Of a stretch of 64,000 nt of DNA, positions 1 through 64,000 are shown one piece after another. The notes beneath the pieces are model-generated. The model was not told the DNA's origin. It saw nothing but the letters and a program-made list of their open reading frames with translations, and made no database searches. Numbering within the stretch: position 1 is the stretch's first letter; each line of letters starts with the position of its first letter. Source of the stretch: Euphorbia lathyris (taxonomy: Eukaryota; Streptophyta; Magnoliopsida; Malpighiales; Euphorbiaceae); the NCBI RefSeq assembly GCF_963576675.1, contig NC_088913.1, forward strand, positions 92,317,001 through 92,381,000, given 5' to 3'. The position numbers and the translations under genes are program-made.

Positions 1-2090
1 TTTAGGTAAAAAGGACTATAGGTGAAATCAAATATAAAGCCGGATGATTTTGATGTTACAGAATTAAGTTTTGTGACGTTAATGTTCAATTCGTGATACT
101 TAGAGGACTATTGATTTAATCAATCCAACAGACCTAACATCTAAATGTTGAGGGTCTTCCGACAGGGGTGCTTGAATCACCCTCTGAGAGAGGGTGGTTT
201 CCGGTAGCTAGGGGTGCTCGACACTCCTTTCCACCTGCACGGAAAGTTTCCCCATTCCTAAAGCTGGGCATTTGACTTTTGTTTGGCACCCCCGACAAGA
301 GGAGTTGAACTACTCTCCAAGAGAATGGTTCCCGATAGTTAGGTGCTCGGACATCCCTTGCCTTCTCCTTCGCCTCTAGGGATGGTATCATAGTTGTTAA
401 ATCGAGATACGACTCGTGACTCCAAATCTTATTTTGTGAATCGAGACTTGTGAATCGAATCGAATCAAATCGTAAGATACAGATCCATTTTAAAATATTA
501 TAAAAAAAATAAAATATTAAAATATGAATCTAAAAATGAAATTTTAATATACAAATAGAAATTATATCAAGTTATCATCTAAATACTTAAATTAAAATTT
601 AATTCAATCCTAATAAATTCAAATTCAAATTTATTCCTTTTATCTTTTATGTTTAACGTACAAAAATCCTAAAATTTTTGAACTCATTGTATGTCAATGT
701 TGGTTGGTTAATTTAAATTAGAAAGTAGTAAATTACAAAACAACTAAGGGATATAATGGTCAATTGTCAAGAAAAAAGAAATCTAAACAGTCTCTTCTTC
801 TTCTTTTTCCTCGCGCATTCATTTTCTTCAAAGACATAACCATGGTTGGAGGGCTCCAGCCATGACAGATCCTAGTGAAGCTCCCTTATATGGGGATTTC
901 CGGCGGAGCCGGAGGGTCGGCCGACCCTCCCTACCCCTTTTGGCTCCACCCCTGTCTGTAAGTTGCTTTTTTTTTTCAAGCAGTGCCATGACTCGATCGA
1001 CTCGGGTGACTCGGCCGAGTAATGGCTGATTCAGGAAGGTTTCGAGTCAGACCATAGAATCGACTCAAAATCCTCCTAATAACAATGGATGGTACTGTTT
1101 CTCCCTCATCGTCCTCATTTAGATGGGGATTTTCATCTTCATCCTTGATTATGAAATGGGAAAACAATTTATCCCGATTCCTTTGTATATTCGAATTCCT
1201 ATTCTCAAATTTTAATATTTAAATTTTATAAAAATAAATTTACACTATACTAAAATCATGCAATCATAATATCGATAATATTAGTATTATGGTTTTGTTC
1301 ACATGCACCTTAATGAAATTTAAAAAATAAACATTAAAAAATACCTATTGACTTTAAATATCTATGAAGAAACCCATTAAACATTTCTGTAACAAAAAAA
1401 AAAATTACAAGAAAAGTAAAAAAGTAAATATATTTATAATACTCCACTTGTTTTTTTTGGTCATTTAATGTTTTTTTTTATCAAAATCAATGAAACTATT
1501 AAAATGATTAATTTATTTTAACTCTCTTTAAATTCTAATTTTTATGCCAAAAAAATTATATTTCTTCTTCATTATTGTAACCCTATTAGAATTATTTGCA
1601 TTGATAATTTTTTTTTTTTTTATGATAAGTAAAGACAAATTTGAGAAAGAATTACTAAAAGTGTATTGCTAATACAAATTGAAGAAAAAAAACACATACA
1701 TGTGGTTTGTTTCATTAATATACGCTTAATATATCATTTGCCCCTTGAACTTATCCAAAAATGTTGATTGGTCCCCTGAACTTTCAAAGTGTTCCGATAG
1801 TCCCCTGAACTTGCATAAAATGTTCAGTTAGCCTCCTGAACTTGCTTAAAATATAATCAATTGATCACTCGGCCGTAAAAAAGTAAATTTAATACGGAAG
1901 ATGTATTAACATAACTTTCATAAAATGGTCTTCAAACGGACACGGACACGGATAACTGCAAATGTTATTTCTAAAACATAACATTTATAAAGTAACCTTC
2001 AAACAAAAACAGATACGAACAGAGATACGGACACAATACAATACTTAACTTTTGTTCAATTTAGTCTAATTTTGTTGTCTGGTTTTACAG
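1..2090. other. Non-coding stretch upstream of the first visible TRM1 exon; probable intron with repeats
   Basis: No exon could be supported here. It probably belongs to an intron of the TRM1-like gene, because the first visible exon (2091) begins at an acceptor and not at a start codon. A degenerate direct repeat lies at about 158-230 and 292-360. A segment from about 388 to 1080 begins with CATAGTTGTTAAATCG and is rich in ACTCG/CGAGT words, a pattern I associate with dispersed plant repeats. At 1737-1860 the word CCCCTGAACTT recurs four times with small changes, like the ends of long-TIR DNA elements. The remainder is AT-rich and unremarkable. Confidence 0.5.
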
Positions 2091-5000
2091 GATCACAAGT
2101 CTCTTGCTGTGTCAGGACCCTTATGGACAGGACCTCTACATGAAGCTACTTTCATCACTGAAATGTTAAATTTGGCTGAGCAATGGGAATGGATAGGCAC
2201 TGGCGTTGGAGCTGATTTGGATAAACTTTTGAGACGCATGTTGGATGAAAGTGACCCCAGATTACCTTTCGGATATATCAAAATGGATGAGGTCCCTCTC
2301 TCTGTCTCCCTCTCATCAATCCCTCAATTCTTTCATCGGACAAGGTACCGAAATAGCTTCAACGTATAAAATAACATCATTTTAGTCTCAATGTTTGTAA
2401 AAAGTCTAATACATCACCAGCGGCTCCCTAAACTTGTCCATAAAAGTATATTGGCTCCTTGAACTTTGTTAGTGTCTCACCAGCTCCTTAAACTTGCTTA
2501 TTTCGAATCACCAGCTTGCTAAACTTGTTCATAAAAGTAGATTAGTTCCCTGTACTTTGCAATATGAACTTGCTTATTCTGTAACAACTAAATACAAAAA
2601 CCACAATACTAACTCTCGATCTTCCTTCATTCAATCTCTCAAACCTGCAACACTAACTCTAATAATAGATTGACATGTGGGAGAAGAGAAAAACTTACAT
2701 CTTGAATAGATGAAGATGTATTTTTAGAATTTAGGTTTAATAAGTTTTTGTATTTACTTGTTACGGAATAAGCAAGTTTCTGGAGCTGGTGAGATATCTG
2801 CAAAGTTCAAGAACTTAATCTACTTTTATGGACAAGTTTATGGAGCTGGTGATACGAAATAAGCAAGTTTAGGGAGCTGGTGAGACACTAACAAAGTTCA
2901 GAGAGCCAATCTACTTTTATGGACAAGTTCGGAAAGCTAGTGATGTATTAAGCCTTTGTAAAATGGTGCCAATTTAGTTCTGGGTAATGGTACTTGGGGC
3001 TAAATTGGTATCATTTCACAAATGTTGAGGCGTCAATTTTCGTTATCTATTGGTAACATTTCACAAATGTTGAGGCTAAAGTAATGTTGTGGTTAAATTA
3101 GTACTTTTACAAAAACTTTGAAGCTATTTTGGTACCTTTCCCTTCTTTTATTGATTTTGATTATTTATATCAACATATATGCTATAGCCATAGTTATTAA
3201 AGACGCATCTCAAGCCTGAAAAGGCGCTAGGGTCCATGCATATTGTCTTAGAAGTCAAAAGGCGTGGTGTTCAAGAGACGTGTGCATTGGTGCGTCCTTT
3301 TTAGCGCCTAGGCGCAAATTTAGAAGGTACAGTATTTTTTTAGGATTCTAAGTTAAAAATAACATGTTTTAATTCGAAGGATAAATAATTTATTACTCTC
3401 TACATTTTTAGTTAATACATTATTTTTTTTTTTTGAAACAAGCTAATACATTATTTAATTTTCGTATTTTAATGATACACTGTTTAGAGGACGTTTGGTT
3501 TGGGGGTTTCAGGAAAGGGTAAGGGAAAGGGGAGGCTTCATTCCCTTTGTTGGTGTTTGTTTTGCTAATTAAATGATTCCCTTGCCCTTTTTTAGTTTTG
3601 GATTTACCCCTAACTCCTCGAACCCATTCCTCACTTTCCCCTAAGGTTTTCTATTCCCTTTTCCCTCTCTTTCTAACCTACACTCCTTATAAAATTCTTC
3701 TTTACTCCATATTTTATTTTTATTTTGGTCTTTATATTTTTTTATTAATACATTTTATCTTTGGATTAATTTCATTTTTTATATATTTTTAATTTTTTTA
3801 CTCAAAAAATATTTTTTGACTAAATTTTACTTTTTTTTTATTTTTGTTTAATCCTTATATTTTTTTATTTATATTTTTTATCACTAGATTAATTTCACTT
3901 TTGATCCTTATAATTATTTATTTTTACCTTTTTACCCTGAAAAATAATTTTGACCAAATTTTTTTCTTTTATCATATTATTCAGTTTTAATATTTATTTT
4001 AAAATAATTATTTTCTTTTTAAATATAATATTTATGCATTTTCTTTGATTAATTTTAACTTTTATGAACTTTATATTATTATCAATAAGGGTAGCAAGTG
4101 AGTGGCGTTTTGGATTGTTTGGGATTACATATGAAGTTATTTCACGTTTTATGGAAACTATAGTAAAAGAGTTGAATTTTTTTTATTATATATGAAATTA
4201 AAAAAATAGTTTTGATTCCCTATTTGAACCAAACATCCACAAAGGGAATAGGGTGGAATTGCATTCCCTTTCCTAAACATATCCAAACACACAGGGGTAT
4301 GAATGCTCATTCCTTTCCTTTAGTTTCCCTTTCTTAATTCCTTTTCGCTTACTCCTTGTGAACCAAACGCCCTCTTAGTCTTTAACTTTTGACTTATTCA
4401 ACGGTTTAGTCAAATAAGGATTAAACATTGTGTTAGTTAAAAACTGTACGGAGTAATAGATTATTTACCCTAATCTCAATCCTTATCTATATTTATTTAG
4501 ATGACCTATGGCTGAAATTAAATAAGAATTAAAAAAAAAAAGATTTGCACAGTAAAATATTGAATATATATATATAACCATGTAGTTAGGACAATTTATA
4601 AAAACAATCGTGATTTAAAAGTTTACAAAGAGTGGTATGTGATTTACGTGGTTAGCAAACTTAGTTATTCCATCAAAAGTTGTTGTCGTGACTATTTATT
4701 CCAACAATGAGGGATTTGGAGATTAATTTTTTTTATATATATATTTATATATATATATATAAATTCCAAAAATAACCCCAAAATTTAGTTCTATTTTGGA
4801 TTTTTAGGGGTGTTTTTGAGTTTTAGGCGGGAACTTTTTTTCATTGGTTCTGCACTCCAAAACGATGTCGTTTTGGCGTGCAAAACTAATTAAAAAAACT
4901 GGGCCCAGATCAAACAATTTAGACCGAATTTTTCTTTTTAAAATGGTGCCCAGCCTATTAGGGGTAGGTGCCTTCTTATTCGTTCTCAACGATTAAGATG

Positions 5001-6506
5001 AAGAACATACAGCGGCGCAGACCTTCTTCCTCAGTGGCGAAGAATCCTCAGCGGCGCAGACCTTCTTCCTCAGTGGCGGTAGACCTTCGGAGCTTGCCGT
5101 ATCCGAGAGTTCACTCACGAATCCGACACGGATTTCGTACCCGGATCCGTGTCGTGTCGACACCGGTACAACAACATTTTTACCGAGTCCATGTAACATA
5201 GGCTCAGGCTCGTAGCCTTCCAGGAACCCTTACGCCTTAACATGCTTTACTTCTTTAATAACTATGTTAGTGCCTTTTACCTAGGTTTTAGGACCCTTTA
5301 CGCCTTAACGCCCTTTGTGTCTTTAATAATTATTGTGCTTTTTACTTAGGTTTTAGGACCCTTTACGCCTTAACGTGTTTTGCGTTTTAATGACCATGGT
5401 AACCCAACATTGATGATGCTCACTTAAGATATTTTTTCAGATGGCAAGCCGTGGAAAAATCAATTCGCCTTCGTTGAAGAACATGATGAGTGCCCTCTTT
5501 AAGGTAAGCTTCCTCTATAAAATTTGAGATTCTTTTTTTTTTAAGATTCCTCGTCCCATCTGGGCAGATCCCCAGCTGGAACGGGAACCCCTTCTCCAGT
5601 TTGACATTATTTGACTGTCAAATTGTACATTCTGAACATCACTTGTCTCTAAAATATTTATTGTACTACTAACCTAATTGTAAACAAATTGCCAAAATAT
5701 CAACAACTAAGTCAGACACATCTAAATTAATCACACAAAAAAAGTGTTTTAAAATACTTAGTGTTACCAACACAAATACAAACAATATATAAAATGCATG
5801 AAAATGATTTAATTTATCAACAAATTTGTTTAAACTGTCTGATATAACTGTCAAACCAATCCGTTCGAATTTTTTCGATAGATAGGGGAAAAAATGTCTA
5901 GAAAAAGTCAAAAGGACAAAAATGTGTTAAGTATTGCATATTTATTTGGAACTAAGCATTAGCGACGACTATTTTACGTCACAGATTAACATTTAGTTGT
6001 AGAAATTTCAGATCTAATTCTAATTTTTTTTCTTTATTTCTCCCCTTGCTCGAGTGGTCATCGAACTATTTGTGACCCCATAGATCCAAAATTAATGTTT
6101 AGTGATAGAAATTTTCGATAATAATTCTAAATTTTTTTCTTCACTTCTATCTTTGGTCATCGGACTATTTGTGACCCCGTAGAAATCCAAAATTAACATT
6201 TAGTTAAGAAATTTCCGAATTTTTTTTTAAGTTTTTTCTTTATTTCTCCTCTTGCTTATGCTCTCACCGGACTATATGTGACCCTGTAAATCCGCCTCTA
6301 GATATAGGGATATTTTGTTCAACTATTGTCGTATCTCATTTGTTGTCAAAATGATCGTTTAGAAAGACTAACATCTTAACTTTGGCTCGTAGGAGGGTTA
6401 TGTTGCTGCACGATCACACATAGCGAACAATGCAATCAAGACGAATTGTCCAATGGCAGAATGCATCAAGATCGCCAAACAAGTACAGAGTGCTCAAATT
6501 TGTTGA
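2091..6506 (+). CDS. tRNA (guanine(26)-N2)-dimethyltransferase, TRM1-like; last three coding exons
   Basis: TRM1 methylates G26 of tRNAs using S-adenosylmethionine. Three exons read in one phase: 2091-2291, 5441-5503 and 6393-6506, ending in TGA. Acceptors are TTTTACAG, TTTTTTCAG and GGCTCGTAG; donors are GTCCCT (weak) and GTAAGC. The joined product is about 125 residues. Exon A carries the family signature GPLWTGPLH and ends in GYIKMDE; exon B reads from MASRGKINSPS; exon C carries EGYVAARSHIANNAIKT and NCPMAEC, matching the family's C-terminal pattern of SH, then KT, then P. The catalytic SAM-binding part must lie upstream of the window. The 3.1-kb intron between exons A and B is filled with repeats and a MITE. 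I see no frame break. Whether the full gene is intact cannot be judged here. Alternative: a 3' gene fragment. No other family fits as well. Confidence 0.85.
2408..2960. repeat. Inverted-repeat element in the TRM1 intron
   Basis: The left arm (about 2408-2580) has blocks such as CACCAGCTCCTTAAACTTG and ATAAAAGTAGATTAG. The right arm (about 2755-2960) has their reverse complements, including GGAGCTGGTGAGA and CTACTTTTATGGACAAGTT. Within each arm the block also repeats directly. This looks like a non-autonomous DNA element with long, internally repetitive terminal inverted repeats, as in Mutator-like elements. No target duplication was resolved and no coding content is seen. Confidence 0.6.
3487..4374. 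mobile_element. PIF/Harbinger-like MITE, about 0.89 kb, in the TRM1 intron
   Basis: The ends are GAGGACGTTTGGTT and AACCAAACGCCCTC, a 14-bp terminal inverted repeat with one mismatch. TTA lies directly outside each end (3484-3486 and 4375-4377), the 3-bp target duplication typical of PIF/Harbinger and Tourist elements. Subterminal blocks are also inverted (AAAGGGTAAGGG-type on the left, CCCTTTCCT-type on the right). The AT-rich middle has no transposase, so it is non-autonomous. Confidence 0.75.
5011..5400. repeat. Short tandem repeats in the TRM1 intron, just before its last-but-one exon
   Basis: A unit of about 29 bp starting AGCGGCGCAGACC occurs twice with a 39-bp period (5011-5078). From about 5222 a second array has three units of 65-68 bp, each with GGACCCTTTACGCCTTAAC or a close variant followed by a T-rich stretch. 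The last unit ends about 40 bp before exon B. Between the arrays is a GC-richer segment with CGTGTC words that does not read as a known exon. Confidence 0.65.
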
Positions 6507-6794
6507 TGCACAAGCAGATAAATGAATCATTGAAGCTTGCAAATATTGTGTTCATATGATTTAATAGGCTAAAAGTTTTGATTTTTTAAATTACATTGAT
6601 CTCAACACGTCACGATTTAGAGAGTGAACTGTTCAATATAATTATTATTTTGTACGAGGTGCCTTCTATGCTTACTTTGTTTTTGACAAAATAAGCTTTA
6701 CTTTGTTTTTTTCTACCATTGGATCAAAGTTCATTACCATCCAATGGTGAAAAAAACAAAGTAAGCATAGTCTATCCCTTTGTACTGTGTAAAA
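6507..6794. repeat. TRM1 3' flank with a small hairpin repeat (arms about 6665 and 6772)
   Basis: The region follows the TRM1 stop codon and should contain its 3' UTR; no clear AATAAA could be fixed. Between 6665 and 6775 an imperfect inverted repeat has CTATGCTTACTTTG on the left and CAAAGTAAGCATAG on the right, with an inner inverted pair around ACCATTGGAT and ATCCAATGGT. It is a MITE-sized hairpin without resolved target duplication. Confidence 0.5.
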
Positions 6795-8520
6795 TGTCAC
6801 ACCCGACCCTAAACGACCTCAATCGGCATCGGGCGTGAAATAGAAAGATCATAATCATAGGAGTCTCAAATTTATCCAAATATCATTTAATTACAATTGC
6901 AATACCAAAGTTCTAACCATAATGCTAACAATAAGCAGCCAACTTCCAAACCTCGCCTAATCGGTCGGTAACCTTCTCTATATCCTGTACTGTCTCACCT
7001 AAAAACATTAAAACATTTAAAAATATGAGACAAAAATCTCAGTAAGAAACTATCAGCCATAAAAACTAACTTTATTTAACATAGTTACATATATACGTTT
7101 ACACAGAGATTTAATCAAAACCTTATAAAATATACTCAAAACTTAAGTTCATAATATAGTCAAAGTAGTAAACCAAAACCATAAAAATATATAATATTGT
7201 ATCCATTCTTGAGTTCAAAACCTTATAAAATATTGTAATCAAATAAGTGTTTTATCAAACCAACTCGTATTTAATCAAACGTAAAACCTTATATCAAAAT
7301 CAATCATAATCGAAAACATAATCCCAATGAACTTAAAACATTGAATCCATCATCGAGTTTCTCCCCTTAAGTATCAATACATATAATCGAGATGTCTCTT
7401 AACATTGCCTATCCCATATGGTTTTACCCAACACTTCGCTGCCATACCCAATAGGTCTTAAGACTATGTACACAGGCTATGTCCCTCACTGAACATGGTC
7501 TTCAAATATAAAACCACCGATCCGGATAACTCTCGATGGATATAAAATCATAAAATCATAACGTACCAAATTTCATTTCACAATCAAATTCCAAACTATT
7601 TCATAACCATAAATCATTTGGCTTCAATTAGCCCTTTTGTACCATAAAAATCATATTTGGACTTCAATCCAAAATAACAACAACAATAACCGCAACAGAT
7701 TTCTCAATCCAAAAACAATTCGTAAGAAATCATCAAATTCATTTTATTCAATATGGATATATAATATATATAGATGTAAATCAACCAAATTAAGCCTTAA
7801 ATCAATATAATCAAGTAAAATCTAAAATTCACATAAAAGCATAGTCAATAGCTTCATTTGAACCATAATTTCACAATAAAAAGCAAAATCGTGAAAAACC
7901 TCAATTTTACAAAATTCATGCATAACCCTAAAATATTAATTTCTGAAAAATCTTTGATATATATTTATCTATATACATAAAACTCAAAATATAGTTGATA
8001 GTTACTTACCTTGGTCACTAATTGAACAAAATACACTCGATCGATTCGCCGCTAAATTCTGTATAAGACGTTTCCCCTCTAAACGTTTCCGAAACTCAAA
8101 AACTCTTCGTCTAGGACTTAGATCTATGTATAAAGATGCTATGTTTTAAATTTCGAGTGATTCGGACGGTCGAATCTCCGTAAATCAAAGAAACGGTGGA
8201 GAAACGGTCGAAGAACGATGAATATCTCATGAAAGAAGAAGAAAAAGAAAGAAAAAAAACAAATAAAGATGATGATAATGGTCCCGCTGATGCTTTTGGA
8301 ATAAATATTCAAATCTGGCAAAAATTCTGTTTGGTCCTCCATCTTTATATAATCTTTTAAAAAATACTCTAAACTTTTAATTTACCCATAAATCCATCAA
8401 ATTAACTCCAAACTTTTCCTATAGCACCAAATTAATATCATATACCCAATAATTATAATATATACTAATATCAAGATATAAATTCTAAAACTTTAGACAC
8501 GGACGTGACAATTCTCCCCA
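6795..8520. repeat. Unclassified 1.7-kb repeat-like segment bounded by TGTCAC and GTGACA
   Basis: The segment begins TGTCACACCCGACCC and ends ACGGACGTGACA, so its ends are inverted and also fit the TG...CA rule of LTRs. It holds no ORF of note. AAT lies just outside GTCAC on the left and GTGAC on the right, which could be a 3-bp duplication; no 5-bp duplication is seen. It may be a solo LTR or a non-autonomous DNA element. Confidence 0.35.
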
Positions 8521-8524
8521 CCTT

Positions 8525-9030
8525 AAAATTAAAGCAAAAAGCATAATTAAACTCCTAAATTTTAACTGTTTTAAGGATTAAGTCTTTGAATTATTTAATT
8601 TTTCACATTGAACCTTTGACCATTGATTCTATTATTAACTAGACCTTTATTTAGTTTTTTCGTTGAGGTTGGACTGTGTACATCGTTAGGACGGTTTGAT
8701 TTGTTAACATGGACAAATAAAAATAAGAATTCTTCAACTAGAAGAGATAAAAAAAACTAAAAATTAAAATGAAATTATAAAAATTAATTTCTACTATATT
8801 TTAACAAACTCAATTTTCTAATTTTCCATTTTGTGATTTTCAACATTAGAATCGCCAAATCGATCTTCTCGTCTCCTAAACTCGGCGGAAAAGTTAAATA
8901 AGGACCAAATCAATAACAAATTATTTATCAAGGGTTCAATGTGAAAAAATATTTGATCAGGGACTTGATCCTTAAAACATTAAATCGCTTAAAACATGTA
9001 AACTTTAAGAGCATGTTTTTTCCCTAAAAT
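8525..9030. mobile_element. Long-TIR non-autonomous element, family X copy 1
   Basis: The left arm contains TTAAGGATTAAGTC, CACATTGAACC and a segment around TTTAGTTTTTTCGTTGAGG. The right arm contains the reverse complements GACTTGATCCTTAA, GGTTCAATGTG and GGAAAAGTTAAATAAGG. The arms are over 100 bp long and diverged. The same sequence recurs at about 12585-13360, so this is a repeat family. No transposase is present. Exact ends are uncertain. Confidence 0.6.
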
Positions 9031-9759
9031 TAATATAATTTTGATCGGACCATAATAAAATCACAACGGTTAGTTTAGTGTCCATATATTGGCACTGTAA
9101 TAATTATATTGACAATTTGCAAGGCAACTCAACCAAAAAATTTTGTTTGATTCAGTTATTTTATTTAATAGTTTGATTCAATTGTCAATTTTCTTTATTT
9201 AGTTACAGTTATCAGTTCGATTAGTTGAAAAAAAATTGGGTTTAACTGAAAACCAAACTGAATTTATGTCTAAATAAAAAAATACAATTTTACTTGTATT
9301 TATTTAATTAGTTTTAAAATGATTAATTGGTTTTAAAATGACAAATTCCAGATCAATGAAGCTTAAATTTCATAATTTAATAACGTTTTAACCTCAAATC
9401 AACTTAAAAGTATGAATTTTTTGGTTATTTGATTGGTAACCAAACCAAAACCAAAGTTTTACAACCGATGCTCAGTCCTAATAAATTGCACCCACAATAA
9501 CTAAAATTAGATTGCTAAAATCGTTTTCAATAAAATATTTGAACTTCACATTTAATTTAAATAAATGATACAAAAATGACATCTATAAAATAGATACCAA
9601 ACTATAGATTCAGTAATCTCTATTTAATGGATCCCAAACTTAACATATATGGTCTAAAAACGATAATAGATTTAGTAACTTCTACAAAATAGATCCCAAA
9701 TAATATACAAGGTTTTTATGACACAATAACCCGATGTACCACCAATACCTTTTACCTTA

Positions 9760-10074
9760 GGGCTTGATTGGATGGAGGGTTTAGAGAGGTTAGTAAGGGA
9801 AAGGTTAGTAATGGTTGATAGAAACCCTTGTTTGGGAGGGAGAAGGGTTAGTAAGGGTTTCTACAAACCCATGTTTGGAACACAAAAAAATGAGAAGGGT
9901 AAGGGTTTGGAGGGGTTTTGAAGGGTTTCTTTTTAAGAAATTCCATCCAATTTTGAACCCTCCAATTTGGTGGATTTGGAAGGGTTAGAAATTACCCTTC
10001 CTTCTCTTTCCTTACCCTATACTTCTCTACCTTTCCTTTATTAACCCTTCCTTACCCTTCATCCAATCGAACCC
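9760..10074. mobile_element. PIF/Harbinger-like MITE, 315 bp
   Basis: The ends are GGGCTTGATTGGAT and ATCCAATCGAACCC, inverted with two mismatches, flanked on both sides by TTA (9757-9759 and 10075-10077). Subterminal sequence is also inverted, with GGTTAGTAAGG words on the left and CCTTACCC words on the right, so the whole element can fold into a hairpin. No coding capacity. The host sequence on both sides carries a related block (ACACAATAACCCG), an older local duplication. Confidence 0.8.
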
Positions 10075-10789
10075 TTAAAGATCATACACAATAACCCGGT
10101 GTACCAACAATAACATTTTACCTTATACATCTGATATAAAGTGATTACGACACAATAACACGTTTAACTCCGCAAGTAAGAATACAGAAATTCAGGATTG
10201 CAGTGTAATGCTAATCCTAGAATGCAAAAATTTCAGGTTTGTGCATATCAAACCCAGCTTTAAACTATATCTTACATTCGCTAAAGATGTGTTTGGCATG
10301 TTACCTCAGCCATAAGATCACTGTAATTGTATCTATTGCTGTCAAAATGTTCCTTCCAAAAGACTAACAACTTGTTAAACATGCTACTATACAATCACAG
10401 TAACCAATGATTTTTTATACAATAACACAATTTACAGAGACAGACCGATCAAGACACAATTATAAGATCACATAATCATGTAGAACATGTAGATAACACA
10501 ATTGTGACACGGTAGCCCAAATTTGCCACCCCTAATTGTCGCACTTTATCTCCAAAAGTCAACAACCAGAAAATACTAATCAAGTAATATAAAAAGAAAT
10601 GTGATATGAAAATATTGAAATGACCATTGCAAGTAACAAATAGATAATCATTCTCATTTGCCAAAAAATTCAAACATCTTAGACATATATTATCCTTGAA
10701 GGGTCTGAAACCATAATACATCAAAAAAGATCCTCGGAAAATTTGAGTACCATCTAGAAAACGAAAAAACCAGGGAAGAAAATGAACTT
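10075..10789. other. Intergenic spacer and 3' flank of the eS26 gene
   Basis: This AT-rich stretch lies between the MITE and the eS26 stop codon and should include the eS26 3' UTR on the - strand. Weak direct repeats of ACACAATAAC occur. I see no coding sequence or RNA gene. Confidence 0.4.
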
Positions 10790-12360
<1,571 letters not shown>

Positions 12361-12510
12361 GGTTGAAGGTGGAGCGGCTGTACGGAGGAAGAGATCTGCT
12401 GCAGCTAGGGTTTTTGTGGAAGGAAAGGGTTGGGATGATTTTATACTGGCGATTATAAAACCCTTAGTGGCTTGTTTGGTTAATGGGCCTTCAGATGTGC
12501 ACGGCCCATC
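12361..12510 (-). promoter_or_regulatory. Core promoter and 5' UTR of the eS26 gene
   Basis: Reading the - strand, two site II type motifs (TGGGCC or its complement) lie at 12503-12508 and 12484-12489, a TATA box (TATAAAAT) at 12445-12438, and a telo-box (AAACCCTAG) at 12413-12405, about where transcription should start. Site II elements plus a telo-box are the known signature of plant ribosomal protein and other growth-linked promoters. The start codon at 12360 is directly followed by an intron. Confidence 0.75.
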
Positions 12511-12584
12511 CCATGTTTCATTGAGACTATTAAAGTCAATTGGGTAAATAATTATGAACTGCTCGTGTTTTTTTTACGTAACAA

Positions 12585-13360
12585 ACTAGTACAACAAGTA
12601 TAATTAAGTCTTTGAACTTTACATGTTTTAAGAATCAAGCCTCTTATCAATTATTTTTCTATATTGAGCATCTAATCATTGATTCTGTTATGAAATTGGT
12701 CTTTATTTAACTTTTCTATCGAGTTTTGGCTATAACGCATCATTAGGGCTATTGGGCTTATTAATGTGCACAAATAAAAAATAGGGAAATTTACGAGTAA
12801 TGATTTAGAATTATGTCAAACTAGTAAAATCAATAATTTTAATATATTTTAAGGATTGGAATTTATAAATTAAGTGTCTATGATATATTTTCTAGGGTTT
12901 AGAATTTATGAATTAGGTCTAGAATTTATAAATTAAGATGTAAAATCATACTTTATTTGTAGTATATAGAAAATAATGACATATTAAAAATTAAGTTTTA
13001 TAATATGATTTAGTTGTAACTTTGTAGTTAATTATGATATTAATGTATTTGACCCATAAAAATAAGAATTTATTGAGTAGAATATATAAAGAGTAAAAAT
13101 TCACAATAAATTATAAAAATTAATTTCTAATAGATTCTTCCAAACTCGATATTCTCCTCTCCTATTTTGTGATTTTCAGCATTAGATTCGTCAAATTGAT
13201 CTTCTCCTCTCCCAAACTCGACGAAAAAAAGTCAAATAGGGGCCGAATCCATAACAGAATCAATGATCATGGGCTCAATATGGAAAAATAATTAATCAGA
13301 GGCTTGATCCTTAAAACAAGTAAAGTTCAGAGGCTTAATTATACTTTTTGCCAACTAGTA
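12585..13360. mobile_element. Long-TIR non-autonomous element, family X copy 2
   Basis: The left arm reads inward from about 12585 (GTATAATTAAGTC, then AATCAAGCCTCT, then TTATTTAACTTTTCTATCGAG). The right arm ends about 13360 and is the reverse complement, with CAGAGGCTTGATCC and GGCTTAATTATAC. Each arm is about 130 bp. It is related throughout to the element at 8525-9030. ACTAGT occurs near both outer ends, so exact borders are uncertain. No transposase. Confidence 0.7.
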
Positions 13361-13865
13361 AACCCATCACATAATTATAAGGTGCTTAAGTTTTATTTTA
13401 ATCAACTCTTTAGTCATTCTATTTGTTTTCTAGATGAAAGTACAAAATTATCACTAATTATATACATTAAAAAAACTTACTTTTTAGTTTCAAATTTAAT
13501 CTAACGTTTTAATGACGTTTTTGAAATATATACACCAAAATTGATATATACACTTGTATATACTAATCATAAAAAATATATATTATTTATTCTTTTAAAT
13601 TTTTATTTTTTTATAATATTTTAATACTAACATTAATATTAATGAATTTTCGATGACTTAAAAAAAATTCAAATTCTATTTGTTCATTCTCTAAAATTTA
13701 TTAGAGATTTTTCCACTTTCATTGGACGCGCTCCTAGCTTTAGCAGAATAACAGCAGTTGGTAATGTCGGAAGGTGAAGGATTTGGTAAAGAGAATATGT
13801 GTGCAATAACGATTTTTCCACATGAATTCATCTGTGTAGATAAAAATTCTCAACTATTTAAAACA

Positions 13866-14345
13866 AGGCTTAAACCACTATTTGGCCCTCGATCTATCCA
13901 AAATTTTGTTATTTGGCCCCTGACCTATTATTTGGTCACATTTGGCCCATGACCTATCCCAATTGGTGCAATTTCACCCAATTTAAATAGAGACTTGACA
14001 CAATTGTTATTCTATTAACACGTGATGATATTTTGACACTTAAATTTGATAAATTTGAGTTCAGAGATTTGTTTTTATTTGTTTTTCTTTTATAATCTAA
14101 TTAATTATTTTCACATAAGAGAGTTTATATGGAAAATAAATTTTAAGATGTGTCACATGTCAAGCTCATATGTCAAAAATATCATTATATATGAGGGGAG
14201 ATAACGGTTGTCAAATCTCCATCTAAATTGGGTGAAATTTCACCAATTGAGATAGTTCGGGGGCCAAATGTGACCGAATAATAAGTGAGGGGCCAAATGA
14301 CAAAATTTTAAATAGGTCACGGGCTCAATAACACCTTAAGCCTTA
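13866..14345. mobile_element. Long-TIR non-autonomous element, about 480 bp
   Basis: The outer ends are AAGGCTTAA and TTAAGCCTT. The arms are about 140 bp and share blocks such as CAAAATTTTGT, ATTTGGCCCCTGACC, GGTCACATTTGGCCC, and AATTGGTG with TTTCACCCAATTTA. The middle (about 14010-14190) is AT-rich and unique. The gene-free arms resemble Mutator-like elements; no target duplication was fixed. Confidence 0.75.
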
Positions 14346-15010
14346 AAAAAATTAAACAGTTGGAAAGAAAATGCATATCAACATGTGTTTCTCAAGAAAT
14401 TGCAAAAAAAAAAGCACTGTTTAAAATGAAGGCCTCCTCGACCGCTTTGGCGCTCGAAATCGAGAATCCGCCCCGATTTTCTTCAATTAGTCTCTTTAGG
14501 CCTTTTTTTGGTTTCTATGCATTTTTTAGCCGCTTGGGTTCGGCCTAGGCGCCGCCTAATCGATGATGAAGAAAATCGTTTAATATTGTGAATTTATTTA
14601 TTGACTTCTTTCAATGATATTGTTGTTAAAATGTTGATATTTGTACATTTTTAAAAATATATGTTCCAAATATACGTGTTTTTCTATATTAAATAATTTT
14701 ATAATATTGTTTTTCAATAATATAATATATATTTTAATTGAATTTATATAATAATTTGTTGATTAATAAATAAAAAATACAAAAATACAAATTCGATTAA
14801 TCCCTAACTAATCTCTGATTAATCCTCAAAAGCCATATCTGTCCGACTAACGCCTAGTATTTTTTACCACCTTGGAAACCGTTTAAAATCTAAACTTTTT
14901 CCTGATTCCCTTAAAATCTAAAGTTGTTTATATAGCAATATAGAAATTGAATAATTCATCCTCATAGTTTGCCTTGTTTCATTCCAAAAACACTCTCATT
15001 TCCTCTACTT
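14346..15010. other. Non-coding AT-rich spacer
   Basis: No gene is seen. A GC-richer patch at about 14425-14570 contains GCCTAGGCGCCGCCTAA, a word also hinted at near 3300 (GCGCCTAGGCGC), so a dispersed repeat fragment is likely. The rest is unremarkable. Confidence 0.4.
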
Positions 15011-15549
15011 CAGGGATGGCAACGGATACTCTACCCGTGGATACTCGGCACTACTCGATCCTAATGGGACTATCCGTATCCTGTATACAAGAGTATGGGA
15101 TCAAAACCATTACCAGTTAGGGTAATGGGACGGGTATGGGAATACCCCAGGGTTCCCCATACTCGTTACCCGTCATAACTCTTTTATATATTAAAAATCA
15201 AATTTTGTTTTTACTTGTAAAAATGTGAGATTTGAACCCCAACATTTTGTTCTTCAACAATTGAGTGACGATACTAAAGTACTTTATTCTTATAGATTAA
15301 TATTCAATTTGTTTTATTTTTAGATTGATGATTTATTAAATTTATACTTTGTTAAATTTGGAATATTTTTTGTTTTATATTTGATTCTTTTACCTGCGGG
15401 TACCCGCGAATTAAATGAGACAGGTATAAGATACAAAAAGTATACATGTTAGGGTAATGAGATGGTATGGGTAATTAAAAAATAAATGGGTAAGGGTTTG
15501 AGATTTGGATTGGCACTACCCGTGGGTACCCTACCAGTTGCCATTCCTG
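15011..15549. mobile_element. hAT-type MITE, 539 bp, with a perfect 8-bp target duplication
   Basis: The ends are CAGGGATGGCAAC and GTTGCCATTCCTG, a 13-bp inverted repeat with one mismatch. CTCTACTT lies directly outside both ends (15003-15010 and 15550-15557), an exact 8-bp target duplication diagnostic for hAT. Subterminal regions carry inverted TACCCGT/ACGGGTA words. No transposase ORF, so it was mobilised in trans. The unchanged duplication and low TIR divergence suggest a recent insertion. Confidence 0.88.
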
Positions 15550-16538
15550 CTCTACTTTAATTTTCAAAGTTTTTGACTTCTGATGAGTAACTCCTGATTT
15601 CTCTATGATATTGCCAAAACCTTTTCTTCTCCTCCATTGGCCGATTGAAGAGCTCTTGAACTTGGATCTTTATTTTATACCAGTAAAAAAGAACTCTTGA
15701 ACTTTGATATCAACGATTACCAAAGTAATGAATAGAAAGGGGTTAGAGAAAGAAATAAACTTGAAGAGAGATACAAAATAGATGGAAGAAGATGAAGAGA
15801 CAGAGGGATAAAAGCAAAAAAGAGAAAGTATAATTTTTTTATATATAATTTATGGGTCCCATTTTTATTAATGACTTCAATAAAAATGATGAAGTGGTAG
15901 TTTTGAACGGTTTGACTGGTCATTTTAACCGGACATACACCAAAGTGGGAGGTCACCTATAAGTTCGTACATATTAGTGAGACAAATTGAATGTTGTATA
16001 CCAAAGTATGAAATAGAGTAAATGTTGTACACCATTGATGAAATTTACCATAAAACCGTGTATAATAATGAGTAGGAGCCTATGTGGTGGCCAATCAATA
16101 GTGGAAGTTCGTTGTAAACTTGAAAGGTTGTACCGACCGTAACTATTGTTCCTCAAATCAATGAACAAGACCTGGGTAGAATATGAATGAACTTCAGGTT
16201 TTTCTTGAATAGTCCATATGGCATCAGTGGTTAATGTTTAAGGACGAAATACTTAATTGGGCCACTATGTTATATTATATGCCCCCCACGAAGATCCACA
16301 AACCGAAGTGTTTTAAGGTTTCATTCTAGCAGATAACCAAAAATTAGGTTTCTTAGCTAGGGCTTCGGCTTATATTTGACCGAAGTTAACCTTCGAGTCA
16401 ACAGTGTGTTGAAAATATCCTTTCACTAAAGTATTTGTGTTGAGGTATTGGCGTGTGTCATTCAACCTTAAGCTAAAGTAGACATATGTATGTGATATCA
16501 ATGTTAAACGTCGATAGGTCACTTAAATTTGAAACGCG
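15550..16538. other. Spacer between the hAT MITE and the Ogre-type LTR
   Basis: No supported gene. Words such as TGTTGTA(T/C)ACCA repeat near 15994 and 16025, and GAACT words recur, which may mark an old DNA element; borders could not be found. The last five bases before the next LTR are ACGCG (16534-16538), the expected left target duplication of the Ogre-type element. Confidence 0.4.
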
Positions 16539-19149
16539 TGTAGACACCGAGTCGGAGGACCTATGATAAAAACCCACGACAAACGGCTAAAGCGGTTGAT
16601 TCCATTGGTTAGGAAATTTTAACAAATAAAAAAAAGGAAAAGGGGGCGCGACGCGTCGAATGCCCGCCCGATGGGCCGGGTGTGAAACATCGCCCGTCGG
16701 ACGATGGGCGTCGCTCGTTGGACGCGGCCCGAGGGGTGTCGGCGTCGTCCGACGTTCGGTGGGCGGACGCCCCACAACGTCGGACGAAAGCCCAACGCTC
16801 GTTGGGCGGACGCCCAACGACATCGGGCGAACGCCTAACATTCGTGGGGCGAGCGCCCGACGAGGTTGGGCGTGCGTCCAACCATTTTGGGCGTAGCCCC
16901 AAATTTTCGGGCGTCGGGCTACGCCCAAAATATTTTGGGATCCGTGCCTATAAAAGGCACGGATCCCCATGCATTTAAGGGAGAGATTTTTTTGGACTCT
17001 CTCACTCTAAAACATTTTTTAGAGAGAGAAAGTAATTTTTTGGGAAAAATATTTTTTTTCCCTAAAAAAATCCAGTTTTCCTAAAAGTTAAAATTTTACT
17101 AAAAACACCGAAAAACACAAAAATCGTAACTCATGGAATCAACCGACTCCAGCTGTCAATACCGATCTTGAGGTATTATCCGAGGACTAGACTCGTTTTA
17201 TTTATTATAATTATTTTATTTTGTTTATTTTTATTTATTCATGTAATTAGTTAGTTATTTATTTAAACACGTTTATTTATTTTTCCGAATTTATTTAAGT
17301 TTCGTCTCGTATTAAATAAACGTTTGGTTTCGTTTTGAATTAAAAAAACCTCGTTTTAAGTCCCAACACGAACCGTGACCCGTGTTAAGAGTAGTTCGGG
17401 ACTAAAACGTTGTAATTATAAATTTTAAACATTTTGTAAATAACGTTTCGAATAAAACATCGTTTTAGGAATCTCCGTTATAGACTATGATCCAATTTTG
17501 GTAGTTCGGAGATCCAAAACGATAGAATAGATTAAGTTTAAAGTGTTTGAACAAATCTGGAATGTTATGTACTGTTTCTGTACTTTTTCATTTTCTGTCA
17601 CAAAAGGCAGTTTACAGACAGAATTTCCGTCGGTAAAACTGCTGAAATGTAAAAAATGATGTTTTGGTCCTTCTTTCTCAACTTTTAGACTTTTGGTCCT
17701 TTATATATATATAGGTATAATTATGTAATATATGCATTCAAATTATTTTTAATTATTTTGTATATATTTATTCAACATGTTTAGATATTATTTTTCATTA
17801 ATTTGATTTGATAAAATTATATGTATATATATAGATTTTCCTTTAAATTCATTTAAACTATACATATTTGTCATTTTGGGGTTATTAGGGGTTATTTTCT
17901 ATATATACTTATCATAATAGTTTTGGGGTTAAAAGTTAATTTCTTATCATTTGTGAATATTATTGTCATTTTTTATCTATTAATCATAGTCTTTATTATT
18001 TACCTTTTCTTTTAAATATATATGTATAATTATCATTTCTATCAAATATATATATATGTACATCTTTCTTCTTTTCCTTTTAAATTTCCTATATGTATAT
18101 ATGATTTGGAAAATGCTTTGGTTGGGTGAATTTGGATTTAATTTATTAATTGTTGTCATTATGTTCAAATGAAGGATAATTGAGTGAAAAAGGGAAAATA
18201 AAAGATAAAAAGAGATTTCAAGTTGTTTGTTTAAATTAAAGCTTTTCTAGATATTCTTCAAGTGTAAATAAAAGATTTTTGTCATTTTAAACCGTTTCCA
18301 AAATATCACGTGTTGAAACCTTAATTCGTTCCAACGGCGGATTAAGCGAACCTTGTAAATAAAACCATTTTCATTATAAATAACCGAGTTTTTGAATCGT
18401 TTTCCTAATTAAATAGTTTTGTACAAAAATAAATGGACTTGTATGTTTAATCACGTTTTTTGTTAAAACTTCTTATCTCACGTTTTCAAACGCTCGAGTC
18501 GTTCCAACGGCGATTCGAGTCGATGTCATGTAAATTAATGGGGTTTTGAAACGTACCTAAATCGTTCCAACGACGATTAAGGTACGAACCATGTAAATAA
18601 ACTCGTTTTTGGGGAATGAGATTAGCTTAGAGTTAGTGTATAGTCTAAAGCATAAAATCACACTGTGAATAAATCAATTCTTTCTTCTTCCCCTCTCTCT
18701 CCTATATACTTTAAATTTATGCAAAATGGGTGATTCTTTACTAAAATGGCTTTCAAATAATATGCTTAAAACAATTTTCAAAGCGAGAAAGAAAAGGTTT
18801 CAAATGAATTTTAAACTTAAAGAAATATGCGATTAGTCCGTTATCGCCTAACACGCTAAGTAGGAGGCCGATGGTTCATGACCGGGCGATGTCGGGGTGC
18901 CTAGTAGCTTTTCTTCGGAAAAAAGCTAGCCTTCTCGGCTCGTACCTAAGTTTCCCGAACCCTCATCGGTCTCCCGCAAGGGATCGGTGTTCATTTTCCC
19001 ATTCGTGGGTGGCGACTCTTCCATACTCCAGGCTCCGGTCCTGCCGAGCAGCTTGATTCTGCGATTGGTTGCTTTCGGCGCCAATCACAGCATCTATCGT
19101 CAATGGTGTCCACCCCCCGGTCCGCCCGGGCGAGGCCGCGGCACCTACA
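16539..19149 (+). repeat. 5' LTR of the Ogre-type element, 2.6 kb
   Basis: It begins TGTAGACACCGAG and ends CACCTACA, so TGTAG...CTACA forms the terminal inverted repeat. A GC- and CpG-rich array fills about 16645-16935. The TATA box (TATAAAA, 16949-16955) sits in the loop of a perfect 11-bp inverted repeat. The remainder is long, AT-rich and non-coding up to about 18830, then GC-richer to the end. Apparent ORFs within the array are side effects of its composition. Confidence 0.82.
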
Positions 19150-19151
19150 AG

Positions 19152-19169
19152 TGGCGACTCTGCTGGGGA
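19152..19169 (+). other. Primer binding site of the Ogre-type element
   Basis: TGGCGACTCTGCTGGGGA lies two bases after the LTR end. This type of PBS is known from Ogre/Tat elements, where it pairs with the 3' end of a tRNA (reported as tRNA-Arg in some). Confidence 0.75.
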
Positions 19170-21092
19170 AGCGAGAAATTTGATTCTGAAAGGCGTGTAT
19201 TAAGCCCTTAACGGGGACGGATCGTATTATTTCTTTTTGTATGCATTCATAAGCATTATTGCAAACCTTTTGGGTAATTTCCGCGAAACCTCTAGCGAGA
19301 GTCCATTCGTCGCTCGAAAGAGGCTAGTGTAAGTTCCCCCTTACAGTAAGGTGCCAAAGGGTCCCCATCCATTCGTTAGGGGCGAATTTGTGCGGTCCTG
19401 TGAGTTCCCGCGATCAACCGTGTCAGCATATAGTAGCCTTAGAAGTTGCCATAGGATTACCCGTTACTATTTTTGATGTGATAAATGAATCAGTTCGTGT
19501 TTTCAAATTGCCATGATACGTGTCTAATCCTAAAATATGTAAAGAAAATGAAACGATACGTTAATATATACTCTTAAACCGATATACAAACTACCCCAAA
19601 AAATCGAAATGTTTCGAACTAAAAACGACTTAGTCATCTCGTATGAATGAACTTGTGCGACCCGCCTGGTCCCTTTCCGTGTCCCAAAGAAGACACATGT
19701 TCAAGAAATACGTTGTGACGTAAGCACGTATTAGTACGAATCAGTTTGATATTAAGGATAGTTATGTCTCGATTCAAAAGACTATATTAACAGTAGCCGT
19801 TATTCACATTCTTTAAATAGGCTGGGATAAAACGAGATTATGACAAAATGAAAACAAAGAACATTTCTGTTTCGAACGACCCCGTTGTAACGTAAAGAGT
19901 TTCATAAACGTGGCTTGTCCCTTCTGAATGAAAAACGAACTCTTACGTTACGCCTTGCGTTGTTCTTAGGAGAAATGGACGTATCCGCAAAAGTGACTAA
20001 GAAAATAAAAAATAAAAATAAAAACGACCAAAATCATTCCGCATCTACGATATATGTCAATCCCGAGAGTAGTTAAAGAAAATGAACCAATGTCGTTAAA
20101 TACGTGCCTCGAACTGGTATATACGCCGTTTAAAATCACGAAGCCGAATTAAGCTAAGAAACCGCATAATTGCACCATATGGACGAGACTGTGGGTTTGA
20201 CTAATGGCTCGATCATTTTGACCGTTACCAAAACTGCAAGAAACATGGTCCGACATGCGTGTTTGCTTAACTCGTGCCTAAATGAAAAAGAACGGTAATA
20301 TCCCTGCTTCGAATAAGCATGCGATTAAATGAAACGTTGATTTTCTATAACCACGCTAGGATGATATATCCCGTAAATTGGAAGAAATAAAGAGTTGTTA
20401 ATAGCCGAAGGATTATCGTGCGCTCGAATAAGACTCGCCGTCTTTTCACGTAGCCAAAACGAGCAAACAGATTCTTGACGCTAAATAAAAATAAACACGT
20501 TACGCGATGAGTCCGTTCCCTAAAATAAAATCCAAAAAAAAGTGATTTCATCACTAAACGAACACGTGGTTACGTCTCTCGATAGATCCAAAAGATCCTG
20601 TCATAATCCAAAAATCGAGACACGAACCCACGCGAATAAAAGGGAACGAGTCATTGTCAATAACGAATGATTGAACCAGAAGAATAACTCGTACCACGTC
20701 CAAATCCGAGATACGCTCAAAAGGGAATCAAAACCCGAACTAATGCGTCTCGCGAAATAACAAAAGACGAGTTATTCGAAAGGACAATCCATTTGGTCGA
20801 TATCTTAGTCACTGAACGTTGATACGTCAAAACGAACTGTATTGTCTGGTGAATGATTTATTTTTCCACAATAATCGATGGCATCACGCGTCCCCTGGAC
20901 CGCAATGTGAGCCCCAGACCAAAATCCTAGGAAAGAGACTTGGACCATCGAGTGTGCGTAGGAATAAGGGTGGAAGAGAGATGTTGTGATATGTGTAATT
21001 AGACTGACGTTTGTTCTTCTTATCTTATATATCCGTAAATAAATAAACGCACACACCACGAATCATGCATATAAAATCATGCATACATACTA
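19170..21092 (+). other. Non-coding leader of the Ogre-type element
   Basis: About 1.9 kb lies between the primer site and gag. No ORF of substance reads here. Two stretches near 19500-19620 and 20050-20150 look distantly related (both have AAAGAAAATGAA followed by a GTTAA...TATA block), suggesting an old internal duplication. Long leaders are usual in this lineage. Confidence 0.5.
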
Positions 21093-24000
21093 ATGGATAC
21101 CGTTCGCGCAGACTTCATCATTAAGCGGTTGTGGTTTCGCGAGAGTACCCGGCTAGTCAGGCAGTTTGATCAGCTACAGTTTGTCAGTTCCGAATCGGCA
21201 GTTGTGGCTCCTGAATCATCTTCGTCCGAGTATACTCAGTCTTCGGTCAGTATGTCTGCGACCAACGAAAAGGTGGCCGAATTGGAGAATTCCGTGAACA
21301 ACATTAATGATCAGTTGGCCACAATTTTGGCCCAGCTAGCTGAGCTGGCGTTGAAGGATAACAAGAGTGGTAGTAAGCGCGCTGAGAATGAGGTGAACAC
21401 TGGTCCCTACTTCGGGAATGAGGATGACTATCAGAATTACATCCAGAAACAGCTTGAGAAGGAGAAAGCTAAGGAAGAGGAATGGAAGCAGCACATCACT
21501 CAAGAGGTGCAGGATCTGCGTGGGGGAAGCTCCGGGAGTCAGGATTTTTATAACTTGAAGAACTGTTTATCGGCAACAGCTTTGCCTCTGAAATTCTGAC
21601 TCCCGGACATGAAGAAGTTCGATGGAACTGGGGATCCTACTGCCCACATGAATCAGTATGTTGTTGTGATGAAACACACGATCTTGACTGAGGAACAAGT
21701 TCTTGGACTGTTCAATACTTACCTGGAGGGGGCTGCCCTCGTGTGGTTTCATACATTGCCGTTGGTAACAAAGAGGGATTGGAAGGGGTTGGCAAAGTCA
21801 TTTATCGCCCAATATAGTTTCAACACTATGCTTGAGGTTACGCTGAAAGAGCTGGAGAGCACTAAGCAGCAAACTGGTGAGTCTTTGTCTGATTTTGTAA
21901 GGAAGTGGAGAGCCAAGGCGGCAGTTATGAAGCAGAAACCGCTTGAGCAGGATCAGATCCGAATGGTAATTGGCAACACTTTGCTGTATATTAAGAATGA
22001 GCTACGGTATATGCCTTTTACCGATTTCAATCAGATGTATAGTTGCGCCTTGACAGTAGAGGGGGATGGTGAGCCGAAGAAAGCTTATACCAAGTGGACG
22101 AAGTCTGGATATAGTGCCGGAGGGCCAAGTGCGAGTACAGAATCTGTTGCGGTGAAAGTGCTTGAACTTAATGCTATCGAGAAAAGGCAATTTGCCAAGT
22201 TTGATCAGACCTACGCAAAAGTTTTCGAACGATTGCAGAAAAAGGGATTGTTGAAAGCCCTCATTCCTAACAACAAAGCACCACCTACTCTACAGATACA
22301 AGCTAGGGGGTACTGCGAGTTCCACAGTAATTATGGACACAATATTGAGAACAGTGAGAGGTTGAAGCATGAGATCCAAGATTTGATTGAGGAAAAGAAG
22401 ATAGCTGATCCTTCATCAGCGAACCCTTCCACTAGGCATAATCCATTGCCTAATCATAGGGTGAGCATGATCGGGTCTAGGCTCGAAGAGAGCTTGGTCA
22501 TGGAATCCTTCGAGGAGAACGAAGAGGAGTTGTTGGACTCCAATGAGAAGAGTAATGTGGGAAATGGTTTATATGTATCCTTTCTGGGCGAGGAGCAGGA
22601 GGATGAACCGATGGAGGAAGGACTAAACGGCGGAGCGCCGTATGATGAGGATAGTGCCGAAGAGACCGGGGAAGGGTCGTCTCAAACTATTGTGCCAGAG
22701 TTGAGTTTATTCATTGGGGTGGAGAATCCCGATGTGCACTTGCGCGAGTATATGCATGATATGTTTGTTGAATCCTTTGGGGTGGACGAGGTTGCTCAGT
22801 GGTTCCACCATTCATTAATAGGCGAGCCTTTGAGGTGGTTCCACTCATTGCCTGACTCCTGCAAGCACGATCGGGAACAGTTGTCCGACCTATTCCTAGA
22901 GAAGTACAAAAAGCTAAGGATAGGACCGCAGAATGTTTTGCGCTCCAAATTGGGCCTATTAAACGTCCGTTGCCAGCCATCAGTAAGTATAACGGCAACA
23001 AGGATCCAATGGAACACCTTCACTTCTACTTGTCGGCCATGGGGCCTTTGGGTTTTAACGAAAAAGATATCACCGGTCTATTTTGCAATTCACTAATGGG
23101 GGAGCCGCTGATGTGGTATATGTCTCTCCCGATGCGTATCAAGTGCGACTGGGCCGCAATGACCAAGAGGTTCATTAAGGAATATACAGTATGGATGCTT
23201 GCGGAGCGAACACCGGAATCGCCCTCTTACGAGACGCCTGAAGCAGTGTTAGCGATGCCCAAGTATGGTGGATATCGGGATCCCGCTGAACATGCAAGGT
23301 TATTCCGCAACCATATGTATGACGTCAGGTTCCCTCAAAGTGAGTTACACGAACACTTCCCGGAAACTCTCATGGGAGAAGCCTTGTTGTGGCATCAAGG
23401 GCTATCAGAGGAAGAAATGGGTCATTGGATACCTCTTCGGGATGCGTTTGTGTCGAGATATGAGATGTATGTTCCATGGACGGGATCCCTGGAAGATCTG
23501 GATAGGATCAGGCAATTCCTCGAGGAACCGTTTATGGATTACACTAGGAGGTGGAGGTACCACTACGAGCAGTGTCAAGAAACGATGAGTGATAAGGTAC
23601 AGATCATGTGCATACAGAGAGGCGCTATTCCGATGGCGGCAAGAAGGATGAATAGGGTGTCCCTTAGGGACTATGATGAGTTGATAGGCTGGGCCGTGTA
23701 TGGATCAGCGGATCCCTTGTATTTGAATTCGAACGTCCCCCACGTGATGGATCTAATGATCATGGATATTTGGGAAAGTTCCTCGGAGGAGGAGGAGGAT
23801 GCCGATCAGAGAATTCCTATCAATATTTGGGATGAATCTGATGATGAGCCAGAGATTGCCGTTATGACAAGATCAGGTCGAGTGGCCGAGGGAAAGGCGC
23901 CAATGGTTGAGACAGAGATAGGGGAAGGATCGGCTCCCAAGCCTGATGATCAAGTCCTCGAACAGTTGAAGAAGACACAAGCTAAGTCTACTGTGTGGGA

Positions 24001-24157
24001 AGTCTTGTGCCATTCTAAGTACCACCGTGAAAATTTGATGAAAGAATTGCAGAATTTGGTCATCTCTACCGATACTGAGCCGACGGCATTAGTAGGGGCA
24101 ATCATGGCCCGGAAGAGGACTGAAATCACCTTCACCGATGAAGATCTCCCGGAATAG
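21093..24157 (+). pseudogene. gag of the Ogre-type element, with four capsid-like modules, broken
   Basis: Gag forms the capsid of the virus-like particle. The frame opens at 21093; the first segment includes a coiled-coil-like stretch (VAELENSVNNINDQLATI). It is cut by TGA at 21597-21599 and continues in frame from 21600. Module 1 (21609-21830, with its downstream helices to about 22060) has GTGDP, LEGAALVWFHTLP and DFVRKWR. A zinc-like segment follows (CEFHSNYGH), but the expected later Cys is Ser (NSERLK). Modules 2 (22705-22915), 3 (22979-23185) and 4 (23257-23620) repeat the pattern: VENPDVHL/LIGEPLRW, GNKDPMEHL/LMGEPLMW and GYRDPAEHA/LMGEALLW. Module 4 also has the downstream part (DYTRRWRYHYEQC). 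A frameshift lies near 22940-22960, and TAG at 24155-24157 closes the segment. It cannot make a full product. Confidence 0.85.
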
Positions 24158-24990
24158 GGGAAGGCTCACAACAAGCCTTTATACATCTGAGCTGAAATTA
24201 ATGGAAAGAAAACTAGCTGTGTAATGGTTGATGATGGATCGGCCATTAATGTTTGCCCGCTGAAACTCTTGTCCAAGTTGGGAGTAGAAAGAGGAGATTT
24301 GACCGCCTCGGAAACCGTGATCAGGGCATATGATGATAGCCGTAGGCACATTGAAGGAGTCTTTAAAGCCAAGCTAAAAGTAGGGCCGCATGAGGAAGAA
24401 ACTGAGTTCACTGTGCTGGATATACCAGTGACCTTTGCTGTGTTGTTGGGGCGCCCATGGTTCCATAAGCTAGGAGGTGTGCCCTCCACGCTCCACCAAA
24501 TGATCAAATTCCCCTTCGGGGAGGAGATAGTGACGATTAGAGCTGAGAAGTTGAGTTCAGTGGCTGCCTTAGGAATTGAGCCTCAGCTTTTCTCCGGGTT
24601 CCAGATTTCCGGGATCTATGAGTCCAGCATGACCACTGATGTGGTAAAGATGATGAAAGGGGTTTCATCCCCGGTATGGGCTTGGGAGCACACCATCAAA
24701 GGTTGCCAGAATCTCCGGACTTCAAGAGTCAGAAAACCCGGAGGGGTTTGGGATATGAGCTAGGAGGTCCGTCCAACACGGGCACTAAAAGAAAAGTGGG
24801 CCTAAAGAAATATTTTGTGAATGAGGGCCACGGGAAGGTTTATTCTGGAACCCCCGAGTCATGGACTAGCACCGAAGGAAAGATTCTGCCAGACTTTGAG
24901 ATCTTCAACGATGTCACCAGCTGGGGCAAAGGGGAGGCAAGCTGCTTCGTCGAGGAGATCATGATGTTAGATCTGAATGCTGAGGAGTAG
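24158..24990 (+). pseudogene. Aspartic protease region of the Ogre-type element, broken
   Basis: The frame of gag continues past TAG (24155) and a TGA (24188-24190) into a retropepsin-like domain: VMVDDGSAINVCP holds the catalytic Asp, and VLLGRPWFHKLG is the typical end of the fold. DDGS replaces the more common D(T/S)G, as is usual in Tat-type elements. After about 24735 the frame shifts; the linker up to the TAG at 24988-24990 (KKYFVNEGHGKVYSG, then FEIFNDVTSWG) is non-enzymatic. Confidence 0.8.
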
Positions 24991-24999
24991 ATCATCACA

Positions 25000-25623
25000 A
25001 TGGAAGCCACTGTGGGAGCGGTGGATGAGCCCGGTACCTCCAAGGCCTATGAGAAACCCGACAACCCCGATGATGACAATTGTATTACTGCTTTGTTTGA
25101 ATCTGATGATGTACTCGCCAATACTATCAATGAAATGAATTCTGATTTTGCTTACTTGCTTGATGTTGATTCTGATCATTCCATGCATTCTCTATCATAT
25201 AACATGCCTACATTTGAAATCAATACAATAGAAATGTCAACTTTCAATCTTGGCACGGATGAAAATCCTAAACTTATACAAATTGCTCAAGAATTAACTA
25301 CTGAAGAGAGGAAAGAATTTGAGAGAATAATTAAAAAATACGAAATAGTGTTTGCTTGGACATACGAAGACATGCCGGGAATCGACCAATCAATCGTAAC
25401 TCATCGTATTCCGACATACCCCGATGCTAAGCCTGTGAAACAGAAACTCCGACGCATGAGGCCGGAATGGGTAGATAAGATCAGAGAAGAAGTGAAGAAA
25501 CAGTTAGAAGCAGGTTTCATCGAAGTAATCGACTATCCCCCTTAGGTCGCGAATGTAGTGCCAATCGCAAAGAAGGACGACAAAGTGAGAATGTGCGTCG
25601 ATTATAGAGATCTCAACAAGGCG
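25000..25623 (+). pseudogene. N-terminal part of reverse transcriptase of the Ogre-type element, truncated
   Basis: The segment shows an acidic linker, then ELTTEERKEFERIIKKYE and the start of RT with RMRPEWVDKIREEVKKQLEAG. A TAG at 25543-25545 interrupts it; the same frame continues with VANVVPIAKKDDKVRMCVDY and DLNKA, then stops abruptly at 25623 where the next element begins. The catalytic (Y/F)xDD region, RNase H and integrase are missing. Confidence 0.85.
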
Positions 25624-27742
25624 TGTTGGTAAAATAGGCTAAGGTATAGCAACGGAAATATAAAATTTTTAACCTATTTCTATTTAACCACAAGATGCCT
25701 TAACCGTTATTTCATATAAAGAATGATAAGAAGAAATACCTTTTAGAAGTTCTATCTACCGTTGCAAACGAAGTGCCCACAACTTCAAAAGAGATAGAAA
25801 CTGTCTACCAATCTGCCCCTATCCGAAACAGACCTTCCAAACCTCCGAACGACAATCCCTTCGATGGAAACGTGGAAGAATATGTCTAGAAGCTTCTGTC
25901 CAAAAATCGCGACGATCCGACGGTTCAATCTCCAGGAATCCGCGAAATCGTGAACTGACCTGATGTAGGAGTAGTAAAACGAATTTCTCCCTTTTGTTTG
26001 TTTTTCTCCTTCGAGTTCCCAAACACGAAATAAAACACGGGAAGATTAATTTAGTATCAACCGTTGAATAGCAACCAAAGTAGATTGCCTCTAACTAATC
26101 AACACAAGATCAAGGATAAAAGAAATAGATGAAATCAATTGATCAAATGAAGCCGTGGAGAAATCTAGTCCTTGAACTAGGGGTGTCGAATTTTCTCTCT
26201 CTTGGACTAGGTGAATTTCGAAAATCACAAGTAGGGTATGGCTTGCTTGGATTTCGAAAATCTCAAGTAAGGAATGGCTTTCTTAGATTCGAAAATCTCA
26301 AGGGAAGGGGTATTTATAATCTCTTGTATCTAATCCATAGTTAGATAGAATTAGGTTACTGAATAGGAATTCCATTCGGAATATAATTCCTAATTATTAT
26401 CTCACTATATATCTAATATATTAAGGATAATAATAATAACCTTATTGGATAATAATAGGAGTATATTAATCTAATTAAAACTCATAACTTAATTATCTCT
26501 TAATTAATTTAATTCACATTCCTAATCTAATTAGGATTAACAAAATCAAATTAATTATTCATGTACATCACTACATGAATTTCGACCCCCTTATGTCCAT
26601 GGGCCTTATTGGGCTCAATTGGGCTTCTATCAATTAATTAACATCTATCTCTCTTTTAGGTTCCAAGTCTTATGTGTGATCCATTAGGTTCTTATTGCTT
26701 CTAGCCGTATGCAACGTTATTAAATTAATTTTCAAAGAATTATATTTAATCTTTGCATAACGGAATGATGTACAGAGTATGTGATTAGCAAGTCCGTAAT
26801 CATTCCCCCAGAGCTATAAGAAGACAAGTTGATTCTGTCGTTAACCTTTCCGTATTAGTTACAGTATAATTCGATCCTTTATCAACTACATCCTTAAACT
26901 GAATCTTATGACTATGGGTGATGTCAAGTCACATATAGCGAGACGTTCGTTTTACTTGTACAGGCCGAGTCAACTCAAAAAGATAGGTTAAGTGAAATCT
27001 GTATTTCTTACTCTTAAGCTATCACCTTGCAAGGATTTAGAGTCGAGTCTTCCACAAGCGATCCATGGATGTATCTCCCATTAATCGGGAGTGATAAATG
27101 CTCAATCCAATATATAACGACTCCGCAATTACTTCATGTGATACCCAACGTCTACTGTTCACACCCCAGAGTCATCTCTGTTAAGGATCATGTTACACCA
27201 GAGTCAAAGCATCACATTCCGTAATCTAGAATACCAATTAATATTCCTTTGAGTCTGAGGATTAGTTATACCTATTAATACCAATGAGATGAACAAGTGA
27301 CAAGGATGAATCTACCCATCCTGTTATCTCAAATCGGATCCCCAATCCTAATGAACAATGTTTCATCGGATCTATGTAACTGTCCAGATATCTGTATATA
27401 TGAAGCTTGTGAGATCAGCTTTCTGTCGGACAAAAGACATTGTTACATACAAGTCTCAACAGTGATATGTCAATCCCAAACATATCACTTGACTTGGGGT
27501 GGTTTTAAGTTTATCAGTTTACTATAAAGTTTTGTCCTATTTCATGCTTGTATGAACACTTTATAATCACTTTAAATAAACTTACGAATTTCCTTTTATT
27601 AGACTTTATTTAGTGCTTAAAAGGGATTGCCTTTATATAGTTATAAAACATATATCTCATTAAACAAATGATATAAAGAACAATTCATTTACATTAAGTT
27701 TATATCCTAGAACAATTGTCTATAGGACACTAAACCCCAACA
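25624..27742 (-). repeat. 3' LTR of Copia-1A, 2.1 kb
   Basis: On the - strand it starts TGTTGGGGTTTAGTG at 27742 and ends ATTTTACCAACA at 25624, with the inverted ends TGTTGG/CCAACA. A TATA-like box (TATAAATA) lies at 26318-26311. It directly follows a purine-rich tract (CCAAGTGGGGGTA, 27755-27743). No coding content. It is long for a Copia LTR. Confidence 0.82.
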
Positions 27743-27756
27743 TACCCCCACTTGGA

Positions 27757-30689
27757 CTAAAGCCAATTGTTTCTAAAACTTATCCCAGTAGAAGTTAAAT
27801 GACGATCATGTATTCTCTGGGTTAAAGGCTTTGTCAACGAATCTGCAACGTTGTCCTCTGTAGGTACTCTTTCTATTCTCACATCTCCTCTAGCCACAAT
27901 CTCTCTAATGATGTGGTATCGCTTAAGGTAATGCTTGGATGCATTATGAGACCGTGGTTCCTTTGCTTGCGCAATGGCTCCATTGTTATCACAGTACAGT
28001 GTAATGGGATTGACAATGTCAGGCACCACACCTAGTTCTGCAATGAAATTTCTAATCCAAACCGCTTCCTTTGCTGCTTCCGCAGCTGCGATATACTCTG
28101 ACTCGGTCGTAGAGAAAGCTATGCTTCCCTGCTTGGAACTCTTCCAACTGACCGCGCCCCCATTCAAGATAAACATGTATCCTGATTGGGATTTATAATC
28201 ATTCTCATCTGTGAGATGACTTGCGTCTGAAAATCCTTCTATTTTCAGATCACCTTCTCCGTACACTAGGAACATATCTTTAGTTCTTCTCAAGTACTTA
28301 AGAATGTTCTTGACGGCAATCCAATGCTCGTCTCCCGGATTCCCTTGGTAACGACTCGTTACAGATAACGCGAACGCTACGTCAGGTCTAGTGCATAGCA
28401 TAGCATACATAATCGAACTGATTGCGCTGGCATACGGGACTACAGCCATGCATCGTTTATCATCATCGGTTTTAGGACATTGATGATCGTTTAACTTTAC
28501 TCCATGTAACATGGGTAAGTTACCTCGTTTCGATTCAAGCATGCTAAACCGATTTAGCACCTTTTCAATGTATGTAGCATGTGAAAGACCAAACAGTCTT
28601 CTCGATCTATCTCTATAGATCTTTATACCAAGTATATAAGCTGCTTCACCAAGGTCTTTCATTGAGAAGTTACCAGATAACCATACTTTCACTGATTGTA
28701 AGAGAGCAACGTCATTTCCCATTAATAATATATCATCCACATATAGTATGAGAAATGCTATAGAGCTCCCACTTGCTTTCTTGTAAATGCAAGCTTCTTC
28801 GCAATTTTGTTCAAAACCAAATTGTTTTATGGTTTCGTCAAAACGCTTATTCCAGCTTCTAGATGCTTGCTTGAGTCCATAAATGGATCTCTGAAGTTTG
28901 CAAACTTTATTTGCATCCTTCAATATGAAACCTTCAGACTGCATCATATATACATCCTCAAGCATGTTTCTGTTTAGGAAAGTTGTTTTCATATCCATTT
29001 GCCAAATCTCATAATCGTAGTGAGCGGCAATTGCAAGCATGATTCTGATTGATTTGGACATAGCCACAGGAGAGAAAGTTTCGTCATAATCAATTCCTTG
29101 CTTCCGATGATATCCTTTCGCTACTAACCTAGCTTTGTAGATGCTAACCTTTCATCCATGTCTGTCTTCTTTTTGAAGATCCACCTGCACCCAATGGGTA
29201 TTATCCCTTCGGGTGGATCAACCAAAGTCCACACTTGGTTAGTATACATGGAATCCATTTCAGAATCCATGGCCTCAAGCCATGCTTTAGAATCTGGACT
29301 AGTAATAGCCTCTTCGTAGTTTTTGGGTTCGTCGTCTAACACGGGAACCTCATTATCATCTCCCACTAGAAAACCATATCTAACTAGGAGTTCACGAACT
29401 CTTTGTGATATACAAATAGGTGGCACTAGAGTCTCATCTAATGGGACTCCTTCGGGTACCTCAACCGCCTCTGTTGTTTCAGTCAGTGTTTCTTCTTCTT
29501 GAACTTCGTCAAGTTAAATCATGCTTCCCTTTTGTGTTTCTTCGAGAAACTCTTTCTCTAAGAAGGTTGCGTGCTTGGATACGATTACTTTCTGATCATC
29601 TGGATGATAGAAGTAATATCCCATAGTTTCCTTAGGGTATCCAATGAAGAAACATTTATCAGATTTCGAATCTAGTTTGTCGGACGCAATGCGTTTGACA
29701 AAGGCTGAACAACCCCATATTCTCATAAATGAAAACACGGGTTTCCTACCAACGAACAATTCATATGGTGTGGAACTAGCGGATTTAGTTGGTACTCGAT
29801 TTAGGGTGAAGAGGGCAGTTTCTAAGGCATAGCCCCAGAACGTCTTTGGAAGTAAGGCCATTCTCATCATGGATCGTACCATATCTAATAGGGTACGATT
29901 TCTCCTCTCGGACACACCATTGTGTTGTGGTGTATAGGGAGGTGTCCATTGTGAGCATATCCCACATTCAGTTAGATAATTCAGAAAATCATCTGAAAGA
30001 TATTCGCCACCTCGATCAGATCGAAGCGTCTTTATTTTCTTTCCTAATTGATTTTCTACTTCATTCTTGAAGCATTTGAATTTCTCAAAAGCTTCTGACT
30101 TATGCTTCATCAAGTAGATGTAACCATATCGGGTATGGTCATCTATGAAGCTTATGAAGAATCTGAATCCTCCTCTTGCTTGGACTGACATAGGACCACA
30201 TACATCTGAATGAATGAGTCCTAGAGTGTCTGATACACGCTCACCTTTATTGCTAAAGGGTGTCTTTGTCATTTTACCTTTTAAACATGATTCGCATGTT
30301 TCCAATGATTCGGGATCGATTGGATCTATAAGCCCATCTGAATGTAGCTTTAGCATGCGTCTCTTGTTTATATGGCCTAAACGACAATGCCACAAGCAAG
30401 TTGAATTATCTAGCTTATGTCTTTTGGTATCAATTGCAAAAACAGGAATTTTGTCATCTAACACATAAATCCCATTTTGTGATATTCCTGAAAAATAAAA
30501 GATCGAATCTTTATAAAAATTGCAACTCTTGTCTTTTATTGAAATATGAAAAGCCGTTGTCAATACCAAAAGATTCAGACTGTGAAATTTCAATATAAAA
30601 CATACCAGATGTTGAAGTCCCAGCTTCTTCCCGTTTTGAGGAAGGCTAGGTACACCAACAGTTTCTTTTCCAATGCCCGTCTTTACCAC
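27757..30689 (-). pseudogene. Copia-1A pol: integrase, reverse transcriptase, RNase H; protease absent, broken
   Basis: Integrase has LWHCRLGHINK, CESCLKGK (HHCC), and the DDE residues in HSDVCGPM, RSDRGGEY and HNGVSERRN. The frame is interrupted by TAA at 29516-29514, continues to about 29150, then shifts; the RT frame (29150 to 27757) has YVDDILLMG and RNase H motifs DASHLTDENDYKSQSG, STTESEYIAAAEAAKEAVW, and LTKPL close to the end. Between the gag zinc knuckle (about 30690) and integrase only a short remnant is present; no D(T/S)G protease motif is found. The stop lies 14 bp from the LTR. It cannot make an active polyprotein. Confidence 0.88.
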
Positions 30690-31432
30690 AGAAGTGGCAC
30701 TCTCCTTTGGGCTTCTTCACTTCCTTTCCCTTAGCTTTATAGGGCACGACTTTCTTACATTTCTTGGGATAATTAGGATTGGGATAGCTCCCTTTGCTTT
30801 TCTTTGATCCCTCAATGACAAGAGCCGGTGTGGCTTTGTCTTTCTTCATATTGGGCTCAACTGACTTGAGCATATTTGCAAGCTCTTCAAGAGAGGTTTG
30901 CAAGTCATTCATCTGATAGTTCATAATGAACTGTGAATAACTCTCTGGGAGGGATTGAAGAATTAAGTCTATGCTTAATTCGTTATCCATCGCAAATCCA
31001 ATACTAGAAAGTTTGGTAATGTAGCCAATCATCTTGACACAATGTGTCATGACAGATGTGCCCTCTTGCATCCTGCTACGATATAGCAACTTGGATATCT
31101 CGTAGCGTTCGCACCTGGTTTGTTTCCCAAACAATTCCTTTAGGTGCATGATGATGGAATATGCATCCATTTCCTCATGTTGCCTTTGTAATTCCGGTGT
31201 CATCGATGCAAGTATGATGCATCCGGCATGATCATCATCAGCCTTATGCTTCTGGTAAGCATCAATTTCCTCAATGGGAGCATCATCAGCAGGGAGATGG
31301 GGTATCGATGTATCAAGTACATACCCTATTTATCGAACTTCAAAACAATTTTGAGGTTACGAAACCAGTCGGTGAAGTTTGAACCATTCAATTTGTTATC
31401 GGTAAGAATGTTTTGCAGATTGGTTTTAGTCA
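30646..31432 (-). pseudogene. Copia-1A gag, broken
   Basis: The start is an ATG at 31432, reading MTKTNLQNILTDNKLNGSNF and DWFRNLKIVLKF, the usual N-terminus of Copia gag. A stop (TAG) and a frameshift follow near 31325-31330; the main gag frame then runs through HEEMDAYSIIMHLKELFG, YRSRMQEGTSVMTHCVKMIG and NYQMNDLQTSLEELANML to the CCHC knuckle CHFCGKDGHWKRNC. The frame closes a few codons later at the edge of the protease deletion. Confidence 0.85.
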
Positions 31433-32177
31433 TGATTATAAGAGTGGGTTTAATTAAACCTGAGAGTGAGAAAGAGTAAACGTATGTCATTCATTTGCTT
31501 AAAATATATCAATCTAAAATTATAGACCTTTTAGTTTATTTTAGATTGCTCCCACTATTTTGCCAAATTAATAGCCCTCCATATTAATTCGAAGAATTTC
31601 ACAAATCCTTTAGTGAGCTAGGATCCTAACTCCTGAGATTTCGCCTTGAGTTTACTCAACAAGCTAGTCTCATTCATTAGGTAGATTCATGTAATCAATC
31701 ACATCTTTAATGTGATTCCTAGGTTATTAGGTTACCAACCACATTAGTAACTAATATGCTATTCATATTAATCCCAACCGTCTTGCCCATTAGTTTATGA
31801 CAACATGAGTTTACTCATCCAATTATCATAATCTAATTTAAGTATTACCCCATATTCATGAAAAATGATTTTCGATAATTCAGGTGTTACCGAAAGGACC
31901 CCGAGCTTGAGTTTACTCAACAACCCAAAGGCCCTCAGCACTGCCGGCTGAATTATAATATTAGGGAGGGGCAACCGATTTTAATAACTTGTTTATTTAC
32001 TTAACTTTTCAATGAGGGATTTTATTTTAGGTCTCATAATCTAACTTAGTCTTGATTTGCTTTAGCATACATCAGACACATACATTCACATACATTGGCG
32101 TTATGGACATATCATCTAAATTATTCCGTCGAGCCAGAGACGGAATAAAAGGGCAAACATAAGGAAATACTAACTAT
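31433..32177 (-). other. Leader of Copia-1A, cut by the Sirevirus LTR
   Basis: No coding sequence and no primer binding site (TGGTATCAGAGC on the - strand) is seen. GAGTTTACTCA recurs three times (near 31650, 31807 and 31910). The last bases before the Sirevirus LTR are ACTAT (32173-32177), the expected left target duplication of the Sirevirus. Confidence 0.55.
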
Positions 32178-33609
32178 TGTTGGTCCCTGGTAATTAGTTC
32201 CAATGGGGGGTTAGGAACTAATATAACTTTTTCGCGTTTTAATTAAGCTGACTGGAAGTTATTTTGAGAGTTTATTTAACTCAGCTTTTTGGTCAGCTTG
32301 GTGAGATATGTTTGAAGACAGCTTTAGTCAGATGTTGACTAAAGTTGTTTTCTTGTGAGTTGAGAATTGACACTCTTGGAGGTCAGCTTCTAACTCAGCA
32401 CCACTTATTTACTCAAGGTCAGCTTAGGCAATTTATATGCTGAGTAAATATAGCAAACAACACATACAATATAAGAGAGAGTTCAGAGATTACTCAGTAT
32501 CACTTATCCTGGTTCGGCCTCTCTGCCTACGTCCAGTCCCCAGGGTCCTCCGGGTTTTTTGAATCCAATACTGAGCTCTTTAACGATAGAGCACAAACCA
32601 ATTACAAGGCAGTTGAATATGCAAGAGTACCTTCCTCTATTCGTCTACTCAACTCCTACTAAGTGCTACAACCCAACACCTAGATTTCTCTACCACTGAA
32701 TGCTTACAACCAAACACTCAGCTTAACACTCTCAATATTCCTATTGATCACAGACTTGTTCTTTTTATGCTAAAGAACACTTTAGATGATTATACAATAA
32801 TCAATCTAGCATTTACACAGAGAATAGAAAAGTGAGTGTAAGATCTTTTTGTATTTGAGTGCTTTCAAGATTTTCTCTCTTTGTATTTTTCTCTTGATGC
32901 TTCAGTGTTAATCCAAGGTTCTTCATTGTCCTTTTATAGAAGGAGTTTGCAGATTTGGATCGTTTGAATTGTTGTTACCGTTAACACCAAAACGGCTCTT
33001 TTGGGGAACAATTTCTGGTTAGCTTCAGACTGCTCCGCCATTCCCTTTCTCTGTTTTCTTCAGGCGTCAGATTTGTCTTCTTGCGTCTGGCTTGTCTTTT
33101 TGTGCCAGTTGTCTTTTACCAATAATCCAACGTCCATGTTTCTTGGAATTAGTCTGTTGTGTGTCTTCGAGGTTCCAATTATTGGTGCAGAAGATTGGCA
33201 GACTTTGTCCTTTAGTGAACGGATCCTTCATGCTGTCCTGACTGTCATTCAGCTTTCTTCATAATCTTCGGATGTTCGACTTCTAAGCTGAGTGCATACT
33301 TGGTCAGCTCCGTTCTGCGTAAACGCTTCAGAGGAAATCTTCAATTCCAGTCAGCTTCGTTTTGCTTCTGAGTTCTATTCAACTCAGCTTTAATTCTGTC
33401 ATGCTGAGTTCCGTTCCACTCAGCTTTGCTTCCGTTCTACTCAGCTTTGCTTATGCTGACTTCTGTCCTGTCTTACTTTATATATATATTCTTGCACTCA
33501 ATATTGAACAAACACATTAGTACAATTAAATCAAAGCATTTAAATTTAATTGCCTCTTAATCATGGATGATTTTGTCAAATCAAAATCTTGTGGAAAGGT
33601 GTTTCAACA
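32178..33609 (-). repeat. 3' LTR of the Sirevirus, 1.43 kb
   Basis: On the - strand it starts TGTTGAAACACC and ends AGGGACCAACA. A TATA box (TATAAAAG) lies at 32938-32931. The LTR is rich in (A/G)CTCAGC/GTCAGCTT words, also seen in the rest of this element. No coding content. Confidence 0.85.
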
Positions 33610-34035
33610 AACTCCCCCATTTTGATGTTGGCAAAATACATAATTACGGAACTCAGTTATAAGTTACCCCATGATTGATATTTTTGAGATGACTCCCCCG
33701 TAAGGGTTGCACATATTGTCTTAACTTAATTCTAAACCTTCCAAGATCTAATTGAATTAGACTTAAGACATTTGTGTATACTGACTTAGTTTTAGATTTG
33801 AGCTTGTTTGGATTTAAGTCAGTTTTTCAAAAGAAGTATGTTGTCTCTCAGTTTATTGCATAAGTTGTTTTGGTGTTAATGCATACTGAGTGTGTTTAAC
33901 TTCTTGATTTGTTTGTTCAAGTTTTATTAGTTAGGCCAGGAAGAAAATTAATACTTATCATATATTGACCTTTCAAATTCAAAACACATCTATTCAAAGA
34001 CAGGATATAAAGCTAAGTCCTAGACATTGACTAAG
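33610..34035 (-). promoter_or_regulatory. Polypurine tract region of the Sirevirus
   Basis: The - strand reads CATCAAAATGGGGGAGTT directly before the LTR (33610-33627), the site for plus-strand priming. A second purine tract (ACGGGGGAGTC) lies at about 33701-33691. Repeated polypurine tracts upstream of the 3' LTR have been described in Sireviruses. Confidence 0.65.
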
Positions 34036-36968
34036 CTAGTTCTTCTTCTTTTTCTTCAAGTTGACCTGAGCCTGATGGTCAGGTTGGTATACTCCCTTCC
34101 TTTTATATTTGCTTCTAGACGCACCAACTGCAGGCTGAGTTCCCTCTTGAATGTTCTCCCCCGTTTGGCCATCATCGGGTTTGTAGAGAAAAGTTTCATT
34201 GCGAGTGGCATTGGAGAGGTAGTGAGAATAGCGCTGAAGTCGCTTAGTGCTTTCACCTAAACCATCAATTACAGGAACACTATCATCCTGAACATGCCGA
34301 GGAACCCTGAGGGAGCTGCTGATCATGCTAAGGAGGCATTCATGGGATTTGCTGAGCCAGGTGAGCGAGCTGGTGATCTGACCAAATGATTGATGGAACA
34401 GCTTGAGCAAGGCAGAATCATAGAACATGCGCTGAGCATTGTTGATGCGCATTGCCTTCATGATAGCTTGTGAAAAGCTCATGAGTTCACTATTGGAGAC
34501 TGGATCAACATCCATCTGTGCTCTGTCTATGTTGAGGAGTCTGACAGCTTCACTTAGTTGGTCAATAGTACACTGAGAAGAGGAGGATACTAAGTCACGT
34601 GTACTGGTCAGCTCAGCATTAAGCTTGGTGAAGCATTGTTGAAGTTCAGCAGAGGTGGCAAACTCAGCATTGCCGGGTGGACTTGATTTGGTCAGCTCAA
34701 CATTCAGTTTGGTAAAGCAATCATGCAACTCAGCAGAGGTAACATACTCAGTATGGGCAGTGGCACTAGATTTGGTCAGTTCCGCATTTAACTTAACAAA
34801 ATATTCTTGCAGTTCAGTTGAAGTTGCATACCATGGATTGACTGCCGATAATTTTTGAACTTGCCCTTCAAGTGAATTCATATGAGTTGCCATTGTAAGC
34901 ATCAGTTCGGTCAGTTTTGCTATTTGCCCTTGATTCGGTTGCTGAGTTTGAACCGTAGTGATAATGCTAACCGAATCTTTTAGTCCTCGAAGTTCATTCA
35001 GAAGCTGAGTAATACCTGATAGGTGGGAGGACTCAGCTTGAGTAGATTGGTGACCATCAGCTTGAGTAGTATTGAAATCTTGAAGCAGGGACTGAGCAGA
35101 AGCAATGACACGGCGTCCGGACACAGTAGCGTTCAAGTATGCGAATTGATCAGCATTGGGCTCAGAGGCTGGTATTGAGTTTGATGGTGGTGGAGGAGTT
35201 GGTTCTCTGCCAGATTGAGTACCTTGATTGGTACCTGGACTTTGATTGATTGGATGAGCTGAGTTATCAACATGTTGTGTTGGAGGTGAAGTTTGATTAG
35301 ACAAGGTAATCTTCTCAGCTTGAAGAGGTAAAGTGGAAACAAGGAGTGTGTCACTTGGAGTAGCTTGGTTTGGATCTGTAGGGTTTTTGGCTTGTTCCTC
35401 ATCTTGAGTAACAGAGGCTTGTTTTTCTACAGGATTTTCTGGTGGTGACTCAGTCTTATTCGAGAAATATTTGAACTGGATGTTGGAGAGGTCATCCTCA
35501 ATTTCTTCTGCAGGAAAAGCATCCATAAGATCAATTTGCTTTTGCGCCTTCTTCTTAAGTCTTCGTCGTGTCGTAGCTTTTGGGGATGAAGGGTCAGCTT
35601 GAATTTCTTCACTGGACTTAGCAGCAACTGTCTCCTCTTCTACAAGTTGCTCATCCTGACCCACAAAAGCATCACTTTCTTTTTCTCCCTGCTCAGCATT
35701 ATCCTGAGATTTCTCAACATTGACATGTTCTTCCTGCTCAGTATGAACTTCTTCCTCAGCATGAGTTTCATCCGCAGCTTGTTGCTCAGTTCCATGACCT
35801 TTAGAGATAGCTTCATCTAGGGGTGCAGTTTCAACTATTTGTAAGGTGTTAACCTTATTCCTTTTCTTTAAAGGGGATTCAGGAGTTTCCTCTTTATCCC
35901 CAGGCTCATCTTGCCTTTTTCTTTTCTCAGCTAACTCAGCTTGCTCCTTAGCCTTGTCAGCATTAGCTTTTTCTTTTGATGATAGCCTTACTTTCTTTGG
36001 GACAGCATGAATGTCTTTAGAGCAGGTTTATATAGCCTTCCTCTTCTTCTTCCTCTCACGCTTAGCTGTCTCAGGGGACTCAGTATGAGCCTCCACTTCT
36101 TTATCAGGTTCATGTTTAAGCTCAGCATCTGGTTGCTCAACTTCTTCATCTCCCTCAACATCTCCAGCTCCTTCATATCCTTTCAAGGGTTGATTGTATA
36201 ACAGCCCATCCAGCAGAACTACAGTGATTTCACTCCCCAAGCTACTTGTTTCATTTTTCGTCTCGATCTGCTTGTCTTCGAGAATTTTTGTGATTAGAGA
36301 TCCCAAGCGGAGTTTCTTACCACCTCGTTGTAGGAAGACGGGAAGGTTGAATGGAGTGTAGGTCAGCATGTGCCAGATGAAGCACTGCTCAAAGTTGGAG
36401 GAGGATGAAGCTGAGCTGAGTTTGGGGAAGATAAAGTTAGTCAACATGTAGTGGACCATCTTTTGTTCTTTACCCATACAGGTACTGGGTATTTCTCCCT
36501 TATGATCTTTGGGTTTACAGAACCCCTTGAGCTTCTCAGCCGTGTCTTTTGGCACTTTCTCCTTCGTCGTTCTAAACTGAATTCCTTCGTCTGGTAAATC
36601 TAGTAAGGTGGCTAGATAGGCAGGGGTTACGATGATTTTCTGACCTTTAACTGTGGTCTCCAAATAGTCAGAGTCGTCTGCATCAACATGTAGATTCGAG
36701 TAGAATTCCCGTACTAACCTGGGATAGGTTGTTCCTGAAAGAGAGAAGAGGCCTTTCCACTTGTTCTTCTCGATCCATTCACAGAATGGTTTCTCAGACG
36801 AGACAAAGCTTGGAGAAAACCATCGGCATTTTAGAACCTCCAGATTGGCAATCTTTTTATGAACCTTGATCATGGTTCTTTTTACTGGTTGTGAGGAACC
36901 GGCGAGGTCAGCCTGAGTGGGTTTGTTTGAGGTTTGAGTTTTAGGGGTTTTGTCTTTCCGGAAGCCAT
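34036..36968 (-). pseudogene. Env-position ORF of the Sirevirus (putative plant transposon protein), nearly intact
   Basis: Its role is unknown; such third ORFs after pol are called env-like by position. A start ATG lies at 36968; the frame shifts within the next 60 bases, then runs from the codon at 36873 to 34036, broken only by TAA at 36030-36028, about 945 residues in all. The N-terminal domain has FCEWIEKNKWKGLFSL, YPRLVREFYSNL and GQKIIVTPAYLATLLDLPDEG, a pattern shared with the E1 ORF at 41591-42622. The middle is charged and low in complexity (KRERKKKRK, then AEQAELAEKRKRQ). Near 34835-34585 three repeats of about 28 residues read STELQEYFVKLNAELT, SAELHDCFTKLNVELT and SAELQQCFTKLNAELT. 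I see no signal peptide or membrane segment, so an envelope function is doubtful. Confidence 0.75.
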
Positions 36969-37568
36969 TGTTGAAGGTTTTGAGGTTTTAAGGAGAGAGA
37001 GAAGTTCGATTGCAAGAGATTACAAGCGTAAAGAGTGAAGAGTGGGGATTCTTCCACTTTTTATATAGATTTACGGCGGCCCTTATTCATTAACTAGCCG
37101 TTTTACCTAGGGATGTTCAACCGACAAGGATTCTATCATTTATGACATCTTCGGCGCATGGGATTTGCCATTATTGTGCGTCTTTCCAAGGTGCCAGAGG
37201 TTACACGTGTAGGTTCATTTTACGTGAGTGGGTTTCTTTTTTATTTTTCTAGAATTCGAAGCATTCGTGATGTTGAGTGCCCATGTTTTGTCTATCTCTA
37301 AATAACTCAACATACGTTTGAGCACTCAGTATGTGCTTCTACTCAGCATAAGATGAAGACTCAATATGTCTATCTACTCAGCATGGGATATTTGCTCAAC
37401 AATTGTATCTATTCAGTATAACCACTCAATGTTTATGTCTATTTAGCATGAGGTTATTTTTAAACTTAATAGAGAGTAGATATTTATTGTTAATTTACTT
37501 AGCATGGCATTTGCACATTCATTCAAATTTCCACTCAGTGTAGCAATCATTCAATCATACAGAACTAT
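36969..37568 (-). other. Sirevirus spacer between pol and the env-position ORF, with a repeated CTCARYAT word
   Basis: No ORF. At 37270-37560 the word CTCA(A/G)(C/T)AT, with near variants (TTCAGTAT, TTAGCATG), occurs about ten times at intervals of roughly 15-40 bp. The segment is flanked by the pol stop codon and the ATG of the env-position ORF, and may hold splice or packaging signals. Confidence 0.5.
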
Positions 37569-37675
37569 TTAGAGTGGATTTGACATACCAATGGCTTCCC
37601 TCAGTATATTGAATTGTTCTCGTGCTAAGGGCTTAGTGAAGATATCTGCAAGCTGATCATTTGTTGGCACGTAGG
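37569..37675 (-). pseudogene. C-terminal end of Sirevirus pol (RNase H tail), separated by the E2 insertion
   Basis: On the - strand it reads YVPTNDQLADIFTKPLAREQ and ends EAIGMSNPL with a TAA stop at 37571-37569. It is the direct continuation of the frame that is cut at 55364, about 17.7 kb away. The duplicated GTAGG belongs to the codon context at the break. Confidence 0.85.
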
Positions 37676-38174
37676 TGATAGGGGTCAAAACCCCCTATCT
37701 TTGGGTACGGTTTTAGGACGGGTTTTAGAGTTATTTAGTTAATAAGCGAGCAATTTTCGCATTTAAATGCTTTTGTGTGAGTTAGTTAGAAATTGGAAAC
37801 GTTCTATTTACTTTTCGTCGTTTAGGCTCGTTTTGTGATCAATTTAGGCAAATACGGCCGAAATAGCATGCATAGTATAATTCCGTTATCTTTTAAAGCT
37901 AATTGGTCCGTCAAAAGTCGCACCAAACGAAGCGTTTGCTCAAAATAAGCGATTGACAGATCAATTTGGCTTTTGGACTAATGTTATCTGGAGTTTTTAT
38001 ATGTGCGCAGGTGTAAGTTCGGGCGAAAAAGGACATCGAGGTGATTCGACACGCATTGAGCGCGTTCCGGGCGAAAACGCTCGGCGAGCAGGGCCCCATG
38101 GGCCATTTCTGCTCGCCGAGCAGGCCGCCAGAGGCCTGCTCGGCACGAGCAGCCCTGCTCGCCGAGCAGCTCGC
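37676..38174 (+). repeat. 5' LTR of E2, first part (U3 side)
   Basis: It begins TGATAGGGGTC. After about 390 bp it enters palindromic CTGCTCGCCGAGCAG-type repeats, then stops at CTCGC (38170-38174), the left target duplication of E1. The LTR continues at 47026 after the duplicated CTCGC; the 3' LTR of E2 shows the uninterrupted sequence around CAGCTCGCCCTGCTC. Confidence 0.9.
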
Positions 38175-39860
38175 TGATGCGGATTCCGGAGAATCCTCAC
38201 TAAGGGATAAGTGTACCCCGTCGTTATCAAGTAATAAATTTCTGGTTTAAGTCCAGGTTATCGTCCACAGGATTTATTTCTGCAAGTATCAAGCTACTCG
38301 ATCTCGGATGTTATCTAGGCTTAGGGGGTTTGAGTTTGGTTTGTTTAATTAATCTACTCCTAGGTTGAATTATGCTAATCCTAGCTAAGTTATCTAATTC
38401 TAACTAAGTTATCTAATTCTAGCTGAGTTATCTAATTCTAACTAAATTATATAAGTTATTCTACGCCTAACTAAGTTACTCTACCCCCAATTGATCTTTT
38501 ACCAAAGCAATTAACTGAATGAACATGAAGGAATACGATGATAACAATGATAGAATGTTTAAGCAATTGAATTGAAACTAAGTCGCTTGTGTCCAAGGCG
38601 ATTAACCCGACCTATCCTCCTAAAGTCCCTAGTTCGTGATTCCCTTGTAAGGCCGAAACTAGCTCTAAGGCTCAGTAATTTGGGCTTAATATTCTATAGG
38701 GTCGTCAATCCTATAGGCACTGACTAGGTCAGATTCAGCTCGCAATATGTGCCAACCTAATTTTGGGATTATCGAATGAGTTAAACCAATCAGACAAAGC
38801 GTAAGACAAAGATTAAAACATCAAAACAATTGAATGAACAAAAACTATATTATATATCAAAGATGAATGTATTGTCACGAAGTTACAATAAACCTAGAAT
38901 TCATAGCATGTATCAGAGGCTAGACAGAATATAAAAGAAGAAAAATCCCTTTCAGGGAACCTGTCTACCAATGCAGGCGTCTTTCTAGGATTTAAGGATG
39001 GAGCTTGAGTAATCCTCGGTGAACGGAGCTTCGAAGGTATCTTCAATGGAGGTTTGAAGGATATGGAGGAGGTGGAGAGGATTTCTCAAGGTGGAAGCTA
39101 AGCTAATTACAAAAGTAAAAGATATCTAAATTACAATGGAAAAATCCTATTTATAGACGCATCTCGGGCCTCGTTTTGACCTATTTTCGTGTCCTTGTTG
39201 GTGTAGGAAGACGTGGGGCCGAACGTGGCTTCGTGGGGGTGGAATTGGTCTTTTTGACCAATTCCCGCAGGGCTGCTCGCCGAGCAGGGAAGGCTGCTCG
39301 GCGAGCAGGGCTGCTCGCGCCGAGCAGGCGCCTGGTGGCCTGCTCGGCGAGCAGGCTCCTGCTCGGTGAGCAGGCCTCTGGCGGCCTGCTCGGCGAGCAG
39401 GCCTCCAGAGGCCTGCTCGGCGAGCAGAAATGGCCCGTGGGGCCCTGCTCGCCGAGCGTTTTCGCCCGAAGCGCGCTCGATCCAAGCTCGATGAGTTCCG
39501 CGACCTTTTTCGTCCGACTTCACACCTGCACATGCATAAAAACTCCGGAAAACATTAGTCTAAAAGCCAAATTGACCCGTCAATCGCTTATTTTGAGCAA
39601 ACGCTTCGTTTGGTGCGACTTTTGACGGACCAATTAGCTTCAAAAGATAACGGAATTCTAATACGCATGCTATTTCGACCGTATTTGCCTAAATTGATTA
39701 CAAAACGAGCCTAAACGACGAAAAGTAAATAGAATGTTCTCAATTCCTAACTAACTCACACAAAAGCATTTAAATGCGAGAATTGCTCGCTTATTAACCA
39801 AATAACTCTAAAAACCGTCCTAAAACCGTACCCAAAGATAGGGGTTTTTGACCCCTATCA
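38175..39860 (-). repeat. 3' LTR of E1, 1.69 kb
   Basis: On the - strand it starts TGATAGGGGTC at 39860 and ends AATCCGCATCA at 38175. It is about 100 bp longer than the E1 5' LTR, mainly through extra GCTCGGCGAGCAGG-type units at about 39275-39470. Confidence 0.88.
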
Positions 39861-41590
39861 AACCTCCTCGCACTTAAAACTTTACTTGTCCCCAAGTAAA
39901 CTAAAAAACTAAACCCGCCATCACAAGCAAGCTAGAAAACTTCCCAGTTTGACTAGGTGCTTGACACAATTTCGAGTATCTGTAATTACATGCATTCGGA
40001 AATACAAAGTAGAGACACGATATCCAAAAGCCGCATTTCAATTACAATAGGTCATAGTTTTAAGCAAAAAGGACACATGTTCAATTAAACGAGCTTGAGG
40101 GGATCGCTAAGTAAAACACCTCACCATAGGTAGTTCACTCATTCACACAATTTTTGGTGGCTAAGGTGTTTACTCTCGGCTTATGTTCTTGCTTAGGATT
40201 ACGTTGATTTTACACATTCATCCGAGTTCCTCTACTATGCTATATGACTCCGATGATATCAAAAACAGCCTCTAATTGGGGTTGTAATATGGTTAGAGGG
40301 TTAAAGGTACAACAAAGGTTAAATGTTCTAGCGCTACAAAAACAAAGTTTAAATGGCTTTAGCAAATATGAAGTGACTGAGCTTTTTATTCATCCCTTAT
40401 TATTTTCGTTTTGGGGTGTTTTCTTTGAGACGTTTTTGATTTTTCTAAAAACTGGGGAATGGAGTTCTTCCCTTTTGTTCGTCTCTTTTCTTTTCTTTTT
40501 CTTTTTATGTTTTTCTCTTTCTTTTCCCTTTTTTTTTCTTTTTGGGATAGTGATGCTCATTCACTTTTTAGTCTTTTGGCTTGCTACTGTAATGCCATAA
40601 ACAAAGACAAAGCGCTAGAAGAAAACAAAGGCTCAAGTCGAGCTTTGCAAAAACAAAGGTTAAGCGGCGAACCAAATTGTGGTTCGCAAAAACGGGTTAG
40701 AATGAAAGAAAAATCTACAAACTACAAAAATGTCGGCTCAAAGGGGCTTCCTAGAGTGGATGAAAAAGAAAAACAAGGTAAAGAAAATGGTTAATTCTAA
40801 TGAGGCTGATTCATCGTTTACCATCTAAAATCATTGCATGTAGGTTCAACACAGTATTAGGTGCAAAATCTGTAATCTTCCACAAGTCAAAGCATTCACA
40901 CAAAAATGTCAAGAAAAAGAGCTTTTTGATGTTCGCTCTTAGGCTCAAATTCAGCTCACAATTCTTTGGGTTTCAATTTTGTGTTTACTAGTTTTCCCCA
41001 AACTCAAGTTTAATATCACATGCCTTCAATTCTTAAGTTATCTACCTAAGTAATGATTTTAGCATTTCATCAAAAGTAGGGTCTAAATGCAAACTGTAGC
41101 TCATGCTTTTACAAATATAAGAGTTGTGTCCTACGCCTAAACTAGTTGTCATGCAATTTTAGATTCAGTTCTCAGCCCTCAAAGACAAATAACGAAGTTT
41201 AGATTCGAAGGAGGTTCACGGTTTTAGGTCCTAAACATGAAAAAAAACATAAACAAAACCTAAAAACGCTAAACTAAACTAAACACGACGCAACAAAAAT
41301 TTAAAATTTATACAATTTTTGTAAGTTTGTCTACCCCTCCTCCTCACACTAAAAATATGCAATAAGTTCCAACATTGCATCATAAATCATGAAGTATGAG
41401 TGTAAAAAGTTAGGGTGGAGAAGACAACTTACTAATCGGCCGGGGGGTATGGCCAAGGCATGTTGTAGCGCTCGCAGTAGTCTGCCGCTACGTACTCAAG
41501 ACCCGAAAGCCTTCGGTCCATGTTCTGCTCAAAGTTGGTGAACCGTTGGTCCATCTGCTGAACAGTGTTAAAGGTTCGTAGGTTAAGATC
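39861..41590 (-). other. 3' non-coding region and polypurine tract of E1
   Basis: The polypurine tract on the - strand reads AAGTGCGAGGAGGTT directly before the 3' LTR (about 39875-39861). The region matches the E2 3' region (52780-53783), except that about 0.57 kb (40258-40830), including a long C/T-rich stretch on the + strand at 40436-40556, is absent from E2. No credible ORF; apparent + strand ORFs follow the C/T bias. Confidence 0.7.
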
Positions 41591-42622
41591 TCACATTTCT
41601 GCCATCATAGTGTTGATGGCTTGGAACTGGGCCTCCGTCCCCGGCGCTTGGTGTTCCCTTTGGTCTCCTACTGTCGCAGGTTCTTCTTCCTCGGGTTCCT
41701 TGTCCCTTTGTTGCGGACCCCGTGCTCTTTTTCTTCCCCCTCCGCTGGAACTTGCTCCTCCAGTTGGGTTCCTGTTTAAGACTTCTTGAAAAGTAGATTT
41801 CCCCAAAAACTTGGAGTTAAGCAAAGTAGGGTAAATAGCAATTTCGGGGTTGTCCAAATTTTTAAATTGGCTCTCAAGCAGGTTGGTAACTAAGTGCCCA
41901 AGACCTAGGGAACCACGTTTTCTGCTCGTTTGGCTTGAGAAGCCTTCAAATATGGTCTTAACATTATCCACATGTTTGTGTTTGGCCACGCACCACAGTA
42001 TGAGCAATTCCGTCTTTGAGACTTTATTGCTCTCGTTTTTGCCCAATAAGTTGTGGGCCACAAATTTGTGAACAAGATTGAGAAGTGGGTCTAGGAGAGC
42101 GACTGGGCTAGCAGTCTGGGAGTTAAAGTCTGATATGCCTGTGAGTTGTTCCCAAGCTATATCTTTTGTTATAGGCTTCTCAAAGTCTGAGATCGCCTCT
42201 GGGTGATTATGAACTCCCATTAGGGCTGCTAGTGTGGTAGCATCAAGGCGGTAAGGTTTACCGTTTAGCCTAAAAGAATGCTTCCCACCGCCCAAGGGTA
42301 GCTCCTTTTTCCAAGTGGTCAAGAATTCTATAGTAAAGTTGTGATAAACCGGAGTCTGTGTTGTGGCTAGTCTATACCAGCCGTGGAATTTGAGGATTTC
42401 ATTGAAATCCTTCTTTAAGCCTAGACTCGATAAAAAGGTTTGATCGACAACTACGTGTGTAGCAAGGTCTTGCTTGGAAAACCTATCGTACAAAATTCCC
42501 TCACGTTCATCAATAAGACCAAAGGGTGGATCATACTTAGCTTGGAGGCTTTCGTCGAACTCGACCTCAGATTCGGCTTCGTTCTCGACGACGATCTTAG
42601 CTTTGCCTTTCCGACCCATATT
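41591..42622 (-). CDS. Env-position ORF of E1 (Athila-type ORF / putative plant transposon protein)
   Basis: I chose the ATG at about 42622 (MGRKGKAKIVVE); the open frame extends up to 42709. The product is about 340 residues and ends with AQFQAINTMMAEM. Motifs: FHGWYRLATTQTPVYHNFTI, EFLTTWKKELPLGGGKHSFR, LNGKPYRLDATTLAALMGV. This pattern (W/F..., Y..., EF, then G..., LA.LLG) is shared with the N-terminal domain of the Sirevirus env-position ORF. The C-terminus is Gly/Ser then Glu-rich. No signal peptide or membrane segment is seen, so the env label rests on position only. The frame is unbroken, in contrast to most genes in the nest. Confidence 0.7.
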   Translation of the reverse strand, partial: NMGRKGKAKIVVENEAESEVEFDESLQAKYDPPFGLIDEREGILYDRFSKQDLATHVVVDQTFLSSLGLKKDFNEILKFHGWYRLATTQTPVYHNFTIEFLTTWKKELPLGGGKHSFRLNGKPYRLDATTLAALMGVHNHPEAISDFEKPITKDIAWEQLTGISDFNSQTASPVALLDPLLNLVHKFVAHNLLGKNESNKVSKTELLILWCVAKHKHVDNVKTIFEGFSSQTSRKRGSLGLGHLVTNLLESQFKNLDNPEIAIYPTLLNSKFLGKSTFQEVLNRNPTGGASSSGGGRKRARGPQQRDKEPEEEEPATVGDQREHQAPGTEAQFQAINTMMAEM

Positions 42623-42709
42623 TCCTGAGGAATAGACCAAAAATGGAAGAGTTAGAAAATATTTACAAGTTTCAACATAAACCCCCAATAAACCATTCAT
42701 AGGCAACAA

Positions 42710-43560
42710 TCATAGCTTTAGGCACTTAGGGACTAAACCATAAGTATTTGGTCCCTAAGTCTTTTACCCGAAATTCACAAAATTCATGCAAAATTGAAGA
42801 TACCCAATGACTAAAACATAAAAAGAATGCAATTCACAACTCTATTGACAAGTTTCTAACTATGATTTGAATAGTTGAACTTTGAGCTAAAATGGGGATT
42901 TTGCCCAAATTGAGCAATTTCTCCAAATATTCACAAATTGAGAATAGAAATCACACCCAAACTATAGATTAATCATTATGTTAACATAAATTGCAAGGAA
43001 ATTAAGAGTTTAAAAGCAAACAAGACATTAATTTGAGAAAAAGAAAAAAAAAAACCAAAACTTAGGTTTTTCTCAAACCTCAAAAATTATCACCCTAAGC
43101 TAAAATCTAAGCCTATGAACATGTTAGAAATCAAAAATAGGTAAAGATTCATACCTTATATCTTGAATTCGGGTTAGAATGAAGAATTTGGGGGGTTAGG
43201 TTTTGAAGAAGCAAAAGAGGAAGGAGAAGGGAAGAATGAAAGAATATGATAAAAAGAAAGAAGAGAGAAGGAAAGAAGAAGGTGGGGAAGGGGATGATGA
43301 GTCACCCCCCCTTTTTCTTTTCTTATTCTTTTCTTTATTTTTTTTTCTTCTTTCTTTCTCTTTTTTTTTTTTTTTTTTATAATAGAGTGCGGGGGAACAA
43401 AGTTTGACAGTATAAATAAACAAACGAGATCAAAATTCAATTAACCAAAATAATAAAAGGAAATAGGAGCAAAATAAAAACAAAAAGAAAAGAAAATGCA
43501 GAATCAAATTGTTCAAACTTTGGATTAAAAACCGAGGAGAACCCGATTTCTCCCCCTTAC
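42710..43560 (-). other. E1 spacer where pol is expected, with a polypurine/polypyrimidine hairpin
   Basis: No ORF of pol is present. On the + strand 43200-43300 is almost all A/G and 43310-43378 almost all C/T, so the strand can fold back or form triplex DNA. Apparent ORFs here are compositional. Confidence 0.6.
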
Positions 43561-44989
43561 TCAATCCTTTCTCAGGATCTTTGGATTCTTCTCCGTTGTG
43601 CTCGAGAGAGAACCCTGTGGCCTTTCCTGCCTGTCCCTATTAATCTGAGCCACCTGATTGCTCAAGTCCTTGCAGAAGGCTTCATTGTTGGCAAGCCTAG
43701 CTGAGATCTCCTTCAGAAGAGTGATCACTTCGTCAGATTCCTTAGGATGTTGCACTGGCCCTTGATTTTGCTGTTGGTATGGGGGCATGCCAAGCCCCTG
43801 CTCTCTATGCTCTTGAACAAATCCGCTAGGAGGTCGGAGCACATTCTGATTTGAATTCCCGTAAGAGAGGTTCGGGTGCTGAGGCCTCCTGTAGTTGCCA
43901 TTGTTGTTGTAGGAGTTGTAGTTGTTGGGGTTACCGTTGTTGTAGTTCTGATTGTATCTCGGCTGCCCCCCAATGTAATTGACCATCTCCACCGAAAGGG
44001 CTACCTGCTTGACAATCCTTTCCATTGTGGTCGCCGCCACAGTGCACGCAGGTGGGAGGTCGGCTAAGCGTAGCCAACAGTACATCCATCTTCCTACTCA
44101 AATCTGCAACAGCTGGATTTTGTTCCTGTTCTTCCACAGCAAATACCCGCTGCCTAGTGGGGCCGGCGAGCTTCTGTTCTTGCCACTGCACACTCTTTCT
44201 GGCCAGCTCATTAATCATGTCATATGCCTCTGCTGCTGTCTTTCTAAACAAATCTCCACCCGCTGCGGAGTCGACAATGGCTCTGTTTGTGGTTGTCAGT
44301 CCGTGATAGAAGACGCTCACTAACTGATGCTTGGGTATGTCATGATGAGGGCACATGCGCAGCATTTTCCTGAATCGAGTCCAAGATGTGTGGAGTGCCT
44401 CATGCTCGGGTTGGTGGAAGGATGTGATCTCACCCCTGAGCATTGCTGTCTTCGAGGGAGGGAAGTAGTAGGACAAGAATTCCTTCTCCAACCCTGCCCA
44501 TGTTGTGATTGAACCTGGCTCTAGTGTTCTCAGCCATTCCAAAGCTTGCCCCGTCAGAGAGAATGGGAACAGTTTCAGTCTAGCAGCATCTTGGGGGACC
44601 CCATTGGTCCTTACAGTGTCTGTGCACATTAGGAAGCGATCCAGATGATCATTCGGGCTCTCGTGTGCTTCTCCTCCAAAGAGTCCGGTCTGTTGGATCA
44701 AGTGAATTATACCAGACTTGATTTCGTATGTGTTTGCCGGAATGTTTGGAGCAGCAATTCCTGACAGATGCTGATGTCGGTGGGGTGCCAGGATCTCACT
44801 CATCAGACGAGTGTCGCTCTCTGGTCCGGTGTTCTCATTGTTCCGTTCATTGTCAGTCATCTTGATGGGCTCGATAGGCTCGATGATCTCGTCTTGCTTC
44901 AGCTTTCCGATCTGTTTGCTCCTGCGAAGAGTACGTTCAAGTTCAGGGTTAAGAGGGACAACCGGTATTTTCGCTGATCTCGTAGGCAT
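43561..44989 (-). pseudogene. gag of E1, capsid intact, one frameshift
   Basis: The ATG at 44989 gives MPTRSAKIPVVPLNPELE, typical of Athila gag. The capsid domain has GGEAHESPNDHLDRFLMC, LFPFSLTGQALEWLRTL, EFLSYYFPPSKTAMLRGEI and FHQPEHEALHTSWTRFRKML. The zinc-like motif CVHCGGDHNGKDC follows near 44060-44020. The frame shifts just after it; the remainder reads Asn/Gln-rich (QNYNNGNPNNYNSYNNN) and ends at 43561 with helix-like LLKEISARLANNEAFCKDLS. The shift comes after the capsid and zinc parts, so a shortened Gag of about 350 residues could still be made. Confidence 0.83.
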
Positions 44990-45346
44990 ACGCTGAGAAA
45001 AGATAAGTACAGAAATAAATGAAAGCTGAAGGGAAATCTTACAAATCATACAGGTTTGTACAAGTATAAGAATGGTATAGGTAAACATATACAGACACGT
45101 ATAGGTGAAGTTGATAGCTACATGTTCGTACAAACGAATACACACAAGCGTAAGTATAAACAAGGATGGTTATCATAAATGAGTATATATAAATAAGTGT
45201 ATATAAACAAGTATAAACGGTATAGATACGTAGTAAAAAGAATCATGATCATAAACAAGTATATATGATATTAACAAGGAAAGTATTCACAAAGAATGCC
45301 TAAACTAACAAGTCGACCTTTGGTTCGATATTGCAGAAGAAATAAA

Positions 45347-45437
45347 TCCCCGGCAACGGCGCCAAAAACTTGATTATTGGCGGTTGTCGGGTATTTATAG
45401 AATTAATCTACTATCCCCGGCAACGGCGCCAAAAACT
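45347..45437 (-). other. Primer binding site of E1, present twice
   Basis: TGGCGCCGTTGCCGGGG (- strand) lies directly after the LTR end (45437-45414) and again about 67 bp further in (45370-45347). The spacer between includes TATTTATAG. Athila-type elements use this PBS. E2 has a single copy. Confidence 0.8.
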
Positions 45438-47020
45438 TGATGCGGATTCCGGAGAATCTTCACTAAGGGATAAGTGTACCCCGTCGTTATCAAGTAATAA
45501 ATTTCTGGTTTAAGTCCAGGTTATCGTCCACAGGATTTATTTCTGCAAGTATCAAGCTACTCGATCTCGGATGTTATCTAGGCTTAGGGGGTTTGAGTTT
45601 GGTTTGTTTAATTAATCTACTCCTAGGTTGAATTATGCTAATCCTAGCTAAGTTATCTAATTCTAACTAAGTTATCTAATTCTAGCTGAGTTATCTAATT
45701 CTAACTAAATTATCTAAGTTATTCTACGCCTAACTAAGTTACTCTACCCCTAATTGATCTTTTACCAAAGCAATTAACTGAATGAACATGAAGGAATACG
45801 ATGATAACAATGATAGAATGTTTAAGCAATTGAATTGAAACTAAGTCGCTTGTGTCCAAGGCGATTAACCCGACCTATCCTCCTAAAGTCCCTAGTTCGT
45901 GATTCCCTTGTAAGGCCGAAACTAGCTCTAAGGCTCAGTAATTTGGGCTTAATCTTCTATAGGGTCGTCAATCCTATAGGCACTGACTAGGTCAGATTCA
46001 GCTCGCAATATGTGCCAACCTAATTTTGGGATTATCGAATGAGTTAAACCAATCAGACAAAGCGTGAGACAAAGATTAAAACATCAAAACAATTGAATGA
46101 ACAAAAACTATATTATATATCAAAGATGAATGTATTGTCACGAAGTTACAATAAACCTAGAATTCATAGCATGTATCAGAGGCTAGACAGAATATAAAAG
46201 AAGAAAAATCCCTTTCAGGGAACCTGTCTACCAATGCAGGCGTCTTTCTAGGATTTAAGGATGGAGCTTGAGTAATCCTCGGTGAACGGAGCTTCGAAGG
46301 TATCTTCAATGGAGGTTTGAAGGATATGGAGGAGGTGGAGAGGATTTCTCAAGGTGGAAGCTAAGCTAATTACAAAAGTAAAAGATATCTAAATTACAAT
46401 GGAAAAATCCTATTTATAGACGCATCTCGGGCCTCGTTTTGACCTATTTTCGTGTCCTTATTGGTGTAGGAAGACGTGGGGCCGAACGTGGCTTCGTGGG
46501 GGTGGAATTGGTCTTTTTGACCAATTCCCGCAGGGCTGCTCGCCGAGCAGGGAAGGCTGCTCGCCGAGCAGGCCTCCAGAGGCCTGCTCGCCGAGCAGAA
46601 ATGGCCCGTGGGGCCCTGCTCGCCGAGCGTTTTTGCCCGAAGCGCTCTCGATGAGTTCCGCGACCTTTTTCGTCCGACTTCACACCTGCACATGCATAAA
46701 AACTCCGGAAAACATTAGTCCAAAAGCCAAATTGATCCGTCAATCGCTTATTTTGAGCAAACGCTTCATTTGGTGCGACTTTTGACGGACCAATTAGCTT
46801 CAAAAGATAACGGAATTCTAATACGCATGCTATTTCGGCTGTATTTGCCTAAATTGATTACAAAACGAGCCTAAATGACGAAAAGTAAATAGAATGTTCT
46901 CAATTCCTAACTAACTCACACAAAAGCATTTAAATGCGAGAATTACTCGCTTATTAGCCAAATAACTCTAAAAACCGTCCTAAAACCGTACCCAAAGATA
47001 TGGGTTTTTGACCCCTATCA
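45438..47020 (-). repeat. 5' LTR of E1, 1.58 kb
   Basis: On the - strand it runs from TGATAGGGGTC-like sequence at 47020 (with one change, ATATGGG on the + strand) to CCGCATCA at 45438. A TATA box (TATAAATA) lies at 46418-46411. The palindromic array is short (46535-46630). Confidence 0.88.
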
Positions 47021-47025
47021 CTCGC

Positions 47026-48113
47026 CCTGCTTGGCGAGCAACCCTGCGGGAATTGGTCAAAAAGACCAATTCCGCCCCCACGAAGCCACGTTTGACCCCA
47101 CGTCTTCCTACACCAACAAGGACACGAAAATAGGTCAAAACGAGGCCCGAGCCGCGTCTATAAATAGGATTTTTCCATTGTAATTCAATATCTTTCGTTT
47201 TTGTAAATTATTTTAGCTTTCCCCTTGTAATTCCTCTCCATCTTCTCCATATCTTCTTCAACCTCCATTGAAGCTCCTTCAAAGTTCTTCCTCGAGGAAT
47301 TATCAAGGTCCGTCCTTAAGATTAAGTCGCCGGCTGCAGAGTAAATAGGTTCCCTGAAAGGGATTTTTGTATCTCCTTTTATCTTTCCTTGTTTGTACTC
47401 TTTGATACAGTTGCCGAACTTGACTTATTGTATCTTGTGACAATTATCTTCGCCTTTAATAATAATTTAGCTCTTGTTTTGTTCTATGATTATTTGTTTA
47501 ATCTCTGTCTTACGCTTTATTCAATTGGTTTAACTCATTCAAAAGCCCCAAAATCTAGTAGGCACATATTGCGAGCTGAATCTGACCTAGTCAGAGCCTA
47601 GGAGATTGACGACCTCTTAGTTGATTAAGCGCCAATTTACTGAGCCTTAGACCTAGTTTCGGCCTTAAGAATCACGCGCTAGGAACCTCAGGAGGGTAAG
47701 TAGGGTTAATCGCCTTGAATACAAGTGACTCAGATTAGGTTTTTATTCAATAGACTTGATAATCTATCTTCATTATTATCGTTCATACCATGTTCCTTCG
47801 AATAATTGCATTAGTGAAAGATCAATTAGGGGTAGAGTAACTTAGTTAGGCGTAGAATAACTTAGCTAGAATTAGATAACCTAGATAGAATTAGATAACT
47901 TAGCTAGGATTAGTATAATTCAACCTAGGAGTAGATTAACTTAAACAAACCAACTCAAAACCCCCTAAGCCTAGATAACATTCGAGATCGAGTAGCTCGG
48001 TACTTGCAGAAATAAATCCTGTGGACGATAACCTGGACTTAAACCAGAAATTTATTACTTGATAACGACGGGGTACACTTATCCCTTAGTGAGGTTTCGC
48101 GGAAACCGCATCA
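47026..48113 (+). repeat. 5' LTR of E2, second part (U3 end, R, U5)
   Basis: It continues the E2 LTR after the E1 insertion and its CTCGC duplication (47021-47025). A TATA box (TATAAATA) is at 47159-47166. It ends GGAAACCGCATCA at 48113, directly followed by the primer site. Confidence 0.9.
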
Positions 48114-48312
48114 AGTTTTTGGCGCCGTTGCCGGGGATTTATTTCTTCTGCAATATCGAAGCAAAGGTCGACTTGTTAGTTTAGGCATTCTTTGTGAATA
48201 TATCCTTTGTTAATATCATTTATACTTGTTTATATATATTCTTGTTTATAGTAACTATACTTATTGATTACTTAACATTACTTGTACTTACAAAATCGTT
48301 CTTCCAGCAACT
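48114..48312 (+). other. Primer binding site and leader of E2
   Basis: TGGCGCCGTTGCCGGGG follows the LTR by a few bases (about 48119-48136). The leader up to the gag remnant is only about 175 bp and AT-rich, with no ORF. Confidence 0.8.
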
Positions 48313-48693
48313 ATGGATAACAGAGCGTCAAATCCGTCCATGAACGATCTTAACACAAAAATGGATTTCCTTGTGGCTTCATACAACCATAATGACCAAC
48401 CAAGGACTCCATTTTGCGAGAGATGCGACCAAAATCACCCCGGTATGGTATGCCACATCAACTATTACGTACCTAGAGGTGAGAATGTAAGTTATTTGGG
48501 TAATCATCAAAGGTATAATTCTGAACCCTCAACTTACAACTACTACGATCAGGAGCATACACGATATCCACCGATGCCCTACATGGCACCCGTGGATACC
48601 CTTCCATGTCCCCATTCTAACTCTGACTTTTATGGCAGGCAAACAGAGTAGTCAGGAGGAATAATAACCCTCTTAAGAGATATATCCGTCCGA
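48313..48693 (+). pseudogene. gag remnant of E2 (zinc-motif part only)
   Basis: The ATG at 48313 opens MDNRASNPSMNDLNTKMDF, aligning with the part of E1 gag just before its zinc motif (DLSRKMDVLLA). CERCDQNHPGMVC follows. The whole capsid domain is missing. A TAG at 48649-48651 ends the open stretch; the same frame continues through [12 protein letters not shown] into pol, as in gag of E1 (EISARLANNEA). Confidence 0.78.
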
Positions 48694-51600
48694 TTGGCAG
48701 CCAACGAGGAGGCATGCATGACCCTGAGTAACCAGCTTGCCACAATCAGACAAGAAGAAAGGGAATGCCATGAGGCATTCCTCTTACAAGAAGAGGCGAT
48801 TCAAGCCATCGCCCTAAGGAGCGGCAAGGAAGTGGACACACTCGTGGCACCTCCATCGCAAACATATCTGTCACCTCAGGTAAGTAGGGAACCGGAAGTG
48901 GTAAGCAACCCCGGTCCCGCATCTGAAACTCCAGCTCCTGAAGTAGCTGTAGAAAAAGTAGTTAGGCCTTATACACCAAAACTGTCATTCCCTCAGAAGC
49001 AGAAAAAGGCCAACTTAGATAAGAAATTTGCTCGGTTTTCGGAAATCCTTAGTAGATTAGAAATAAACATTCCATTAATGGAAGCACTAGAGGAGATGCC
49101 GAACTATGCAAAATTTCTTAAAGACATGTTGTCGAAAAATAAAAAGTTTGGGGAAAATGAGATAGTGGCTTTAACAGAACAATGCTCGGCCATAATCACC
49201 CATAAATTACACCCCAAGCTTAAAGATCAAGGGAGCTTTACCATCCCATGTAGGATAGGCAACATGCACATAGATAGGGCATTATGCGATTTAGGAGCAA
49301 GTATTAATCTTATGCCTTTATCAATTTTCAGGAAATTGGGACTCGGAGAGCCTAAACCGACAAACATGACACTACAGCTGGCGGACAGGTCGATTGCACG
49401 GCCTAGAGGCATAGTTGAAGATGTATTGGTGAAGGTGGACAAACTGATCTTCCCGGTCGATTTTGTGGTCCTCGACATGGAAGAAGATGACTCCGTCCCC
49501 ATTCTCCTCGGGAGACCGTTTCTTGCAACCGGTAGGACACTGATAGACGTCCATGGAGGTAAATTAGTCCTAAGGGTGCAGGACGAAGAAGTAACATTTA
49601 ACGTTTATGAGTCTATGAAATTTCCTCAAGAACGCTCCAAAAGTTGTAACTTTGTGGATGCACTAATAGATGAATGTATTGAGGAAGTTGACCTTAGCAT
49701 AAGAAAAGCCTCTTTAGAACTCGGTCTAGGTGGTGAGGAATGTGAAAACTCGAATGAACCATTTGAAGATCTCCCACCTGAAAAATGTTATTGGGTTAAG
49801 GGAAGAAAAGAGGACCTTGATCGTGAGATCAAACCTAAGCCTAAAACCTCGTTAGAGGAACCTCCAAAATTGGAGCTTAAACCCTTACCCAACAACCTGA
49901 AATATGTTTTTCTTCAACCTCCCACAGATTTACCCGTTATTATTTCTTCTTTGTTGACAGTTGAACAGGAAGAAAAATTGGTGGAGGTGCTGATGGAGCA
50001 TAAAGGGGCCTTTGGATGGTCAATCCACGACATCAAAGGCATCGACCCCAAAATCTGCACGCATAGAATTTTCCTTGAGGAAGAGATCAAGCCATATGCC
50101 CAACCTCAACGACGGCTCAACCCTAACATGAAAGAGGTGGTAAAAGTCGAGGTTATAAAACTCCTTGACGTAGGTATCATCTTTCCGATTTCTGACAGCC
50201 AATGGGTAAGCCCGGTTCAATGCGTGCCCAAAAAAGGGGGAACAACGGTAATGGAAAATGAAAAAGGGGAATTAATCCCAACTAGAAAGGTTACGGGTTG
50301 GCGTGTATGCATAGATTATAGGAAATTAAACGAGGCCACCCGTAAAGACCACTTTCCCTTACCATTTATTGATCAAATGTTGGAACGGTTGGCAGGGCAC
50401 GAATTTTTCTGTACTTTAGATGGGTTATCCGGCTATATGCAAATTCCTGTGGACCCTCTGGATCAAGAGAAAACCACATTCACTTGCCCCTATGGGACTT
50501 TTTCATATAGGCGGATGCCTTTCGGATTATGTAATGCCCCTGCCACATTCCAACGTTGTATGATGGCTATGTTTTCTGACATGGTCGAGGATTTCCTAGA
50601 AATTTTCATGGATGATTTTAATGTTGTAGGACCTACTTTCGACCAATGTCTTGAAAACTTGGACCGAGTCTTAGAACATTGTGAAGACAAGAACTTGGCA
50701 CTTAATTGGGAAAAGTGCCAGTTCATGGTCCAAAATTGTATAGTATTAGGACACAAGGTGTCGGGGAAGGGGATCGAGGTCGATCCAGCAAAAATTGAGG
50801 TAATTGAAAAACTGCCACCTTCTACCAATGTGAAATTGGTTAGGAGCTTTTTAGGACATGCGGGGTTTTATAGACGGTTCATAAAAGACTTTTCAAAAAT
50901 CACTAAACCCCTCACTCAATTATTACTGAAAGATGCTGATTTTAATTTCAATGAAGAATGTATGCTTGCATTTAAATTACTGAAAAAGAAATTAATTGAA
51001 GCACCCATTATGGTAAGCCCGGATTGGTCCCTTCCCTTTGAGTTAATGTGCGATGCCAGTGATCTGGCCGTAGGAGCCTGTCTTGGGCAGAGGGTGGATA
51101 AACTTTTTCGCCCAATTTTCTATGCTAGCAAAACCTTGAATGATGCACAGCAAAACTATTCAATAACTGAAAAGGAATTGCTAGCCGTAGTCTTTGCTTT
51201 TGACATATTTAGATCTTTTTTGTTGCTATCTAAGGTAATTGTTTTTACTGACCATGCAGCCTTGAGATATCTGATGAGCAAGCAGGATGCAAAACCTAGG
51301 CTGATCCGTTGGATCTTACGACTCCAAGAATTTGACATCGAGATCAGAGACAAAAAAGGGGTGGAAAACATAATAGCAGACCACCTATCTAGGTTAGAGT
51401 CAGATCAACAAACCTTAGAGCATGAGACAATCAAGGAGGTATTTCCGGACGAAACATTGTATTCGGTACGATCTCTCCCCTGGTTTGCAGACATCGCAAA
51501 CTACAAAGTCGGTAACATTCTTCCCCCTGATTTAGATGCAAGCAAGAAACGTAAGTTTATGTTTGAAAACAAACAATACTTTTGGGAAGAACCATACTTG

Positions 51601-52779
51601 ATTCGATTCTGCACTGATGGCATAATTAGGAGATGTATACCTGAAGAGGAGGTAGATTCAGTGATTAATATGTGTCATTCTAGGGAACTAGGTGGCCATT
51701 TCGGGCCAGATAGGACAGTGGCAAAAATCCTTCAAAGTGGGTTTTGGTGGCCACAAATGCATAAAGATGTTAATAACTATATTAAATACTGTGATGCATG
51801 TCAGAGAGTAGGAAATATCTCTAGGAGAAATGAGATGCTTCAACAAGGTATACTCGTGTGTGAGCTATTTGATGTTTGGGGCATATACTTCATGGGACCT
51901 TTCCCCATGTCACACACCAACCAATACATTCTTGTGGCGGTTGATTATGTTTCCAAATGGGTAGAAGCAGAAGCTCTACCCACAAATGATGCTCGAGTAG
52001 TGATGAGATTTCTGAGAAAGAATATTTTTACTAGATTCGGGACCCCCCGGACCATCATCAGTGATGGGGGATCCCATTTTTGCAATAGGCAATTTGACAT
52101 GTTGCTCCAAAAGTATGGCGTAGCTCATAGGGTTGCAACACCCTACCACCCTCAAACGAGTGGCCAAGTAGAAGTGTCAAATAGGGAGTTAAAACATATT
52201 CTTGAGAAAACAGTAGGGAATGCTAGAAAAGACTGGAGCCTTAAGCTGGATGATGCTCTTTGGGCATATCGGACAGCTTTTAAGACTCCAATAGGAATGT
52301 CCCCCTATCGTTTAGTTTTCGGAAAATCTTGTCACTTACCGGTTGAACTAGAGCATAAGGCTTATTGGGCGCTGAAATATTTGAATTTTGACCCAAAACT
52401 TTCAGGTGAACTACGACTAACTCAGCTGCACAAACTGGATGAACTCCGGTACAACTCTTACGAAAATGCCAAGCTATACAAAGAATGAACCAAAAGGGTG
52501 CATGATAGGAAAGTACAAAAGAAAACCTTTGAACTAGGTGATCAAGTACTACTATACAACTCCCGATTGAGATTCTTCCCGGGCAAAGTCAAAAGTAGAT
52601 GGCATGGACCATTCTCGGTCATCAACGCACACCCCTCTGGAATGGTTGAAATCAAAGGGAGGGATGGAGCCACCCAAAAGGTAAATGGGCACCGCCTAAA
52701 GCTTTATCTTGGCAAGAACGATTCGGACGTACAAGTTCTGCGCCTACAGACAAGCACAGAATGGGCGGCCGATCAGTAA
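48694..52779 (+). pseudogene. pol of E2: protease, reverse transcriptase, RNase H, integrase
   Basis: One frame runs 48694-52488, stops at TGA (52486-52488), and continues in frame to 52779. Protease: [11 protein letters not shown] with the catalytic Asp at 49288, closing [44 protein letters not shown] and FMDDF at about 50605-50619 (FMDD instead of YVDD is usual in Athila). RNase [36 protein letters not shown]. Integrase: HHCC zinc part ([17 protein letters not shown]), then GIYFMGPF, where Tyr (TAC, 51886-51888) stands at the first catalytic Asp; the second Asp (ISDGGSHF) and Glu (GQVEVSNRE) are present. The tail has VLLYNSRLRFFPGKVKSRW and GPFSV. RT and RNase H look intact; integration should fail. 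Confidence 0.9.
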
Positions 52780-53783
52780 GTTGTCTTCTCCACCCTAACT
52801 CTTTACACTCGTACTTCATGATTTGTGATGCAATGTTGGAACTTATTGCATATTTTTAGTGTGAGGAGGAGGGGTAGACAAACTTACAAAAATTGTATAA
52901 ATTTTTAATTTTTGTTGCGTCGTGTCTAGTTTAGTTTAGCGTTTTTGGGTTCTATTTATGTTTTTGTGTGTTTAGGACCTAAAACCGTGAACCTCCTTCG
53001 AATCTAAACTTCGTTATTTGTCTTTGAGGGCTGAGAACCGAATCTAAAATTGCATGACAACTAGTTTAGGCGTAGGACACAACTCTTGTATCTGTAAAAG
53101 CATGAGCTAAAGTTTGCATTTAGACCCTACTTTTGAAGAAATGCTAAAATCATTACTTAGGTAGATAACTTAAGAATTGAAGGCATGTGACATTAAACTT
53201 GAGTTTGGGGAAAACTAGTAAACACAAAATTGAAACCCAAAGAATTGTGAGTTGAATTTGAGCCCAAGAGCGAACATCAAAAAGCTCTTTTTCTTGACCT
53301 TTTTGTGTGAATGCTTTGACTTGTAGAAGATTACAGATTTTGCACCTAATACTGTGTTGAACCTACATGCAATGGTTTGAGATGATATCATCGGAACCAT
53401 ATGGCATAGTAGAGGAACGCGGATGAACGTGCAAAATCAATGTAATCCTAAGCAAGAACATAAGCCGAGAGTAAACACCTTAGCCACCAAAAATTGTGTG
53501 AAATGAGTGAACTACCTGTGGTGAGGTGTTTTACTTAGCGATCCCCTTAAACTCGTTTAATTGAACATGTGTCCATTTGCTTAAAACTATGACCCATGAT
53601 AATTGAAATGCGGCTTTTGGATATCGTGTCTCTACTTTGTATTTCCGAATGCATGTAATTACAAATGCTCGAAACTGTGTCAAGCACCTAGTCAAACCGG
53701 GAGGTTTTCTAGCTTGCTTGTGATGGCGGGTTTAGTTTTTTAGTTTACTTGGGGACAAGTAAAGTTTTAAGTGCGAGGAGGTT
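52780..53783 (+). other. 3' non-coding region and polypurine tract of E2
   Basis: It is homologous to the E1 3' region in inverse orientation (shared blocks such as GTGAGGAGGAGGGGTAGAC). No env-position ORF. It ends with the polypurine tract AAGTGCGAGGAGGTT (53769-53783) directly before the 3' LTR. Confidence 0.75.
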
Positions 53784-55358
53784 TGATAGGAGTCAAAAAC
53801 CCCTATCTTTGGGTACGGTTTTAGGACGGGTTTTAGAGTTATTTAGTTAATAAGCGAGCAATTTTCGCATTTAAATGCTTTTGTGTGAGTTAGTTACAAA
53901 TTGGAAACGTTCTATTTACTTTTCGTCGTTTAGGCTCGTTTTGTGATCAATTTAGGCAAATACGGCCGAAATAGCATGCATAGTATAATTCCGTTATCTT
54001 TTAAAGCTAATTGGTCCGTCAAAAGTCGCACCAAACGAAGCGTTTGCTCAAAATAAGCGATTGACGGATCAATTTGGCTTTTGGACTAATGTTATCTGGA
54101 GTTTTTATACGTGCGCAGGTGTAAGTTCGAGCGAAAAAGGACATCGAGGTGATTTGGCATGCATCGAGCGCGTTCCGGGCGAAAACGCTCGGCGAGCAGG
54201 CCGCCAGGCGCCTGCTCGGCGAGCAGGGGGCTGCTCGGCGCGAGCAGCCCTGCTCGCCGAGCAGCTCGCCCTGCTCGGCGAGCAACCCTGCGGGAATTGG
54301 TCAAAAAGACCAATTCCGCCCCCACGAAGCCACGTTTGACCCCACGTCTTCCTACACCAACAAAGACACGAAAATAGGTCAAAACGAGGCCCGAGCCGCG
54401 TCTATAAATAGGATTTTTCCATTGTAATTCAATATCTTTCGTTTTTGTAAATTATTTTAGCTTTCCCCTTGTAATTCCTCTCCATCTTCTCCATATCTTC
54501 TTCAACCTCCATTGAAGCTCCTTCAAAGCTCTTCCTCGAGGAATTATCAAGGTCCGTCCTTAAGATTAAGTCGCCGGCTGCAGAGTAAACAGGTTCCCTG
54601 AAAGGGATTTTTGTATCTCCTTTTATCTTTCCTTGTTTGTACTCTTTGATACAGTTGCCGAACTTGACTTATTGTATCTTGTGACAATTATCTTCGCCTT
54701 TAATAATAATTTAGCTCTTGTTTTGTTCTATGATTATTTGTTTAATCTCTATCTTATGCTTTATTCAATTGGTTTAACTCATTCAAAAGCCCCAAAATCT
54801 AGTAGGCACATATTGCGAGCTGAATCTGACCTAGTCAGAGCCTAGGAGATTGACGACCTCTTAGTTGATTAAGCGCCAATTTACTGAGCCTTAGACCTAG
54901 TTTCGGCCTTAGGGAATCACACGCTAGGAACCTCAGGAGGGTAAGTAGGGTTAATCGCCTTGAATACAAGTGACTCAGATTAGGTTTTTATTCGATAGAC
55001 TTGATAATCTATCTTCATTATTATCGTTCATACCATGTTCCTTCGAATAATTGCATTAATGAAAGATCAATTAGGGGTAGAGTAACTTAGTTAGGCGTAG
55101 AATAACTTAGCTAGAATTAGATAACCTAGTTAGAATTAAATAACTTAGCTAGGATTAGTATAATTCAACCTAGGAGTAGATTAACTTAAACAAACCAACT
55201 CAAAACCCCCTAAGCCTAGATAACATCCGAGATCGAGTAGCTCGGTACTTGCAGAAATAAATCATGTGGACGATAACCTGGACTTAAACCAGAAATTTAT
55301 TACTTGATAACGACGGGTTACACTTATCCCTTAGTGAGGTTTCGCGGAAACCGCATCA
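53784..55358 (+). repeat. 3' LTR of E2, 1.58 kb
   Basis: It starts TGATAGGAGTC and ends GGAAACCGCATCA; GTAGG follows (55359-55363). TATA box at 54403-54410. The palindromic array lies at 54183-54290 and includes the uninterrupted E1 target sequence. Confidence 0.92.
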
Positions 55359-58300
55359 GTAGGTCAGCTTGATCTCATCTTTTAGTACATGGTCTCTGAT
55401 GAAGTGATGCCTTATGCTAACATGCTTCATCCTGCTGTGTTGGACTGGATTCTTAGATAGATCAATGTCACTTTTGTTGTCGCATTTGATCTCTATTGTC
55501 TTTGTTTTGACTCCGTAATCCTCAAGTTGTTGCTTTATCCATAGGACTTGTGCAACACAGCTTCCAGCAGCCATGTACTCAGCTTCAGTTGTAGACAGAG
55601 CTACAGATGATTGCTTCTTGCTGAACCAAGATACTAGACAGCTTCCAAGGAAATGACATCCTCCCGAAGTACTCTTCCGTTCTAGCTTATCTCGTCCATA
55701 GTCAGCATCAATATATCCAATGAGTGTGAAGTCATTTGAGGTTGGATACCATAGACCTGCATCAACTGAGCTTTGCAAGTATCTAAAAATTCTTTTCACA
55801 GCCGTTAGATGAGATTCCCTGGGGTCAGCTTGATATCTAGCACAATAGCATACTGAGTATTGAATATCCGGTCTACTAGCAGTGAGATAGAGTAAAGAAC
55901 CTATCATACCTCGATAGAGTTTACTATCAACTGACTTACTCTTCTCATCCTTGCACAGGACAATATCAGTTCCCATGGGGGTTGATATTGGTTTGCAATC
56001 TACCATGCTGAATTTCTTTAACATTTCCTTGGTGTACTTAGACTGACTTATAAAGATGCCATTCTTACCTTGCTTAATTTGAAGTCCAAGGAAGAAGTTG
56101 AGTTCACCCATCATTGACATTTCAAACTCAGTTTGCATCTGTTGGCTAAATTCTTTGCACAAAGACTCGCCAGTAGCACCAAATATTATCATCTACGTAT
56201 ATCTGTGCAAGTAAGGTATGTTTACCCTTTTTCTTAATAAACAAGGTTGTGTCAGCTTTTCCTCTGACATAGTTCCTGGTGAGCAGGAAATTGGTCAACC
56301 TCTCATACCAAGCTCTTGGAGCTTGTTTTAGGCCATACAAGGCCTTTTTGAGTTTATAAACATGGTTTGGAAACTTTGAATCTTCAAACCCAAGAGGTTG
56401 ATTAACATATACCTCTTCGTTTATAAAGCCATTAAGAAATGCACTTTTCACATCCATTTGGTATAGTTTAAAATTCATGAAACGAGCATAGGCACACAAT
56501 ATACGTATAGCTTCTAGCCTAGCAACAGGTGCAAATGTTTCTCCATAGTCTATACCTTCTTGCTGACTATAGCCTTGGGCTACAAGTCGAGCTTTGTTTC
56601 TAATCACATTTCCATGCTCATCTAGTTTATTTCTAAAGACCCACTTGGTTCCTATGGGCTTTTGATTCCTAGGTCTAGGCACTAGATCCCATACCTCATT
56701 TCTGGTGTATTGGTCAAGTTCTTCTTGCATGGCATTTATCCAATATTCATCTTGCTCAGCATCACCAAAATTCTTTGGCTCAAGCATTGAGACGAAGGCA
56801 ACATTGCTAAGGTATTTTCTAAGTTGATCTCTGGTCATCAACTTGTTTTTGGCAGCATCAAGAATGGCCTGTTCTGTATGTCCTCTTGGGATCTTTATTT
56901 CCTTGGGCAATGTTGAGTCATTTGGAAGAGGTGTTTCTACAATCTCTACATGAATAGATTGGTCAGCAAATGATATTTCAATTTCTTGCTTACCTTGGGT
57001 CAGCTCCTGTATAGATGACACAGAGGCTTCTGGTTGATCAGCGGAAGCTGAGCTTGGTTCATCTTCTTCAGGCTGAGCTGACTTACCTGTAGGGTCAGTT
57101 TCATCGAACTCAACATGCACAGACTCTTCTACAACCTGAGTTCTTTTGTTAAAAACTCTATATGCTTTACTGTTTGTTGAGTACCCTAAAAAGATCGCCT
57201 CGTCAGCTTTATCATCAAATTTAGCAAGGTTGTCTTTTGTATTGAGTATAAAGCATTTACACACAAAGGCACGAAAGTATCCAATGTTTGGCTTTCGTCC
57301 TTTCCAAAGCTCATATGGGGTTTTGTTAAGTATAGGTCTAACTAGAGCCCTATTTAGTATGTAACATGCCGTGTGAATAGCTTCACCCCAGAAGTACTTT
57401 GGAAGCCTATTTTCACTCAGCGTTGTCCTAGATATTTCGACAATAGTTTTATTTTTCCTTTCAACGACCCCATTTTGTTGAGGTGTTCTAGGAGCAGAGA
57501 AGTTGTGGTCAATACCACTGGTTTCACAGAATTCATCAAACTGTTGGTTTTTGAATTCTCCACCATTGTCGCTTCTAATGTGAGCTACTCTTAGGTCTTT
57601 GTCATTTTCAAGCTTTTTTATCAGTGTGGTAAACATCTCAAAAGTTTCATCCTTGCTGCTCAGCAAGATGATCCAAGTGTACCGAGAGAAATCATCTACA
57701 ATAACCAAGGAAAATTTCTTACCTCCCAAGCTGAGTGGCTGGATAGGTCCGAAAAGATCCAAGCGTAGTAATTCCAATGGTCTTTTGGTTGAGACAATAT
57801 GTTTGCTATGAAATGACTTTTTAGTTTGTTTGCCTTGCTGACAAGCTTTACACAGTTGATCTTTTTCAAACTTTAATTTGGGTAATCCCTCAACTAATTG
57901 CTTTCTAGCTAATTTGGCAAGAAGGTCCATACTGACATGCCCAAGTCTTCTATGCCATAGCCAGGAGTTGTCCTCTTTAGACACCAAGCATATGTTTTTA
58001 GAAAACTGTTTTTCTAGGTTTAACATGTATACATTTTCTACACGAGAGGCAGTTAAAATCAATTCATTTGTATTTCCCTCAAGTATTTGACACTTAGTAT
58101 CATCAAATACAACCTTTCTGCCGCTCTTGCAAAGCTGAGCTACACTCAGCAGATTGTATTTGAGACCTTTAACTAAGGAGACAGACTCAATGGTTGGGTT
58201 ACCTCCGATAGTACCTGAGCCGACTATCTTACCCTTCTTGTTGTCTCCAAAGCTTACACTTCCACCTCGTTTAAGCTCTAGTGTGATGAACTGAGTTTCA

Positions 58301-59584
58301 TCACCTGTCATATGCCTTAAGCATGCGCTGTCTATATACCATAGTTTTGACTTCTCCACGCATGTCAAGCTGACCTGCAGTTTAAAATATCCATTTTTAG
58401 GTACCCAATTCCTTTTGGGTCCTTTCTTGTTAGTATAAACAGGTGCAAAATCATATTTTAACTTGTGACGGCATACTTTTATGGTGTGGCCTAGCTTACC
58501 ACAGAAATCACAAAAAGGTACCCTTTGTGGGTTGAACTGAGTATGGTCAGCATTATTGTGTTGGGCATGCCAACATACTTTTGTGGTATGCCCTTTTCTT
58601 CCGCAGAAGTCACATTGGACAATCCGCTTGTTATGCCAACACACATCCTTTGTGTGTCCCCTTTTTCCACAACACTCACATTGAGTAAATTTCTTATGCT
58701 GACTAGTATTTGCGTACTCAGCATGGGGTTTATTTCTACTTGAGCCCTTCCCTTGACTCTGTAACATTGTGATATCCTTTCTAAGTTTCTTTGACTCAGA
58801 TTGAACCTCCGTGACAAACTTATGTAAGATTTGCATGTTGGTATGCAAGTCATAGTTGTCCTGGAGAAGATATCGGAGGTCACTCAGTTTGACCTCTTCA
58901 ATCTCATCACAGCGCCTGCTGAGTGCCTTAATCTTTTTGTTACACTTCTTAGTTAGTGTATATAAGTCACTCAGGGCATTTACCATTTCATTTCTAAACA
59001 AAAGAAAGGATGTTACCTCATTGTTGTTTTCCTCCTGCTCGGAATCCTCAGAGAGGTCAGCTTGCTCAGATTGGGATTGGTCAGCTCCATCATCTGCCAT
59101 GAAACATATGTTGGCTATTTCATTTTGCTCAGCTTCATATGATGTTGACACATCACTGTCACTCCATGTGGCTACCATAGCCTTTTTGCTTCCCTTCTTC
59201 TCCTTTTTGAGGTTGGGACAGCTTGACTTGATGTGCCCAGTTTGATGACACTCAAAGCATGTGACAGACTTCGAGCTGTCCTTCTTGTACTTGTCACTTG
59301 ACTCGGCTTTATACTTGTAATTTCTTCTAAATGACCTTTTGCCGTTTCTATCATTCCTTCTGAACAGCTTTTTCATCTTTCTGGTGAACATGGCTATTTC
59401 CTCGTCATCAGTTGACTCAGCTTCAGTCGAGTCAGCTTTCATGACAAGTGACTTTTGTTTCTTATCTTCTGATTTTTCTTTCTCTTTAGCTTCAAAGTTT
59501 TTCATAGAGATTTCATGGGTCAGCAAGGATCCGATCAGCTCATCATATTTATAGGTAGTCAAGTCTTGAGCTTCTTCTACAGCA
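55356..59584 (-). pseudogene. Sirevirus gag remnant and pol: protease, integrase, RT, most of RNase H
   Basis: The frame starts at the junction (59584), inside gag ([21 protein letters not shown]). A CCHC knuckle ([14 protein letters not shown]) lies near 59270-59230; three more follow at 58700-58440: [42 protein letters not shown]. Protease: [11 protein letters not shown] (Asp at 58332-58330; A replaces the usual G). Integrase: [20 protein letters not shown], and DDE in [16 protein letters not shown] and [11 protein letters not shown] reaches YVDD (56199-56188), where the frame shifts directly after the two Asp codons; the remainder ([13 protein letters not shown] onward) includes RNase H DADYGRDKLERKSTSGG and ALSTTEAEYMAAGSC, and stops at LTY where E2 is inserted. 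The main ORF (about 1140 residues) is otherwise unbroken. Confidence 0.88.
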
Positions 59585-60670
59585 GTCTTCTCGATCTATC
59601 TCTATAGATCTTTATACCAAGTATATAAGCTGCTTCACCAAGGTCTTTCATTGAGAAGTTACCAGATAACCATACTTTCACTGACTGTAAGAGAGCAACG
59701 TCATTTCCCATTAATAATATATCGTCCACATATAGTATGAGAAATGCTATAGAGCTCCCACTTGCTTTCTTGTAAATGCAAGCTTCTTCGCAATTTTGTT
59801 CAAAACCAAATTGTTTTATGGTTTCGTCAAAACGCTTATTCCAGCTTCTAGATGCTTGCTTGAGTCCATAAATGGATCTCTGAAGTTTGCAAACTTTATT
59901 TGCATCCTTCGATATGAAACCTTCAGACTGCATCATATATAAATCCTCAAGCAGGTTTCTGTTTAGGAAAGCTGTTTTCATATCCATTTGCCAAATCTCA
60001 TAATCATAGTGAGCGGCAATTGCAAGCATGATTCTGATTGATTTGGACATAGCCACAGGAGAGAAAGTTTCGTCATAATCAATTCCTTGCTTCTGACGAT
60101 ATCCTTTCGCTACTAACCTAGCTTTGTAGATGCTAACCTTTCATCCATGTCTGTCTTCTTTTTGAAGATCCACCTGCACCCAATGGGTATTATCCCTTCG
60201 GGTGGATCAACCAAAGTCCACACTTGGTTAGTATACATGGAATCCATTTCAGAATCCATGGCCTCAAGCCATGCTTTAGAATCTGGACTAGTAATAGCCT
60301 CTTCGTAGTTTTCGGGTTCGTCGTCTAACACGGGAACCTCATTATCATCTCCCACTAGAAAACCATATCTAACTGGGAGTTCACGAACTCTTTGTGATCT
60401 ACAAATAGGTGGCACTAGAGTCTCATCTAATGGGACTCCTTCGGGTACCTCAACCGCCTCTGTTGTTTCAGTCGGTGTTTCTTCTTCTTGAACTTTGTCA
60501 AGTTAAATCATGCTTCCCTTTTGTGTTTCTTCGAGAAACTCTTTCTCTAAGAAGGTTGCGTGCTTGGATACGATTACTTTCTGATCATCTGGATGATAGA
60601 AGTAATATCCCATAGTTTCCTTAGGGTATCCAATGAAGAAACATTTATCAGATTTCGAATCTAGTTTGTC
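59583..60670 (-). mobile_element. Copia-1B: fragment of pol nearly identical to Copia-1A
   Basis: It aligns without gaps to 28594-29681 with about a dozen substitutions seen by eye (about 98-99% identity). It encodes part of integrase C-terminus and RT (LYVDDILLMG), on the - strand. It shares with Copia-1A both the TAA (60505-60503) and the frameshift near 60140. The left side is joined to Sirevirus gag; the right side is interrupted by the chromovirus-like element after CTAGTTTGTC, and the rest of Copia-1B should resume with GGACG beyond the window. Confidence 0.88.
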
Positions 60671-61593
60671 TGATGTGATATCAAAAGCACAAGAGCATGG
60701 AACAAAGGAGCTTGGAGTTAAGGAGCCTAGTAGAAGCATGAGGGATCCATTGGAGCTGTCAATTGGACCTATGACGAAGAATCGTGCAAAGAAAGACCAA
60801 CAAATGCTTAATGGACTCATCTTGAGCTTCTTTAAACAAGGAATGAATTCTAGCGAAGTCATTAAAGATGGTGTGTTTTTGTGTTGTATCCAAGCCCAAG
60901 CCCATAATAGTGATATGTAAAAAGGTTGATCATATTTTAAGAGAAGCTTTGGACTTGCATGTGTTTGGCATGTGCAAAACCCATTGGGACTCATTAAAAT
61001 TAATGCTATAAACTTATAGGTTTGATTGGGCTTATTTCTAGCTAATTAAAAGGCACAAATAATGTTAATTAATGGGCTGAAATTGGGCTCTAAAGGACAA
61101 AAACGAATTTAATGTTTTTCCTTGTCTAATTAGGATTTCTTTTACCTTGATGCACTAGGATTCAACTTTCTTTTTAGTTTAGGTTTAGGTTTATTTTGTA
61201 GCCTATATAAAGGCTTGTATTCTTCATTATTTTCATCAATCAGAAATCAATATTTTTATGAACAAAAGTTCTTCTTTTCCTTTGGGAATTATTTTCAATC
61301 CGGGATTGAATTCTTTATTGTGAGCTTGAGAGACCGGGTCATCATTCTTGCAATATTATCTTGATCGTGAACAAGTATTTTGGTAAGGTACTTGTGAATC
61401 GCCAAACACTCAGGTTCCAATTTAATTATTCGAAGGTGTAAGGTCAGATCTCCTTTCATTGTCTTTAATTCTTTGGGATTGGTTTGTTATCACCAATTTA
61501 TGTTTGTTATTTGATTCTATTAATTCCTTAAGATAGATCGGGAAAACTTGTTGATTTGGTTATTATCTCTTTTTCATAACCAATATCACATCA
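60671..61593 (+). repeat. 5' LTR of the chromovirus-like element, 923 bp, encoding a pol C-terminal tail
   Basis: The ends TGATGTGATAT and ATATCACATCA form an 11-bp inverted repeat. A TATA box (TATATAA) is near 61204. In the frame starting at 60672 it encodes about 82 residues up to a stop at 60918-60920, with RDPLELSIGPMTKNRAKK and QMLNGLI, a motif typical of the C-terminus of Gypsy pol. The 3' LTR copy presumably supplies the real end of pol. Confidence 0.85.
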
Positions 61594-61595
61594 AT

Positions 61596-62320
61596 TGGTA
61601 TCAGAGCTTTGGCTCTTAAGGAATTTGTTGTTTTTGTTTTGTTTGTCGAAATTAAAAAAAAAAAAAAAAAAATTACCCCAATCTAGAGTCTTTAATTATT
61701 GATCGAGTTCCTCATATCTTTGCATCTAGTTATTTAGGTTCTTAGTTGTAGCGAACTGATTATTTTTGGATTCTATTCTTACTAGCCAAACCCATTTATG
61801 TGTGTGAATTTCTTCAATTTTTTTTTGCATGCTAAATCATTAGTGCAAGTTTAATTTGTTAATCAATTCCAATCTAGTTTAAAAAAAAAAGGGAAAAAAA
61901 AAAGAAAAAAAAAGGAAAAAAAAAGGAAAAAAAAAAAAAGGAAAAAAAAAAAAAAATCGGCTCATTGTTTGTACTAAAGTTACAAGTTTTCTAGAATTTG
62001 CATGCTAAACACACATTCTTAAAATTTCTTTCAAACATTTGTCTCTTCTTCGAAAATCGTCTTTTATTCTATTCTTAGTGTGCTAAACTTTGGTTATCGT
62101 TACAATATTAGTCTTCTTTGCTTCTAGTTTCTGCTCTACTTTATTTTGTCATTCTTTTGCTTCATTGGCATTTATATTACCCGAGATAATCCTTGTGATC
62201 TATCAAGATAATATAAAAGAGTGATTGAACCGGTTGTGAGGTACTTCTTTTACTTTCTTTTTCTTCTTTTCTTGCTTTAGACTAGATTTCACTTTTCTTT
62301 CATTCTTTATATATTTTGTC
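61596..62320 (+). other. Primer binding site and leader of the chromovirus-like element
   Basis: TGGTATCAGAGC (61596-61607) matches the initiator tRNA-Met primer site. The leader has a poly(A) run at about 61652-61672 and an A/G-only tract at 61881-61956. No ORF. Confidence 0.85.
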
Positions 62321-64000
62321 ATGTCTAACGAACCTAAAAAGGACAACGTTAACGATGTTGATTCTAAAGAATGGCAACAAGCTATTGTAGGTGAGATGAA
62401 GAGGTTAGGGGCTATTGTGGCTGATTTGGTTTCAAACCAAAAGAAATCAAGCCAAAAGAAAGGAGGACGCGGGAGATTGAATTTTGATGATGAACTATCC
62501 GAGTCTGAAGAGGAGGAGCAGTTTGGATACCGAAAAAGGGGTAACGATCGAAAAGATAGTAATCTTAATGCTATCAAACTTAAAATGCCTACTTTTCGAG
62601 GAGCTAGTGACCCAGAGGCGTATCTTGATTGGGTACGAAAGGTTGAAACAATCTTTGACATACATGAGTATTCCGAGGAGAAGAAGGTGAAACTTGTAGT
62701 ATCCGAACTAACTGAATATGCGGCTGTTTGGTGGGACCAATTAAAGCGCACAAGAAAAAGAGATGGTGATGAACCCATAAGAACATGGGGTGAATTGAAG
62801 AAGGTCATGAAAAAGAGATTTGTGCCGGCTCACTATTATAAGGAGTTGTTGAAAGAACTCCAATCCATGTCTCAAGGTAACCAATCTGTTGAAGATTATC
62901 ACAAACAATTGGAGATGGCACTAATCCGAGCTGATATACAAGAAGATGAGGAAGCTACCATGGTTAGATTTCTCATGGGAATGAAGAGGGAGATTCGCAA
63001 CCCTCTTGAGCTACAAACTTATTTCCACATGGACGAGATGCTCCATAAAGCGATAAAAATTGAGAGACAACTTCAAGAGGTTGAGAAAGGGAGATCAAAG
63101 TTCAAAGGCACTACTTCCACTCCATGGAAGTCAGATCCAAGAGGTAATTTCAAAACTAAATCTGAATTTAGCTCTAAAAGTGACCAAACGCCTCAGGTTG
63201 ATTCAAAAGCATTTGGGAAGTTGCAAATTGGTGGAACTACTCCAAAATACAAAACTACTGAAAAACCCACAAGAACTCGTGAAATTGTGTGTTTTAAGTG
63301 CCAAGGGAGAGGGCACTATGCAAGAGAGTGTTCGAATCAAAAGGCGATGGTTATGAAGCATGGTGAGTTAATATCCGAAAGTGAGTCCGAACATGAATCA
63401 GATGATATGCCCACCTTAGAAGATTGTAGTGATATAGAAGAGGTGGATAGTAAAGGAGGACATGGAGTTAACTTAGTCACTCGTAGAACATTGAAGATGG
63501 GAGTGAGTGGTGACATTGAGCAACGAAAGCACATCTTTCATGCTCATTGCAACATACTTGGAAAAACATGCTTACTAATTATTGATGGAGGAAGTTGTTG
63601 CAACGTGGTAAGCAATGTGTTAGCAAGCCGATTAGGGATATCAACAATTCCACATCCCAATCCTTATCGGTTACAATGGTTGAATGATAGTAACGAACTC
63701 AAAGTTACTAAACAGGTGCTTCTGAACTTTTCTATTGGTTCTTTTTCTGATGAGGTATTATGTGATGTAGTACCTATGCAAGCATGTCATGTGTTATTGG
63801 GGAGGCCTTGGCAATTCGATCGATCAGCACTACATCATGGTCGAACAAATAAATTTACTATTGCTAAGGATGGGAAGAAGTATATTTTGCCACCTTTATC
63901 ACCTGCTGAAGTGTTTGAAGATCAGCTCTACATGCAAAGAATGTTACAAGAACAATCTGTGAGAAGGGAAAAGGTTAAGGCGAGAGAAAATAAGAGTGAT
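62321..64000 (+). CDS. gag-protease (start of gag-pol) of the chromovirus-like element, intact, runs off the edge
   Basis: From the ATG at 62321 I translated 560 codons to the window end with no stop. Acidic N-terminal part (SESEEEEQFGY), then capsid from residue 89 (MPTFRGASDPEAYLDWV, EYAAVWWDQLKRTRK, RFVPAHYYKELLKELQ). A CCHC knuckle CFKCQGRGHYAREC is at residues 324-337. The protease has IIDGGSCCNVVS with Asp 422 and closes with HVLLGRPWQFDRSALHHG. DGGS is common in this lineage. RT, RNase H and integrase should follow outside the window. The unbroken frame marks it as the best candidate here for a recently active element. Confidence 0.88.
   Translation, partial: MSNEPKKDNVNDVDSKEWQQAIVGEMKRLGAIVADLVSNQKKSSQKKGGRGRLNFDDELSESEEEEQFGYRKRGNDRKDSNLNAIKLKMPTFRGASDPEAYLDWVRKVETIFDIHEYSEEKKVKLVVSELTEYAAVWWDQLKRTRKRDGDEPIRTWGELKKVMKKRFVPAHYYKELLKELQSMSQGNQSVEDYHKQLEMALIRADIQEDEEATMVRFLMGMKREIRNPLELQTYFHMDEMLHKAIKIERQLQEVEKGRSKFKGTTSTPWKSDPRGNFKTKSEFSSKSDQTPQVDSKAFGKLQIGGTTPKYKTTEKPTRTREIVCFKCQGRGHYARECSNQKAMVMKHGELISESESEHESDDMPTLEDCSDIEEVDSKGGHGVNLVTRRTLKMGVSGDIEQRKHIFHAHCNILGKTCLLIIDGGSCCNVVSNVLASRLGISTIPHPNPYRLQWLNDSNELKVTKQVLLNFSIGSFSDEVLCDVVPMQACHVLLGRPWQFDRSALHHGRTNKFTIAKDGKKYILPPLSPAEVFEDQLYMQRMLQEQSVRREKVKARENKSD

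What the first reader, a model, noticed from the sequence alone, without database searches (positions are those of the whole stretch)
37676..55358. Two nested Athila-like elements with complementary gene sets
E1 keeps gag (capsid and zinc motif) and an env-position ORF but has no pol. E2 keeps protease, RT, RNase H and integrase but lacks the capsid and any env-position ORF. They share LTR type, primer site and polypurine tract. Either could in principle supply what the other lacks, as known for other non-autonomous/autonomous retroelement pairs. E1 has a recently duplicated LTR pair despite lacking pol, so it must have moved with enzymes from elsewhere; a relative of E2 is the obvious candidate. 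A stable split-genome strategy, and not mere decay, would be new.
Basis: partly seen in the sequence, partly recalled or inferred. Interest (0 to 1): 0.75.

Follow-up and report, generated by a model that had tools for sequence, protein, structure and literature searches.

The report
Nested pol-less and capsid-less Athila retrotransposons
Two related plant jumping genes sit one inside the other; the inner one belongs to a type that has lost its enzymes and exists in more than one copy, the outer one is a patchwork that lacks its shell gene, and although each has what the other lacks, nothing here shows that they evolved as partners.

Summary
The anatomy is real. E2 (37676-55358, +) carries a 5-bp target-site duplication; E1 (38175-47020, -), with its own, sits inside E2's 5' LTR. 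E1 has gag and an env-position ORF (ORF3) but no pol; E2 has protease-RT-RNase H-integrase but no capsid and no ORF3. PBS, polypurine tract and LTR ends are nearly identical.

E1's pol loss is probably not private decay. A separately annotated Euphorbia lathyris Gag (P0001, 95%) ends in the same tail, TEKNPKILRKD-stop, where the other 34 of 35 retrieved proteins with that motif read on. ORF3 has five E. lathyris relatives. E1 thus looks like a member of an amplified pol-less gag+ORF3 Athila subfamily, a class described in Arabidopsis (PMC2410132).

For E2 no second copy was found. It is mosaic: leader and 3' region about 95-96% identical to E1, its residual gag only about 33% (protein). Its pol frame ends in ORF3's last three codons. 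Its integrase lacks the first catalytic Asp present in 37 of 37 matched relatives, and the gag-pol frame has two stops.

Cross-mobilisation and recombination between Athila lineages explain this best. A stable reciprocal split genome is not excluded but unsupported; the source genome could not be searched.

The parts
37671..37675 (.). E2 target-site duplication, left copy (GTAGG)
   Evidence: sequence; right copy 55359-55363
55359..55363 (.). E2 target-site duplication, right copy (GTAGG)
37676..38174 (+). E2 5' LTR, first part (interrupted by E1)
   Evidence: self-BLAST
47021..48113 (+). E2 5' LTR, second part (its first 5 bases are E1's target-site duplication)
53784..55358 (+). E2 3' LTR
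   Evidence: LTR pair K2P 0.0206 +/- 0.0036
38170..38174 (.). E1 target-site duplication (CTCGC); other copy 47021-47025
45438..47020 (-). E1 5' LTR
38175..39860 (-). E1 3' LTR
   Evidence: LTR pair K2P 0.0121 +/- 0.0027
45347..45437 (-). E1 primer-binding site region, the PBS present twice (45414-45431 and 45347-45364; E2 has it once, 48120-48137)
43931..44989 (-). E1 gag, capsid and zinc knuckle, first frame (ATG 44987-44989)
   Evidence: PF03732; 323 of 339 aligned columns as in P0001
43561..44097 (-). E1 gag C-terminal part in a second frame, ending TEKNPKILRKD-stop: the pol-less junction
   Evidence: 137 of 145 aligned columns and the same tail in P0001
42620..43560 (-). E1 stretch between gag and ORF3 without a recognised gene; no protease, RT, RNase H or integrase
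41591..42619 (-). E1 ORF3 (env position; ATHILA ORF / Transposase_32 family), ends at a premature stop
   Evidence: five E. lathyris relatives
41432..41590 (-). rest of the ORF3 reading frame beyond the premature stop, read apart
40819..41442 (-). 3' non-coding block (with ORF3's last codons) shared with E2 52766-53387 (598 of 622 aligned bases)
40262..40818 (-). about 557 bp present in E1 and absent from E2
48114..48243 (+). E2 PBS and leader, 122 of 128 aligned bases as in E1
   Evidence: extended to 48291 the match is 84%
48313..48651 (+). E2 residual gag: zinc-knuckle part only, no capsid, ends at TAG
48652..52488 (+). E2 gag tail, protease, RT, RNase H, integrase in one open frame, ends at TGA; first catalytic Asp of integrase replaced
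52489..52779 (+). E2 pol C-terminal part, whose last three codons and stop match those of ORF3
52766..53783 (+). E2 3' region to PPT, shared with E1

Best explanation
E1 is one decayed copy of a multi-copy, pol-less Athila subfamily (LTR, gag, ORF3, LTR) in Euphorbia, very probably E. lathyris. Its RNAs are packaged with its own or related Gag and copied and inserted by enzymes made by other, pol-bearing Athila elements. E2 is a chimeric Athila copy: LTR ends, leader and 3' region of the type found in E1, but a partial gag and a pol from a long-separated lineage. It was probably made by template switching between two RNAs in one particle, the right-hand switch falling in ORF3's last codons. 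E1 later landed in E2's LTR by chance. Shown: the anatomy, the nesting, the recurring E1 gag tail, the stretch-wise mosaic identity, the broken genes. Inferred: that the other copies lack pol too, supply of enzymes in trans, co-packaging, and that E2 already lacked capsid when it inserted.
For: Nesting with two TSDs; LTR divergences fit E1 younger than E2 (K2P 0.0121 vs 0.0206). P0001, an open E. lathyris Gag that differs from E1 by 18 mismatched columns and short gaps, ends with E1's exact TEKNPKILRKD tail; of 35 retrieved proteins with the TExNP motif, 34 read on (29 into the usual LR(S/N)G linker, 5 into altered ones) and P0001 alone stops. ORF3: 5 of 5 hits are E. lathyris, 73-95%. Mosaic: leader 122/128, 3' blocks 598/622 and 381/400 identical bases, but the shared gag-tail stretch 65/102 bases and the knuckle region 33% of 54 residues against P0001. 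E2 pol ends ...WAADQ-stop; ORF3 ends ...ADQ-stop in the 2 of 5 relatives that reach the end, one only 73% identical, so that ending is old in ORF3. Published frame: PMC2410132 (parts 1-4 of 6 read), PMC5668417 (passages read).
Against: Only one other protein reaches E1's gag tail; the DNA behind P0001 was not seen, so a pol further downstream is possible. The 35-protein comparison is enriched for pol because most came from a pol query. Contigs are known only by length, and some may be one chromosome in two assemblies. E2's capsid loss could be a deletion after insertion. The leader stretch was cut where identity falls; extended to 188 columns it is 84%. No formal recombination test was run. 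No expression or particle data.
Confidence: 0.7

Rival explanations
1. Stable reciprocal split genome: a gag+ORF3 lineage (E1 type) and a pol-only lineage (E2 type) both amplify with fixed deletions and each needs the other.
For: Gene sets are complementary; PBS, PPT and LTR ends are shared; the E1 type recurs; the mosaic implies past co-packaging (PMC5668417 passages). Some pol proteins of other plants also begin downstream of the capsid and stand for many members (P0025 34, P0048 37, P0122 36, P0117 2993), though these are gene models and their upstream DNA was not seen.
Against: No close E2-type copy among the best 120 of 5288 hits; E2's integrase lacks a catalytic Asp and its frame has two stops; 19 of those 120 listed proteins carry gag, RT and integrase domains together, so in plants at large full-length elements exist, though none listed is named E. 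lathyris.
Confidence: 0.08
2. Coincidental decay: both elements were full-length when inserted and lost different genes by later private deletions.
For: Both carry damage: frameshift and stop in E1, two stops and a missense in E2; for E2 nothing excludes a later deletion of capsid.
Against: E1's junction tail recurs in P0001; E2 looks mosaic, which deletion alone does not make.
Confidence: 0.13
3. E1 is a one-sided parasite (a variant of the best explanation): it amplifies with Gag and Pol from full-length elements, and its gag and ORF3 are passengers.
For: No DNA of other copies was available, so selection on gag and ORF3 could not be measured.
Against: P0001 keeps a 500-codon open gag and P0136 a 397-codon open ORF3; ORFs of pol-less Arabidopsis Athila elements tested in PMC2410132 are under purifying selection.
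Confidence: 0.2

Closest known systems
Pol-less gag+env Athila families of Arabidopsis (II, IIIa, IVc, Va, VI in Table 1; PMC2410132, parts 1-4 of 6 read)
   Same: LTRs, gag and an env-position ORF, no pol; multi-copy; recombination between distant Athila lineages.
   Different: Other host. In that paper every pol-bearing Athila also has gag, whereas E2 lacks the capsid.
RLG_Cereba / RLG_Quinta of einkorn (PMC11302176, abstract and one Results section read)
   Same: Pair with shared PBS and LTR ends in which the pol-less member encodes Gag.
   Different: Cereba is autonomous; E2 is not. Centromere-specific; chromovirus lineage (recalled).
Tos17 (PMC3977881, abstract and Results read) and BARE-2 (recalled, seen only as a cited title)
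   Same: Pol kept, gag missing, so Gag must come from elsewhere.
   Different: Ty1/copia. Tos17 is active; E2 is broken and keeps a zinc-knuckle piece.
Retand clusters without GAG (PMC11963269, passages read)
   Same: Ty3/gypsy relatives (OTA group) with pol but no GAG domain in 7 of 63 clusters, recently amplified.
   Different: Tat lineage; clusters shown there, a single copy here.
Soybean autonomous/nonautonomous partners with LTR swapping (Du et al. 2010; paper not held, title seen in a reference list)
   Same: Recalled: exchange of LTRs between partner lineages, like the E1/E2 mosaic.
   Different: Other elements; details not checked.

Membership tests
Athila lineage (Ty3/gypsy, OTA) | Ty3/gypsy pol order: protease, RT, RNase H, integrase | tested here: met
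   E2; E1 has no pol and cannot show it
Athila lineage (Ty3/gypsy, OTA) | RT/RH/INT tree position in the Athila clade | not tested
   no tree built
Athila lineage (Ty3/gypsy, OTA) | ORF downstream of pol of the ATHILA ORF family (PF03078, found in 16% of Athila elements in PMC6317226, passages read) | tested here: met
   E1 ORF3 31.6 bits against cut-off 20.2; E2 has none
Athila lineage (Ty3/gypsy, OTA) | PBS matching tRNA-Asp (recalled) | not tested
   PBS TGGCGCCGTTGCCGGGGA present in both; the tRNA assignment is recalled
Pol-less gag+env Athila subfamily (PMC2410132) | LTR, gag and env-position ORF, no pol | tested here: met
   E1
Pol-less gag+env Athila subfamily (PMC2410132) | several copies with the same structure | tested here: inconclusive
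   same gag tail in one further copy (P0001) and five ORF3 relatives; whole loci not seen
Pol-less gag+env Athila subfamily (PMC2410132) | purifying selection on gag and env | not testable with these tools
   no DNA of other copies
Autonomous/non-autonomous pair (criteria in PMC11302176) | identical PBS and LTR ends | tested here: met
   PBS identical, outermost bases TGATAGG and CCGCATCA match
Autonomous/non-autonomous pair (criteria in PMC11302176) | LTR half with promoter and polyadenylation region conserved | tested here: inconclusive
   LTR windows vary from 64 to 95%; promoter and polyA site not mapped
Autonomous/non-autonomous pair (criteria in PMC11302176) | autonomous partner encodes all proteins | tested here: not met
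   E2 lacks capsid, has two stops and an altered integrase
Retroviral envelope (ORF3) | signal peptide and transmembrane segment | tested here: not met
   highest 19-residue hydropathy 1.14-1.20 in P0015, P0136, P0139; N-terminus hydrophilic; simple hydropathy only

The most novel reading that the evidence does not exclude
A two-part retroelement: a gag+ORF3 lineage and a capsid-less pol lineage share packaging and integration signals kept alike by repeated recombination, and neither transposes without the other.
Probability: 0.07. Interest if true: 0.72.

Novelty: new member of a known kind. Interest (0 to 1): 0.33.

Why it matters
It extends the Arabidopsis observation of pol-less gag+env Athila families to Euphorbia, and gives a concrete mosaic (shared ends, foreign pol, crossover at ORF3's stop) that shows how gene sets may be reshuffled between co-packaged retroelements. 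If E2-type copies proved abundant, reciprocal dependence of retroelements would become directly testable.

Tried and rejected
Copia LTR pair: the 98.6% repeat 28594-29684 / 59583-60673, first taken as LTRs of the host copia element and dated with the LTRs, is coding sequence; that date is withdrawn.

Accelerated decay of E2's residual gag as a clock for old capsid loss: E2's knuckle region is divergent (mean 20.2% to the 55 other proteins that have both regions) but E. peplus P0019, with capsid sequence, is similar (22.8%), so nothing follows.

A motif count of capsid-less proteins among the hits was too strict (it also flags proteins with a capsid), so no number is taken from it.

ORF3 fold: AlphaFold from the six-row alignment gave mean pLDDT 36.8, too poor for a fold search. 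BLASTP shows no convincing match of ORF3 to the Transposase_32 ORF of the neighbouring copia element.

Viral-contig scans with ORF3 and with P0001 found no relative. None of the eight literature searches listed a paper whose title or abstract start describes a strictly reciprocal pair; I opened seven papers, in part only, and most subscription papers are not in the library.

Full report
Anatomy. Self-comparison and sequence reading give two complete LTR retroelements. E2 lies on the plus strand at 37676-55358, flanked by GTAGG. E1 lies on the minus strand at 38175-47020, flanked by CTCGC, inside the first LTR of E2. E2 itself interrupts a Ty1/copia RT/RNase H region. LTR divergence is 0.0121 +/- 0.0027 for E1 and 0.0206 +/- 0.0036 for E2, in line with the nesting order but less than two standard errors apart; at 1.5e-8 per site and year (the rate in PMC2410132) this is about 0.4 and 0.7 million years.

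Gene content. E1 has gag (PF03732) with a zinc knuckle, then about 0.9 kb without a recognised gene, then ORF3 (PF20167 at its cut-off, PF03078 above it). Nine further sense frames of E1 give no pol family, and E2's large frame finds only the 41-residue gag tail in E1. E2 has no capsid match, a residual zinc-knuckle piece from 48313, and protease, RT, RNase H and integrase. Both are damaged: E1 gag changes frame in the knuckle region and ORF3 stops early; E2 has stops at 48649 and 52486. E2's integrase lacks the first catalytic Asp, which is Asp in 37 of the 37 retrieved proteins that contain the motif; the five other motifs looked at in E2 (two further integrase residues, RT, protease, RNase H) are present (catalytic roles recalled).

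Is E1 a lineage? The E1 gag search gave 14 proteins. Two are named as Euphorbia lathyris. P0001 (500 aa, 95%) is a different copy: it is open throughout and differs from E1 by 12 of 339 and 6 of 145 aligned columns besides gaps in the two frames, and it ends in the same TEKNPKILRKD tail. P0002 is cut short before that point and says nothing. Among all retrieved proteins, 35 hold the TExNP motif; 29 run into LR(S/N)G within 45 residues, five more into altered versions of that linker (one of them with the linker missing), and only P0001 stops. This set is enriched for pol because most came from a pol query. E. peplus P0019, with capsid and protease sequence in one protein, continues through the same place. 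ORF3 of E1 matches five proteins, all E. lathyris, at 73-95%. The source plant is therefore very probably E. lathyris, and E1 is probably one member of an amplified pol-less type. That it moved in trans follows from the lack of pol at a junction shared with another copy; it was not shown directly, and the DNA behind P0001 was not seen.

Is E2 a lineage? The search with the first 330 residues of E2's large frame scored 7961 candidates and gave 5288 proteins, of which the best 120 were listed; none exceeds 70% identity and none is named E. lathyris. I looked at the N-termini of 21 of these 120, many picked because they lack a gag domain. None resembles E2's own start in sequence, but several start downstream of the capsid core, among them P0025, P0048 and P0122 of Ulmus minor (34, 37 and 36 member sequences) and unnamed P0117 (2993). 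These are gene models; whether capsid lies upstream was not seen. So capsid-less pol proteins may be common in annotation, but for E2 itself only one copy is in hand. The genome in which the window lies could not be searched: the same request was unanswered six times.

Mosaic. Leader (122/128) and 3' blocks (598/622 and 381/400) are about 95-96% identical between E1 and E2, but the shared gag-tail stretch is 65/102 bases and the knuckle region of E2 is 33% of 54 residues identical to P0001. The leader stretch was cut where identity falls; over 188 columns it is 84%. Non-coding ends that are far more alike than the coding sequence between them point to recombination. In the LTRs (one LTR of each compared) four 150-column windows in the middle are 64-82% identical and the others 89-95%, except one at 81% in the tandem-repeat stretch. 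The right-hand border falls at 52766: E2's pol frame ends with ADQ-stop, which is also the end of ORF3 in the two of five relatives long enough to show it (P0136 and P0139). As P0139 is only 73% identical, that ending is old in ORF3, so E2 most simply took its 3' end from an ORF3-bearing element. E2 also lacks about 557 bp of the 3' region present in E1. Template switching between co-packaged RNAs is the known route (PMC5668417, passages read, on one family, Onsen), and past co-packaging is what cross-mobilisation needs.

What is known. Marco and Marin (PMC2410132, parts 1-4 of 6 read) found that 7 of 11 Arabidopsis Athila families lack pol, that elements with intact gag or gag+env ORFs are under purifying selection, inferred that they are mobilised by pol-bearing families, and showed that distant families recombine; they suggest cooperation. 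Gag-less pol-bearing elements exist (Tos17, PMC3977881; seven of 63 Retand clusters without GAG, PMC11963269). Quinta is proposed to supply Gag to Cereba (PMC11302176). A pol-less TR-GAG element transposes in Arabidopsis ddm1 (PMC8704663, abstract). The finding is thus a new example of known kinds. What is not in the passages I read is a strictly reciprocal pair, and the evidence here does not establish one.

'Env'. ORF3 sits where env would sit, but a simple hydropathy scan shows no signal peptide or membrane span; the name env-position ORF is safer. Its fold could not be predicted.

Noticed in passing
45347-45437: E1 carries its primer-binding site twice; the spacer holds an imperfect inverted copy that can pair with the first PBS (MFE -32.8 kcal/mol, z -1.92; 7 of 200 shuffles fold as well).
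   Followed up: partly
28594-29684 and 59583-60673: A 1091-bp copia pol coding segment is present in its own element and again, at 98.6%, pasted into the gag of another copia element; looks like a chimera by template switching.
   Followed up: partly
34039-36987: Two long minus-strand ORFs downstream of the copia RNase H region, one with a Transposase_32 domain, the Pfam family also hit by Athila ORF3.
   Followed up: partly
39271-39427, 46530-46572, 54205-54284: LTRs contain GC-rich palindromic tandem units (CTGCTCGGCGAGCAG) whose number differs even between E1's own two LTRs.
   Followed up: no
42620-43560: Between gag and ORF3 of E1 there is a purine/pyrimidine-rich stretch and a splice-acceptor-like site just before ORF3's ATG; ORF3 may be read from a spliced RNA (by eye).
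   Followed up: no
44987-45000: NCBI's model P0001 seems to use a splice acceptor just before the gag ATG, where E1 has an acceptor-like site too (by eye).
   Followed up: no
P0025, P0048, P0122 (Ulmus minor), P0117 (unnamed): Athila-type pol proteins with many members whose models begin downstream of the capsid; may be real capsid-less elements or gene-model cuts.
   Followed up: no
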